From: Isoetes taiwanensis
Taxonomy: Eukaryota > Streptophyta > Lycopodiopsida > Isoetales > Isoetaceae
NCBI GenBank assembly: GCA_021234155.1
Contig: JAJEKV010000336.1
Location: 188,001 to 252,000, forward strand
Reading direction: 5' to 3'
Length of the DNA: 64,000 bases
Below are positions 1-64,000 of the stretch, piece by piece (positions within the stretch are counted from its first letter, which is position 1; each line of letters opens with the position of its first letter). The translations under genes and the position numbers were made by a program. A model generated the notes under the pieces. The model was not told the DNA's origin, did no database searches, and saw nothing but the letters and a program-made list of their open reading frames with translations.

Positions 1-545
1 CAAGCTAATGGGGGTATCCGCGAGCCCCATCTTTAAATTGGTCGCGATTGATTTCTTTCTTTGCAATGAGTCGTGGCCCGACCCACCTAGCATAGTGGGC
101 GAGTGCGACCTTTCTATTACGACCCGAAATCGTGAAATAAAATGGCCAATTGAAACCCACAAAAAGGAAAGATCATACCATAAAACCCCTAAGCGAATCT
201 TCTTGGCTGACACCAACAAACAAGAACAACCTTGTTGATGCATCATGAAAGCTACGTATAAAGCTGATTTAGGCATGAAGAAAGAGCAAGAAAGTTTCGA
301 CCTCAAGGTCTTGTCTTTGGAGAGTATCTTGAATGTTAAAGCGAACACCAAAGAAACCTCGCTACAAAACTTGAAGGGGCGTCCACCTTCTCAAAATCTG
401 CTAAAAATCACACGAATGCATAAGCCCGATAACCAAATTCTCCAGCGGCTACTCGTCCGACAACGCGTGCAAGAAAAATAGAAGCTTGAATTCGGGGCCC
501 TAGCCAAGCCCATTGCAAACCCTAAAGCATCCTCGGCTATCTCCC
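1..545. other. Unassigned left edge
   Basis: Two short open frames on the + strand (8-238 and 245-481) are the only coding signal, and neither shows a domain I recognise. The second is basic and hydrophilic, which would fit a decayed retrotransposon gag or a random frame. No terminal repeats or RNA genes are visible. The stretch ends where the long duplication shared with 35,082 begins. Confidence 0.3.
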
Positions 546-639
546 ATATTTTAACAATGGGGTACTTTTGGGTTATTCATGCTCTCACAAGGCACCCAAA
601 ATTTAACCATTATAAATAACCACTATAAAGCCACTATGA

Positions 640-1080
640 TAGTGGTTTCTAATTGAAAATATTTTAGTGTGTTTTATTAGCATAAACCATAATCTATAAA
701 ACCTAATTATCATGCTACACTCATTATAGACTTCGAAGGAATCTAAAGCAACCTTTCTAGTACTTTCTTTGAAGGAATGCAACTTGGCTTTAAGCAGCCT
801 TGTAGTGCATTGTCTGGTTAAGGCTAATGCACAACATAGGTACATATATGAGTACTTTGTAAGAGCCCAAATAGCATGAGCGGTTCCAGATCGAACTCAA
901 AGAAATCAAATTTGAGATTAGCATTCTTTTTTGTACACGCTTGGGAGGAGACAAAATTGGCGGTAACAACACTGCCAACTTAGCGCAAGAGTGACCTTTG
1001 AGTAAAGGGATTAAAGCTCAAATATCTCGACAAGATATGAACAACTTGAATGTGTGTATTAAGCTGTTTTTAAATTAAAT
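640..1080 (-). repeat. Partial tRNA-Lys array spacer unit
   Basis: This block matches the long spacer of the tRNA-Lys satellite (for example 59,560-60,010) in reverse orientation, from the ATAAACCATAATCTATA end to the GACAAGATATGAACAACTTG end. It has no tRNA gene. The same fragment starts copy B at 35,196-35,625, so it was captured before the duplication. Confidence 0.8.
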
Positions 1081-1107
1081 GTACAAAAAGAAATTTATCA
1101 GCTGGCC

Positions 1108-1485
1108 AAGGCGCCGCGAAATTTCTTTTGCTCTATTAATTGGCAAATGAGAGTTTGTATTAAGTCGAAAGTAACTTCAGTTAGAAAGCTTAGCCAATAC
1201 ATGAAATGAATTGTAGTCGATTATAGATGTTTCCGTAATCAATGCAAAAAGTTCTATCAAAATTTATGGAACTTAAAAGAGTATTCCCACTTGCTCAAAG
1301 GCCGCGAACATTTCTTTTGCTCTACTGCGTGGCAAATGAGGGTTTGTATTAAGTCGAAAGTAACTTCGGGTTTAAGCTTAGCCAATACATGAAATGAATT
1401 GTAGTCGATTATAGATGTTTCCGTAATCAATGCAAAAGTTCTATCAAAATTTATGGAACTTAAAAGCGAGTATTCCCACTTGCTC
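1108..1485. repeat. 189 bp tandem duplication
   Basis: Two head-to-tail copies of a 189 bp segment (1,108-1,296 and 1,297-1,485) share the run from CCGCGAA..TTTCTTTTGCTC to ATTCCCACTTGCTCAA. Copy B has only one (about 35,640-35,836), so this is a gain in A or a collapse in B. Confidence 0.8.
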
Positions 1486-3127
1486 AAGCAATTTCTTGTT
1501 GAGGGCTGCTTAGGCGTTTACACAATAAAATAGTTACCAACAAACATACCATCTTTGGACTTGTTACTACAGAGTCATGAGATATGATAGGGATCTGAGG
1601 CATCTTGTGAGCATCTTTCTTATGTGATATAACAGGGGGCACCAAACCTCGCACCAAGCCATAACTATTTTCCCGGGCTCTACTCCATCTATCGATTCTA
1701 TGGACTTTGACTTGTGACACAAGATAGGTAAATTTCCTATTGTTATATGTGTATTTGCGATAATCTAGCCATGTGTAATAAGCTTGTTTCTAGGATTTGT
1801 TGTTCGAGGAAATCTAAATTTGAGGGATAGAGATGAGCTAGTACTCAAAATTTAGGCTATTACATTATTTTGATATTAGTGACATGCTCCTAAAACACGA
1901 GATTTTATTCCAAAACTATACAGGCAATAGGCAATGCTAAGCCCACAGTCAAAGAGAGTCCTTATTATCTTCACACACATGCTTATACAACACAATCTTA
2001 ATGTTTACGCATGTAAAAATTTGAGGTAACATGCAGCTGAAGCAACCATATGTATATGTAAAGTAATGTCACAGTTAAATATATGTAGATATCGAAGTGA
2101 TTGGTAACTTAGGGTTTAAAAGGCTAAAAGAGAATTTAATGATTATAAGTGACATTGAAGGGCAACATGATCCATCAAAGCAATTTGCTTCCAAAGCCCC
2201 TTGATAGGCTGGGTAACTTTACTAAGAGATTTCTTGCATGGCGTACCTCCTCAACCGTGTGTTGGGTGATTAAATTAATAGATAAAATGGCGATGTGCTT
2301 TGGCCAATGCAATGTGCCCTTTGGTAAGCGCTTGCTTATCGGCTGTAGATAGTCGAGAGCAAATAGAAATGCATTCGAGTTTTTAACCCAACAATAAAAA
2401 TTTAGCGTGAAAATCCTTTGCATCGTAGACTTCATATGAACATCTTAGGAAGTATCTCTAGACTATTGCCACTGTAAACATATAGGAAACAAGGTCTGCA
2501 CCGCGGAGGGTTGCCCTCCCGTTGGCCGAAGTGTGTTTTCATGGTTTTGTTTGATTGTATCGGCTTCTACACTTACATGCATTCTATAGAACAAGAAAGC
2601 ATATAATTAATTGCTTGCCTTTTGAGAATCCCTCCGGGAAATGTTTATCATATTTGTCAAACATGAGTGTACCATTTACGGCGGGGTTGACTTGACACCA
2701 TTTTTATTGAATATTTAACAGATTAAGGCTGTTAAGAAGCAGTTAAGGAGCTTCTCCTCCCTTATCTAAATAGGAATAATAGCTTGATTAAATTCTCACT
2801 AAAAAAAGAGCCTCCAATGGGTTTCATTCATTCACATTTACATATTAGTTAGAACTTAGAAAAAAATGCAGCTAAAAGGGGTGAAAGCCCAAGGAAAGGT
2901 TTGCACTACATGTGTGCGTGTACATAGTACAAACTTTGTTATGGCAATAAACATCAAGCTGCGCCGTTTCTTTAGCCAATCTTGAGGGAATCTAATTAGC
3001 TCGATTGGGATTGAGCGTTCATGTAGATTAGGTGAATTATAAAGTTTATAGCTTGCAAACATGTAAAAACAAGCTTCAAGAGACATGATATTACATGATT
3101 ACATATTGTATCGAGCATGCAGGGCTG
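1486..3127. other. Non-coding part of copy A
   Basis: AT-rich sequence with no supported gene, matching 35,837-37,477. The few open frames differ between the two copies, which argues against conserved coding. It could be intron or intergenic DNA downstream of the ABCC fragment, which lies on the minus strand. Confidence 0.4.
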
Positions 3128-3600
3128 CGGCATTCTATCTTGAAGCGTCCTTGGGATGAGATCTTGCAAGTGCCTCTCAAAGACACGGATCACTATGATT
3201 CTCAAATGGATCCAAGTTGAATTAAGCAGTTCTTGGAGAAAAAAAAGTCTAAGCCAACACCTTGCGGCAAGTAGAAAATATCCATTACGGACATATTTAC
3301 AATACCGGAAAAAGCTGGATTGTTTCAAGCCCGTTGTGCGGGTCATTTAGAGCAAATTTTGCAATGTCCACGACCATCAATAAGTATTTGGCTGCTTCAT
3401 CAATAAGTATTTGCTTTGCCGGGCACCACAACAATTAAAGTATTAAGCAGGGCTTGATTTCCTGCCTTTGGGCGGATAGCAACACCAAGTTTCTCATTTG
3501 ATTTTCTGATTCTTGAAAGACTATGAAGAACAAAGGGAGTTCAGCCCATAAGCGCATGAACACATTCTTGAACTCAATATTTCACGTGTGGGTGAGCTTG
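3128..3600 (-). pseudogene. ABCC transporter NBD2 fragment, copy A
   Basis: Counterpart of the better-preserved fragment at 37,478-37,968. The minus strand still spells pieces of the second nucleotide-binding domain of an MRP/ABCC exporter: the segment before Walker A, a degraded Walker A, the duplicated AGQILID-like stretch and the NLDPF block. Several frame changes separate them. They fall where copy B has CAG or CTG, so some may be sequencing errors, but copy B is also broken. No rest of the transporter was found nearby. Confidence 0.6.
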
Positions 3601-6600
3601 AAAATATACAAAGCTGAATATCGGTGAGCTTTAATTGCGTTAAACCCTTGCTGCTTAACTAGCAATTTGAAGGACTGTTGTCAACAAAGATGTTCTTACG
3701 AGTCTATAGTTCAATATCTTGCAAATAATAATCTACACTTTAGTGACATTACGTGTAAATATTCACGAGTGCTAATGATTTCAACGACAAACCTTTATAC
3801 GAGTTTTACGAGTACAATAAGAAAGAATCAAAGACAATACCAAGAAAGAAAGAAAAGTTTTGCTCCAAGTTTTACCTAGTGGGCAAGCTCAAAATAACTT
3901 GAAACAATTATAGAAAAATGAAGGCAAATTGCTTTTCTTCTAAATCTTTTAAAAAAAGAAACCAAAGGATTAGTCATCATGTCTTTATTATAGATGGACG
4001 ATTCCCAATTTAGATCTACCCGGCAAACCAAAAAGCTCTATTGCGTTTCTGATTATAATAACACATATCTACAAAGATTTGCCAAATGCTCTAAAGCAGT
4101 ACCTACAACATCAATATGCGAGTTAAATAGTTAGATCAATGTGCATAATAGAAATGGCCAAATTGCTGCAGCGGTATGATCAAAGCCAGGATTAATCAAG
4201 CTATGGCAATGCAAAGAGATGTTGGACTTTGTATCTGCAGATTAAAGTCCTGTAACACATACAATTCCTCAAAGCAGACATGTTTTGACCGAGCGAGAAC
4301 AAATCATTCTTGTTAGCAATAACAAATGCAACAAGAGCTCAAATAAAATATAGCCGCGAGATTATCTGAGAAAACATGCTACATTGCAAACATTTGATTT
4401 CAATACATTCACTTAGATGCGATCTTTTGCATCTTTTGTCTAGATTATATAAGAACTATTAAGCTCAACAAAGTTAAAAAATGCATCTTGCACTGGTTGA
4501 TCCTATCCATGATATTTGCAGCTAGAAGCTCCTCTAGATAGACATGCATATGCTTCTAACTCCTGAGCCACATCACGGAACTTCGGATCAATAAAAACAT
4601 ACTAAGACAATTGAATAAAAAAAATAGATCAAAACACAAATTGAAGACCAAAAAATACCCACATGTGAAAAAGCGTTGGAATTCTACTCACGATCAAAAC
4701 TAAGCAACTTGCAGATCAGAAAAAACCCTTATCCCATATAGAGAACTCAAAAACATGTTAAGGAGCTATACTACCTTTAGGGAACTTGCCAAGGAACATG
4801 AAATGAACCTCGGCAAATAAAACCCAAAAAATCTAAGCATAGCTCTAATTTGACCTATCTGAACCAATGCTTGAAGTTCTGACGGCGAACTTAATCCAAG
4901 ATTTTAGCATTGATGCTTGCATAATTACCGCCATCGGACATTGAAATCACATGGTAAAAGAAAGAACATGAAACCGGATGGATGGATAACACAAAATGGA
5001 ACTAAGCGGGGAATAAATCCACCATTCTAGTGCAATGCGAGAGAATAACTTAACTTTTAAAAATCGGAGGCATAAAGTCATCACAACTACCTGCTCTAGT
5101 ATACGAGTTCTGACACCAAACATTCTGGAAGAAGAAAAAAGTCACGCATCTATTTACCACAAACTTAGTACCTGATTCCATGAATCTAAATCCTATCCAA
5201 ATTCGTGACATTGATCAAAAATCACTAGCAATATCTTAAGCCCTTCGGATAAGTAAACAAAACTCAAAGTGACTTTGCCATCAAATCCATATACAGAGGG
5301 ATGCGCAAAATAGATACACAAAAATAATGAAGCTTGAAATGGAACAACACCCTAGAAAAAATGAAATGAAAGGTATACTTGCAAATCTCTTCAAATGCTT
5401 TACATGGCCTTTCAGTCAATGGCAATCACGGAAGCCAATAGATGGGAAGATGGGATGACCGCTTGGATTGCTAATGCAAAAATAGGCCCGAAAAATAAGC
5501 CTAACACTTACCAATTTGGGGTATGAAAGCCCCAAAGATGAAGAACGAGTGCTTTTGGCATCGTGCAAAGTTGAATTTTGGCATGGTGTATATCCACAAG
5601 CAAGCGCTCCTCACATCGGCATTGAAGGTTTGGCAAATTTGCACACTGGCTGTAGAAGCGGTCGGTTCTTTCGGCGCACACACACACTCAAAATACTTGC
5701 CATCGCCCAAGATACCTCTCGGTTAGCCGGTTTCGAGAGCGGCTGCCCACCAACGAAGTGACCAGAGCATTCTGACCAATCATAAGTTTTTAGCTTGGTC
5801 ACCGGTATATCCTAGGGATATTCTAGCATATACCTAGGATATGCCAAAAGCCCCATAAGCGAGGGTTTGCCTCTAAGGGGGCAACCAAAAATCAAACAAA
5901 CGGATATATATTTTGCATCACGGACTTACATCTTTGAACTATATCGCATTATAACAAACTAAGAAAGCGGAGTCCTTAGGATTCTTCAATAATACAATTA
6001 GGATGGACTTTTACGAAGCAAATGAAGTTGCCATCTAAAAGCGACAATGGAAACTTAGAAAATGCCCGAATTTCCAATGCCAAAGACACGCTCGAGCAAC
6101 AACATCAAAGAAAAATGGCAAATTGTTGCAAAGTACATGCATAGAGGAAACTCACATGTTCGAAGCATGATATTATAGTGACCCATCCACTCATATTTCC
6201 GACATGGCATTTAGAGCCGTCTTAGAACGGACTTAGCGAAAATCCACCGGCCAGGTCTTAATCGTGCTTCTTCTTCCAAAAATGAAAGGACAGCTTGATA
6301 TGCGGGCCATCTTTATGCTTATCTGCAAAAGGCGCCCATGAGATCTAGCATTTGACATAAGACACCATACTCATCCATTTCTCTCATTTTGCAAATGTAC
6401 TTTGACAACGAGAATCACGGGGCAACAAAAATAGAGTGTGTCCTTATGTTACTTGCAATCGCATTCCTTAGATTAGAAACTCTTGTAGCATGACATACAG
6501 CCCAAGCAAATAATAAGCCATATTTGCTTTCTTTTTATCTGTGTTAACCAACTCATACCTGAGACAACCCAACTAATTTTGCCCTTGAATATGCATAGTG

Positions 6601-7921
6601 TTTGCCTGATCTCTAAGAATGGCATCTTTATACAGCTACATACATTATCTAAGTGCAAGCACATTTGAACAATCAAACTATGTGCCGATCTATGAATGCT
6701 TCTCGAGAAACTTGGTGCAGATTTTGTAAAGCCATTCTAGAATATGCATCGGGCATTTGTTCACGTGACACACAAGGGATGTTACGCAGGTTCGGGTTGG
6801 AAGAACATCTTCTTTGCCATGTTATTGGCGTCTTGTAGCCATTGCAGCTGTAAAAGACCAACCGATAAATGCCTAAGCTTGGCACTAGAGTTGAAAACAA
6901 AATCCAAGTTATAGTAGAAAACCATGAATGCCAATAGGTCGGATTAAATCCCAAACATGTCTAGATTGTAAAAGCACTCTGAAACCCTCTCACTTTAGAA
7001 CAGGACAAAAATAAAACTTGGAAAATGATGAACCTATGTCATCCTAAAAGCGACACCTAAGCACGCATACCGCACAAAAGATTCAAACAATTCCATGATA
7101 AGTTGCAGCAAATAATGCTAATAGAAAGACCGATGGGTTAGACCCATTCAATTGGGTTCTGAGAATATGACTACAAAAAGAACAAATATTGAAAATATTG
7201 TGAAGAGGAAGTATTTGGGAAAGCTGGTGTCAAAGCCACAACATATTTGATCATGTACTCTAACATCCGCCATATCGTGAAGTTACTTTGCGAGAATAAA
7301 GTGAATTTGCCTCCAAATATCAATAATGTTGAATGCCTTGCAAAGATTAAGCAAGCTCAAACAGGCGACATCACCGGGGATAAAACTGAGCTCCATAGGC
7401 TGCGGAACTAAGAAATGCACCTTATCAAAATAAAGGGCTGACCAACATTAACAAAAAACGTTACAAAGACGCAACTTTTACAAGCGCAATCAAGCTAAAT
7501 GAAAAACTTTGGAAAATTTGACAAAAATATGGCGGAGACAACAAAACAGGCCAGGAGCAAATGGGAATAACCCGTTTTGTGCATGGCTAAACGACAACAA
7601 ATCAAGAAACCTTTAGATCGGCATTCAGTAGCTCAGGTGTAGGCCGGATCCCACACTTTCGATCCATGAATGTCTTGATGTAGACCATTCGGCTAAAATT
7701 CATTTGGGTCGCGAGCTTCGTAGGAATGGGGCGAAACAAAAGCTGGAGAAAGCGAGCCTCGGCGAGAACATCGGATGGGTGGGATTCCTCCGGCGGATAA
7801 GCACAAAAGCGTGGCTTCCTCTGCCAATTTTTCTCCAAAAATTTTCCTCTCCGACCCGGACGGGGAATCCAAAGAATATGGGGAATCGAATCGGCTAAAA
7901 TCAATTATATAAGTGTAGATA
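3601..7921. other. Copy A, no supported gene
   Basis: About 4.3 kb matching 37,969-42,249. It is AT-rich with short open frames that are not preserved between the copies. No motif, repeat array or RNA gene was recognised. Because the neighbouring ABCC fragment is on the minus strand, upstream introns or exons of that gene could lie here, but I could not identify any exon. Confidence 0.35.
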
Positions 7922-7950
7922 TCTTATATTATAATGTTTTACCGTAAGTC
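7922..7950 (+). mobile_element. Helitron 5' terminus (TC end), copy A
   Basis: The sequence A|TCTTATATTATAATGTT has the TC start and AT-rich subterminal run shared, on the opposite strand, with the ends at 21,366, 25,033, 32,593 and 62,785. A copy is at 42,250. No matching hairpin-CTAG 3' end was found downstream on this strand, so the element's extent is unknown. Confidence 0.5.
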
Positions 7951-8007
7951 GTGGTGCATGAGCCCCTAGATCCTAGGGCCACAAATGGCGTGATTACATC
8001 AGAAGGG

Positions 8008-8098
8008 TCAGATTTAGTTTATTTTTGGCTCGACTCTCTTTTGCCCATTAGGGAAATTTAGTTTATTTTTGGCTCGACTCTCTTTTTGCCCATTACGG
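8008..8098. repeat. 43 bp tandem duplication
   Basis: Two adjacent copies of a segment containing TTTAGTTTATTTTTGGCTCG followed by ACTCTCTTTTGCCCATTA. The same doublet is at 42,340-42,425, so it predates the 12 kb duplication. Confidence 0.8.
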
Positions 8099-10216
8099 AT
8101 ATTTCTTCCAACTTACCTTCTAGGGTTTCTTTAGGCAGAGCAGCGGACTTTGAGGTGCCTCGACTCACTGAGATGGATGCGGCCAAAAGCGGTGTAGTGG
8201 TGTTCAAAGCGGTTGAAGCAGAGGGCCGCGGTGTAGAAGTATTTGTTGCAATGCTTTTCATTCAAAGCGGTTGAAGCAAAAGGGGCCGCGAAGGGGTCTA
8301 GATCGAGAAAAACTTTGTGGGAGAGGCGACATAAAGCTTGAGTTTCTTTTAAAGATTTCGATCCTTACACGAGAATCCGGCATTGTTGAAGGCGTTGTAG
8401 ATTCTTAGGGCTATGTCAAGCAGAATAGCCGATTTACCCAATGCCAAAAACCTTTGTGTTATCACGGGCGAAATATCGGATCTTCATGCATTTCTGTTGG
8501 TCGGGGAGCTCTATTTGGGGCTATGGCAAATGAGGAGCTGATTTGTCTGAATGCAAAACACTATATTATGTGGAGCTACAATGCTATCTATTTGAGCTCC
8601 TTGGGAGTCTATGATGAGCGAGGAGTCTATGATTTCTGAGCCACAACGGTCTGTTTGTTGGTTCTAGAGTGAAAGAAAGTAATGATTTTGCGGTTTTGAA
8701 CATTGACTAACTTAGATAACTTGGATTTGGCGTTGTACAAGGCTTAGATTATGTTGTTTTGAAGCTTCCAACAGCGGCATCAAGTTCATTCTTATCAAAG
8801 ATGGAGGCTATAATGCAATCTGAGCTCCTTAGTCGATGAATGAGCCTGCAGGTTTTGTCTCACGCTTCCGAAACAAAAAGTAATAGGTTTTGCTTTTGAA
8901 CATTTTCTAACTTAGGTTACTTGGATTTGACCTTGGCGTTGAACATGGCTTGGATTTTGTTGTTTCTAAAGCTTCCAACAATGGCATCAAGCTCATCCTT
9001 ACATTCATCAACAATCACGACGACACGGGTGGCGGACACGGGCGGTAAGTATCAGACCTTTCCTTGGATTTGAGTTTTAGTCCATCTCTTAATGTGTCCT
9101 TCGATATACTTATCTTTGTCGAGCATCAGTATTGCACATGTTGAACATTTTAGTGCTCATAATATACTTTCTCCTCACCTCTTTGCACCGGCAAATGAAG
9201 AAAGCACTTGATGGGTTTGATATTACGATGAGGTGCGGAGGATTTTTTGTGCTTCCTCTGAAGATTTATCTGACTTCTCTTTTTTTACGTTTATGTTATG
9301 ACTTTTGTTAGGCATATATAACACTAAATATTTATGTTTCAACTTCCCATTCGGACATGAAAGATCCTTTGCTCTGAAATCTGCCGAGAGTTAGGGTCAT
9401 TTTGTTAAATTTCTTCAAGTCCCTTGGAGATGGGAGATAAAGTATATGGGTTTAGATGCGGGCTTAGAAAGTGATGTCTTGGGTTGCGAATAGAATTGAG
9501 AACATCTAACTTGGGAAGTTCATAGGAAGTTCATGAGCAAGTTCATGAGCAGGGAAGTTCATAAGGAAGTTCATAGGGAATTGTTTGTGAACAATTTAAA
9601 TGGCCTGAAATTTGATTACTTTACGGAAAAAGGCCATTGCCTTTAACCTTCCGGACGACCTTTTTTTTAGCATTTTTCCTTTTGTTCCTAACTATGCCTA
9701 AATATAGCAAACTTTTTTAAGTCTCTTCAAAGACTAGCCGGATGTCGTTTTGTATTCCTGCGTTTTTGTGAACAATTGTAAACTGAAATTGCAACATCTT
9801 GAACATCTTGATTACTTATTGGAAAAAAGGCCATTGCCTTTAACCTCCACGATACTACCTTTTTTAAGCCTTTTTTCTTTTGTTCCCTAAGCGCCTAAAT
9901 ATAGCAAACTTTCTTCAAGTCTCTTCAAAGACCTTCACACGTCGTTTTGTATTCACCGTTTTGTTTTTCACGGTCAAAGAATAACTTTCGGTTTTGTATC
10001 CAAGAATAACTTGGATCTAAGATCTTTGTATTCATGTCACATTCTTATCTAAGAATAACTTGGTTCTAAGATCTTGGGTTATTTCTTGGAAAAAAAAAGG
10101 CCATTGCCTTTTTAACCTTTTCATATGACCTTTTTTAGTCCTTTTACTTTCATCCCCTATAGATATGGGCTTGAAGCCTTGCATTTGTAGAGTGCTTGGT
10201 GTATAGTAGACCAAAG
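8099..10216. other. Copy A segment with internal short repeats
   Basis: No intact gene. The minus-strand frame that is open in copy B at 43,267-43,542 is interrupted here around 8,950-9,230. At 9,515-9,575 a GGAAGTTCAT motif repeats several times. From 9,620 to 10,150 a block containing AAAAGGCCATTGCCTTTAACC recurs about three times, followed each time by T-rich runs and GTTCCCTAA..CCTAAATATAGC. Confidence 0.5.
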
Positions 10217-10676
10217 ATGGGCGACAATAATGAACATAACTTAGGTATCCAAGGCGTTGGCATCGTTGACAATAATGAACATAACTTAGGTATCCAAGGC
10301 GTTGGCATCGTTATCAACCCTATGGTAAGACCGTTTTCTATTGCATCAAAAAAAAGTGTCAAATTAACATCATGCTTTTGTTTTATAGGCACCCATAGAA
10401 AATGATCTGATAATGTGCTCCAAACATTGCTCATTTTGGAGCAATCAATCAATCATTTACATGGTTCAATGGCGACATTTGGCGTGAACTTGGATGAACC
10501 CCCAACATCACGCTTCCACAATTGAATGCACTTCAAGCTACGCCGTCAACACCTAAACGAACGAATCAACAACATATTCTTGGCACCCGTTCATTTTTAT
10601 CCTTTGTGCAAAAATTACGAAAAGAGAAAATGCAAAAATACAACATGAGCAGCGAAATCCATAGCAAAGCTTGAGT
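10217..10676 (+). pseudogene. Two-exon small gene, copy A (frame broken)
   Basis: Collinear with 44,573-45,030. The doubled 45 bp segment coding DNNEHNLGIQ(G)VGIV and the GT..AG intron are recognisable. The second exon has indels relative to copy B in the parts corresponding to LQHIAQLEQ and NERIQQHI. Repeated GACG-to-GGCG changes against copy B fit the base-call pattern seen throughout copy A, so the break may be artefactual. Confidence 0.5.
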
Positions 10677-10878
10677 TAGTTACCAACAACCTATAGGTCT
10701 AGATGATTGATTAGTGGATAATGTATGTCCTATTGTTCTGTTCCATAATTCTACTCACATTTTATGTGATATAAGAGAGAATTAGTGATAATACTACTTT
10801 GTGATATGAAGAAACGAAGTTTGTGCAATATGTGAGATCATTGAATCATAACATCGATAAACATTTCGAGCCCATGCA

Positions 10879-10948
10879 GCCATCAGGGGGCTCAAACCCC
10901 GACCACAAGGTTAAGAGCTCAAAGCTCTACCAAGCGAGCTAGGACGGC
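10879..10948 (-). pseudogene. Degenerate tRNA-Lys(CUU), copy A
   Basis: Reverse complement retains the acceptor, D arm and CTTAACCTTGTGGTC segment of the tRNA-Lys(CUU) seen intact at 45,240-45,312, but the anticodon stem region and T arm carry indels. It is collinear with that intact copy, so it is either a decayed gene or a poorly called one. Confidence 0.6.
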
Positions 10949-10959
10949 AAGTGATATAT

Positions 10960-11637
10960 AGTGAAAACAAATTTAACGTAATGTACAAATGAAAGCACTA
11001 TTTGTACATACTTTCAAATATATGAATCAGGGAGACTATACATAGTACAGTTCTCTTATGCCCAATATTTGTTTGATTAGAGTGGCAACTACAGCACAGA
11101 TGTGACCTTTTAGATCTCCAAGTCCCTATAGAATATCCAATTGAGTTCAACCTAAAAGCTCTACAATTTCAACTTGATCCTTATTTAGATCAATACACAG
11201 TTCTAATTGCCCCACACTCGTGTTTTTTGTCGCATAAACCATAATCTATAAGAAGCCTAATTATCATGATACGCTCATTATAGACTCGAAGGAATCTAAA
11301 GCAACCTTTCTAGTACTTTCTTTGAAGGAATGCAACTTGGCTTTAAGCAGCCTTGTAGTGCTTCCTAACCCAATTCCTAAAAGTGATTGTCTCTTAAGGC
11401 TAATGCACAACATAGGTACATATACGAGTACTTTGTAAGGAGCCCAAATAGCATGAGCAAGTTCGCATCGAACTCGAAGAAATCCAAGCTGAGATTAGCA
11501 TTCTTTTTTGTACCTGCTTGGGAGGAGACCAACTTGGCAGTAGCAACCTGCCAATTTGGCAGTAGCAGCCTTTGAGTAAGGGATTCCGAAGCTCAAATGT
11601 CTCAGCCTTTGAGTAAGGGATTTCGAAGCTCACGTCT
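10960..11637 (-). repeat. tRNA-Lys array long spacer (copy A)
   Basis: Reverse-orientation spacer of the tRNA satellite, running from the GTACAAATGAAAGCACTATTTG block through the conserved ATGATACGCTCATTATAGAC segment to the CAAGTTGG repeats. Within it, a segment of about 36 bp containing GCCTTTGAGTAAGGGATT and GAAGCTCA is doubled just before the SINE. Confidence 0.85.
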
Positions 11638-11860
11638 GGGCGTTTGGTCTAGTGGTAACACACTAGTTCCTTAGCAATGTGGTCTCGAGTTCGAGGCCGT
11701 CCAGAATCGCACTCGGTACTGTTGGGAGTCAAATCCCAACAGACGCAATGTAAGGTGGTTGGGGGCAGGGCCCAACCGAGCAATGTAGTGTGGTGTGTGG
11801 TCACATGTCCAGTTGGATGCTGCCTAGTGGCGTGACGTTAAAACTACAATCTATCTATCT
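11638..11860 (+). mobile_element. tRNA-derived SINE, copy A
   Basis: About 223 bp begins GGGCGTTTGGTCTAGTGGTA, resembling a tRNA 5' half with a pol III A box. It has a B-box-like GAGTTCGAGGCC at about 11,687-11,698 and ends in an ATCTATCTATCT tail. It interrupts the array spacer, which is continuous elsewhere between GAAGCTCA and CTCGACAAGATATG. A copy sits at 46,000-46,223 at the same position, so the insertion predates the duplication. I could not define a clean target-site duplication. Confidence 0.7.
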
Positions 11861-11939
11861 CGACAAGATATGAACAACTTGAATGTGTGTATTAAGCTGT
11901 TTTAAATTAAACGTACAGAAATTAAAGTCCATATCTAAT

Positions 11940-12012
11940 CACCATCTGGGGGACTCGAACCCACGACCACAAGGTTAAAAGCCTTGCGCTCTACCAACTG
12001 AGCTAGAACGGC
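11940..12012 (-). tRNA. tRNA-Lys(UUU)
   Basis: 73 nt with anticodon loop CTTTTAA (anticodon TTT), D arm AGCTCAGTTGGTAGAGC and T loop TTCGAGT. The 5' acceptor strand GCCGTTC faces AGATGGT, so the pairs are weaker than in the right-hand array. No CCA is encoded, as expected for a nuclear gene. Its partner in copy B (46,298-46,334) lost the anticodon and D arm. Confidence 0.75.
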
Positions 12013-12168
12013 AACACATAAATGAGCATTAAAATTTTCCATAATTCTACCACATTTTATGTGATATAAGAGAGAATTAGTGATAATACTACTGTGATAT
12101 GAAGAAACGAAGTTTGTGCAATATGTGAGATCATTGAATCATAACATCAATAAACATTTTCAGCCCAT

Positions 12169-12241
12169 CGCCATCCGGGGGGCTCGAACCCCTGACCACA
12201 AGATTAAGAGCCTTGCGCTCTACCAACTGAGCTAGGACAGC
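12169..12241 (-). tRNA. tRNA-Lys(CUU)
   Basis: 73 nt; anticodon loop CTCTTAA gives anticodon CTT. Acceptor GCTGTCC pairs with GGATGGC through two G-U pairs, and the anticodon stem has one G-U pair (TCTTG for CCTTG). It lies about 156 bp from the UUU gene at 11,940, the same close spacing seen in the right-hand array, in reverse orientation. Confidence 0.8.
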
Positions 12242-12299
12242 AAGTGATATAGTGAAAACAAATTTAATGTGATGTACAAATGAAAGCACTATTTGTACA

Positions 12300-14567
12300 C
12301 TAGTTACAATGCCCAGCGTTGCTGGGCATAATTTGATAACTTGTAAATGTTGGGGAACTTATACAATCCACCAAAACTTGTTGGGAGCATATCCTTTGTT
12401 GTCTTCAGCATTTTGCACCTAGCTATTTGCATGTCATAGCCGTTAAAAGAAGATAATGGTCTACTATTATTGCTCATGCATGCCAAGTGTTTGGAGAATT
12501 AGACAAAAATAATAGTTGTTTTGGACCATCTATTGTTGGAAAAAAACCCACATGAAATCATGCACAGATGCAGCTGCTAATTCTTTGACATTGAAGGATT
12601 GAATGCTTTGGCAGAACTTAGCAAATCAGGCTGCGGAAATTCAGGGCCAACTATTGGTTTGCAATATAATGCCTTTGCAGTTATATAACTCACTTGGAGA
12701 AACTACTGATTTGTAATTATAATTCTACATCAACATTGAATTTGCCTTATCCCTCTGTGAGAAAAGGGACTGGGCCTGATGCTAGTGCATTTCCAATCCA
12801 AACAGTCATGCTCCAGAGCACAGACTTAATTTTAGAAGCTTTTAGGCTGGTATAACATTTGTAGCTCCATCTTGGAATAACATAAGTGGCAAAAGTGCAA
12901 ACTGGCAGGCTTCACAAAATGGCAGGGCTACTATGGTCGACAAATATGATCCAAATGTAAAATACAGGACAAAGCAATCATGGTTCATCTGTGTTATTGC
13001 TCTGTATTGACATTTTGTTTTGACATTCGTCTGGCTTCTGACATTTTGCTATCAGAAAAGCCTTCTCCTGTATGCAAGTTTAGAAAAAATATTTATTATC
13101 ATGAACAATCCTAATTACGACTTGGAATGCAGCTCCAGATTAACGGCTATATTCATAGAAGCACATGGAAGGAGAGATGGCACCATCACAACTATTTGGC
13201 AGCTGTATGTTAAAGATCTGGCTGGTAGCCCTTGCGTGAATGTGTCTTTACTGCAACAATCGTCTGGCACCTGCATGTAAAAGATCTGGTCAGGCCTTCT
13301 CAATTCCTTCAATGTTAAGAATTTTAAGCCTCCTAATATAAAAACAGAAATGGCTCATATTCATATCCCATTCATATCCTGCATAACATGAACCATAAAA
13401 GGTATCTATTTTTGAAAATAAAAGAATCTACAGACCTGATGATGCCTTTCGTCCTATAGTGGCTTTCTTCTTCTGCAACAGTCTACTACCTAGTGCAATT
13501 CGTTGTTTTCATTGTTGCACGGCCTTGTATGTAACAGGCTTTTTTACACCACTTCTAGACTACTTGCATTGGGTAGCTCCCTATGCCATGGTAAAGCATT
13601 CTGTTCTGAGGAACCATGTTAAACAGCTCCTTAGAAGTCATAGGATCATCGGTATCTGGGAATGCGGATTTTGCACAACTATATTGAGAACACAAAGCTA
13701 TTTGTACCTCGAACAAAACAGATTAAGTAAGATTATCATGTAAGGCAATACCTATAAAGGAACCCTGTTAAATAGCTCCTCAGAAGTCGTAGGATCATTG
13801 GCACTTGGGAATGAGGTTTTTGTACAACCATATTGACAACACAAAGCTCTGTGTACCTCGAAATTGCAGAATTGATTAGGTAGGAGTAAGAGCTTAAATC
13901 TTGAGGGTACCATGTAAGGCACAACAAAGTCACATCTGACCTTATCACCTGCAAATCAAACAGATTGTGATCTATAAAAGCTATGCATGACAAATCCGTC
14001 AAAAAAGATGGATTACAAGCAAAGTTTTTACCGAAACAGAGGTTTGCAAATGCAGGGGTTTGCCCCCTGGTGATCTGTGAGATGATGATCCTGAGATGAT
14101 GCAGATACGTGAGTTCTATATACACTTCTTCCTTCCTGGCTCCCCTAAACGGGATCAAGTGCCATAGCCTCTGTCATCTCCATAGCCTCTTAGGAAAGCA
14201 AATCGGCAAGAGACTTGCTTCTGGAGCAACCGATCCATCAAATCCGGCATAGAGCAAGAAGAAGGGCAAAAAAAACATGGCAAAATTCACATACCTTGAA
14301 GGCGGAATTCTGCTTGGTGATATTTTCCATCATAGCCAAGCGGACTACAATTATCTTTGCATGCCACTAATTTGCTTCTTCCACAGACTGATCTGATGCA
14401 AAGCAAGCCCCGTCGTCTCCCCACCCTCCCGCCGATCCATCCAACCCAGGAGGAAGACTAAAAAAAAACACTTGTCAAATCTTGACCATTGGATCAAGAT
14501 CATTAAATCTCAGCCATAGAAGCTAGGGCGTGGTTCAAGACACATGCCAAAACATTATTATATAGGA
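12300..14567 (-). mobile_element. Non-autonomous Helitron, 2,268 bp, with empty sites in the window
   Basis: On the minus strand the element starts TCCTATATAATAATG and ends with a perfect 7-bp-stem hairpin GCCCAGCGTTGCTGGGC (12,311-12,327) followed 11 nt later by CTAG. It is flanked by host A (12,299) and T (14,568) with no target duplication. The unoccupied sequence TTTGTACA|TACTTTC is present at about 11,020, 45,370 and 46,620 and in plus-orientation units. These are the textbook plant Helitron hallmarks. No Rep/helicase coding was recognised, so it is non-autonomous. It is absent from copy B, so it inserted after the 12 kb duplication. Confidence 0.88.
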
Positions 14568-15261
14568 TACTTTCAAATATATGAATCAGGGAGACTATAC
14601 ATAGTACAGTTCTCTTATGCCCAATATTAGCTTGATTAGAGTGGCAACTACAGCACAGATATGACCTTTTAGATCTCCAAGTCCCTATAGAATATCCAAT
14701 TGAGTTCAACCTAAAAGCTCTACAATTTCAACTTGATCCTTATTTAGATCAATACAGTTCTAATTGCCCCACACTTTCGTGTTTTTGTCGCATAAACCAT
14801 AATATATAAAGCCTAATTATCATGATCGCTCATTATAGACTTCGAAGGAATCTAAAAGCAACCTTTCTAGTACTTTCTTTGAAGGAATGCAACTTGGCTT
14901 TAAAGCGGCCTTGTAGTGCTTCCTAACCCAATTCCTCAAAGTGATTGTCTCTTAAGGCTAATGCACAACATAGGGACATATCTGAGTACTTTGTAAAGAG
15001 CCCAAATAGCATGAAGCGATTCGCATCGAATTGAAGAAATCCAAAGCTGAGATTAGCATTCTTTTTGTACACCTTGCAGGGGAGACCAACTTGGCGGTAG
15101 CAACGCCAACTTGGCGATGCGACCTTTGAGTAAAGGGATTAGAAGCTCAAGCTGTCTCGCCTTTAAATAAAAGGATATTAGAAGCTCAAATGTCTCGACA
15201 AGATATGAACAACTTGAATGTGTGTATTAAGGCGTTTTAAATTAAGCGTCGAAATTAAAGT
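14568..15261 (-). repeat. tRNA-Lys array spacer, left arm of palindrome
   Basis: Continuation of the satellite spacer interrupted by the Helitron, collinear with 46,622-47,168 of copy B. It ends at ATTAAAGT, just short of where a tRNA-Lys(UUU) would begin in this orientation. Confidence 0.85.
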
Positions 15262-15793
15262 ATGGCGATTAGATATGGACTTAATTTTACATGCGTTTAA
15301 TTTAAAACGACAATACACATTCAAGTTGTTCATAGCTTGTCGAGACATTTGAGCTTGAATATCCTGTTAAAGAGACATTTCTTGTCAATCCCTTTACTCA
15401 AAGGTCACATCTTGTCAAGTTGGCGGTTGCTCCGCCAAGTTGGTCTCCTCAAAGGTGTACAAAAAGAATGCTAATCTCGGTTTGGATTTCTTCAATTCGA
15501 TCTGAACCTCATGCTATTTGGGCTCCTTACAAGTACTCGTATATGTCCCTATGTTGTGCATTAGCCTTAAGAGACAATCACTTTTAGGAATTGGGTTAGG
15601 AAGCACTACAAGGCCGCTTAAAGCCCAGTTGCATTCCTTCAAAGAAAGTACTAGAAAGGTTGCTTTAGATTCCTTGAGTCTATAATGAGTATCATGATAA
15701 TTAGGCTTCTTATATATTATGGTTTATCGTACGAAAAACACGAAAGTGTGGGGCAATTAGAACTGTGTATTGATCTAAATAAGGATCAAGTTG
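14729..15793. repeat. Large palindrome with 17 bp loop
   Basis: The left arm (about 14,729-15,261) and right arm (about 15,279-15,793) are reverse complements of the satellite spacer. They are separated only by ATGGCGATTAGATATGG (15,262-15,278), whose first bases are the 3' end of the tRNA-Lys gene. Identity is imperfect, with indels near former CAG/CTG sites. It could be a real inverted junction or a fold-back assembly artefact. Confidence 0.8.
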
Positions 15794-15974
15794 TTAAGTA
15801 CGTCAAAATCAACTCGTTTAAAAAACGTTTTTTAAGATTTTTTGAAGATTTTTAAAATTTTTGAAAAAAATCTTTAAAAAACGTATTTTATATAAAATAC
15901 GTTAAAAATCTTAAAAATCTTAAAAATCCTTAAAAATCGTTAGACTGTAATTTTTTTAATCCAAATATATGATA
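15794..15974. other. AT-rich self-complementary segment
   Basis: Contains nested inverted repeats such as TTTAAAAAACGTTTTTTAA and ATTTTATATAAAAT, plus repeated CTTAAAAAT words. No coding potential. A similar AT-rich segment (32,594-32,947) lies on the far side of the Helitron stack, so the two may be halves of one sequence split by the outermost insertion. Confidence 0.5.
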
Positions 15975-16560
15975 CTAGTAATGGTGCCCAGCGTTGCTGG
16001 GCATAGGTTGGAAGTCTGTAAATGTTTTGACCGCAATGAGAAAAGTGTGCAGTAATCTTTTATTATAACAAAAATATCCAAACATAGTAGCAGTGCCTAA
16101 CGCATAAGTAGTCGCATGTATATCACATTTACTGTAAGAATGATCCCATGGTGTTGGTATTCTATCGATCGCCTTTAGTGTAATTTTATGTGACCATGAG
16201 CAGGATCGGACTTCAAAATTGCATCAAAGCTTTGAAATCCGGGGACAATTTTGAGGGATCAAAGTTTGACCTAAGTTCCCTCTGTTCCCTAAGGGTAGAT
16301 GAGCTGATTTATAGTAAAGACTTATTAAGATCAAGCTGTTTGGAAGTATTAATATAGGACCAAATAAACCAAACATGTTATCAAAATCAAATCCAAGCAT
16401 AAGTAGAACTCAATTGGCAACGCACATCTTAAATATTTTCATGATTGATAGGTATTGTGAGTCATAAGTACAATTCTAGCACATGCAACTCTAAAATTGT
16501 ACATATGCCCCGTTTTTTGGGATTATTGCATATAAATTGGAAAATATATTTATTAGGTTA

Positions 16561-19500
16561 CTAGTAATGGTGCCCGGCGTTCTTTGGCATAAGTTGGGAT
16601 ATGATCGAGCGGACATAAACTCTTGCTCTCTTAGCTACCTTCATGACAGATAATTTCAAACATTGCCAACTAATTTGACAATTCTAAAAACATTAGGCCT
16701 ACTATTTTATGTATAAAACGTTTTAGATGAGAAGTTGTTCACCAAAGTTTTTATGAAAAGTTCGTGCAATGTTTTGCTCTAGGGACGATTTTCAAACTCT
16801 GGTTGGCTCTCTAGTTCTAAGATGATCTTGAAACTTGTGCAGGGCTCTAATTTGCAATATCGAGAACTCATTCCTTCATGCTTTCCTTGATTTGGGCCCG
16901 ATAGAAAAAGATGAACCTTGATGGTGTATATAACTCTTGTATAGACTTTTGAATAAAAGAAGAAAAAGGAAAATACATGTGTTTAAAAAGATAACATGAG
17001 CAGCCCTACATCATGTTCTCATTCTCATCATTGTTTAACTTCCTTCTATGACCATGTAGAGAGCGATATAAAAGAAGATTACAATTCAAGATTTTGCATT
17101 TTTAAAATCCATTATTTTACGCAAGATAATTAGGGTAGAAAAGAATTGATGTACAATGCCTTGTTTTGTAAGCAAATTAGGGTAAAAAGCGCTAATTTTG
17201 CAAAATGTACCATAGAGGAAAAAATTCAAGCTGGATCGGCTTTGTTTGTAAGACAATAAAATGGGCACCACAAATTCTTCTTAAGCGAGACACAGTGGTA
17301 ATAACCTTGCAACATCACTTTCAGTTGGTGAGTACCAAGCATAGAACCTACATGATAAAAGAAGATAATCATTGAAAATAGGCAAAGCCTTATGAAAGAC
17401 AAAACACTGACTTTGTGATCGGCCTTGGTTGCTTCTTTGCTTGAACAAGTTGTTGTGTCTCTGTTGACTATGGGGAAGAAACCCAAGCTTGGCTTTCTTG
17501 CGCATATCCTTCTCCTCATGTCTCAACTTACGTTTGTGGAGCCCTATGGCGATATGCTTTTCAACTAATTCATCGGCAGGCATCTTGATGTTTATCGTAT
17601 CGCGAGGTAAAAAAGCGGCATAACAAATTGGATCTGTGGCGGCAAGAGTAAGAAACCAAGAGCCAGAGCCAAGTGCCATCACCCGCTTCGCCTTATACGT
17701 GAATCAGAAAGCGAATCACCTTACAGCCGAAGTTGAAACGGCGTGAGTTGAAGCGGAGTTGAACTTGAGCTGAAGCCGAAGTTGAACTGAGCTCGGTGAG
17801 CCGTGTGAAAGCGATATTTCTTTTTGCCCTCGACACAGCGTCTTTGCTATGCTTCTCTTTTGCCCTATTTGTGCGTGCAATAATAATCTAATTTTTGTAA
17901 CCTATTATTATGATAAAAATATCTAAAGATTTAACAACATCTAAAAGCTTCTTCATGTTAGATAGTTACGCATTGGTATCGTGATGCATCATTAGGGCTT
18001 CATCCCATATAATCATGCTAGTCTATATTGTTAACTTTGCCAACTTCGGTTGCTTTGGAATATTGCATGTTGATGTCTCATCTATGTTTATCGGTATCTT
18101 GAACCTTGAATGCGTAGTGTATGCGCCCTTGCCACGGTTGAGTGTTGATCGGCTGTGCAAGGTTTTATAAGTGTGATATTTTGCTCGGGCATCGCTTGAG
18201 GCGGTCCTCGAGCTAGAAGTGTGAGGGAGTGTTATTTTGTTTTGCAATGTTCGTGTATATGAGGGTCAAGTTGACTTCATTGCATTGTCAATGTAAATGT
18301 GTGCCCGACATTGTCGGCGTGTAAGCGTGTGCCACGCTAATGTAGGAGCTTGTTTGTAATTCTTGCGCTAATTTAGAAACTTGTGTCATGGGCTTGTGCG
18401 ACATGTTGATGTTTGCGAGAAATGGACATGGTTTGATTTACTAATTATTTTGTTGTTGAAACTATATGCTAACAATACCATCAATGTTAAATTGTCCAAG
18501 CAGGCGAATTAGTACACAACCCAATGTTTTATGGGGTTGGGGGTAATAGAAAACCAAGCCCGAAGCAACACAAAGTTGGAAACACATTAATGATAAACCC
18601 ATCAAGGTTTCATATAACACTTATTATTGGCCATAATAACTTTGTTTGACAACTTTGTTTTTATAGGAGAGGCTTATGCATTGCTCTCTTTTAAATCATT
18701 AGCTAAGAAATATCTATTTACCAATACTAACTTATAATTTTGATTGTACATTAGCTAAGATATATTATTACGCAAATTATATTATGCGAGACCTATTTAG
18801 TCGACATGTGTGCATTATCCTTAGCTGCATTGTGTAACATTGATGATACATGTGTAATATAGATCGATTACATCAAGAATAGAAATGTAACATTGATCAT
18901 GATTGGCGGATCATTTTCTGAACACTGTATTATTTCTGTGTAGTTGCAATTCTTTGTGATCTTTGCGAGTGATGTATAATATCAGAGGCATTATAGATCA
19001 AAGTTTAATGGCGATACATGGTACCCAAATCCAAAATCTTGTGTTCGTTGAAGCAGTAATTTCCACTGGTAACCGGCTGCTTCACATGGAGTTTTAAGGA
19101 CATCCTTCCCCTGTCTTCATAAAAGCATTTAATTGGCCTTGTAACCCTGCTTTAAAAGGCCAGACTTATTCCTCAAAGGCATGGTTGTCCTTGTTGACTC
19201 CAAAAACCCTGAAATGAATGTTCCACTTGAGGATTTCCATAACTAAGGTAGCGAATGCATCCATGTTTTATGTGAACATATTTTTTGCAAATCTGTTATA
19301 CTTGCAGCAAAGGAAAAGATGGTTAGCAACATGATAAATATGGTGAGCACATCATTATTAAAAAAGAAGAATCTGGTTTGGCTTGAATAGCTATTTTGGG
19401 AAACTCCAGCATAACATATTTCTGCGTGGAATTTGAGATTGTGAGCCTTAGCTCTTAAAAGAGAAAGCTGCTGCTATCCTTGCCTAGCCGATCCACTGTT

Positions 19501-21366
19501 TTTTATGATTAAGAGCACCATAAAGAAAAGAGCTAGAAAGAGAATCGAAAAAGTGTAGTTCAGAAATCCATGGCGAGCTCACGGTTCTTTGGAAAAGCGT
19601 CTTAAGCTTCTTTGAAGAAAATGCTATGGAAGTGCCACGCTGGGCTTGACATGCACGGGGCCGAGCTCTTTGTGCTAGGGTTTAAAGTCAAAAGTCGGGG
19701 ATGCCTTTCTTCGATTAAAATTGCACGATCGATGCCCTTCTTCTTGTAACCCGGCTTCAGCGGCCAATGTAAATCCATAATGTGTTCATCCCCACCGTCG
19801 ACTATTTGTGAGGGAAGGCCCTTAGATCCTCGGACTAAGAAGCATTTCCTTGCGGATCGTGAAAAAAAAGAAATATGTATAAATAGGTCCTCTACTTCAA
19901 ATTAGAAGCGGACAATTCGGATATATGGAAAGCTCACGATCTTTGGAAGCGTGGAAGGGGTGGTTTCAACACACACTGCTACAATATATCTGCATAAGCC
20001 ATCTCCTTTGGGATCGGAAGATATAGACTATCCTCCCCTTTTGCCGCGAGTCAATAATGTTTTCTTTTCCCCAAGGAAAGTACACTGGAAATATAGACCG
20101 TCACATTTGAGCTCACCAACATTGAAATAAGTGCCTAATAATGCACTTTCTCACCGATCCTTATAAGCTCATTTGCTTCTCTTTAAATCCATGGGCACAT
20201 CATGCAAATGCTAAAATCATATCACGGCTATAATTGGATGCATACGCTATGTATTCATCTAGCGACTCAATAAGATTCGGCAATCAAGTAGCACGTTTTA
20301 CGAAAACCCAACCATCGGAAAAACAAAGTTTTCGGATCGACAATTGTTCTATTCTCATCAATATAAATCCTGCCCTCTAAAGCGAATATAATTATACTGC
20401 GGTAGGCCCAACAACTTTGCCATATTGTCATCATAGGTGGGGATAAAACACACCTTTCGCCAAAGAAAACTATGTGTAATCCATCCTACCATTTTGCGAG
20501 GAATGATTACGAAAGGACCTCGGATAACCGGAATAAGAAGCAATATCTTGCAAACTGTAAAAAGAAGAAATATGCATAAATAGGGCGCCTATTTCTAATC
20601 GAGTAGGCATTTCGGATATAATAAAAACTCACGATTTATGGATTCCCTTACAGATCGATCAACTGGCCTGTGTAAATCCATAAGCTTTCAACTTCAACTG
20701 ACCTGTGTACATTGTGGTCTGGCATAGCAGAAGACTCATCTAAGCGGTGAAGGAGTGTCAGTGGCCATGGTTGGTTTCAAATTAGAACAATGCAAGACCC
20801 ATAAAGCGCAAGAAATCATTTGCGATGTGGTTCAAAGATCGAACAATCTTTGAACAAAACCAAGGGCGAGACTTCGCCAAATCAAAGAAGAAAAAGAAAA
20901 ACATACCAAAAGAATAAAATCAGGATCAAAGGCAGAGGAACCTTAGGGAAGTCCACCTTCTCGGACGTGGCCAGGCGGCCTCTGACTGTGTGCGGCGCCA
21001 TAAGAAGGGCATGGGAAGCTTCGAAAATGTGTGAACAGGTAGAAAAATTAAAACCCTAATTTGTGCTCTGTTTTGCGGAATGAAGAAAGCGATTCCTCTT
21101 CTTGCCTCTTCCTCTTTATGTTCCGTCTTTAGGCGCCTATTCGAGTTATACGCTTCCATGTTTACGCTTCCAGCCATGCTTAGCCAGGAAAGACACGCAA
21201 AAAATCGGTAGAGCTGCTGCACCGTCAAAGCTCTACCGTTGAAACCTAAAAAAAAAAAAGGATGAGAAGAGAAGAAATCTTGGGCGTGTGCAATGTCGAT
21301 GGATCTCGGTAGATCAAATTAGGAAATTTGGGTCCAACACTTACACAATAACATTATAATATAAGA
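16561..21366 (-). mobile_element. Helitron within the stack, ~4.8 kb
   Basis: Bounded by A|CTAGTAATGGTGCCCGGCG at 16,561 and by ATTATAATATAAGA at 21,366. Related pieces around 19,830-19,940 and 20,505-20,645 form a loose internal duplication. A 133-codon minus-strand frame at 17,281-17,682, rich in Lys and Arg in its middle, is the longest open stretch, but I do not recognise it. It could be a captured gene fragment. Confidence 0.6.
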
Positions 21367-24300
21367 CTAGTAATGGTGCCCGGCGTTCTTTGAGCATAAG
21401 TTAAACTTGTAAATGATAAGGCAACAATGATCTTGAGGTGTTGCTCCGGCTATTGCAACTCCTCCCTCTTTCCTTTTGTGTTGGTATTTGGGATGTTGTG
21501 CCATTGTTCCATTCTACTTATTGTCTTCTTGAAGTGCCCTTGACAATATGGTTGGTTGTGTTCAAGATTCTATTGCTTGGTTGTGTTCGAAATATATTGG
21601 TTTTGTATAAGAAAATGTCATAAGTTTTACATCGGCTAAACATTATTGTGGATATCATTTTATTACATAGTTATAGTGTCCAACATTGTTGGGTATCTGT
21701 TGGGCATAACTTGGAACCTATGAATGGCAAAGCCGCAATGCATAGTCTGTGGTGCTTTTGTGTTGTGATATTGGTCAACATTATGCAATTTGTTGACGTG
21801 ATAGTAGGCATCTACTAAAATCTAATGTGACCACAAATTTGCAATTCAAATGTCTTGTAAGCTTTTACCCCATGCCCTTAGATTTTTAGAATTCTTGAAG
21901 ATTTAGCAAAGGTATATGCATACCCCATGTCCTTAGACTTTTAGAATTCCTAAATGACTTGGCAAAGATGTATGCATACATGCGGAGCTATCATGGTGTG
22001 TGCGTGATTGTACAGGTTGAAACTTATATTAATAGGGGAATTGATCTTTAAAGCCGTGTGCATATGAACATTGGGTTTGTATGTGTATTGGTACAAAACA
22101 TTGTCATATAGAAAACATCGTAGTTATGTTTTTTTATAAACAGAAATAACAAAACTCTCATTATAATATCTTGAATTTAGCATCCAGGTAAGGGCCATGT
22201 AACATGGCTAGGTCAATGGACCATGATATGCCCATCAGCGATAAAGCCTAATGAAGAACTTTCAAGCCCTTATCAAGTGTGGCCTAGGTGAATTTCCTTA
22301 ACCGATATGGCATTACTTCAAGATTACACATTGGTTGTCCTTTTAAATGCAAAAAATTATAATACTGGAGTTGAGCCCGGCATCTAAAATGTCAAGGGAA
22401 GTTTGCTCTCATATAGTTTTGGGCAATGCTTTATGTCCATTAGTATTTTATAACGGCTTTAGTTTGTGGAAGCTTTGTACATAATCAAATAAATCAAGCG
22501 TAATTCATTTTTTGAAATTATAGCATAATTGATTTTTTGAAATTATGTGACTTCAGATGTTGCTTATGCATCTAGAGTATTTTGTAAGGTGTCATTATTT
22601 ATTATCATCAAGTTGAGTGCTTTGTGCTATGATAAAGTTGTTCTATGTTTGCTATTTTGCCATGGCAGTTTAACACCTTCAATGTTTTATAATTTGGTTT
22701 TTTTTGCATTGGTCATTCAGCAAACACTTCAACTCAAGAAAAGAATTCCAAAAATACAATCAAGTGTATCAAGCTTCTAATAAGTACATGTACAATAAGT
22801 GATACAATAAGTCAAGAAAGTCGGAATGGTTCATCAACATCCTTAACCTCTCCTACGATTGAACCAACCTGAAATGGCAGAAATTTGAAGTTCTTAAGAA
22901 ACACTTGAAAGTCTGTGCACAAATTTTTATAATTTAGCTTCTGCTAGTCTGGCTGGTCGCTGCCAAACCGGGAATCCAGTGCCAATTGTGCTACCCTTAC
23001 AATATCACGGTTGGGGGCGCAAGATCCGGTTACTATGATCAAAATTTGCCATGATTTCTTACCTGTGCAGCCGGTGCTGAAGCATGAAGAATGGAAATAG
23101 GATTCCTTGAAATCGGCAGGGGCGACGCGGATGCCTGAGAATGCACCACCGGAAATAGCAGCGACCCAACTGTGATATTGTATCGCAGTAGACTGGCTTG
23201 TGCCAAATGCACAAAGTGTTATTTTTTGAAGAACATAATGCAATTTCTATGAGGTATTCAGCCAGATCAAACGATGCAATTATAAAAGAGAGAAACTTTT
23301 GGAGCTTAGATGTTGCTTTTACGAAATTTTATAAGCTCCAAATGTAAGATCCAAATGTAAGAGTTTGGGCAAAGGCAATATGCCTACAAACTGATGGAAT
23401 GTAGAACTGGAATCCATGGCTTGGCAAACAAAGTCAAGGCCATGTGGGAGAATGGAACCCTCAGAGGAATTTGCACAGTGACTTGTTGTTAAACCTTATA
23501 TACTAACATGCTGAAATTTATGAGAAGTGACTGCATACCATGGTTTATATGGAAGAATAAATTCCTTCTAGCCAGCTCTCCAAATTGTCACACTGTTTGA
23601 AAATTCCTGCTAAAGTAATAAACATCACATGATTTTGTGTCATTATATACGCTAAGAGAAAATTATGGGCCAAAACTTGACAGATGTTGCTTGCCTTTAT
23701 GAAAAAGGAACCTATATTTGTTCTTCTGCCACAGAGGAATGATCTGGTTCCCGCTCAGTTTTCAAATGAAGAAGTAAATGGAGCCATCATTGTCACCCTT
23801 TCTTTTCAACATTGTAAAATAGCAAAGAGCTTAAATCTTCTGGCTGTCTCGTACTTCAATATTATGTCAGTCTACAAATATAGAAGGCAGTTAGAAACAA
23901 TATAACCTATAGCGGGATCTAAATTATTCCAAATAAACTAAATAGCTAGGATGCATGTTCTTGTGCACCTGAGGCAATCTTAGCGCTTTAAGGAAGTTTG
24001 ATTTGCTGTGAAGAAGTGGAGACGCTTCTGTGATAACTTTTTTTTAGAACCTGCAAAAAGTCCTCCTGCAAAATTATCCTGCAAGCTTGAAACCTGCTAA
24101 AACCATTATGCAAGCTTGAAGATGCATACCAGAGCCCGAAAGTAAATAATAGACACAAAACATAATCATTGTAAATAAACCCCGATCTGCATAAATCTAT
24201 ATGCATTCAGTAGTCAAATCCTTTGTTTCCCTTAGCCTTAAGTTGTTTCTCTCTACTCCTTTTAATGCTGAAACAATAAAACCCTAAATCGGTCCCATGT

Positions 24301-25554
24301 AGATTCCATGAAAGTTAAAAACCTTGCCATAAAAGTTTGTCCTGATACCTATGGCCTCTCGAGCTGCAGTAGATTATTTCGGCGAGTTTGGACCAAGTTA
24401 GACCGTCCATATTTTCTGTGAAATCTAAGCCCGTATAGGCAAATTTCGCCAAGAAGCCTGCTCAGAACTGAGCTCTATTCATGCAGCCATGGCCGTGCTA
24501 AAAAGCTATATGGGGAAAAAAATTTGAAAGCTCTCTAGCATTGGAGCACACAGAGAATCTATGAGCGAACAAACCCCAAAAATTGCCATGGCCCCATTCC
24601 GAGCATCTGCCATGGCCAGAATCTAACAACCTCTGCTGCAATAGCCTAAATCGCGATTGGCAAGAAGGTAGAAAAAATCATGTGTATCTGGACCGTCAAC
24701 ATTTTAGGGCGTAGTTGATGTCGTGACTCTGAGATTTTACAAAAAAAGAATGCAAACTCTGAAGAATGCAAACTCTGAAGCGAAGTAGGCTACATGCTAG
24801 CCGCCATAGCTGCTTCTCCATAACAGACTCTGAGATTCAGGATTTGAGTTGCGAAAAGAAGAATGCACGACCTCTTTTTTATTTTTGAGTTGCTAAAAAA
24901 AACCTCATGACTTTTTTGTTTATTTTTGGGTTCCTAGGTGTCGAAATCTTAACCATTAAATCTCAACTCTAAATCTCAGCCTTTGGATTTAGGGCTGGGT
25001 CCAACACTTACACAATAACATTATAATATAAGATAGCTATTGTTGCTGCAAGATCGAGCTTTCAACACATCCTTATCTGCTTCAACAACTGATGTTCATC
25101 ATCAAATGAAGCTCCAAATCCTGCAGCTATACCTAAGGATCCACTGTTCCACCACGCTGCCGAAAACCACCATAGCTGGGAGCTCAAAATGTCCCAACCA
25201 CATTTTTCCTGACAAAGAGGATGCAGGCTACTCCACACAAACAATACCCTAAACTAAAAAAAACCCCGAGCAGAGGACTTAGCGCAGAGGATGGTTGTGG
25301 CGGCCATCTGTTCAACCATCTATCTTCATCAGCCATCTGTTCAATGGCGGCCATAACCATATAATCAGAGCTCTGCAAGCTTGGGTAGGCCGCCGAATCC
25401 TCCCCCGACCATATCCCGACCCTAGCGAAACCATACTTTCGGCATTTTAGCTTTTTTATGTTTCAACCGTCCGATAGATAGATAGCAATATCCTAGCCGT
25501 CGAAATTAGGGCGAGATTCAAGACAGACATACACTATAATTTTATTATATAGGA
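21367..25554 (-). mobile_element. Helitron inserted at the end of its neighbour, with a nested copy
   Basis: It starts with CTAGTAATGGTGCCCGGCG directly after the last A of the preceding element, as if it had used that element's A|T junction as target. Two TC ends follow, at 25,033 (ATATAAGA type) and 25,554 (TATAGGA type). A decayed start near 21,667 (TAGTTATAGTGTCC) would nest properly as 21,667-25,033 inside 21,367-25,554. No gene was recognised in it. Confidence 0.5.
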
Positions 25555-27036
25555 TGCCTTACACTATACCATATAATGGGCACACTAACATAATCTATGC
25601 CCAGCATTGCTGGGGATTTGGGAACCTGTAAATATTGCCAACCTATGCAAATATTGGGAGTATATGCATTTGCTTACAGTAATTTTTGGGCCGTTGAATC
25701 ATTTTGGAAACCTCTACATTGCAAATATCGATGTCTGTGAGTTCTTGATGTTGTGTGCTAAATCTCATATTATCACTCTCTTTTGTTGCTTGTATATGAA
25801 CGTGAATGTGTTGTGGCTATGGATATGTTAACAACATCATGTAACTTTTGAAGGCATTGTATTTATTGCGTTTTCTAATGTGATTGTAGACAACTTGTTC
25901 ATAGTGTGTTGCACCTTTGTAGCTATCTTGAAAAGTACTTTGCACCTTTAATTAGGGCTACCTTTAAAAGACAATTTGTTCATTGTGTGTTGCACCTTTG
26001 TAGCTATCTTGAAAAGTACTTTGCACTATTAATTAGAGCTACCTTCAAAAGTACTTAGATAATGCTAATTGTGTGTGCAGTTAAATATTAAACCTGTGTT
26101 CATGGCTCTTGCCGTTTAGAAACGAAACATTGCAAAAGACGAAATGTGGGCTTAATGAATTTTCTTGAATAAAGATGGACTTAATGGATTTTTTTTGAAT
26201 ATATGTAGATGTATTGCATGTGTGCCTAATGTAATGCCTAATGTAATATCTGTAGGAAATGAGATTCTGTTTTTAACCATTGACAACAAATATATGATAA
26301 GTCACAATTCCAAATATTACCTTCCAATTTGGCTACATTTTTTTTTTAGTGCTCCGATTGTTAAATTTATAAAAAGGCGACTAAGTTCTTGTTTTTTTTA
26401 AGCTTTGGAGACATGGCATAGAATAATGTAATGGAATTTCAACATTAAATCATGTTGGCCGATAACACATCACTTCCTTTTACAATACTTATGGGAAGCG
26501 CCAATTCTTGGTGGCGAGACAATAGATCCGTAAAAGTACTTATTAGGAGGCCTAATAATCTTCTAGATAATCTTACGGATAGTTCACATCACTCCTTGCT
26601 TCTAAAATTAACCCGCTTAAAAGACCTTGAAGCATCCTCCTGCAATAATTGCTTGAAGATCTACTCGGACTGACCCCTCACTCTTATTTTCCAAGAACCG
26701 ATAGCTCTTCATCAAGCTCATTGACAAAATCCAAAAGTGACTTTTTAGAAATAAGATGGAGCTGACCACATGCGAGAGGGCGAGAAGATAACACATCTAA
26801 CTCTAAGAAATAGTATGGATTTGTTGCTACTATCACGGAAGATTGGCCATGATTACCCTTTCATTTTAACTCACTGCAAAGACGTCTCACGATGAATAAA
26901 TGTAAAATGTGCTAATGCGTGCACCACAAGATGGTGATCCATCTCACCGAAGTTGAAAACTTATTGAACTCTTTGTTACGTTTCATTTTGAGCAACTTTG
27001 TAAGTAGAATAGAAAGAATGAGATAATATGATGTGC
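25555..27036. other. Helitron-stack interior, no supported gene
   Basis: Begins near a decayed hairpin (GCCCAGCATTGCTGGGG at about 25,599) and holds a short direct repeat of about 80 bp (TGCACCTTTGTAGCTATCTTGA at about 25,908 and 25,993). No convincing coding frame. Confidence 0.35.
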
Positions 27037-30000
27037 ACCAAAGGTAGAAAAAGCACAACCGTGACTATGAATTAAATCAAGCTTCTTTTCATTTACTTCT
27101 AGCAATGGGCGCATCACGGTCACCCTTAATCATTCCACAATTTCTTGTCTAGATCATTTCTTTACGCAACTCATGATATATAAAATAAAGCGCAAAATGT
27201 TCTCTGACAAAAACGAAGATCCTACTTCCATGTAGAAGTATTAAAGTCGGTAGAAACGTAGGGAAGCAATGAGCTTCTAGGCCTAGAGTTTACCATTTTC
27301 CGAGCCCTTGCGGTTCACGTCCAGGGCAATCCATTGATATTAGGTTATCTTGGGCTTGCATTTTCTTTTGATGCACACAACCTATTTATCAAAGATAATT
27401 TTCCTTTGTGGAAAAAGTACTATGGCTATTTGAACATTTTGACATACAACCATTAGGCATATCTAAGCGGCAAATTCTTATTAGTAGATTTTCGTAGAGT
27501 TTTTCATGCTCGTAGATGATATTTTATGGATAGCTGAATGAATGCTCATGTTAATAATTGAATACTTGCGGGGCACCAATGGTCGCTCGTGGATGGAGAG
27601 AACATGGTGTGTATTTCATAGTCCCGAGACAAATATGTCTTTTAAAGTTATCTCCGCAATAAATTTCAGTAAACTTGTGGACATAATGGATGATTAAGTT
27701 CTTCTTTCGGCTTTTTGACCAATATTACGCATGAAGATTGGGGTGGTGCCAACCGCGAAGCGTTGTCAAAGGCAATCAATAAGGATCTTGATCTTGTATG
27801 GATCTTTATACGCATTGTCATCCATTAATGTCAATGTCTATCAATTAACTTGGCGGCATTTGCTCGGTGTTGATAAACTGCGGATCTTGATCCTCCGATG
27901 GCAAAAATTATGGACTATAGGTGCCCCATTGTATAAGCAAATGCAAACCATAGAGTGTTTTGTACATTGTACATTTATTTTTATCTTTTTTTTTTTTTTG
28001 TTTATGCAGCAAATATAGATATGAACAACAAAAGAGGAAACGTGGAAGAAAAAGAAGGCGGTGGTATAAGAACTTACCTCAATATGTAGAAGCGTAGGAA
28101 GCAATGAGCTTCTAGGCCTAGAAACTTGTGTCGGTTGGAGAATAAATAAACTAACACTGAAAAATGAGAAAATCGTGATTACGGCTTTGATAGCCCAGCT
28201 AAACCGGTTACGGCATAACATTCACACCAAGTAGTGAACAACCGTTCCCATGATTGTCCTTGAGCTCAGAAAGCCTATTGAAGCATGTCTAACATACCTA
28301 AAAAGCGGAAGCAAATCCGTCGACTTTACAAATAGGGGCTTAGGCTGAGCAATGGAGAATTCCTTTCGAATGGGACATGGCTCTTGGCGAAAGAAAAACC
28401 ATTTCCCCCTCATTAAATGTATAGATGTGTTCGATCCAAGAGTACAACTTCAACCAGTCCATCCGGATCTAATTTAAGGTTATCCATGGAGTAACCAGCT
28501 ATAGGTTGTGGCAAGAGACGATACACTGTAGGTTCAACCGGTTGTGCTCTCATTGACAAAACTGTAGTAGCCAAGAAACAATAGCTCACGGAGCCCTTAA
28601 CAAATGTAAAAACGCTTCCCATCCGGGTCCAACTCAAGGTAATAAGACACGTGTAAAATCTATAGAGGAAAACGTGGTCACAAGTTCACATTCTTGATCC
28701 TCCCCCATCATCACCCTAGAGACGATACCGCCATACGTAGGAGCCATAGGTAAGCCTTAGCGCAGCGAGGGGTCTTCATTTCGCAGGATTAGGGCTTAGC
28801 CCCTTTTTTTTTTTTTTTCCCAGCGTCTCCTTCAGCCCCGGATCTACGAACAATTTGAACCAAAGGTAGAAAAAGCACAACCGTGACTATGAATTAAATC
28901 AAGCTTCTTTTCATTTACTTCTAGCAATAGGACGTCACGGTCACCCTTAATCATTCCACAATTTCTTGTCTAGATCATTTCTTTACGCAACTCATGATAT
29001 ATAAAATAAAAAGCGCAAAATGTTCTCTACCGACAAAAAGCGAAGATCCTACTTCCATGTAGAAGTATTAAAGTCCGGAGTAGAAGCGTAGGAAGCAATG
29101 AGCTTCTAGGCCTAGCGGTTTACCATTTTCCGAGCCCCTTGCGGTTTACGTCCGGGCAATCCATTGATATTAGGTTATATTTGGGCTTGCATTTTCTTTT
29201 GATGCACACAACCTATTTAAAGATAATTTTCCTTTGTGGAAAAAGTACTATGGCTATTTGAACATTTTGACATACAACCATTAGGCATATCTAAGCGGCA
29301 AATTCTTATTCAAATTAGATTTTCGAGTTTTTCATGCTCAAGTATGATATTTTATGGATAATTTGAATGAATGCTCATGTTAATAATTGAATACTTGCGG
29401 GGGCACCAATGGTTAGGGCTCGTGGATGGAGAGAACATGGTGTGTATTTCATAGTCCTGAGACAAATATGTCTTTTAAAGTTATACGCAATAAATTTACG
29501 TAAACTTGTGGACATAATGGATGATTAAGTTCTTCTTCTGTGGCTTTTTGACCAATATGCATGAAGATTGGGGTGGTGCCAACCGCTAAGCGTTGTCAAA
29601 GGCAATCAATAAGGATCTTGATCTTGTATGGATCTTTGTCCGCATTGTCATCCATTAATGTCAATGTCTATCAATTAACGGGCCGGCATTTGCTCGGTGT
29701 TGATAGGCTGCGGATGCCGATCCTCCGTGGCAAAAATTATGGACTATAGGTGCCCCATTGTATAAGCAAATGCAAACCATAGAGTGTTTTGTACATTGTA
29801 CATTTATTTATCTGTTTTTTTTTGTTTATGCAAAGCAAATATAGATATGAACAACAAAAGAGGAAACGTGGAACGAGTAAAAAAGAAGGCACCGGTATAA
29901 GAACTTACCTCAATATGTAGAAACGTAGGAAGCAATGAGCTTCTAGGCCTAGAAACTTGTGTCGGTTGGAGAATAAATAAACTAACCTGAGAAAAATGAG

Positions 30001-32538
30001 AAAAATCAGTGAACACGGCTTTGATAGCCCAGCTAAACCCGGGCTCGCATAACATTCACACCAAGTAGTGAACTGGCGTTCCCATGATTGTCCTTGAGCT
30101 CAAAGCCTATTGAAGCATGTCTAACATACCTAAAAAGCGAGAAGCAAATCCGTCGGCTTTACAAATAGGGGCTTGAAGGCGAGCAATGGAGAATTCCTTT
30201 CGAATGGGACATGGCTCTTGGCCAAAAAAACCATTTCCCCTCATTAAATGTATAGATGTGTTAGATCCAAGAGTACAACTTCAACCATCCATCTGGATCT
30301 AATTTAAGGTTATCCATGGAGTAACCGGCTATAGGTTGTGGCAAGAGGCGATACACTGTAGGTTCAACTGGGGGTTGTGCTCTCATTGACAAAACCTGTA
30401 GTAGCCAAGAAACAATAGCTCTGCGGAGCCCTTAACAAAGAAAAACGCTTCCCATCCCGGGTCCAACTCAAGGTAATAAGACCTGTAAAATCTATAGAGG
30501 AAAACGTGGTCCACAAGCCTGCGATTCTATCGATCACTCCTGCCCCATCACCACCTGCACGATACCGCCATACGTAGGAGCCATAGGTAGCGCAGCGAGA
30601 CAGTGGTCTTCGCGCGGGATTAGGGCTTAGCCCCTTTTTTTTTTTTTTTCCAACGTAACTTTGACCCTCCGGATCTGTAGAACAATTTGAACCAAAGGTA
30701 GAAAAAAGCACAACGGTGACTATGAATTAAATCAAGCTTCTTTTCATTTACTTCTAGCAATGGGGACGATGTCACGATCACCCTTAATCATTCCACAATT
30801 TCTTGTCTAGATCATTTCTTTACGCAACTCATGATATATAAAATAAAGCGCCAAAATGTTTCTCTGACGAAAAAACGAAGATCCTACTTCCATGTAGAAG
30901 TATTAAAGTCCGGGTAGAAACGTAGGGAAGCAATGAGCTTCTAGGCCTAGCGGTTTACCATTTTCTCGAGCCCTTGCGGTTCACGCTCGGGCAATCCATT
31001 GATATTAGGTTATACTGGGCTTGCATTTTCTTTTGATGCACACAACCTATTTATCAAACATAATTTTCCTTTGTGGAAAAAGTACTATGGCTATTTGAAC
31101 ATTTTGACATACAACCATTAGGCATATCTAAGCGGCAAATTCTTATTAGTAGATTTTTCGGAGTTTTCATGCTCCATATGATATTTTATGGATATAGCTG
31201 AATGAATGCTCATGTTAATAATTGAATACTTGCGGGGCACCAATGGTGGGGCTCGTGGATGGAGAGAACATGGTGTGTATTTCATAGTCCCGAGACAAAT
31301 ATGTCTTTTAAAGTTATCTGCAATAAATTTACGTAAACTTGTGGACATAATGGATGATTAAGTTCTTCTTGTCGGCTTTTTGACCAATATTCGCATGAAG
31401 ATTGGGGGGTGCCAACCGCCAAGCGTTGTCAAAAAGGCAATCAATAAGGATCTTGATCTTGTATGGATCTTTTATGCGCATTGTCATCCATTAATGTCAA
31501 TGTCTATCAATTAAGCGGGCTGGCATTTGCTCGGTGTTGATAGCTGCGGATCTTTGATCCTCCAATGGCAAAAATTATGGACTATAGGTGCCCCATTGTA
31601 TAAGCAAATGCAAACCATAGAGTGTTTTCTACATTGTACATTTATTTATCTGCTTTTTTTTTTTTGTTTATCAAACAAATATAGATATGAACAACAAAAG
31701 AGGAAAGGGAAGAAAAAGAAGGCAAATGGTATAAGAACTTACCTCAATATGTAGAAAGCGTAGAAAGCAATGAGCTTCTAGGCCTAGAAACTTGTGTGGG
31801 TTGGAGAATAAATAAACTAACACGAGAAAAATGAGAAAAATCAGCAGACCACGACTTTGATAGCCCAAATTAAACCGGTTCTTGCATAACATTCACACCA
31901 AGTAGTGAACAATTTGGCGTTCCCATGATTGTCCTTGAGCTCAGAAAGCCTATTGAAGCATGTCTAACATACCTAAAAAAGCGGAAGCAAATCCGTCAAC
32001 TTTACAAATAGGGGGCTTCGAACCGAGCAATGGAGAATTCCTTTCGAATGGGACATGGCTCTTGGCCAGCAAAACCATTTCCCCCTCATTAAATGTATAG
32101 ATGTGTTCGTCCAAGAGTACAACTTCAACCGTCCATCCGATCTAATTTAAGGTTATCCATGGAGTAACCAGCTATAGGTTGTGGCAAGAGACGATACCGT
32201 AGGTTCAACCGTTGTGCTCTCATTGACAAAACTGTAGTAGCTAAGAAACAATAGCTCTGTGAGCCCTTAACAAATGGAAAAACGCTTCCCATCGGTCCAA
32301 CTCAAGGTAATAAGACCAGTAAAATCTATAGAGGAAAACGTGGTCACAAGCTTCTGCCGTTCGCGATCACTCCTGCCCCATCACCACGCAGACGATACCG
32401 CCATCACGTAGGAGCCATAGGTAGCAGCAGGCGAGAGAGGGCCTTCATTTCGCGGGGATTAGGGCTTAGCCCCTTTTTTTTTTTTCTTTTTTTTCCAACG
32501 TAACTTCCCGGCCCTCGGATCACGCCAGAACAATTTGA
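27037..32538. repeat. Three tandem copies of a ~1.83 kb unit
   Basis: The units are 27,037-28,859, 28,860-30,690 and 30,691-32,538, each starting ACCAAAGGTAGAAAAAGC and ending near GGATC..GAACAATTTGA, with a T-rich run (from about 28,805, 30,635 and 32,475) shortly before the end. Each has donor-like ACTTACCTC and ACATACCTA on the minus strand and minus-strand coding-like stretches such as LDPDGW.KLYSW and FNEGEMVFL. These faintly recall the end of a G-type lectin domain, but frames are broken in every copy. The array lies against the 5' end of a Helitron at 32,593. Confidence 0.85.
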
Positions 32539-32593
32539 ACCGTTTGATTTAGGGCTGGGTCCAACACTTACACAATAACATTATAATATAAGA

Positions 32594-32947
32594 TTCTTGA
32601 ACTTATTTATCTTTATATATAAAATTCTTATACTTCTTGACCTCTATAATAATTTTTTTCTAACTTTCTTAAGAGTTGCATGGCAAAACAGCTATAATAT
32701 CTTTGTACTTGAACTTAATAGTTTTTAATAGTAGCATAAGCTTCTGATTTACTTGTTGGCATGCTACGTCTTATACTTGTAGCAAAATTGTGCATTTTAA
32801 CAGTAGCAAATATGTCCAATAAAGTAGTGCAAAGAATGTGCAAAAAATTTTTTTTTTTTGGCCATACCAAATCATAAAAATCCTTTAAAAAGCGTGAGGA
32901 TTTTTATAGAAGTACTTTAAAAATAAAAAACGGGTTTTTTAACAACA
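32594..32947. other. AT-rich segment with inverted repeat
   Basis: No coding signal. A hairpin-forming pair (ATAAAAATCC ... GGATTTTTAT, about 32,874-32,910) follows a T run at 32,848-32,859. It ends where a plus-orientation tRNA spacer begins. Confidence 0.5.
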
Positions 32948-33646
32948 TTCATTATCACTAATTCTCACTTATATCACATAAGATGTGAGTAGAATTATAG
33001 AAAATTTTAATTGCTCTTTTGTGTGTTGCTCTTCTAGCTCAGTTGGTAGAGCGTAAGGCTTTTAACCTTGTGGTCGTGCGTTCGAGTCCCCGGGAAGGCG
33101 ATTAGATATGGACTTTAATTTTGTACATTTAATTTAAAACAGCTCAATACAGACATTCAAGTTGTTCATATCTTGTCGAGAGACATTTGAGCTTCAGAAT
33201 CCCTTACTCAAAGGTCGCATCGCCAAGTTGGCGGTGTTTACTACGCCAAGTTTGTCTCCTCCCAAGCAAATACAAAAAAGAATGCTAATCTCAGCTTGGA
33301 TTTCTTCGAGTTCGATGTGAACTGCTCATGCTATTTGGGCTCCTTACAAAGTACTCATATATGTACCTATGTTGTGCATTAGCCTTAAGAGACAATCACT
33401 TTTAGGAATTGGGTTAGGAAGCACTACAAGGCTGCTTAAAGCCAAGTTGAATTCCTTCAAAGAAAGTATTAGAAAGGTTGCTTTAGATTCCTTCGAGTCT
33501 ATAATGAGCGTATCATGATAATTAAGCTTCTTATAGATTATGGTTTATACGACAAAAAACACAAGTGTGGGGCAATTAGAACTGCGTATTGATCTAAATA
33601 AGGATCAAGTTGCAATTGTAGAGCTTTTAGGTTGAACTCAATTGGA
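32948..33646 (+). repeat. Isolated plus-strand tRNA-Lys unit
   Basis: Matches the array unit from the ATTATCACTAATTCTCACTT block through a tRNA-Lys-like sequence and the long spacer up to GAACTCAATTGGA, where a Helitron TC end cuts it. In intact units the next bases are TATTCTATAGGG or TATCCTATAGGG. Confidence 0.85.
33028..33100 (+). pseudogene. tRNA-Lys(UUU)-like, probably inactive
   Basis: 73 nt with TTT anticodon. The acceptor GCTCTTC opposite GGAAGGC has a C-A mismatch, the D-side GAGCGTAAGG carries a C-to-T change in the anticodon stem, and the T arm is GTGCG opposite CCCCG. It resembles the intact gene at 49,786 with several changes, and is probably a pseudogene or a badly read copy. 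Confidence 0.6.
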
Positions 33647-35081
33647 TCTTATATTATAATGTTATAGCATGTTGCATCAAGCCCTAATTTGAGTGGATGA
33701 GATCATTTGATTATATCCAAAGGCCAAGATTTATTGTACATCTTTCCACCACCGTGATTGGTCATACTTCAATCTCTTAAGGGGAAAAAAAAGGGGAAAA
33801 GGAAAAGGGAGGAGGAAACTCAAAATGTAAAAGCAAAAAGGCAAGGGGAAAAGGTAAAAGGAAAGAAAGGAGAAAAGGGAAGGGAAAAATGGTATGGAGA
33901 AAGGGAATGAGGGAAAGGATGAGGAAAAAGGAAAAGGGAAGGGAAAAATAGCATGGAAACAAAGCAAAGAAAAGAGAAACATAAAAGGGAGGGGGAAAGG
34001 GAGGGGAAAAAGGGCACGAGAGAAAGGGGAAGAGGGCCCGGGGAGGGGGAGGAATAGGGGAAATAGGAAAAGGGTGAGGAGAAAAGAAGCAAAAAAGGCC
34101 ATGGGTAAAGAAAAATGCAAAAGAAAAGGGAGGGAAAGGGGAAAAGGAACCGGGTAAAAAAGGCACGAAAAAAAGGGAGAAGAGAGAAAGGGAAAAATGA
34201 AAGGGGGAAAAGGCACGGGAAAAGGGATAGATGGACACGGTGAAGAAAGGGGAAAAAGGAAGCGAAGAAAAGCATGAAGAAAAGGGAGAAGAGTGAAAAG
34301 GTGAGGAAAGGGGAAAAGGGAAGGGAAAAATGCACGGGAAAAGGAAAAGGGAAAGGAAGGGAAAAGAAAATGTAAGGGGAAAAGGGAAAGGGAAAGGAAA
34401 AAAAAGCGGAGGGAGAAAGGGTGAAGGGTGGGGAAAATGGCACGAGAAAAAGGGAAAGAACGGGAAAAGGAAAGGAGAAAGGGCACGACGAGAAAGGGAT
34501 GGGGAAAGGGGAAGAGGGAAAGGGTGGAGAGAGGAGGAAAAGGGAAGACATAAAAGGAAAAAGGGAAACAGGAAAAGGACATGAAGAAGGGAAGGGAAAA
34601 TCGGCATGCCAAAAAAGGAAAAGCAAAGCGGAGGGGGAAAGGGTGAAAGGGAACCTGGGAAAGAGGGCACGAGGAAAAGGGGAAGAGGGAAAGAGGACAA
34701 GGGGAGAAAGGGAATAGGGAAAGGTGAAGAGATGAGAAAAGGGAAGCAAAAAAAGAGAATGGAAAAGGGGAAAGAGAAAAAAAAAAGGGAAGAGAAAGAG
34801 GGTGTGAAAAAAACAGAAGAAAAATGTGCTGGGTCTGGGAAAGAGGGAAAAAGTTGGAAGGAAAGGAAAAAGAACACGTCGAAAAGGGAAAGAGGGAAAG
34901 GGTGGGGAAAGGGACAGAAAATAGTATACTAGGAAAAAAGGAAAGTTAAAAAGGGAAAGAAAAGAAGGAAACGTGTAATGAAAATGAAAAAAAAAGGAAA
35001 AAAGAAAAAAAAAAGCAAGGAAAACGAGGAAAATGGAAACGAAAAAAGGGTAAAAGCGGGGCAGCGCAAGAAACAGTGTCC
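33647..35081 (+). mobile_element. Helitron 5' end carrying a homopurine tract
   Basis: A TC end (TCTTATATTATAATGTTATAG) is inserted between A and T of the array spacer: GAACTCAATTGGA|TC here, against GAACTCAATTGGA|TATTC in intact units. About 130 bp of mixed sequence is followed by the homopurine tract. No hairpin-CTAG end is seen before copy B starts at 35,082, so the 3' end is lost or rearranged. Confidence 0.55.
33780..35060 (+). repeat. Homopurine tract (GGGAAA-type), ~1.3 kb
   Basis: The + strand is almost only G and A, in irregular GGGAAAA/GGAAAGG units broken by occasional GCACG or CATG. Repeated GGG runs could form quadruplexes, and mirror symmetry could support triplex DNA. Open frames spanning it in several phases come from base composition and are not genes. 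Confidence 0.95.
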
Positions 35082-35195
35082 ATATTTTAACAATGGGGTA
35101 CTTTTGGGTTATTCATGCTCTCACAAGGCACCCAAAAATTTAACCATTATAAATAACCACTATAAAGCCACTATGATAGTGGTTTTCTATGCGAA

Positions 35196-35625
35196 AATAT
35201 TTTAGTGTTTTTTGTCGCATAAACCATAATCTATAAGAAGCCTAATTATCATGCTACACTCATTATAGACTCGAAGGAATCTAAAGCAACCTTTCTAGTA
35301 CTTTCTTTGAAGGAATGCAACTTGGCTTTAAGCAGCCTTGTAGTGCATTGTCTGTTAAGGCTAATGCACAACATAGGTACATATATGAATACTTTGTAAG
35401 GAGCCCAAATAGCATGAGCAGTTCGCATCGAACTCAAAGAAATCCAAGCTGAGATTAGCATTCTTTTTTGTACCTGCTTGGGAGGAGACAAAATTGGCAG
35501 TAGCAACCTGCCAACTTGGCAGTAGCAGCCTTTGAGTAAGGGATTCCGAAGCTCAAATATCTCTCGACAAGATATGAACAACTTGAATGTGTGTATTAAG
35601 CTGTTTTAAATTAAATGTACAAGAA
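35196..35625 (-). repeat. Partial tRNA-Lys array spacer unit, copy B
   Basis: Reverse-orientation spacer fragment matching 640-1,080 and the units of the right-hand array. It contains the 110-codon minus-strand frame (35,249-35,581) that recurs in other spacer copies. Confidence 0.8.
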
Positions 35626-35836
35626 ATTTATCGCGGCGGCCAAGGCCGCCGCGAACATTTCTTTTGCTCTATTGGTGGCAAATGAGAGTTTGTATTAAGT
35701 CGAAAGTAACTCAGGTTAGAAAGCTTAGCCAATACATGAAATGAATTGTAGTCGATTATAGATGTTTCACGTAATCAATGCAAAAAGTTCTATCAAAATT
35801 TATGGAACTTAAAAGCAGAGTATTCCCACTTGCTCA

Positions 35837-37477
35837 AGCAATTTCTTGTTGAGGGCTGCTTAGACGTTTACACAATAAAAATAGTTACCAACAAACATAC
35901 CATGCTGGACTTGTTACTACAGCAGTCATGAGATATGATAGGGATACAGGCATCTTGTGAGCATCTTTCTTATGTGATATAACAGGGGCACCAAACCTCG
36001 CACCAAGCCATAACTATTTTCTGGGCTCTACTCCATCTATCCAGTTGCGGACTTTGACTTGTGACACAAGATAGGTAAATTTCCTATTGTTATATGTGAC
36101 TGTTGCTGATAATCTAGCCATGTGTAATAACTGTTTCTAGGATTTGTTGTTCAGAAATCTAAATTTGAGGGATAGAGATGAGCTAGTACTCAAAATTTAG
36201 GCTATTACATTATTTTGATATTAGTGACATGCTCCTAAAAACCTGAGATTTTATTCCAAAACTATACAGGCAATAGGCAATGCTAAGCCCACAGTCAAAG
36301 AGAGCCCTTATTATCTTCACACACATGCTTATACAACACAATCTTAATGTTTCTGCATGTAAAATTTGAGGTAGCAACACGCTGAAGCAACCATATGTAT
36401 ATGTCTGAAGTAATACAGTTAAATATATGTAGATATCGAAGTGATTGGTAACTTAGGGTTTAAAGGCTAAAGAGAGAATTTAATGATTATAAGTGACATT
36501 GAAGGGCAACATGATCCATCAAAGCAATTTGCTTCCAAAGCCTACTGATAGCTGGCAACTTTACTAAGAGAGATTTCTTGCATGACGTACCTCCTCAACC
36601 GTGTGTTGGGTGATTAAATTAATAGATAAAATGGCAGTGTGCTGGCCAATGCAATGTGCCCTTTGCAACGCTTGCTTATCAGCTTGTAGATAGTCTGAGA
36701 GCAAATAGAAATGCATTCGAGAAGTTTAACCCAACAATAAAGAATTTGCGTAGCGAAAATCCTTTGCATCGTAGACTCGCATATGCACATCTTAGGAAGT
36801 ACCTCTAGACTATTGCCCTGTAAACATATAGGAAACAAGGTGCTGCACACGGAGGGTTGCCCTCCGGTGGCCCGAGAGTGTGTTTTCATGGTTTCTGTTT
36901 GATTGTATCGCTTCTACACTTACATGCATTCTATAGAACAAGAAAGCATATAATTAATTGCTTGCCTTTGAGAATCCCTCCAGAAATGTTTATCATATTT
37001 GTCAAACATGAGTGTACCATTTCTGGCAGGGTTGGCTTGACACCATTTATTACTGAATATTTAACAGATTAGGCTGTTAAGAAGCAAGTTAAGGAGCTTC
37101 TCCTCCCCTTATCTAAATAGGAATAATAGCTTGATTAAATTCTCACCTAAAAAGAGCCTCCAATGGGTTTTCATTCATTCACATTTACATATTAGTTAGA
37201 ACTTAGAAAAAATGCCGCTAAAAGGAGGTGAAAGCCCAAGGAAAAGGTTTGCACTACATGTGTCGTGTACATAGTACAAACTTTGTTATGGCAATAAACA
37301 TCAACTGCGCCGTTTCTTTAGCCAATCTTCAGGAATCTAATTAGCTCAGTGGGATTGAACGTTCATGTAGATTAGGTGAATTATAAAGTTTATAGCTTGC
37401 AAACATGTAAAAAACAAGCTTCAAGAGACATGATATTACATGATTACATATTGTATCTGAGCATGCAGGCCTGCAGC
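35837..37477. other. Non-coding part of copy B
   Basis: Counterpart of 1,486-3,127. No gene, RNA or structured repeat was recognised. Short frames are not shared with copy A. Confidence 0.4.
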
Positions 37478-37968
37478 ATTCTATCTTGAAACGTCCTTGG
37501 GATGAGATCTTGCAAGTGCCTCTCAAAGACCTGGATCACTATGATTCTCAAATGGATCCAAGTTGAATTAGCCAGTTCTTGGAGAATGAAAAAAGTCTAA
37601 GCCAACACCTTGCGGCAAGTAGAAAATATCCATTACCAGACATATTTACAATACCAGAGAAAAGAACTGGATTGTTTCAAGCCCGTTGTGCAGGTCATTT
37701 AGAGCAAATTTTGCAATGTCACAGCCATCAATAAGTATTTGGCCTGCTTCATCAATAAGTATTTGGCCTGCTTCAGGCACCACAACACGAATTAAAGTAT
37801 TAAACAGGCTTGATTTCCCTGCACTGGGCAGACCAGCAACACCAAGTTTCTCATTTGATTTTACAGTTACTGAAAGACTATGAAGAACCAAGGGGAGTTC
37901 AGCCCCATAGCGCATGAACACATTCTTGAACTCAATATTTCCTGAGTGGGCAGAGCTTGAAAATATAC
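37478..37968 (-). pseudogene. ABCC (MRP-type) transporter NBD2 fragment
   Basis: ABCC proteins are ATP-driven exporters, often vacuolar in plants, with two nucleotide-binding domains. The minus strand reads SGNIEFKNVFMRYGAELPLV, then a Walker A region GLPSAGKSS, then ILIDGCDIAKF and a DLxxGL motif, the usual order for the start of NBD2. A 24 bp tandem duplication repeats EAGQILID. After ETI the frame shifts into PVLFSGIV, and about 80 bp later comes NLDPFENHSDPGL followed by a TGA where the family has Trp, then EALARSHPKDVSR and TAG. ABC signature and Walker B were not found, so this is a fragment with frameshifts and stops. A worse copy is at 3,128-3,600. Confidence 0.75.
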
Positions 37969-40900
37969 AAACTGAATATCAGTGAGCTTTAATTGCGTTA
38001 AACCCTTGCTCTGCTTAACTAGCAAGCTGAAGGACTGCTGTCAACAAAGATGTTCTTCTGAGTCTATAGTTCAATAGCTTGCAAATAATAATCTACACTT
38101 TAGTGACATTCTGTGTAAATATTCACAGTGCTAATGATTTCAACGACAAACCTTTATACGAGTTTTACGAGTACAATAAAGAAGAATCAAAGACAATACC
38201 AAGAAAGGAAAAGTTTTGCTCCAAGTTTTACCTAGTGGGCAAGCTCAAATAACTTGAAACAATTATAGAAAAATGAAGGCAAACTGCTTTTCTTCCTAAA
38301 TGCTGCAAAAAGAAACCAAAGGATTAGTCATCATGTCTTTATTATAGATGGACGATTCCCAATTTAGATCTACCACGGCAAACCAAAAGCTCTATTGCGT
38401 TTACAGTATAATAACACATATCTACAAAGATTTGCCAAATGCTCTAAAGCAGTACCTACAACATCAATATGCAGAGTTAAATAGTTAGATCAATGTACGC
38501 ATAATAGAAATGGCCAAATTGCAACAGTATGATCAAAGCACAGATTAATCAAGCTATGGCAATGCAAAAGAGATGTTGGACTTTGTATCTGCAGATTAAA
38601 GTCCTGTAACACATACAATTCCTCAAACAGACATGTTTCTGACCGAACGAGAACAAATCATTCTTGTTAGCAATAACAAATGCAACAAGAGCTCAAATAA
38701 AATATAGCACGAGATTATCTACAGAAAACATGCTACATTGCAAACATTTGATTTCAATACATTCACTTCGTGCAGTACTGCATCTTTTGTCTAGATTATA
38801 TAAGAACTATTAAGCTCAACAAAGTTAAAAAATGCATCTTGCACTGGTTGATCCTATCCATGATATTTGCAGCTAGAAGCTCCTCTAGATAGACATGCAT
38901 ATGCTTCTAACTCCTGAGCCACATCACAGAACTCAGATCAATAAAGCTTATACTAAGACAATTGAATAAAAAAAAATAGATCAAAACACAAATTGAAGAC
39001 CAAAAAAATACCCACATGTGAAAGAGCGTTGGAATTCTACTCTGATCAAAAGCTAAGCAACTTGCAGATCAGAAAAAACCCTTATCCCATATAGAGAACT
39101 CAAAAACATGTTAAGGAGCTATACTACCTTTAGGGAACTTGCCAAGGAACATGAAATGAACCTCGGCAAATAAAACCCAAAAAATCTAAGCATAGCTCTA
39201 ATTTGACCTATCTGAACCAATGCTTGAAGTTCGACGCGAACTTAATCCAAGATTTTAGCATTGGTATCGAGATAATTGCACTGCCAGCGACATACATTGA
39301 AATCACATGGTAAAGAAGAACATGAAAACCGGATGGATGGATAACACAAAATGGAACTAAGCGGGAATAAATCCACCATTCTAGTGCGGGCAGAGAATAA
39401 CTTAACACTGTAGAACTGAGGCATAAAGTCATCACAACTACCGCTCTAGTATACGAAGTTCGACACCAAACATTCGGAAGAAGAAAAAGTCACGCATCTA
39501 TTTACCACAAACTTAGTACCTGATTCCATGAATCTAAATCCTATCCAAATTCGTGACATTGATCAAAAATCACTAGCAATATCTTAAGCCCTTCCAGATA
39601 AGTAAACAAAAACTCAAGCTGACTTTGCCATCAAATCCATATACCCGAGGGATCTGCAAAACAGATACACAAAAAATAATGAAGCTTCGAAATGGAACAA
39701 CACCCTAGAAAAAAAATGAAATGAAAGGTATACTTGCAAATCTCTTCAAATGCTTTACATGGCCTTTCCCGTCAATGGCAATCACGGAAGCCAATAGATG
39801 GGAAGATGGGATGACCGCTTGGATTGCTAATGCAAAAAATAGACTGAAAAATAAGCCTAACACTTACCAAGCTGGGAGTATGAAAGCCCCAAAGATGAAG
39901 AACAGAGTGCTTTTTGGCATCGTGCAAAGTTTGAATTTTTGGCATGGTGTATATCCACAAGCAAACGCTCCTCACATCAGCATTGAAGGTTTGGCAAATT
40001 TGCACACAATCAGAGAAGCCGATCGGTTCTGCGCTACCGCGCACACACACACTCAAAATACTTGCCATCCGCCTAAGATACCTCCGGTTAGCCCGGTGAA
40101 AGAGCGGTGCCCACCAACGTAAGTGACCGAGCATTTACTGACCAATCATAAGTTTTTAGATCCACAAGATATCCTAGGGATATTCTAGCATATACCTAGG
40201 ATATGCCAAAAGCCCACATAAACGAGGGTTTGCCTCCCTAGGGGCAACCCAAAAAATCAAACAAACAGATATATATTTTGCATCTGGACTTACATGCTGA
40301 ACTATATCGCATTATAACAAACTAAGAAAGCAGTCCTTAGGATTCTTCAATAATACAATTAGGATGGACTTTTACGAAGCAAATGAAGTTGCCATCTAAA
40401 AACGACAATGGAAACTTAGAAAATGAACTGAATTTCCAATGCCAAAAGACACGCTCCAGAGCAACAACATCCAAAGAAAAATGGCAAATTGTTGCAAAGT
40501 ACATGCATAGAGGAAACTCACATGTTCGAAGCATGATATTGTAGCTGACCCATCCACTCATATTTCCGACATGGCATTAGAGCTGTCTTAGAAACAGACT
40601 TAACTGAAAATCCACCCAGCAGGTCTTAATCGTGCTTCTTCTTCCAAAAATGAAAGGACCGCTTGATATGCAGGCCATCTTTATGCTTATCTACAAAAGC
40701 TGCCCATGAGATCTAGCATTTCAGCATATGACACCATACTCATCCATTTCTCTCATTTTGCAAATGTACTTTGACAACAGAATCTGGGCAACAAAAATAG
40801 AGTGTGTCCTTATGTTACTTGCAATCTGCATTCCTTAGATTAGAAACACTGTAGCATGACATACCGCCCAAGCAAATAATAAGCCATATTTGCTTTCTTT

Positions 40901-42249
40901 TTATCTGTGTTAACCAACTCATGCACAGACAAACCCAACTAGCTGCCCTTGAATATGCATAGTGGCTGCCTGATCTCTAAGAATGGCATCTTTATACAGC
41001 TACATACATTATCTAAGTGCAAGCACATTTGAACAATCAAACTACGTACCTGATCTATGAATGCTTCTCAGAAACTTGGTACCCGATTTTGTAAAGCCAT
41101 TCTAGAATATGCGCATCAGGCATTTGTTCACGTGACACACAAGGATGTTCTGCAAGGTTCCAGGTTGGAAGAACATCTTTACTGCCATGTTATTGGCGTC
41201 TTGTAGCCATTGCAACCTGTAAAAAGACCAACACAGTAAATGCCTAAGCTTGGCACTAGAGTTGAAAACAAAATCCAAGTTATAGTAGAAAACCATGAAT
41301 GCCAATAGATCAGATTAAATCCCAAACATGTCTAGATTGTAAAAGCACTCTGAAACCCTCTCACTTTAGAACAGACAAAATAAAACTTGGAAAATGATGA
41401 ACCTATGTCATCCTAAAGCAGCACCTAAGCACCTGCATACCGCACAAAAGATTCAAGCAATTCCATGATAAGTTGCAGCAAATAATGCTAATAGAAAGAC
41501 CGATGGGTTAGACCCATTCAATTGGGTTACAGAATATGACTACAAAAAGAACAAACGCAGAAATATTGTGAAGAGGAAGTATTTGGGAAACTGGTGTCAA
41601 AGCCCACAACATATTTGATCTGTACTCTAACATCCGCCATATCTGTGAAGTTACTTTGCAGAATAGAGTGAATTTTGCCTCCAAATATCAATAATGTTGA
41701 ATGCCTTGCAAGATTAAGCAAGCTCAAACAGACGACATGCAGGATAAACAGAGCTCCATAGGCCTGCAGAACTAAGAATCTGCCTGCTTATCAAAATAAG
41801 GGCGGCCAACATTAACAAAACACGTTACAAAGACACAACTTTTTACAAACGCAATCAAGCTAAATGAAAAACTTTGGAAAATTTGACAAAAATATGGCGC
41901 AAAAAACATTTGGGACCAAATGAGATAACCCTCGCTTTTGTGCAGAATCGAGCAACAAATCAAGAAACCTTTAGATCGGCATTCCGTAGCTCCGTGTAGA
42001 CCGGATCCCCTGCACTCGATACATGAATGTCTTCGATGTAGACCATTCGGCTAAAATTCAGCTGGGTGCAGAGCTCGCCGGAATGGGGCAGAGCAAACTG
42101 GAGAAAGCAGAGCCTCGGTGAGAACATCAGATGGGTGGGATTCCTCCGAAGCGGATAAGCACAAAAACGTGGCTTCCTCTGCACCCGGACAGGAATCCAA
42201 AGAATATGGGAATCGAATCTGGCTAAAATCAATTATATAAGTGTAGATA
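37969..42249. other. Copy B, no supported gene
   Basis: Matches 3,601-7,921. The longest frames (39,721-40,122 + and 39,772-40,134 -) overlap on opposite strands and are not kept in copy A, so neither is convincing. It may contain introns of the neighbouring minus-strand ABCC gene. Confidence 0.35.
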
Positions 42250-42278
42250 TCTTATATTATAATGTTTTACCGTAAGTG
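42250..42278 (+). mobile_element. Helitron 5' terminus (TC end), copy B
   Basis: Same A|TCTTATATTATAATGTTTTAC junction as at 7,922. The 3' end was not found. Confidence 0.5.
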
Positions 42279-43266
42279 CGTAGTGCATCGAGCCCTAGAT
42301 CCTAGGGCCACAAATGACGTGATTACATCGAAGGGTCCAGATTTAGTTTATTTTTGGCTCGACTCTCTTTTGCCCATTAGGGAAATTTAGTTTATTTTTG
42401 GCTCGACTCTCTTTTTGCCCATTACGGATATTTCTTCCAACTTACCTTCTAGGGTTTCTTTTTAAAGTGAGCAAATGGACATTGAGGTGCCTCGACTCAC
42501 TAAGATGGATGCGCCAAAACAAAGGTAGTGGTGTTCAAAGCAGCTTTTGAAACAGAGGGGCACGGTGTAGAAGTATTTGTTGCAATGCTTTTCATTCAAA
42601 GCAGTTGAAGCAAAGGGGCACGAAGGGGTCTAGATCAGAAAACTTTGTGGAGAGAGGGCGACATAAAGCTTGAGTTTCTTTTTAAAAGATTTTCGATCCT
42701 TACCTGAGAATCCAGCATTGTTGAAGGCGGCGTTGTAGATTCTTAGGGCTATGTCAAACGAATAGCCGATTTGCCACAGATGCCAAAACACTGTGTTATC
42801 TGGAGCGAAATATCCAGATCTTCATGCATTCCTGTTGGTCGGGGAGCTCTATTTGGGGCTATGGCAAATGAGGAGCTGATTTGATACAGATGGCAAAACA
42901 CTATATTATGTGGAGCTACAATGCTATGCAGAGCTCCTTGGGAGTCTATGATGAACGAGGAGTCTATGATTTACGAGCCCTGCAGGTCTGTTTGTTGGTT
43001 CTAGAGTGAAAGAAGTAATGATTTTGCAGTTTCTGAACATTGACTAACTTAGATAACTTGGATTTGACGTTGTACAAGGCTTAGATTATGTTGTTTCTGA
43101 AGCTTCCAACAACGGCATCAAGTTCATTCTTATCAAAGATGGAGGCTATAATGCAATGCGAGCTCCTTGGGAGTCCGATGAATGAGCCCCCTGTAGGGTT
43201 TGTCTCCCCGCTTCTTAAAAAAAAAAGTAATAGGTTTTGCGCTTTCTGAACATTTTCTAACTTAGG

Positions 43267-43542
43267 TTACTTGGATTTGACCTTGACGTTGAACATGGCT
43301 TGGATTTTGTTGTTTCTAAAGCTTCCAACAATGGCATCAAGCTCATCCTTACATTCATCAACAATCACGACGACCTGGGTGGCAGACCTGGGCGGTAAGT
43401 ATGCAGCCTTTCCTTGGATTTGAGTTTTAGTCCATCTCTTAATGTGTCCTTCGATATACTTATCTTTGCCGAGCATCAGATTGCACATGTTGAACATTTT
43501 AGTGCTCATAATATACTTTCTCCTCACCTCTTGCACTGGCAA
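43267..43542 (-). CDS. Hypothetical 91-codon frame
   Basis: An open minus-strand frame with protein-like composition. It starts MPVQEVRRKYIMSTKMF and includes GKAAYLPPRSATQVVVIVDE and a basic C-terminus ending KVKSK. I do not recognise the family. The equivalent in copy A (about 8,950-9,230) is broken by small changes at CAG/CTG-type positions, so conservation cannot be judged. No promoter or splice evidence; it could be one exon or a chance frame. Confidence 0.25.
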   Translation of the reverse strand: MPVQEVRRKYIMSTKMFNMCNLMLGKDKYIEGHIKRWTKTQIQGKAAYLPPRSATQVVVIVDECKDELDAIVGSFRNNKIQAMFNVKVKSK

Positions 43543-43854
43543 ATGCCGAAAGCACTTGATGGGTTTGATATTACGATGAGGTGCCAGAGGAGTTTTTGTG
43601 CTTCCTCTGAAGATTTGTACAGCTTCTCTTTTTTTACGTTATGTTATGACTTTTGTTAGGCATATATAACACTAAATATTTATGTTTCAACTTCCCATTC
43701 AGACATGAAAGATCACTGCTCTGAAATCTGCAGAGTTAGGGTCATTTTTGTTAAATTTCTTCAAGTCCCTTGGAGATGGGAGATAAAGTATATGGGTTTA
43801 GATGCGGGCTTAGAAAGTGATGTCTTGGGTTGCCAGAATAGATAACAGAACATC

Positions 43855-44520
43855 TAACAGGAAGTTCATAGGAAGTTCATGAGCAAGTTCATGAACAGGA
43901 AGTTCATAAGGAAGTTCATAGGGAATTGTTTGTGAACAATTGTAAACTGAAATTGCAACATCTTCGAATTACTTTCTGGAAAAAAGGCCATTGCCTTTAA
44001 CCTTCACGGACGACCTTTTTTTAGCATTTTTCCTTTTGTTCCCTAACTATGCCTAAATATAGCAAACTTTTTTTAAGTCTCTTCAAAGACCTTCAGATGT
44101 ACGTTTTGTATTCACACGTTTGTGAACAATTGTAAACTGAAATTGCAACATCTTCGAACATCTTCGAATTACTTCTGGAAAAAAGGCCATTGCCTTTAAC
44201 CTCCACGTACTACCTTTTTTAAGCCTTTTTTTCTTTTGTTCCCTAACTGCCTAAATATAGCAAACTTTCTTCAAGTCTCTTCAAAGACCTTCACACGTAC
44301 GTTTGTATTCACACGTTTTGTTTTCACGGTCAAAGAATAACTCGGTTTTGTATCCAAGAATAACTTGGATCTAAGATCTTTGTATTCATGTCACATTCTT
44401 ATCTAAGAATAACTTGGTTCTAAGATCTTGGAGTTATTTCTTGGAAAAAAGGCCATTGCCTTTTTTAACCTTTTCACTTATGACCTTTTTTTAGTCCTTT
44501 TACTTTCATCCCCTATAGAT
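43855..44520. repeat. Short repeats upstream of the two-exon gene
   Basis: At 43,859-43,925 GGAAGTTCAT-like words repeat in tandem. From 43,975 a block with AAAAAAGGCCATTGCCTTTAACC plus T-rich sequence and GTTCCCTAACT recurs at about 44,170 and 44,450. AAGAATAACTTGG..CTAAGATCTT is also doubled (44,358 and 44,405). The same arrangement is in copy A at 9,515-10,150. Confidence 0.7.
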
Positions 44521-44572
44521 ATGGGCTTGAAGCCTTGCATTTGTAGAGTGCTTGGTGTATAGTAGACCAAAG

Positions 44573-45030
44573 ATGGACGACAATAATGAACATAACTTAG
44601 GTATCCAAGACGTTGGCATCGTTGACAATAATGAACATAACTTAGGTATCCAAGACGTTGGCATCGTTATCAACCCTATGGTAAGACACGTTTTCTATTG
44701 CATCCAAAAAAAAAAGTGTCAAATTAACATCATGCTTTTGTTTTATAGGCACCCATAGAAAATGATACAGATAATGTGCTCCAACACATTGCTCAGCTGG
44801 AGCAATCAATCAATCATTTACATGGTTCAATGACGACATTTGACGTGAACTTGGATGAACGCCCCAACATCACGCTTCCACAATTGAATGCACTTCAAGC
44901 TACACTTCGTCAACACCTAAACGAACGAATCCAACAACATATTCTTGGCACCCGTTCATTTTTATCCTTTGTACAAAAATTACGAAAAGAGAAAATGCAA
45001 GAAATACAACATGAACGACGAAATCCATAG
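44573..45030 (+). CDS. Small two-exon protein with doubled 15-residue repeat
   Basis: The gene model is exon 1 at 44,573-44,680, an intron at 44,681-44,748 (GTAAG ... TTTTATAG), and exon 2 at 44,749-45,030, giving 129 residues. The junction is phase 0. Exon 1 carries two perfect copies of DNNEHNLGIQDVGIV. Exon 2 reads as amphipathic helix (LQHIAQLEQSINHL, then LPQLNALQATLRQHLNERIQ) and ends in a basic Lys/Arg/Glu-rich tail, suggesting a coiled-coil protein. The C-terminal half vaguely recalls type I MADS-box protein tails, but no MADS domain is present. The frame is open 14 codons upstream of the chosen ATG, so exon 1 could be internal. Copy A is broken. Confidence 0.45.
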
Positions 45031-45239
45031 CAAAGCTTGAGTTAGTTACCAACAACCTATAGGTCTAGATGATTGATTAGTGGATAATGTATGTCCTATT
45101 GTTCTGTTCCATAATTCTACTCACATTTTATGTGATATAAGAGAGAATTAGTGATAATACTACTGTGATATGAAGAAACGAAGTTTGTGCAATATGTGAG
45201 ATCATTGAATCATAACATCAATAAACATTTTCAGCCCAT

Positions 45240-45312
45240 CGCCATCCGGGGGGCTCGAACCCCTGACCACAAGATTAAGAGCCTTGCGCTCTACCAACTG
45301 AGCTAGGACAGC
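45240..45312 (-). tRNA. tRNA-Lys(CUU)
   Basis: 73 nt; anticodon CTT in loop CTCTTAA; acceptor GCTGTCC with GGATGGC; T loop TTCGAGC; no encoded CCA. Same sequence as the gene at 12,169. No T4 run lies close downstream. Confidence 0.82.
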
Positions 45313-45999
45313 AAGTGATATAATGAAAACAAATTTAATATGATGTACAAATGAAAGCACTATTTGTACATACTTTCAAATATATGAATCAGGGAGACTA
45401 TACATAGTACAGTTCTCTTATGCCCAATATTAGCTTGATTAGAGTGGCAACTACAGCACAGATATGACCTTTTAGATCTCCAAATCCCTATAGAATATCC
45501 AATTGAGTTCAACCTAAAAGCTCTACAATTTCAACTTGATCCTTATTTAGATCAATACACAGTTCTAATTGCCCCACACTCGTGTTTTTTGTCGCATAAA
45601 CCATAATCTATAAGAAGCCTAATTATCATGATACGCTCATTATAGACTCGAAGGAATCTAAAGCAACCTTTCTAGTACTTTCTTTGAAGGAATGCAACTT
45701 GGCTTTAAGCAACCTTGTAGTGCTTCCTAACCCAATTCCTAAAAGTGATTGTCTCTTAAGGCTAATGCACAACATAGATACATATACGAGTACTTTGTAA
45801 GGAGCCCAAATAGCATGAGCAGTTCGCATCGAACTCGAAGAAATCCAAGCTGAGATTAGCATTCTTTTTGTACCGCTGGGAGGAGACCAACTTGGCAGTA
45901 ACAACACCCGCCAATTTGGCGATGAGCAGACCTTTGAGTAAGGGATTCCGAAGCTCAAATGTCTCTGCCTTTGAGTAAGGGATTCCGAAGCTCACGTCT

Positions 46000-46223
46000 G
46001 GGCGTTTGGTCTAGTGGTAACACACTAGTTCCTTAGCAATGTGGTCTCGAGTTCGAGGCCGTCAGATCCGCTTTTCGATCGTTGGGGAGTCAAATCCCAA
46101 ATGGGCTAATGTAAAAGGTGGTTGGGGGCAGGGCCCAACCGAGCAATGTAGTGTGGTGTGTGGTCACATGTCCAGTTGGATGCTGCCTAGTGGCATGACG
46201 TTAAAACTACAATCTATCTATCT
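46000..46223 (+). mobile_element. tRNA-derived SINE, copy B
   Basis: Starts GGGCGTTTGGTCTAGTGGTA, has a B-box-like GAGTTCGAGGCC and an ATCTATCTATCT tail. Same insertion point as 11,638-11,860, with a changed middle region near GTCAGATCCGC. Confidence 0.7.
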
Positions 46224-46297
46224 CGATATGAACAACTTGAATGTGTGTATTAAGCTGTTTTAAATTAAACGTACAGAAATTAAAGTCCATATCTAAT

Positions 46298-46334
46298 CGC
46301 CATCTGGGAGACTCGAACCCACGACCACAACGGC
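46298..46334 (-). pseudogene. Truncated tRNA-Lys(UUU)
   Basis: Only the acceptor 3' side, T arm and a few bases of the 5' end remain. About 36 bp covering the D arm and anticodon is deleted relative to 11,940-12,012. Not functional. Confidence 0.85.
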
Positions 46335-46491
46335 AACACACAAATGAGCATTAAAATTTTCCATAATTCTACTCACATTTTATGTGATATAAGAGAGAAT
46401 TTGTGATAATACTAATGTGATATGAAGAAACGAAGTTTGTGCAATATGTGAGATCATTGAATCATAACATCAATAAACATTTTCAGCCCAT

Positions 46492-46564
46492 CGCCATCCG
46501 GGGGGCTCGAACCCCTGACCACAAGATTAAGAGCCTTGCGCTCTACCAACTGAGCTAGGACAAC
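46492..46564 (-). tRNA. tRNA-Lys(CUU)
   Basis: 73 nt, CTT anticodon. The 5' acceptor strand GTTGTCC against GGATGGC gives a T-G second pair instead of C-G, a slightly weaker stem. The rest matches 45,240-45,312. Confidence 0.75.
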
Positions 46565-47168
46565 AAGTGATGTAGTGAAAACAAATTTAATGCGATGTAC
46601 AAATGAAAGTACTATTTGTACATACTTTCAAATATATGAATCAGGGAGACTATACATAGTACAGTTCTCTTATGCCCAATATTAGCTTGATTAGAGTGGC
46701 AACTACAGCACAGATGTGACCTTTTAGATCTCCAAGTCCCTATAGAATATCCAATTGAGTTCAACCTAAAAGCTCTACAATTTCAACTTGATCCTTATTT
46801 AGATCAATACACAGTTCTAATTGCCCCACACTCGTGTTTTTTGTTGCATAAACCATAATATATAAGAAGCCTAATTATCATGATACGCTCATTATAGACT
46901 CGAAGGAATCTAAAGCAACCTTTCTAGTACTTTCTTTGAAGGAATGCAACTTGGCTTTAAGCAGCCTTGTAGTGCTTCCTAACCCAATTCCTATAAGTGA
47001 TTGTCTCTTAAGGCTAATGCACAACATAGGGACATATACGAGTACTTTGTAAGGAGCCCAAATAGCATGAGCAGTTCGCATCGAACTCGAAGAAATCCAA
47101 GCTGAGATTAGCATTCTTTTTTGTACCTGCTTGGGAGGAGACCAACTTGGCAGTAGCAACCTGCCAAC

Positions 47169-49657
47169 TTAAGGGTTTACAATAGAACAATTGGTGGAAG
47201 CAAGAGCCACTTTTCAAGAGTACACTGTTGATGAGAGGAGGACCTACATGTACACAATCTTTGAGCATGCACTTCAAGATGAAAGAAACCCAAACAGAAA
47301 AAGATACCCTTTGCTAGGCAAATGGATATGTGCAAAAGCATGGCAGAGTATCCATGCAATTCCAACTTCTTCATGGCATAATTGGCAAAAAAAACAGGCA
47401 GAGGGAAACAGGATTGCTTTACATGGAAATAATGGTTTGTTCAGACCAACAGCTAGGACCTTGGCTGCCAGGGAGATATTTGAAAAATATATTGATTTCA
47501 ATCAGTCTATGCCACACAAAAGTAGAAGGGATGAAAAGGGAAGAGCAGTTGTTGAGAAAAGGTTGCCATCACATTGTACTCAAAAGAGTATTTTGGAAGA
47601 AGTGAATTCCCTACTTCGAGAATTGGGAATTCTTCCAATATCCCAACCTAGCTTTAGTAGGTTATAGAAGAAGCATTTCAATCATGTCACCATAGCAACT
47701 TCAAACAACTTTGCAAAGTGCAATTTATGTGCTAAGTTGAAGGAGACTCTTGATAAGGCTGTGCAACCTAGTCAAAAGGGCTAGGATAAGGGGAGCATAT
47801 GAAGGACCATATGGTGACCAACTATCATGTAGATCATGTTATTGGATGTGGAGGACTTTTATCCGCATTGGAACCCAATAACTATTTATGTATTATACAT
47901 GACAAGATGGACCAGCAAAAGACTTGTCTTCCACAATTCAAGTACATACCAAAGTCATGTGGAAGATCATATCCTTTCTGAGATCTCAATGATGGGGCAA
48001 TCTTGCATGGGCGAGAATCAAACCTACTATGGCCATTTTAGTTTGGAGTTGTAGAGTGATGGTGAGATTTTCATATTGGGAGTATCATGAGGTGTTTGAG
48101 AAACTATGAAAATGGATACAATGGTCACCTCCGGGACCTTCTGACTAGCCGGGCACTACATAGAGCATTGTTAGATGGAAACCCTAACAATATTGAAAAG
48201 TTCAGCAAGGCAAGGTTTAGGAAGCATGGGTCTAATGAACATGTTGGAGCTTCAACTTCACGTGCTAAACCTCAAGATCTACCCAAAAAGGTTTCTCTTG
48301 CAACTTGATAATTGTCTTTGGCCAAAATAAAAACGGTGGATGTTTTCTTTCCTATCCTACTTAACGGTTTGTGGGGATATTTGAAAGAGTTAATTTATGG
48401 TTTCTTATGCCGGGCATACCCATGAGGATGTGGATGCATTATTTGGCAAATATAGTTGTATCTTGAAGCGACAAGCGGTGACCAACTTTCCTAGGCTAAT
48501 GGAAATCTTGCATGAATGCACTACCCCAAATCCTATAGCTTCTCTCATAGAAGAAGTGCCGATTGGAAGAGCTTTGTGGATGGTTATACATTGGATCTTG
48601 AAGGTGCAGTTCACTTTTTGGGTGAGAGATGGGATTCAATCTTCCAATGGAAGATGAGACCTTGAGAGGATGAGTGGAGAGGAGGGAGGAAATATGGCGT
48701 AGAGATGAGAATGGCAAGCCTATGATACCTCTAGGTCAACCAAAAGCTTTAAAACCCTCTTTGAAGAAGTGAAGCAATTGGGATTGACTAAGGAAGGAAT
48801 CCAAGACTATATAAAGCATTGGCAAACCAATCGGATGACACCAACCGTGCCTTGGTGGCTTTCTTTGGAAGAAGGTGATTAACTTTGTTGGGGAGATAGA
48901 CACATCCTCGGATGAATTGAAAGAAGGGTGGTTGCCTAAAACTAGGTGGAAGACCTTAGCGGTCTTTGAGGATTTTGATGACACCTTGTAAGTAGCATTC
49001 GCCAAGCAATATGCTCCTCCTCCTTCGACAAACACTATGTTGGTCCTAAGAACAATAGGCCAAAGTTTCTAGCATGGATGCTTATGAACCTTCCAACGAC
49101 TTGGAATGCCACCAATTTGTGGTAGTAAAGCCCGGCAGATTTAGATACATATCGGTGTGGTTGGGGTTCACTATCTCGATATTTGCAAAGAAGAAGGTAA
49201 TATTAACTTCAACCATGTGCGGGTGGAATGGTGGTGTCGGTGCATCAGTTGACCAACGTATCGGATAAAGAAAGGTACTCAGATTGTTGGACAAAGAAAT
49301 GGAGGAGAAATCCGACTGATCCTGATCTTTGGCTAGACAATGAAAGTGTTTTGTACTCATGGACTCAAAACACTATTCCAGCTAGAAATGCGAGAATTAC
49401 AATACCTCAGGATGTCAGGAAGAAGGCTATGATATCATTGGGGGTGCTTGAAGAAAGTTGAATAACTATGTAAATTTTTGTTATCACGTTTTTATGATAT
49501 GGTGCTATATTGTGAAATATTGACTATTTTGTAAATAACATGATATTACGTTTTCATAATTTTGAGGTTAAATGTGTGTATTTGAATATGCTACTAAAAA
49601 CATGCAATATGAAATTTGTCCCAAAATTAAGACATAAACCCAATTTAATTGAATGAT
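47169..49657 (+). pseudogene. DUF7869-like gene, broken by frameshifts and stops
   Basis: In order on the + strand: an open 158-codon stretch (47,191-47,667); FAKCNLCAKLKE, resembling the Cys pair before the family's core; IIHDKMDQQKTCLP at about 47,900, like the usual DGMDQ motif; LPKKVSLAT; GHTHEDVDALFGKYS at 48,412-48,456, the family hallmark; and a final open stretch 49,228-49,461. Several stops and frame changes separate them. The role of the family is not known to me; multi-copy occurrence suggests a mobile or domesticated element. It replaces array spacer sequence exactly between opposite-facing tRNA arrays. Confidence 0.65.
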
Positions 49658-49785
49658 GGTTATGATCTCACATATTGCACAAACTTCGTTTCTTCATATC
49701 ACAGTAGTATTATCACTAATTCTCTCTTATATCACATAAAATGTGAGTAGAATTATGGAAAATTTTAATTGCTTATTTGTGTGTT

Positions 49786-49858
49786 GCCATTCTAGCTCAG
49801 TTGGTAGAGCGCAAGGCTTTTAACCTTGTGGTCGTGGGTTCGAGTCCCCCGGATGGCG
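49786..49858 (+). tRNA. tRNA-Lys(UUU)
   Basis: 73 nt; acceptor GCCATTC/GGATGGC pairs fully with one T-G; D arm AGCTCAGTTGGTAGAGC; anticodon stem CAAGG/CCTTG with loop CTTTTAA; T loop TTCGAGT with one T-C mismatch in its stem; no CCA encoded. Internal A and B boxes are intact. No TTTT follows within about 70 bp. Confidence 0.88.
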
Positions 49859-50624
49859 ATTAGATATAGACTTTAATTTCTGTACGTTTAATTTAAAACA
49901 GCTTAATACACACATTCAAGTTGTTCATATCTTGTCGAGAGACATTTGAGCTTCGGAATCCCTTATTCAAAGGCAGAGACATTTGAGCTTCGGAATCCCT
50001 TACTCAAAGGCTGCTACTGCCAAGTTGGCGGGGTTACTCTTTGCCAAGTTGGTCTCCTCCCAGCGGTACAAAAAGAATGCTAATCTCAGTTTGGATTTCT
50101 TCGAATTCGATGCGAACTGCTCATGCTATTTGGGCTCCTTACAAAGTACTCGTATATGTCCCTATGTTGTGCATTAGCCTTAAGAGACAATCACTTTTAG
50201 GAATTGGGTTAGGAAGCACTACAAGGCTGCTTAAAGCCAAGTTGCATTCCTTCAAAGAAAGTACTAGAAAGGTTGCTTTAGATTCCTTCGAGTCTATAAT
50301 GAGCGTATCATGATAATTAGGCTTCTTATATATTATGGTTTATCGACAAAAACACGAAGTGTGGGGCAATTAGAACTGTGTATTGATCTAAATAAGGATC
50401 AAGTTGAAATTGTAGAGCTTTTAGGTTGAACTCAATTGGATATCCTATAGGGACTTGGAGATCTAAAAGGTCACATCCGTGCTGTAGTTGCTCTATTCAA
50501 GCTAATGTTGGGCATAAGAGAACTGTACTATGTATAGTCTCCCTGATTCATATATTTGAAAGTATGTACAAATAGTGCTTTCATTTGTACATTACGTTAA
50601 ATTTGTTTTCACTATATATCACTT

Positions 50625-50698
50625 GCCGTCCTAGCTCAGTTGGTAGAGCGCAAGGCTCTTAACCTTGTGGTCGGGGGGTTCGAGCCCCCCGGATGGCG
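50625..50698 (+). tRNA. tRNA-Lys(CUU)
   Basis: 74 nt; acceptor GCCGTCC/GGATGGC with one G-T; anticodon CTT in loop CTCTTAA; variable region and T arm read GTCGGGGGGTTCGAGCCCCCC, one G longer than the other copies, giving a full G-C T stem. It lies 158 bp before the UUU gene of the same unit. Confidence 0.88.
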
Positions 50699-50856
50699 AT
50701 GGGCTGAAAATGTTTATCGATGTTATGATTCAATGATCTCACATATTGCACAAACTACGTTTCTTCATATCACAGTAGTATTATCACTAATTCTCTCTTA
50801 TATCACATAAAATGTGAGTAGAATTATGGAAAATTTTAATTGCTTATTTGTGTGTT

Positions 50857-50929
50857 GCCATTCTAGCTCAGTTGGTAGAGCGCAAGGCTTTTAACCTTGT
50901 GGTCGTGGGTTCGAGTCCCCCGGATGGCG
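50857..50929 (+). tRNA. tRNA-Lys(UUU)
   Basis: Identical in sequence to 49,786-49,858. First TTTT downstream lies in the long spacer, hundreds of bases away. Confidence 0.88.
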
Positions 50930-51697
50930 ATTAGATATAGACTTTAATTTCTATACGTTTAATTTAAAACAGCTTAATACACACATTCAAGTTGTTCATA
51001 TCTTGTCGAGAGACATTTGAGCTTCGGAATCCCTTATTCAAAGGCAGAGACATTTGAGCTTCGGAATCCCTTACTCAAAGGCTGCTACTACCAAGTTGGC
51101 AGGTTGCTACTGCCAAGTTGGTCTCCTCCCAAGCAGGTACAAAAAAGAATGCTAATCTCAGCTTGGATTTCTTCGAGTTCGATGCGAACTGCTCATGCTA
51201 TTTGGGTCCTTACAAAGTACTCGTATATGTACCTATGTTGTGCATTAGCCTTAAGAGACAATCACTTTTAGGAATTGGGTTAGGAAGCACCACAAGGCTG
51301 CTTAAAGCCAAGTTGCATTCCTTCAAAGAAAGTACTAGAAATGTTGCTCTAGATTCCTTCGAGTCTATAATGAGCGTATCATGATAATTAGGCTTCTTAT
51401 AGATTATGGTTTATGCGACAAAAAACACGAGTGTGGGGCAATTAGAACTGTGTATTGATCTAAATAAGGATCAAGTTGAAATTGTAGAGCTTTTAGGTTG
51501 AACTCAATTGGATATTCTATAGGGACTTGGAGATCTAAAAGGTCACATCTGTGCTGTAGTTGCCACTCTAATCAAGCTAATATTGGGCATAAGAGAACTG
51601 TACTATGTATAGTCTCCCTGATTCATATATTTGAAAGTATGTACAAATAGTGCTTTCATTTGTACATTACGTTAAATTTGTTTTCACTATATCACTT

Positions 51698-51770
51698 TCT
51701 GTCCTAGCTCAGTTGGTAGAGCGCAAGGCTCTTAACCTTGTGGTCAGGGGTTCGAGCCCCCCGGATGGCG
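51698..51770 (+). tRNA. tRNA-Lys(CUU)
   Basis: 73 nt, CTT anticodon. The first acceptor base is T (TCTGTCC), losing the terminal pair with C; otherwise matches the family with a GTCAGGGG T-arm start. Confidence 0.75.
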
Positions 51771-51928
51771 ATGGGCTGAAAATGTTTATCGATGTTATGA
51801 TTCAATGATCTCACATATTGCACAAACTTCGTTTCTTCATATCACAGTAGTATTATCACTAATTCTCTCTTATATCACATAAAGTGTGAGTAGAATTATG
51901 GAAAATTTTAATTGCTTATTTGTGTGTT

Positions 51929-52001
51929 GCCATTCTAGCTCAGTTGGTAGAGCGCAAGGCTTTTAACCTTGTGGTCGTGGGTTCGAGTCCCCCGGATGGC
52001 G
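51929..52001 (+). tRNA. tRNA-Lys(UUU)
   Basis: Identical to the copies at 49,786 and 50,857. Confidence 0.88.
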
Positions 52002-52794
52002 ATTAGATATAGACTTTAATTTCTATACGTTTAATTTAAAACAGCTTAATACACACATTCAAGTTGTTCATATCTTGTCGAGAGACATTTGAGCTTCGGA
52101 ATCCCTTATTCAAAGGCGGAGACATTTGAGCTTCGGAATCCCTTACTCAAAGGCTGCTACTACCAAGTTGGCAGGTTGCTACTGCCAAGTTGGTCTCCTC
52201 CCAAGCAGGTACAAAAAAGAATGCTAATCTCAGCTTGGATTTCTTCGAGTTCGATGCGAACTGCTCATGCTATTTGGGTCCTTACAAAGTACTCGTATAT
52301 GTACCTATGTTGTGCATTAGCCTTAAGAGACAATCACTTTTAGGAATTGGGTTAGGAAGCACCACAAGGCTGCTTAAAGCCAAGTTGCATTCCTTCAAAG
52401 AAAGTACTAGAAAGGTTGCTTTAGATTCCTTCGAGTCTATAATGAGCGTATCATGATAATTAGGCTTCTTGTAGATTATGGTTTATGCGACAAAAAACAC
52501 GAGTGTGGGGCAATTAGAACTGTGTATTGATCTAAATAAGGATCAAGTTGAAATTGTAGAGCTTTTAGGTTGAACTCAATTGGATATTCTATAGGGACTT
52601 GGAGATCTCAAAGGTCACATAGTGCTTTCATGTCTTTGTAGTTGCCACTCTAATCAAGCTAATATTGGGCATAAGATCTGAAAAATCTTTCATTGCGTAC
52701 TATGTATAGTCTCCCTGCTTCATATATTTGAAAGTATGTACAAATAGTGCTTTCATTTGTACATTACGTTAAATTTGTTTTCAGTATATCACTT

Positions 52795-52867
52795 GCTGTC
52801 CTAGCTCAGTTGGTAGAGCGCAAGGCTCTTAACCTTGTGGTCAGGGGTTCGAGACCCCAGGATGGCG
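52795..52867 (+). tRNA. tRNA-Lys(CUU)
   Basis: 73 nt, CTT anticodon, acceptor GCTGTCC/GGATGGC. T loop TTCGAGA and T-stem 3' side CCCCA differ from the other copies, leaving a mismatch. The spacer before it holds extra CTTTC-containing insertions (about 52,620-52,700). Confidence 0.75.
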
Positions 52868-53025
52868 ATGGGCTGAAAATGTTTATCGATGTTATGATTC
52901 AATGATCTCACATATTGCACAAACTTCGTTTCTTCATATCACAGTAGTATTATCACTAATTCTCTCTTATATCACATAAAATGTGAGTAGAATTATAGAA
53001 AATTTTAATTGCTCATTTGTGTGTT

Positions 53026-53098
53026 GCCGTTCTAGCTCAATTGATAGAGCGCAAGGCTTTTAAACTTGTGGTCGTGGGTTCGAGTCCCCCGGACGGCG
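53026..53098 (+). tRNA. tRNA-Lys(UUU), diverged
   Basis: 73 nt with TTT anticodon. The D loop reads CAATTGATAGAGC, so the conserved GG is GA, and the anticodon stem 3' side is ACTTG, losing one pair. The acceptor GCCGTTC/GGACGGC is compensated. Possibly a pseudogene. Confidence 0.6.
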
Positions 53099-53817
53099 AT
53101 TAGATATGGACTTTAATTTGTGTATGCTTAATTTATAACAACTTAATATACACATTCAAGTTGTTCATATCTTGTCGAGAGACATTTGAGCTTCAGAATC
53201 CCTTACTCAAAGGCTGCTACTGCCAAGTTGCCATGTTGCTACTGCCAAGTTTGTCTCCTGCTCCAAGCAGGTACAAAAAAGAATGCTAATCTCAGCTTGG
53301 ATTTCTTCGAGTTCGATGCGAACTGCTCATGCTATTTGGGCTCCTTACAAAGTACTATGTTGTGCATTAGCCTTAACAGACAATCACTTTTAGGAATTGG
53401 GTTAGGAAGCACTACAAGGCTGCTTAAAGCCAAGTTGCATTCCTTCAAAGAAAGTACTAGAAAGGTTGCTTTAGATTCCTTCGAGTCTATAATGAGCGTA
53501 TCATGATAATTAGGCTTCTTATATATTATGGTTTATGGCGACAAAAAACACGAGTGTGGGGCAATTAGAACTGTGTATTGATCTAAATAAGGATCAAGTT
53601 GAAATTGTAGAGCTTTTAGGTTGAACTCAATTGGATATCCTATAGGGACTTGGAGATCTAAAAGGTCACATCCGTGCTGTAGTTGCTCTAATCAAGCTAA
53701 TGTTGGGCATAAGAGAACTGTACTATGTATAGTCTCCCTGATTCATATATTTGAAAGTATGTACAAATAGTGCTTTCATTTGTACATTACGTTAAATTTG
53801 TTTTCACTATATCACTT

Positions 53818-53890
53818 GCCGTCCTAGCTCAGTTGGTAGAGCGCAAGGCTCTTAACCTTGTGGTCAGGGGTTCGAGCCCCCAGGATGGCG
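53818..53890 (+). tRNA. tRNA-Lys(CUU)
   Basis: 73 nt, CTT anticodon, acceptor GCCGTCC/GGATGGC, T-stem 3' side CCCCA. Otherwise like the other CUU copies. Confidence 0.82.
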
Positions 53891-54048
53891 ATGGGCTGAA
53901 AATGTTTATCGATGTTATGATTCAATGATCTCACATATTGCACAAACTTCGTTTCTTCATATCACAGTAGTATTATCACTAATTCTCTCTTATATCACAT
54001 AAAGTGTGAGTAGAATTATGGAAAATTTTAATTGCTTATTTGTGTGTT

Positions 54049-54118
54049 GCCGTTCTAGCTCAGTTGGTAGAGCGCAAGGCTTTTAACCTTGTGGTCGTGG
54101 GTTCGAGTCCCCCGGATG
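54049..54118 (+). pseudogene. tRNA-Lys(UUU) split by Copia insertion
   Basis: All arms are normal up to GGATG in the 3' acceptor strand, where the retrotransposon begins. GGATG is repeated at 59,517-59,521 after the element and is followed by GCGATTAG, the normal tRNA 3' end and flank. The left part lacks the last two paired bases (GC) and the discriminator G, so mature tRNA is unlikely. Confidence 0.92.
54114..54118. repeat. Target-site duplication GGATG (left)
   Basis: Five bases matching 59,517-59,521 flank the Copia element, the usual length for Ty1/copia integration. Confidence 0.92.
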
Positions 54119-54857
54119 TGTTTGATTGTGAAATATCTTTACGAGAAACCAAGGCCAAGCTTAAACCAAACGCTGACTGTAACTTTGTATATTCAGAAAT
54201 ATCTTCAACAAACAACAAGCTTAAGGCAATACTGACTGTAATTCTATGTATTCAACAACTAATACAATGATTTTACCAGTCCGATTTGGGTCTCTAGATA
54301 TCGAGACTGAGATCTCCTTCTGCCACGAACTCCAGAGCAAAGCTAGTCACACGAAATCCAGAGCAACTCACAGTGATGCTTTCATAACCAAAACCTTCTC
54401 TCTGTACAAATGTGAACTGCGGACTGTGTTGCATCTGAGTGCATCGCCAATCGATCCTGCATCTTTATTTATAACAGGTCAATTCAAGACAATCAATTCA
54501 TGACAACCTCTTCCAGAATCCGGGTTGAGCAAGCGGCTGCGGAACCTGCAGCGGGATCCTATCCTCTTCTGGTCAACACCAGGAAATCAGCATTCGATCC
54601 AATGATCGATTCGATCTGCCACTCTGATTGGCCGACTGCTTTCTGACTGCTTTTCCCCTGTACGTACCCAGAGCCCAGAACGTCCCTTTTATTGTATTTC
54701 CTTTCCACCGACATGCACAAAAAGTGACATCTGTTTTTCCAATGTACATTATCCATACGTGCACAATAAAAAAACCATGGACCATTGCATATAGCATAAC
54801 CAATGAAATATGATTGCATATAGCATAACCAATGAAATATGGCATGATATACTAACA
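54119..54857 (-). repeat. 3' LTR of the Copia element
   Basis: 739 bp, starting TGTTTGATTGTGAAATATC and ending GATATACTAACA on the + strand. Nearly identical to 58,782-59,516. The end next to the CA holds a doubled GATTGCATATAGCATAACCA-like segment. Confidence 0.95.
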
Positions 54858-54867
54858 CTTCCCCTTC
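54858..54867 (-). other. Polypurine tract
   Basis: Minus strand GAAGGGGAAG lies directly against the 3' LTR, the normal site for plus-strand DNA priming in LTR elements. Confidence 0.85.
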
Positions 54868-57800
54868 ATGCCATATTATCTTTGAATAGCGTAAGTTTTG
54901 TTTCCGTCATGGCTTTAGTGAACAAGTCTGCGGCCTGATATGAAGTCTCCACATATTGCATGACAATCTCATTTTTAGAGACAAGATCTCGTATGAAATG
55001 AATATGTAATTCGATATGTTTAGTCCTCTCGTGATGCACAGGATTTCTTGCTATAGCAATACAACTCAAACTATCAGTCAGAAGCACTGTAGGATCAGTT
55101 TGAGGTATACCTATTTCAATCAACAATCTCCTTACCCAAATAATTTCTTTTGCAGCTAGGGATGATGCGGTATATTCTGCTTCTGCAGATGACATGGCAA
55201 CACATGATTGTTTTTTGCTTCTCCATGATATCAAACCTCCTGCAAGTATTAAGGCATAACCTGAAGTAGACTTTCTGGCATCAAGATCTCCTGCCCAGTC
55301 TGCGTCTGTGTAAGCAAATAAGGTCAGATTATCTGAATTGAATATAATTCCCTGGTTTTTCGTATCCTTTAGATATCTCAGAATTCTTTTGGCTGCAATC
55401 CAGTGAGCTTTTCCTGGATTGTTGTTGTACCTGCTTAGCAAATTTACTGCATAAGAAATATCTGGACGAGTGCAATTAGCCACATAAAGCAAACACCCAA
55501 TAAGTTCCCTATATGGAATATTCTCCATTTCCTTCTTTTCACATTCTGATGACGGGCAAAGACTAGCCGAGATTTTATATCCTGCTACAATAGGAGTACT
55601 CATTGGGTTTGCATTTTCTAGCCCAAATCTTTTTATCATATTTTCTATGTTCTTAGTCTGACAGAGCTTAAGCATTCTTTTTTCTTTGTCTCTGTTCATT
55701 TCAATTCCTAGGAATTGCTTCAATTCCCCCAGATCTGTCATTTTGAACCTTTGCTTTAGAATTTCCTTGCATTTTTCTAAGCATTGTATGCTATCTGCAG
55801 CCATTATGCAATCATCAACATATAGAGCGATAATGCAGAATTTACCTTTATGCCTCAGCATGTATATATTCCCATCATTATTAAGCTTTTCGAACTTTTG
55901 CTCGACCAAATACTTGTCCATGCATTTGTACCATTCCCTAGGTGCTTGCCTCAATCCATAAACTGCACGTTTTAACCTCCAAACCATATTTTCTCCTTCT
56001 TCAAAACCTGGAGCTTGTCTCATGTATATTTCTTCCTGCAGACTAGCATTTAGAAAAGCAGTTTTTACATCCATATGATGTACATCAAGTTTCATAGCAT
56101 TAGCTAGTGCTAAAACAATTCTTATACTTGTTAATTTCACAATCGGAGAATACGTCTCATCATAGTCTATTCCTTTCTTTTGAGAAAAACCTTGAGCAAC
56201 TAATCTTGCTTTGAACCTTTTTGACCCATCGGCATTTGTTTTGATTCTATAAATCCATTTGTTTCCAACCAAATTTTTATTTGCTGGACATTTTACTAGT
56301 TCATACGTACCAGTTTCTTTAAAAGATTCCATCTCTTCTTGCATTGCTTTCAACCATTCACTTCCCTTTTCTGTATGTATGGCTTCATGAAAGGATTTAG
56401 GCATCTCAGGTTCAAATACAGCCATCAAGGAAGGATATCTAACAGTAGGCTTTCCTATTCTCCTACTTTTACCAGTACCATATCTTCCATACATTTCGGG
56501 ATTATAGTCTATACCTGTATCTTTGAGTTTTTCTACCTCTGATTTCCTTTTTCGTTGCATTGCAGGTACGACTTCTGCTTGCGATGGTTGTGTCCCATCG
56601 TCGTGTCCTTCTACATTCTCATTGACTGCTTCATCTTCTTGGTCTGAATCTGTGTCAATAATGTCAGTCTTCTTTGAACCATTATGAACATTTGTGCTAT
56701 TATATTTACTTTCAATCTTGGAGTTTGTAACCTCATGCCTATCTTTATAAAATTTGTTCTCGTCAAAAATGACATCTCGACTAGTTATCACTTTCCTTGT
56801 TTTAGGTATAAAGATTCTATAACCCTTTGATTCCTCATCATAACCGACTAGGAATCCTATTTCTGCCCTATCATCCAATTTCTGTCTTAATTCCTCAGGT
56901 ACATGAACATATGCTAGACAACCATAAGCCTTGAAGTAATCATATGCATACCCTGGCTTACCTTTAGACCAAATTACCTCAGGTATATTACCATTTACGC
57001 TGCTTGATGGCAACTTGTTTTGTATAAAGAACACCGTTTTGACCGCTTCCTCCCACAAATAATTAGGCAGACCTGCAAATTTTATCATTGATCTTACAGC
57101 ATCCAGAACCGTTCTATTTTTTCTTTCAGCAACCCCATTTTGCTGTGGTGAATACCTACATGTTAGTTGCCTTCTTATTCCATGTTTGACACAAAACTGT
57201 TTGAATTTTGCTGCTAGATATTCACCTCCTCTATCAGATCTAATGCATTTAAGCTTACGCCCTGTTTGTGTTTCCATTTCGCTAACATACTGTGTAAATG
57301 CATCAAGTGCTTTATCTTTGGAAGGCAGCAGATAGCATTTTCCCATTCTACTGAAATCATCAATAAAGGATATGTAATATTTCTTACCCGTTCTTCCTTC
57401 TACATTTAAAGGCCCACAAAGATCGGTATGCACAAGGTCTAGAGGGCCTGCAGCTCTTTTCTTTGATCTGTTAAAGGGCAGTCTAGTTAACTTTCCTAAT
57501 ATGCATCCTGAACAAATAAACTTTTCACCTGTGTCATCTACTCCATGAATAAACCCCTTTTTCATCATGTACCTGATATTGTTTATATGTGTATGTGCCA
57601 GTCTGCTATGCCAAGTTGAAGCTGACGAAACTGACAACATATTTATACTTTGCAAGACTCTATTCGAGAACTGGAAGAGATTTCCCACACGTTTTGCAAA
57701 GAACTTTAGTTCACCATCAAACAATACTTTACACCCTTTTTTATCAAATCTTAGCTCATAGCCTAAATCAACTAGTTGGCACACAGATATGAGATTTTTA

Positions 57801-57961
57801 TATAACCCTGGAACACACAAAACATTTGAAATATTCACCCTATTTCCTTGCAAGTCAAATAACTTCAACATCCCTTTACCCATAATCTTCTGCAGATCTC
57901 CATTTCCTAACTGCACATGACTTAAATTTTTACTAGCACATATATCTAGATTATCTAGCAA
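54866..57961 (-). CDS. pol: Copia pol: integrase, reverse transcriptase, RNase H
   Basis: 1,031 codons open from a TTG at 57,961; no ATG is obvious, so this is expressed from gag or not at all. The start (LGNGDLQKIMGKG, NVLCVPGLYKNL) is the C-terminal part of the protease region; the DSG/DTG active site is absent. The zinc-binding pre-integrase motif has H118, H123, C150 and C153. The integrase triad is D180, D243 and E279 (D-x35-E). Reverse transcriptase spans about 535-780 with YVDD at 714-717. RNase H spans about 880-1,020 with D886, E927 and D963. It ends ADLFTKAM..FKDNMA. The frame is -1 relative to gag, with a short overlap at the junction. Copying steps look intact, but polyprotein processing would need a protease from elsewhere. 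Confidence 0.93.
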   Translation of the reverse strand: MLDNLDICASKNLSHVQLGNGDLQKIMGKGMLKLFDLQGNRVNISNVLCVPGLYKNLISVCQLVDLGYELRFDKKGCKVLFDGELKFFAKRVGNLFQFSNRVLQSINMLSVSSASTWHSRLAHTHINNIRYMMKKGFIHGVDDTGEKFICSGCILGKLTRLPFNRSKKRAAGPLDLVHTDLCGPLNVEGRTGKKYYISFIDDFSRMGKCYLLPSKDKALDAFTQYVSEMETQTGRKLKCIRSDRGGEYLAAKFKQFCVKHGIRRQLTCRYSPQQNGVAERKNRTVLDAVRSMIKFAGLPNYLWEEAVKTVFFIQNKLPSSSVNGNIPEVIWSKGKPGYAYDYFKAYGCLAYVHVPEELRQKLDDRAEIGFLVGYDEESKGYRIFIPKTRKVITSRDVIFDENKFYKDRHEVTNSKIESKYNSTNVHNGSKKTDIIDTDSDQEDEAVNENVEGHDDGTQPSQAEVVPAMQRKRKSEVEKLKDTGIDYNPEMYGRYGTGKSRRIGKPTVRYPSLMAVFEPEMPKSFHEAIHTEKGSEWLKAMQEEMESFKETGTYELVKCPANKNLVGNKWIYRIKTNADGSKRFKARLVAQGFSQKKGIDYDETYSPIVKLTSIRIVLALANAMKLDVHHMDVKTAFLNASLQEEIYMRQAPGFEEGENMVWRLKRAVYGLRQAPREWYKCMDKYLVEQKFEKLNNDGNIYMLRHKGKFCIIALYVDDCIMAADSIQCLEKCKEILKQRFKMTDLGELKQFLGIEMNRDKEKRMLKLCQTKNIENMIKRFGLENANPMSTPIVAGYKISASLCPSSECEKKEMENIPYRELIGCLLYVANCTRPDISYAVNLLSRYNNNPGKAHWIAAKRILRYLKDTKNQGIIFNSDNLTLFAYTDADWAGDLDARKSTSGYALILAGGLISWRSKKQSCVAMSSAEAEYTASSLAAKEIIWVRRLLIEIGIPQTDPTVLLTDSLSCIAIARNPVHHERTKHIELHIHFIRDLVSKNEIVMQYVETSYQAADLFTKAMTETKLTLFKDNMA

Positions 57962-58755
57962 AAGATTTCTTTACTTAGTTTTGGACAATCAACCTTTAAA
58001 TGTCCAACTTCATGACAGTAATAACAAGGACCAATGTTTTTTTCTACATATTCCTTTTTCCCTTTTGATTTCCCCACAAACAAGACATCAGAACTTTCTA
58101 TTTCACTTACTATCTTCTTTTGTTCCAGTTCTGTTCGCACCAATCTTTCTGCATCATCTCGATTCTTGGTGGTGGTTCTAATCATGATTGACAACACATC
58201 ATAATTTGAAAAAGCACGAGCTATTGCCAAAACTTGGAATTCATCACTCAACCTAGCTCCTGCTGCATCTAGATCAGCAAAAATATTATCTATCTTTGAG
58301 AAAAAATCAGTGATGTTCTCGTTTTCATCATATTTTAACAGCCTTAGTTCTCTGTCTAAAACATCCAACTGTGATGGTGATTTCTGTTCATACTTATTTA
58401 TAAGATATGTCCACATTTGTTGTGGGTTCATGCCTCTCAATCTTAACAAGATACTAGGTCCAACCTTGCAAGCAATTATTCCTCTTGCTTCTCTAATCTT
58501 GCTATCAGAATACAAAGAACTAGCTTCTGACTTACCAGAACCTTCTGCAGGTTTACTCCCACCTTCTCCAATCTTCATTTTACCAAGCTTTGCAAGTATC
58601 TCCTTTAAATCCTGTCCTTCCGGTGGCTGAACAATATCCATTAAACCTTCTGAATTTAGTACCTCTTCTATTTTTGTTTTCCAAACCTGAAAACCGGAAC
58701 CACCAGAATACACGTCAATTGCATTAAGCAGCGCAGCTCCGAACCTGGTAGTCAT
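57955..58755 (-). CDS. gag: Copia gag (capsid/nucleocapsid)
   Basis: 266 residues. I start at the ATG at 58,755 (MTTRFGAALL), just after the primer-binding site; an upstream open stretch runs into the LTR and is unlikely to be translated. The middle is the gag-polypeptide domain of Copia elements (QMWTYLINKYEQKS, then FFSKIDNIFADL). A CCHC zinc knuckle, CYYCHEVGHLKVDC, is near the C-terminus and binds genomic RNA in this family. The protein stops at TAG nine codons after the knuckle (PKLSKEIFC). Plant Copia elements usually read straight on into protease, so this early stop marks a deletion or frameshift. Confidence 0.9.
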   Translation of the reverse strand: MTTRFGAALLNAIDVYSGGSGFQVWKTKIEEVLNSEGLMDIVQPPEGQDLKEILAKLGKMKIGEGGSKPAEGSGKSEASSLYSDSKIREARGIIACKVGPSILLRLRGMNPQQMWTYLINKYEQKSPSQLDVLDRELRLLKYDENENITDFFSKIDNIFADLDAAGARLSDEFQVLAIARAFSNYDVLSIMIRTTTKNRDDAERLVRTELEQKKIVSEIESSDVLFVGKSKGKKEYVEKNIGPCYYCHEVGHLKVDCPKLSKEIFC

Positions 58756-58766
58756 GTTTTCTAACT

Positions 58767-58780
58767 TGGCTCTGATACCA
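58767..58780 (-). other. Primer-binding site, initiator tRNA-Met
   Basis: The minus strand reads TGGTATCAGAGCCA, matching 14 nt of the 3' end of plant initiator tRNA-Met including CCA, one base from the 5' LTR. This is the standard Ty1/copia primer. Confidence 0.95.
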
Positions 58781-58781
58781 C

Positions 58782-59516
58782 TGTTTGATTGTGAAATATC
58801 TTTACAAGAAACCAAGGCCAAGCTTAAACCAAACGCTGACTGTAACTTTGTATATTCAGAAATATCTTCAACAAACAACAAGCTTAAGGCAATACTGACT
58901 GTAATTCTATGTATTCAACAACTAATACAATGATTTTACCAGTCCGATTTGGGTCTCTAGATATCGAGACTGAGATCTCCTTCTGCCACGAACTCCAGAG
59001 CAAAGCTAGTCACACGAAATCCAGAGCAACTCACAGTGATGCTTTCATAACCAAAACCTTCTCTCTGTACAAATGTGAACTGCGGACTGTGTTGCATCTG
59101 AGTGCATCGCCAATCGATCCTGCATCTTTATTTATAACAGATCAATTCAAGACAATCAATTCATGACAACCTCTTCCAGAATCCGGGTTGAGCAAGCGGC
59201 TGCGGAACCTGCAGCGGGATCCTATCCTCTTCTAGTCAACACCAGGAAATCAGCATTCGATCCAATGATCGATTCGATCTGCCACTCTGATTGGCCGGCG
59301 CTTCATTTGCTTTTCTCCACATGCGTACCAGAGCCCGAGCGTCCCTTTTATTGTATTTCCTTTCCACCGACATGCACAAAAAGTGACATCTGTTTTTCCA
59401 ATGTACATTATCCATACGTGCACGATAAAAAAACCATGGACCATTGCATATAGCATAACCAATGAAATATGATTGCATATAGCATAACCAATGAAATATA
59501 GCATGATATACTAACA
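58782..59516 (-). repeat. 5' LTR of the Copia element
   Basis: 735 bp; differs from the 3' LTR by a few substitutions (for example ACAGATC for ACAGGTC, CTTCTAGTC for CTTCTGGTC) and by an indel-rich block at about 59,297-59,340. It is followed by the duplicated GGATG and the rest of the tRNA gene. Confidence 0.95.
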
Positions 59517-59521
59517 GGATG
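59517..59521. repeat. Target-site duplication GGATG (right)
   Basis: Second copy of the 5 bp target; it continues into GCGATTAGATATGG, the normal 3' flank of tRNA-Lys(UUU) in the array. Confidence 0.92.
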
Positions 59522-60292
59522 GCGATTAGATATGGACTTTAATTTCTTTATGTTTAATTTAAAACAGCTTAATACACACATTCAAGTTGTTCATATCTTG
59601 TCGAGAGACATTTGAGCTTCGGAATCCCTTATTCAAAGGCAGAGACATTTGAGCTTCGGAATCCCTTACTCAAAGGCTGCTACTACCAAGTTGGCAGGTT
59701 GCTACTGCCAAGTTGGTCTCCTCCCAAGCAGGTACAAAAAAGAATGCTAATCTCAGCTTGGATTTCTTTGAGTTCGATGCGAACTGCTCATGCTATTTGG
59801 GTCCTTACAAAGTACTCGTATATGTACCTATGTTGTGCATTAGCCTTAAGAGACAATCACTTTTAGGAATTGGGTTAGGAAGCACCACAAGGCTGCTTAA
59901 AGCCAAGTTGCATTCCTTCAAAGAAAGTACTAGAAAGGTTGCTTTAGATTCCTTCGAGTCTATAATGAGCGTATCATGATAATTAGGCTTCTTATAGATT
60001 ATGGTTTATCGACAAAAAAACAGTGTGGGGCAATTAGAGCTTGTGTATTGATCTAAATAAGGATCAAGTTGAAATTGTAGAGCTTTTAGGTTGAACTCAA
60101 TTGGATATTCTATAGGGACTTGGAGATCTCAAAGGTCACATCGTCTTTGTAGTTGCCACTCTAATCAAGCTAATATTGGGCATAAGAGAACTGTACTATG
60201 TATAGTCTCCCTGATTCATATATTTGAAAGTATGTACAAATAGTGCTTTCATTTGTACATTCACGTTAAATTTGTTTTCACTATATCACTTT

Positions 60293-60367
60293 ACGTTTCT
60301 AGCTCGGTTGGTAGAAGCGCAAGGCTTTTAACCTTGTGGTGGGGGTTGTTTGCTTCCCGGGATGGCG
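60293..60367 (+). pseudogene. Degraded tRNA-Lys of the array
   Basis: Sits where a CUU gene is expected but reads AGCTCGGTTGGTAGAAGCGC and GGCTTTTAACC, and the T arm is scrambled (GTGGGGGTTGTTTGCTTCCCGG). The changes lie at CAG, GAGC and GTCAG sites. Decay or poor base calling are both possible. Confidence 0.6.
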
Positions 60368-60528
60368 ATGGGCTGAAAATGTTTATCGATGTTATGATTC
60401 AATGATCTCACATATTGCACAAACTTCGTTTCTTCATATCCCTTTGGTAGTATTATCACTAATTCTCTCTTATATCACATAAAGTGTGAGTAGAATTATG
60501 GGAAATTTTAATTGCTTATTTGTGTGTT

Positions 60529-60614
60529 GCCATTCTAGCTCGGTTGGTAGAAGCTTTCAAGGCTTTTAACCTTAATTAGCTTTTCCCCTTTGAGGTTGAA
60601 GTCCCCGGATGGCG
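60529..60614 (+). pseudogene. Degraded tRNA-Lys(UUU) of the array
   Basis: The GCCATTCTAGCTCGG start and GGATGGCG end are present, but the D arm reads GAAGCTTTCAAGG and the T arm carries an insertion of about 13 bases. Not a functional tRNA as written. Confidence 0.65.
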
Positions 60615-61103
60615 ATTAGATATAGACTTTAATTTCTATATCGTTTAATTTAAAAGCGACTTAATACACACATTCAAGTTGTTCATATCTTGTCGAGAGA
60701 CATTTGAGCTTCGGAATCCCTTATTCAAAGGCAGAGACATTTGAGCTTGAATCCCTTACTCAAAAGGCTTTTGCTACTACCAAGTTGGCGGGGTTGTCCT
60801 TTCTTTGCCAAGTTGGTCTCCTCTAGAATGGTACAAAAAGAATGCTAATCTCGGCTTAGATTTCTTGAGTTCGATCTAACTGCTCATACTATTTGGGTCC
60901 TTACAAAGTACTTTCGTATATGTACCTATGTTGTGCATTAGCCTTAAGAGACAATCATTTTTTTTTAGGAATTGGGTTAGGAAGCACCACAAGGCTGCTT
61001 AAAATCCCAAGTTGCATTCCTTCAAAGAAAGTACTAGAAAGGTTGCTTTAGATTCCTTCCGGAGTCTATAATGGCGTATCATGATAATTAGGCTTCTTAT
61101 AGA

Positions 61104-62785
61104 CTAGTAGCGGTTTGTTGGGCCTTAGCGTTGGGTGTTCCATGTGAAAATTTGGGTTTTTTTCCCTTTCCCCTTCCTTTTTCCTTTCAACTTTCCAAGT
61201 TTCCCTTTTCATACTTTCCCCACCCTTTTGATTTGCCCCCAAAGCCCTATGCATTTTTTCCCTTTCTCTTTTTTCCTTTCCTTTCTCTTCTTTCCCCTTC
61301 TTTACATTTTTCCTTTTCCCCGTTCTTTTCCCTTTCCTTTTTTTCATATGCCTCTTTCCATTCCCTTTTCTCAACTTTCCATTTTTTTTTTTTATACCCT
61401 TTTTTCCTTCTTTCCCCATCCTTTCCAAATTTTCCCTTTCCACTTTCTCCTTTTTTGTTTGCCTTTTTCCTTTTTTTTCTTTTTCTTTTTTTTCAATCCT
61501 CTTTTTTCCCTTTTCTTTTTTTTTCTATTTCCTCACCCTTTCCCTTTTTTCCCTTTTTTTTCTCATCCCTCTTCATTTTTCTCCTTCCTCTTTTCCTCTT
61601 TTGCTATTCCTTGCTCCTACCCTTTGTCTATTCTACTTTCCCCCCCACCCTTTTCCTCCTTTTTCCATCCTTTCCCTCTTCCTTTTTTTCGATGCTCTTT
61701 TGCTTCCCTTTTCTCTTTCTTCACCCTTTTCTCTCTTCCCGCCCTTTCCTTTTTTTCTTTTTTTCGTTCCTTTTCCCAAGTTCTCTTTTTCCCTTTTCCC
61801 CTCTCTTTTCCTTTTTACTTTTTTCTTTTTCCCATGGACTTTGCAACCTTTTCTTATTTTCCCTTATTGGTTTTTCTCTCTTTTTCTCACCTTACTTCTT
61901 ACCCTTCAAAAGATTGCCATTTTTTCCTTTCCCCTTTTCTATTCTATTCCTTTTCGCCTATCTTTCCCTTTTTTTTTTCTCCTTCTCTTTCCTTTTTTCC
62001 TCTTACCTTTCTTTTATTCCTTTTCCTTTTTTTTAGCTTTTCCCTTTCATCGTTTTCCTTTTCCCTTCCCCTTTTCCGTTTTCCCTTTTCCTTTTTTCCC
62101 TTTTCATCCTTTTTTTCCTTTTCCTTCCCTTTTTTTTCCTTTTTCCCTTTTCCCTTTCATTTTTTTTCCTTTTTTGCTTCCCTTTTCCTTTTTTTTTCCC
62201 CTTTCATCTTTTTTCTTTTTTTCCTTCCCCTTTCCTTTTCCTTTTTCCCTTTCATCTTTTTTTCCTTTTTTTTCCTTTTCCTTTTTCCCTTTTCCCTTTT
62301 CCCTTTTCCATTTTTCATCCTTTCCCCTTTTCCTTTCCTTTTTCCTTTCATCTTTTTTTTTTTCCTTTTTCCCTTTTTTCCCCTTTTCCCTTTTTTTTTT
62401 TCCTTTTCCCTTTTTCCTTTTCCTTTTCCCTTTTCCTTTCATCTTTTTCCCTTTTCCTTTTCCTTTTTTTCCCTTTTCCCTTTCATTTTTTTTCCTTTTC
62501 CTTTTCCCTTTTCCCTTTTTTTTCATCATTTTTCCTTTTTCTTTTCTTTTTTCCTTTTCCCTTTCATCGTTTTCCTTTTCCCTTCCCCTTTTCTTTTCCC
62601 TTTTCCCGTTTTTTCCTTTTTTCCTTTTCCTTTTCCTTTTTCCTTTTCCCTTTCCCCCTATATTAAAGCCATAGTCAAGATGAAATTTTAGTTGAAGACA
62701 CGCACACATCATCTCCACCATTGGTCAATCAAATCCTCGACCCGTCCGATTTGGGGCGGTCCATTACTAACATTATAATATAAGA
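61104..62785 (-). mobile_element. Helitron filled with a homopurine tract
   Basis: On the minus strand it starts A|TCTTATATTATAATGTTAG at 62,785 and ends in CTAG at 61,104, inserted after A of the array spacer (CTTATAGA|CTAG against CTTATAGA|TTATGG). The hairpin before CTAG is imperfect. About 125 bp from the TC end the homopurine tract begins, the same arrangement as at 33,647. The right flank is T but does not resume the spacer, so the array was also broken here. Confidence 0.6.
61150..62658 (-). repeat. Homopurine tract, ~1.5 kb (pyrimidine on + strand)
   Basis: Almost pure C and T on the + strand, in CCCTTTTCC-type units with occasional CATC, CACC or GTTTT. Towards 62,650 the repeat becomes more regular. 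Frames of up to 518 codons rich in Phe, Ser, Pro and Leu run through it in several phases and reflect composition only. Confidence 0.95.
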
Positions 62786-63120
62786 TAAAACCGTGGCGTC
62801 GGTCATTGCACCGATTTTCCCGAGATCGCGCTAATTCCTCCCCTTTCGGACCTTTGTTTGTTCGTTTGTTATGGCCGATTGATTTGGCCACGTCACAAAG
62901 GAGGTGTCGTTTCAAGATTTTAACGTGGCATGGTTTGGTTTGGTATTAACGGATTTCATTTTGCGCTCTTCCGGTTCGAAGCGCGCAAAAGTTCGTGGAG
63001 CAAGCATTTTTGGAGCAAGCATTTTGTTGCTCATTATTATTATTATTATTTGTTTGAGAGGATTTCATCCGACCGTGCAATGATTTTCTTAATTTTTGGG
63101 CAGTTTTGATAGCTTTTGAA
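62786..63120. other. Leader of the tandem first-exon repeats
   Basis: After about 160 bp of unique sequence comes the repeated block TTTTGCGCTCTTC, a doubled GGAGCAAGCATTTT, a TTA microsatellite (63,032-63,051) and GAGAGGATTT, which recurs at 63,345-63,455. It looks like promoter or 5' untranslated sequence of the exon copies that follow. Confidence 0.5.
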
Positions 63121-63214
63121 ATGGCGAGATCCAAAAAGAACCGCCTCAAGAAGCGGCCGGTGACATTTGAATTTTAAATCGGTCTCATGAAGGGCCCGAG
63201 AGCGTCGAAGCTAG
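63121..63214 (+). pseudogene. First-exon copy 1 (degraded)
   Basis: Begins ATGGCGAGATCC and ends GTCGAAGCTAG|GTACATGG like copy 3, but the frame has a stop after TFEF and the part matching DPQQNR reads differently. About 18 bp (AAATCGGTCTCATGAAGG) is extra relative to copy 3. Confidence 0.5.
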
Positions 63215-63517
63215 GTACATGGCTCTCCTCAAATTTTATTTTCTTTAGGTTTAGGGCCGAATCTCTAGAGGGGAGCTTAGAGGAGAGCGGAGAGCAGATT
63301 ATCATTGTTCTTTTGTTGTTCAAACCGCCCCGCACATTATTTTCCTTGTTTTGCGCTCTTCATGGTTTTCGTCCTTCCGCAAAAGTTAAATGGAGCAAGC
63401 ATTTTGGAGCAAGCATTTTGTTGCTCATTATTATTATTATTATTTGTCCGAGAGGATTTTTCCTTTTTCCCGTGCAATGATTTTCTTAAATTTTGGGCGG
63501 TTTTGCTAGCTTTTGAA

Positions 63518-63612
63518 ATGGCAGAGATCCAATTTGAATCTGCCTCAAGAAGAGGCGGCATTTGAATTTGAAGTAAATCGGTCTCATGAAGGCCTTGAAC
63601 GTCTGAAGCTAG
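63518..63612 (+). pseudogene. First-exon copy 2 (degraded)
   Basis: Begins ATGGCAGAGATCC and ends CTGAAGCTAG|GTACATGG. It shares the extra CTCATGAAGG segment with copy 1 and is out of frame relative to copy 3. It is followed by the same intron-like block (CTCCTCAAATTTTATTTTC, CGAATCTCTAGAG). Confidence 0.5.
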
Positions 63613-63776
63613 GTACATGGCTCTCCTCAAATTTTATTTTCTTTAGGTTTAGGGGCGAATCTCTAGAGGGAGCTTAGAGGAGAGCGGACTATGATTATCA
63701 TTGTTCTTTTTGTTGTTCAAACCGCCTGCACATTATTTTTCCTAATATATCCTTAGTATAACAAGCGGATGAGGAA

Positions 63777-63853
63777 ATGGCGGAGGATCCGCAGCAGAAT
63801 CGGCTCAGAAGGCGCCCAGCATTTGAATCCGGCAGCGACAGCGTCGAAGCTAG
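63777..63853 (+). CDS. First exon of an unidentified gene (copy 3)
   Basis: A 77 nt open exon reading MAEDPQQNRLRRRPAF then ESGSDSVEA and a split Arg codon, followed by a good donor GCTAG|GTACATGG. Acidic-basic composition and a MAED start are typical of nuclear or cytosolic plant proteins, but I do not recognise it. The next exon is not identifiable before the window ends. The upstream CCTAATATATCCTTAGTATAACAAGC recurs at 63,974-64,000, so another copy probably follows. Confidence 0.45.
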
Positions 63854-64000
63854 GTACATGGCTCCTCTCAAATTTTCTTTTTTAGGAACGAATCTCTAAA
63901 GGGAGCTTAGAGGAGAGCGGAGAGTAGATTATCATTGTTCTTTTTGTTGTTCAAACCGGCCTGCACATTATTTTCCTAATCTATCCTTAGTATAACAAGC

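Follow-up and report, generated by a model that had tools for sequence, protein, structure and literature searches.

Nuclear tRNA genes (tDNAs) organized as tandem arrays have been described in Arabidopsis, as the Ser-Tyr-Tyr (SYY) and Pro clusters, and in Zea, as an Ile cluster (PMC12308677, PMC11700998), and units of the SYY cluster hold multiple tRNA genes (PMC12308677). A further small tandem array, the tRNA-Cys cluster on Arabidopsis chromosome 5, consists of four units of ~420 bp that are 84-94% identical (PMC10701932). Tandem units with tRNA genes are also known from the human variable-number tandem repeat (VNTR) at 1q23.3 (PMC4041453) and from Entamoeba invadens, where both Lys(CTT) and Lys(TTT) are listed for the unit [NKQCK] (PMC2652664). 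The array described here, a local cluster of tRNA genes, belongs to this known kind; it is contained in a 64-kb stretch of DNA (hereafter the window) and built of units that each carry tRNA-Lys(CUU) followed by tRNA-Lys(UUU).

The array spans 49662-61106 on the forward strand, with both ends inside the window, and comprises about 5.7 units of 1.02-1.10 kb (Table 1). Unit 2 (1073 bp) serves as the reference for unit coordinates, and the other full units measured are unit 3 (1097 bp) and unit 4 (1023 bp). ARAGORN finds UUU and CUU genes alternating at 49785, 50624, 50856, 51697, 51928, 52794, 53025, and 53817, and the same eight genes match the Rfam family RF00005 with 48.7-66.9 bits; a ninth array gene, the UUU gene of unit 5, is an Rfam match (54048-54118) that ends at an inserted retrotransposon. 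Hence ARAGORN, Rfam, and unit homology bear out the original prediction of tandem units with two Lys anticodons apiece, CUU then UUU, and its spacing of about 160 bp between the two genes is 156 bp in unit 2 (ARAGORN). Its count of at least five units of about 1.07 kb over 49658-61103 also holds, except that it missed the 5.4-kb element within that span. tRNA genes recur at distances below 1 kb in tandem units, which is the definition of a tandem tDNA cluster applied here; a stricter one is three tDNAs per kb (PMC11700998).

Table 1. Positions in the window of the array units, the inserted element, and the unit copies outside the array
Feature	Position	Strand	tRNA genes and remarks
Fragment, unit ~325-805	669..1089	-	without tRNA
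Reverse partial copies	10741..12309	-	CUU 12168-12242; UUU 11939-12013; degenerate CUU 10875-10949
Head-to-head inverted pair of unit fragments	14567..15793	14567-15261 -, 15262-15793 +	junction just past UUU gene
Isolated forward fragment, unit 157-897	32951..33654	+	UUU 33027-33101
Fragment, unit ~323-805	35205..35628	-	without tRNA
Reverse partial copies	45107..47170	-	CUU 45239-45313 and 46491-46565; UUU remnant ~46298-46334
Unit 1, partial (from unit position ~110)	49662..50623	+	UUU 49785-49859
Unit 2, reference	50624..51696	+	CUU 50624-50699 (one extra G); UUU 50856-50930
Unit 3	51697..52793	+	CUU 51697-51771 (first acceptor pair broken); UUU 51928-52002
Unit 4	52794..53816	+	CUU 52794-52868; UUU 53025-53099
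Unit 5, first part	53817..54118	+	CUU 53817-53891; UUU from 54048, interrupted by Copia
Ty1/copia-type LTR retrotransposon, 5.4 kb	54119..59516	-	inside unit-5 UUU gene
Unit 5, second part	59517..60294	+	starts with second copy of 5-bp target site duplication
Unit 6, partial, aberrant	60295..61106 (start approximate)	+	both tRNA genes degenerate; array terminus

The insertion in unit 5 is a Ty1/copia element, as seen from its LTRs (54119-54857 and 58782-59516, 97.3% identical), a 5-bp target site duplication (GGATG), an iMet-type primer binding site (TGGTATCAGAGC), a copia-type gag, and an integrase placed ahead of the reverse transcriptase. The array thus provides an example of a Copia element inserted within a tRNA gene. 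We take TGGTATCAGAGC to be a primer binding site typical of plant Copia elements, and a Copia element with an iMet-type site together with the SINE-like insert found among the unit copies would presumably fit a plant host.

Copies of the unit also lie elsewhere in the window. Reverse units had been predicted at 10.9-15.3 and 45.1-47.2 kb; copies are indeed present there, but they are partial and rearranged, and 15262-15793 runs forward. The two reverse groups contain SINE-like inserts at 11633-11857 and 45995-46220, and in the second group one UUU gene is internally deleted and a second is absent. In the head-to-head pair, the reverse fragment is without tRNA and the forward fragment holds just the final few nucleotides of the UUU gene. 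Further to these, there are a forward UUU fragment, whose gene is the weakest of 14 Rfam matches (40.1 bits), and two fragments without tRNA, of which the one at 669-1089 sits in a stretch (544-1298) matching 35080-35837.

The dispersal of unit fragments across the window would suit a mobile element whose Pol III promoter derives from a tRNA, either a SINE or a TRIM of the Helenus type, and which became tandem by, for example, LTR-LTR recombination. Helenus LTRs hold tRNA-like sequence, for which an alignment with tRNA-Lys has been shown in wasps and molluscs, and for one zebrafish family tandem arrays have been reported (PMC10886601). However, we give this explanation a slim chance. The tRNA itself, at 77 bp, forms the sole long direct repeat within the unit, whereas a Helenus TRIM has an LTR pair longer than the tRNA, a primer binding site, and a 4-5 bp target site duplication; the best candidate primer binding site has three mismatches in 12 bases and is unconvincing, as are the duplications, for the isolated copies are ragged-ended and the longest word shared by their edges is five bases, found in one of seven cases and made of A+T only. 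A Helenus TRIM was rejected on these grounds, and in the sole Helenus described from a plant the LTRs measure 120 bp and the internal part 85 bp (PMC10886601).

Because copies occur at several sites and in both orientations, the array might alternatively mark the border of a genuine long satellite located elsewhere in the genome, of which the window would hold an outlying piece under ongoing concerted evolution. In agreement with this, the array units are nearer each other than they are to the reverse copies over unit positions 1-208 (by 0.6 points) and 395-1073 (by 0.4 points), and the UUU genes of units 1-3 (49785, 50856, and 51928) are identical. But over 470-1073 the array-array mean (95.94%, 10 pairs) is lower than the array-reverse mean (96.35%, 15 pairs), so that with differences of less than one point in both directions the array units are not clearly closer among themselves, and the array begins and ends within the window. 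Compared pairwise along their whole length with gaps ignored, units 1-5 show 2.1-4.8% substitutions, and no two CUU copies of units 2-5 are alike; among same-anticodon tandem genes, the identity that PMC12652284 uses as a criterion of repeated combinations is limited to the UUU genes of units 1-3. We consider the chance of such a satellite very slim. The term satellite in the original prediction is unsupported within the window, given ~5.7 units with both ends visible, and its step from near-identity to ongoing homogenisation finds no clear backing in the divergence just described.

Working tRNA genes are generally conserved above their flanks. Among the four full units 2-5, however, variable sites amount to 10/147 in the genes and 48/921 in the spacers (p = 0.43), and to 18/147 against 110/921 (p = 0.89) in a wider set of 7-9 copies for each stretch, which leaves out copies m10, u6, h14, h15, m35, and m0. 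No stretch of the unit varies less than the inter-gene spacer, and compared with this spacer in matched copies the CUU gene has 7/74 versus 6/131 variable sites (7 copies, p = 0.23) and the UUU gene 7/73 versus 5/122 (6 copies, p = 0.14). An apparent excess in the UUU gene (11/73 versus 6/155, p = 0.005) came from comparing six gene copies with five spacer copies and was gone once these were matched. The genes therefore show no detectable extra conservation over the spacers, a comparison of limited power as the copies are young and the substitutions few, which leaves room for moderate constraint on the genes.

The window has 18 gene positions, 13 of them full-length by both ARAGORN and Rfam and five broken or degenerate (10875, 46298, 54048, 60295, and 60526). 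In unit 6, the CUU position (60295) has the anticodon TTT and is missed by both programs, and the UUU gene (60526) is a 90-nt form detected by ARAGORN only. The full-length genes score 40-67 bits, all above the 29-bit gathering cut-off of Rfam, with E-values of 5.4e-5 to 2.3e-12, which exclude chance matches. In eukaryotic tRNA-Lys the T stem is normally paired throughout. Here, it has a mismatch in 12 of the 13 genes and the remaining gene has an extra base, leaving no copy with a flawless standard cloverleaf; the UUU gene of unit 4, for example, has mismatches in both the anticodon and T stems as well as D-loop changes. The A and B boxes are found, with loose patterns, in all 13 copies, one A-box G being lost in gene 53025. 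Within 50 nt, a downstream T4 is seen in one of 16 gene copies (the UUU gene of the isolated forward fragment), an upstream CAA in none, and an upstream TATA in ten, in surroundings of 72-78% A+T; since all copies descend from two founder genes only, these gene and signal counts are not independent. In flowering-plant tDNAs, poly(T) is present in 67-73% and CAA in 79-82% (PMC11700998, Tables 3 and 4), and TATA in 22-32% by a method different from that of our 10/16 count; flanking signals are nevertheless absent in a fair share of high-confidence plant tDNAs (PMC11700998).

These features bear on whether the array works. The Lys genes could be transcribed, perhaps in a tissue-limited manner like the Arabidopsis SYY cluster, and so meet lysine-codon demand. 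Full-length genes above the Rfam cut-off, their A and B boxes, and the TATA motifs speak for such a supply array, and the SYY cluster itself is silent in most tissues and active in root cap cells (PMC12308677). Nonetheless, it appears unlikely in view of the faulty T stems, the rarity of T4 and CAA, and genes that vary like their spacers, and there may be only a small chance that, by analogy, the array is a plant-type lysine counterpart of the SYY cluster with two isoacceptors switched on in particular cells. As to whether most copies are pseudogenes, the outcome that the original prediction had named as speaking against it, the stems and the gene variation point that way, whereas every full-length gene passes Rfam.

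In six of the seven full-length CUU genes, the first T4 lies 134-135 nt past the gene and immediately precedes the UUU gene. A dicistronic tRNA-snoRNA arrangement was considered and rejected: no snoRNA reaches the gathering score in 50600-51800 (Rfam, E up to 5), where two sub-threshold matches have 22.9 and 19.9 bits against 45 and lie on the opposite strand, and the inter-gene spacer folds no better than shuffled sequences (z = 0.62, with 152 of 200 shuffles folding at least as well). Spacer 2 contains ORFs of 118-121 aa (35249-35605, 45626-45991, and 53147-53506), but a conserved gene was likewise rejected, as a Pfam search of ORF 53147-53506 gave no match and one base of the region is present in units 1 and 4 and missing in units 2, 3, 5, and 6. 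An exact 35-base spacer pattern had no match in a viral collection, and a 27-base Lys-tRNA pattern matched one contig of a bacterial MAG with 11 tRNA genes (ARAGORN), which is unrelated by context.

Taken together, the sequence makes it probable that this locus is a local plant-type tandem tDNA cluster whose copies are drifting and are mostly silent or weakly transcribed relics. A segment of ~1.07 kb with tRNA-Lys(CUU) and a closely related tRNA-Lys(UUU) would have been duplicated in tandem, probably by ordinary (unequal) recombination, and also copied as inverted and dispersed fragments; the copies would subsequently have drifted. The Copia element entered one UUU gene. Since the internal Pol III boxes are kept but the downstream poly(T) and upstream CAA are nearly all missing, we infer that most genes are silent or weakly transcribed and would add little to cellular lysine tRNA. 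The stem mismatches and the five broken positions among 18 agree with drift and silence, whereas the Rfam scores, the internal boxes, the TATA motifs, and the three identical UUU genes do not; also against silence, Arabidopsis Cys genes are often mispaired, yet signal was obtained for 11 of 13 unique tRNA-Cys transcripts (PMC10701932). Drifting tandem copies such as these can inflate the tRNA counts of gene finders.

Among known systems, the E. invadens unit denies the lysine array the lack of precedent once supposed for it, but that organism is an amoeba and, by its letters, the unit also has Asn, Gln, and Cys genes, and in E. histolytica nearly all tRNA genes are in such arrays (PMC2652664). 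For plants, no Lys/Lys isoacceptor array was met with in the reports on tRNA clusters that were searched, and a Lys/Lys pair is absent from the isoacceptor pairs that a 50-plant survey names in its text (PMC12652284). The human VNTR has GC-rich 7.3-kb units, 9-43 per allele, and of its sequence only the tRNA genes and a CTCF site are conserved between human and mouse, which sets it apart from the array here (PMC4041453). The SYY, Pro, and Zea Ile clusters serve other amino acids and have more repeats, and for SYY tissue-specific expression has been shown, as has a change in a transgenic glycoprotein when the cluster is deleted (PMC12308677, PMC11700998). The Arabidopsis Cys cluster differs in its host, in having a single anticodon per unit, and in that nearly all its genes pass the high-confidence filter, but, like the array here, it has a pseudogene at one edge, lies in a region with annotated transposable elements, and contains a significant number of repeats with mispaired stems (PMC10701932).

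The array is a short tandem tRNA-Lys cluster, real but ordinary, with a retrotransposon inside. Its genes run UUU, CUU, UUU, CUU, UUU, CUU, UUU, CUU, UUU (the last one cut), and the alternation of both anticodons in the original prediction is real, but the array is short, about 5.7 units (0.90 + 4 + 0.76) with both ends inside the window: on the numbering of unit 2, unit 1 begins at about position 110 and unit 6 stops at about 783. Units 2, 3, and 4 measure 1073, 1097, and 1023 bp, and unit 5 without its insert 1072-1075 bp, according to the placement of its end. ARAGORN identified 14 tRNA genes in the window, all tRNA-Lys and none of another type, and Rfam gave 14 tRNA matches; 13 genes are common to both lists, a 90-nt form at 60527 being found by ARAGORN only and a cut copy at 54051-54118 by Rfam only. 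The CUU and UUU genes of a unit share 92% identity over 77 bp; comparing the unit with itself revealed no other long repeat besides this gene pair.

The Copia element has LTRs of 97.3% identity (14 mismatches and 6 gaps in 740), termini TG...CA, a target duplication GGATG, and the primer binding site TGGTATCAGAGC. Its Pfam matches are, in order, a copia-type gag, an integrase core, and an RVT_2 reverse transcriptase, and gag and pol each have their own open frame.

Retrotransposon and unit copies outside the array (window positions)
Feature	Position	Strand	Location or context
LTR retrotransposon (Copia)	54119-59516		inside unit 5 UUU gene
Reverse partial unit copies	10741-12309 and 45107-47170	-	inside or at edge of 11-kb duplication
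Two unit fragments head to head	junction 15261/15262		directly after UUU gene
Forward unit fragment with UUU gene	32951-33654	+
Unit fragments without tRNA	669-1089 and 35205-35628

The 11-kb duplication (1301-12309 versus 35648-46631, 91.6% identity) contains an ABC-transporter fragment (Pfam ABC_tran, 37646-37978) in its second copy. An insert of about 225 bp is present in both reverse copies (11633-11857 and 45995-46220, with 90.7% identity between the two). It has an ATCT-like tail and A and B boxes resembling those of tRNA genes, and by eye it looks like a SINE; a clear target duplication was not found, and the insert is absent from the rest of the window outside the two duplicates. Together with the Copia primer binding site, this SINE-like insert suggests a plant host. 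Several break points fall at unit positions 299-325, at or just past the 3' end of the UUU gene: those of Copia, of both arms of the inverted pair, and of two fragments, the last two of which look like duplicates of one event. Polypurine/polypyrimidine tracts of more than 1 kb (about 33731-35100 and 61230-62660) lie near the ends of unit fragments and array, a 397-bp tandem repeat (1.9 copies, 62984-63739) lies close to the window end, and a separate tandem at 27031-32541 comprises three units of about 1.8 kb with about 90% identity.

The near-identity of the units had been taken to suggest ongoing homogenisation, but upkeep of array uniformity was not demonstrated, the identities (substitutions only, gaps ignored) being mixed. 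Over unit positions 470-1073, the mean is 95.94% within the array (93.0-98.0, ten pairs) and 96.35% between array and reverse copies (94.5-99.0, fifteen pairs), whereas the corresponding values are 96.12% and 95.75% over 395-1073, and 97.83% and 97.22% over 1-208, a stretch in which identity among the three reverse copies is 98.5-100%. Local grouping of array units is slight in part of the unit and none elsewhere. Whole units 1-5 share 95.2-97.9% identity with one another, against 88.1-92.6% with unit 6. Numerous small insertions, frequently of CTTT type, set unit 6 (60295-61106) and parts of units 3 and 5 apart from most other units; they reflect either genuine decay or a consensus error in the assembly.

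There is no sign that the tRNA-Lys genes are kept more constant than their surroundings, since variable-site counts do not differ in the genes' favour, although with few substitutions moderate constraint could still act. Matched over every stretch, units 2-5, the four complete ones, show variation at 10/147 gene sites (6.8%) and 48/921 spacer sites (5.2%; p = 0.43). In a wider set of 7-9 copies per stretch, leaving out two aberrant copies (m10 and unit 6) and four without tRNA (h14, h15, m35, and m0), the counts are 18/147 and 110/921 (p = 0.89); re-adding m10 and unit 6 makes the genes appear even more variable. The unit's least variable stretch is the inter-gene spacer (50700-50855 and copies), in which Rfam found no known RNA; in matched copies, it compares with the CUU gene as 6/131 to 7/74 (p = 0.23) and with the UUU gene as 5/122 to 7/73 (p = 0.14). 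In the human/mouse 1q23.3 repeat, by comparison, tRNA genes and a CTCF site are described as alone conserved (PMC4041453).

When fitted to a fixed cloverleaf, 12 of the 13 full-length genes mispair at one or more positions of the T stem: the six UUU genes share one mismatched position, and six of the seven CUU genes share another. The CUU gene at 50624 pairs fully only with one base of a six-G run skipped, and further mismatches affect the acceptor stem (genes 51697 and 11939), the anticodon stem (53025), and two stems (33027). A- and B-box patterns are present in all 13, loosely in 53025. Among 16 copies (these 13 and three degenerate ones; the Copia-cut copy and the one with a deletion left out), T4 occurs within 50 nt downstream in one; in the 50 nt upstream, which have an A+T content of 72-78%, CAA occurs in none and TATA in ten. 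Because the copies derive from two founders, these counts amount to about two independent facts rather than sixteen. In flowering-plant tDNAs, poly(T) is reported at 67-73%, CAA at 79-82%, and the TATA box, by PlantCARE, at 22-32% (PMC11700998). The upstream A+T and TATA favour a plant-type promoter, whereas the absent CAA and poly(T) argue against normal expression. Judged by sequence, the array's tRNA-Lys genes look to be drifting, and may still function.

Known plant tDNA clusters include Pro, Tyr-Ser, Ile, and Cys (PMC11700998, PMC12308677, PMC10701932). Tandem Lys genes as such are already known, since a 50-plant survey reports identical tandem pairs in 39 species covering all 20 amino acids; Lys is not named in its list of same-amino-acid, different-anticodon pairs (PMC12652284). 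The original statement that no alternating Lys isoacceptor satellite is known holds, within the literature covered, for plants and must be limited to them, because the Entamoeba invadens array unit [NKQCK] is listed with both Lys(CTT) and Lys(TTT) (PMC2652664).
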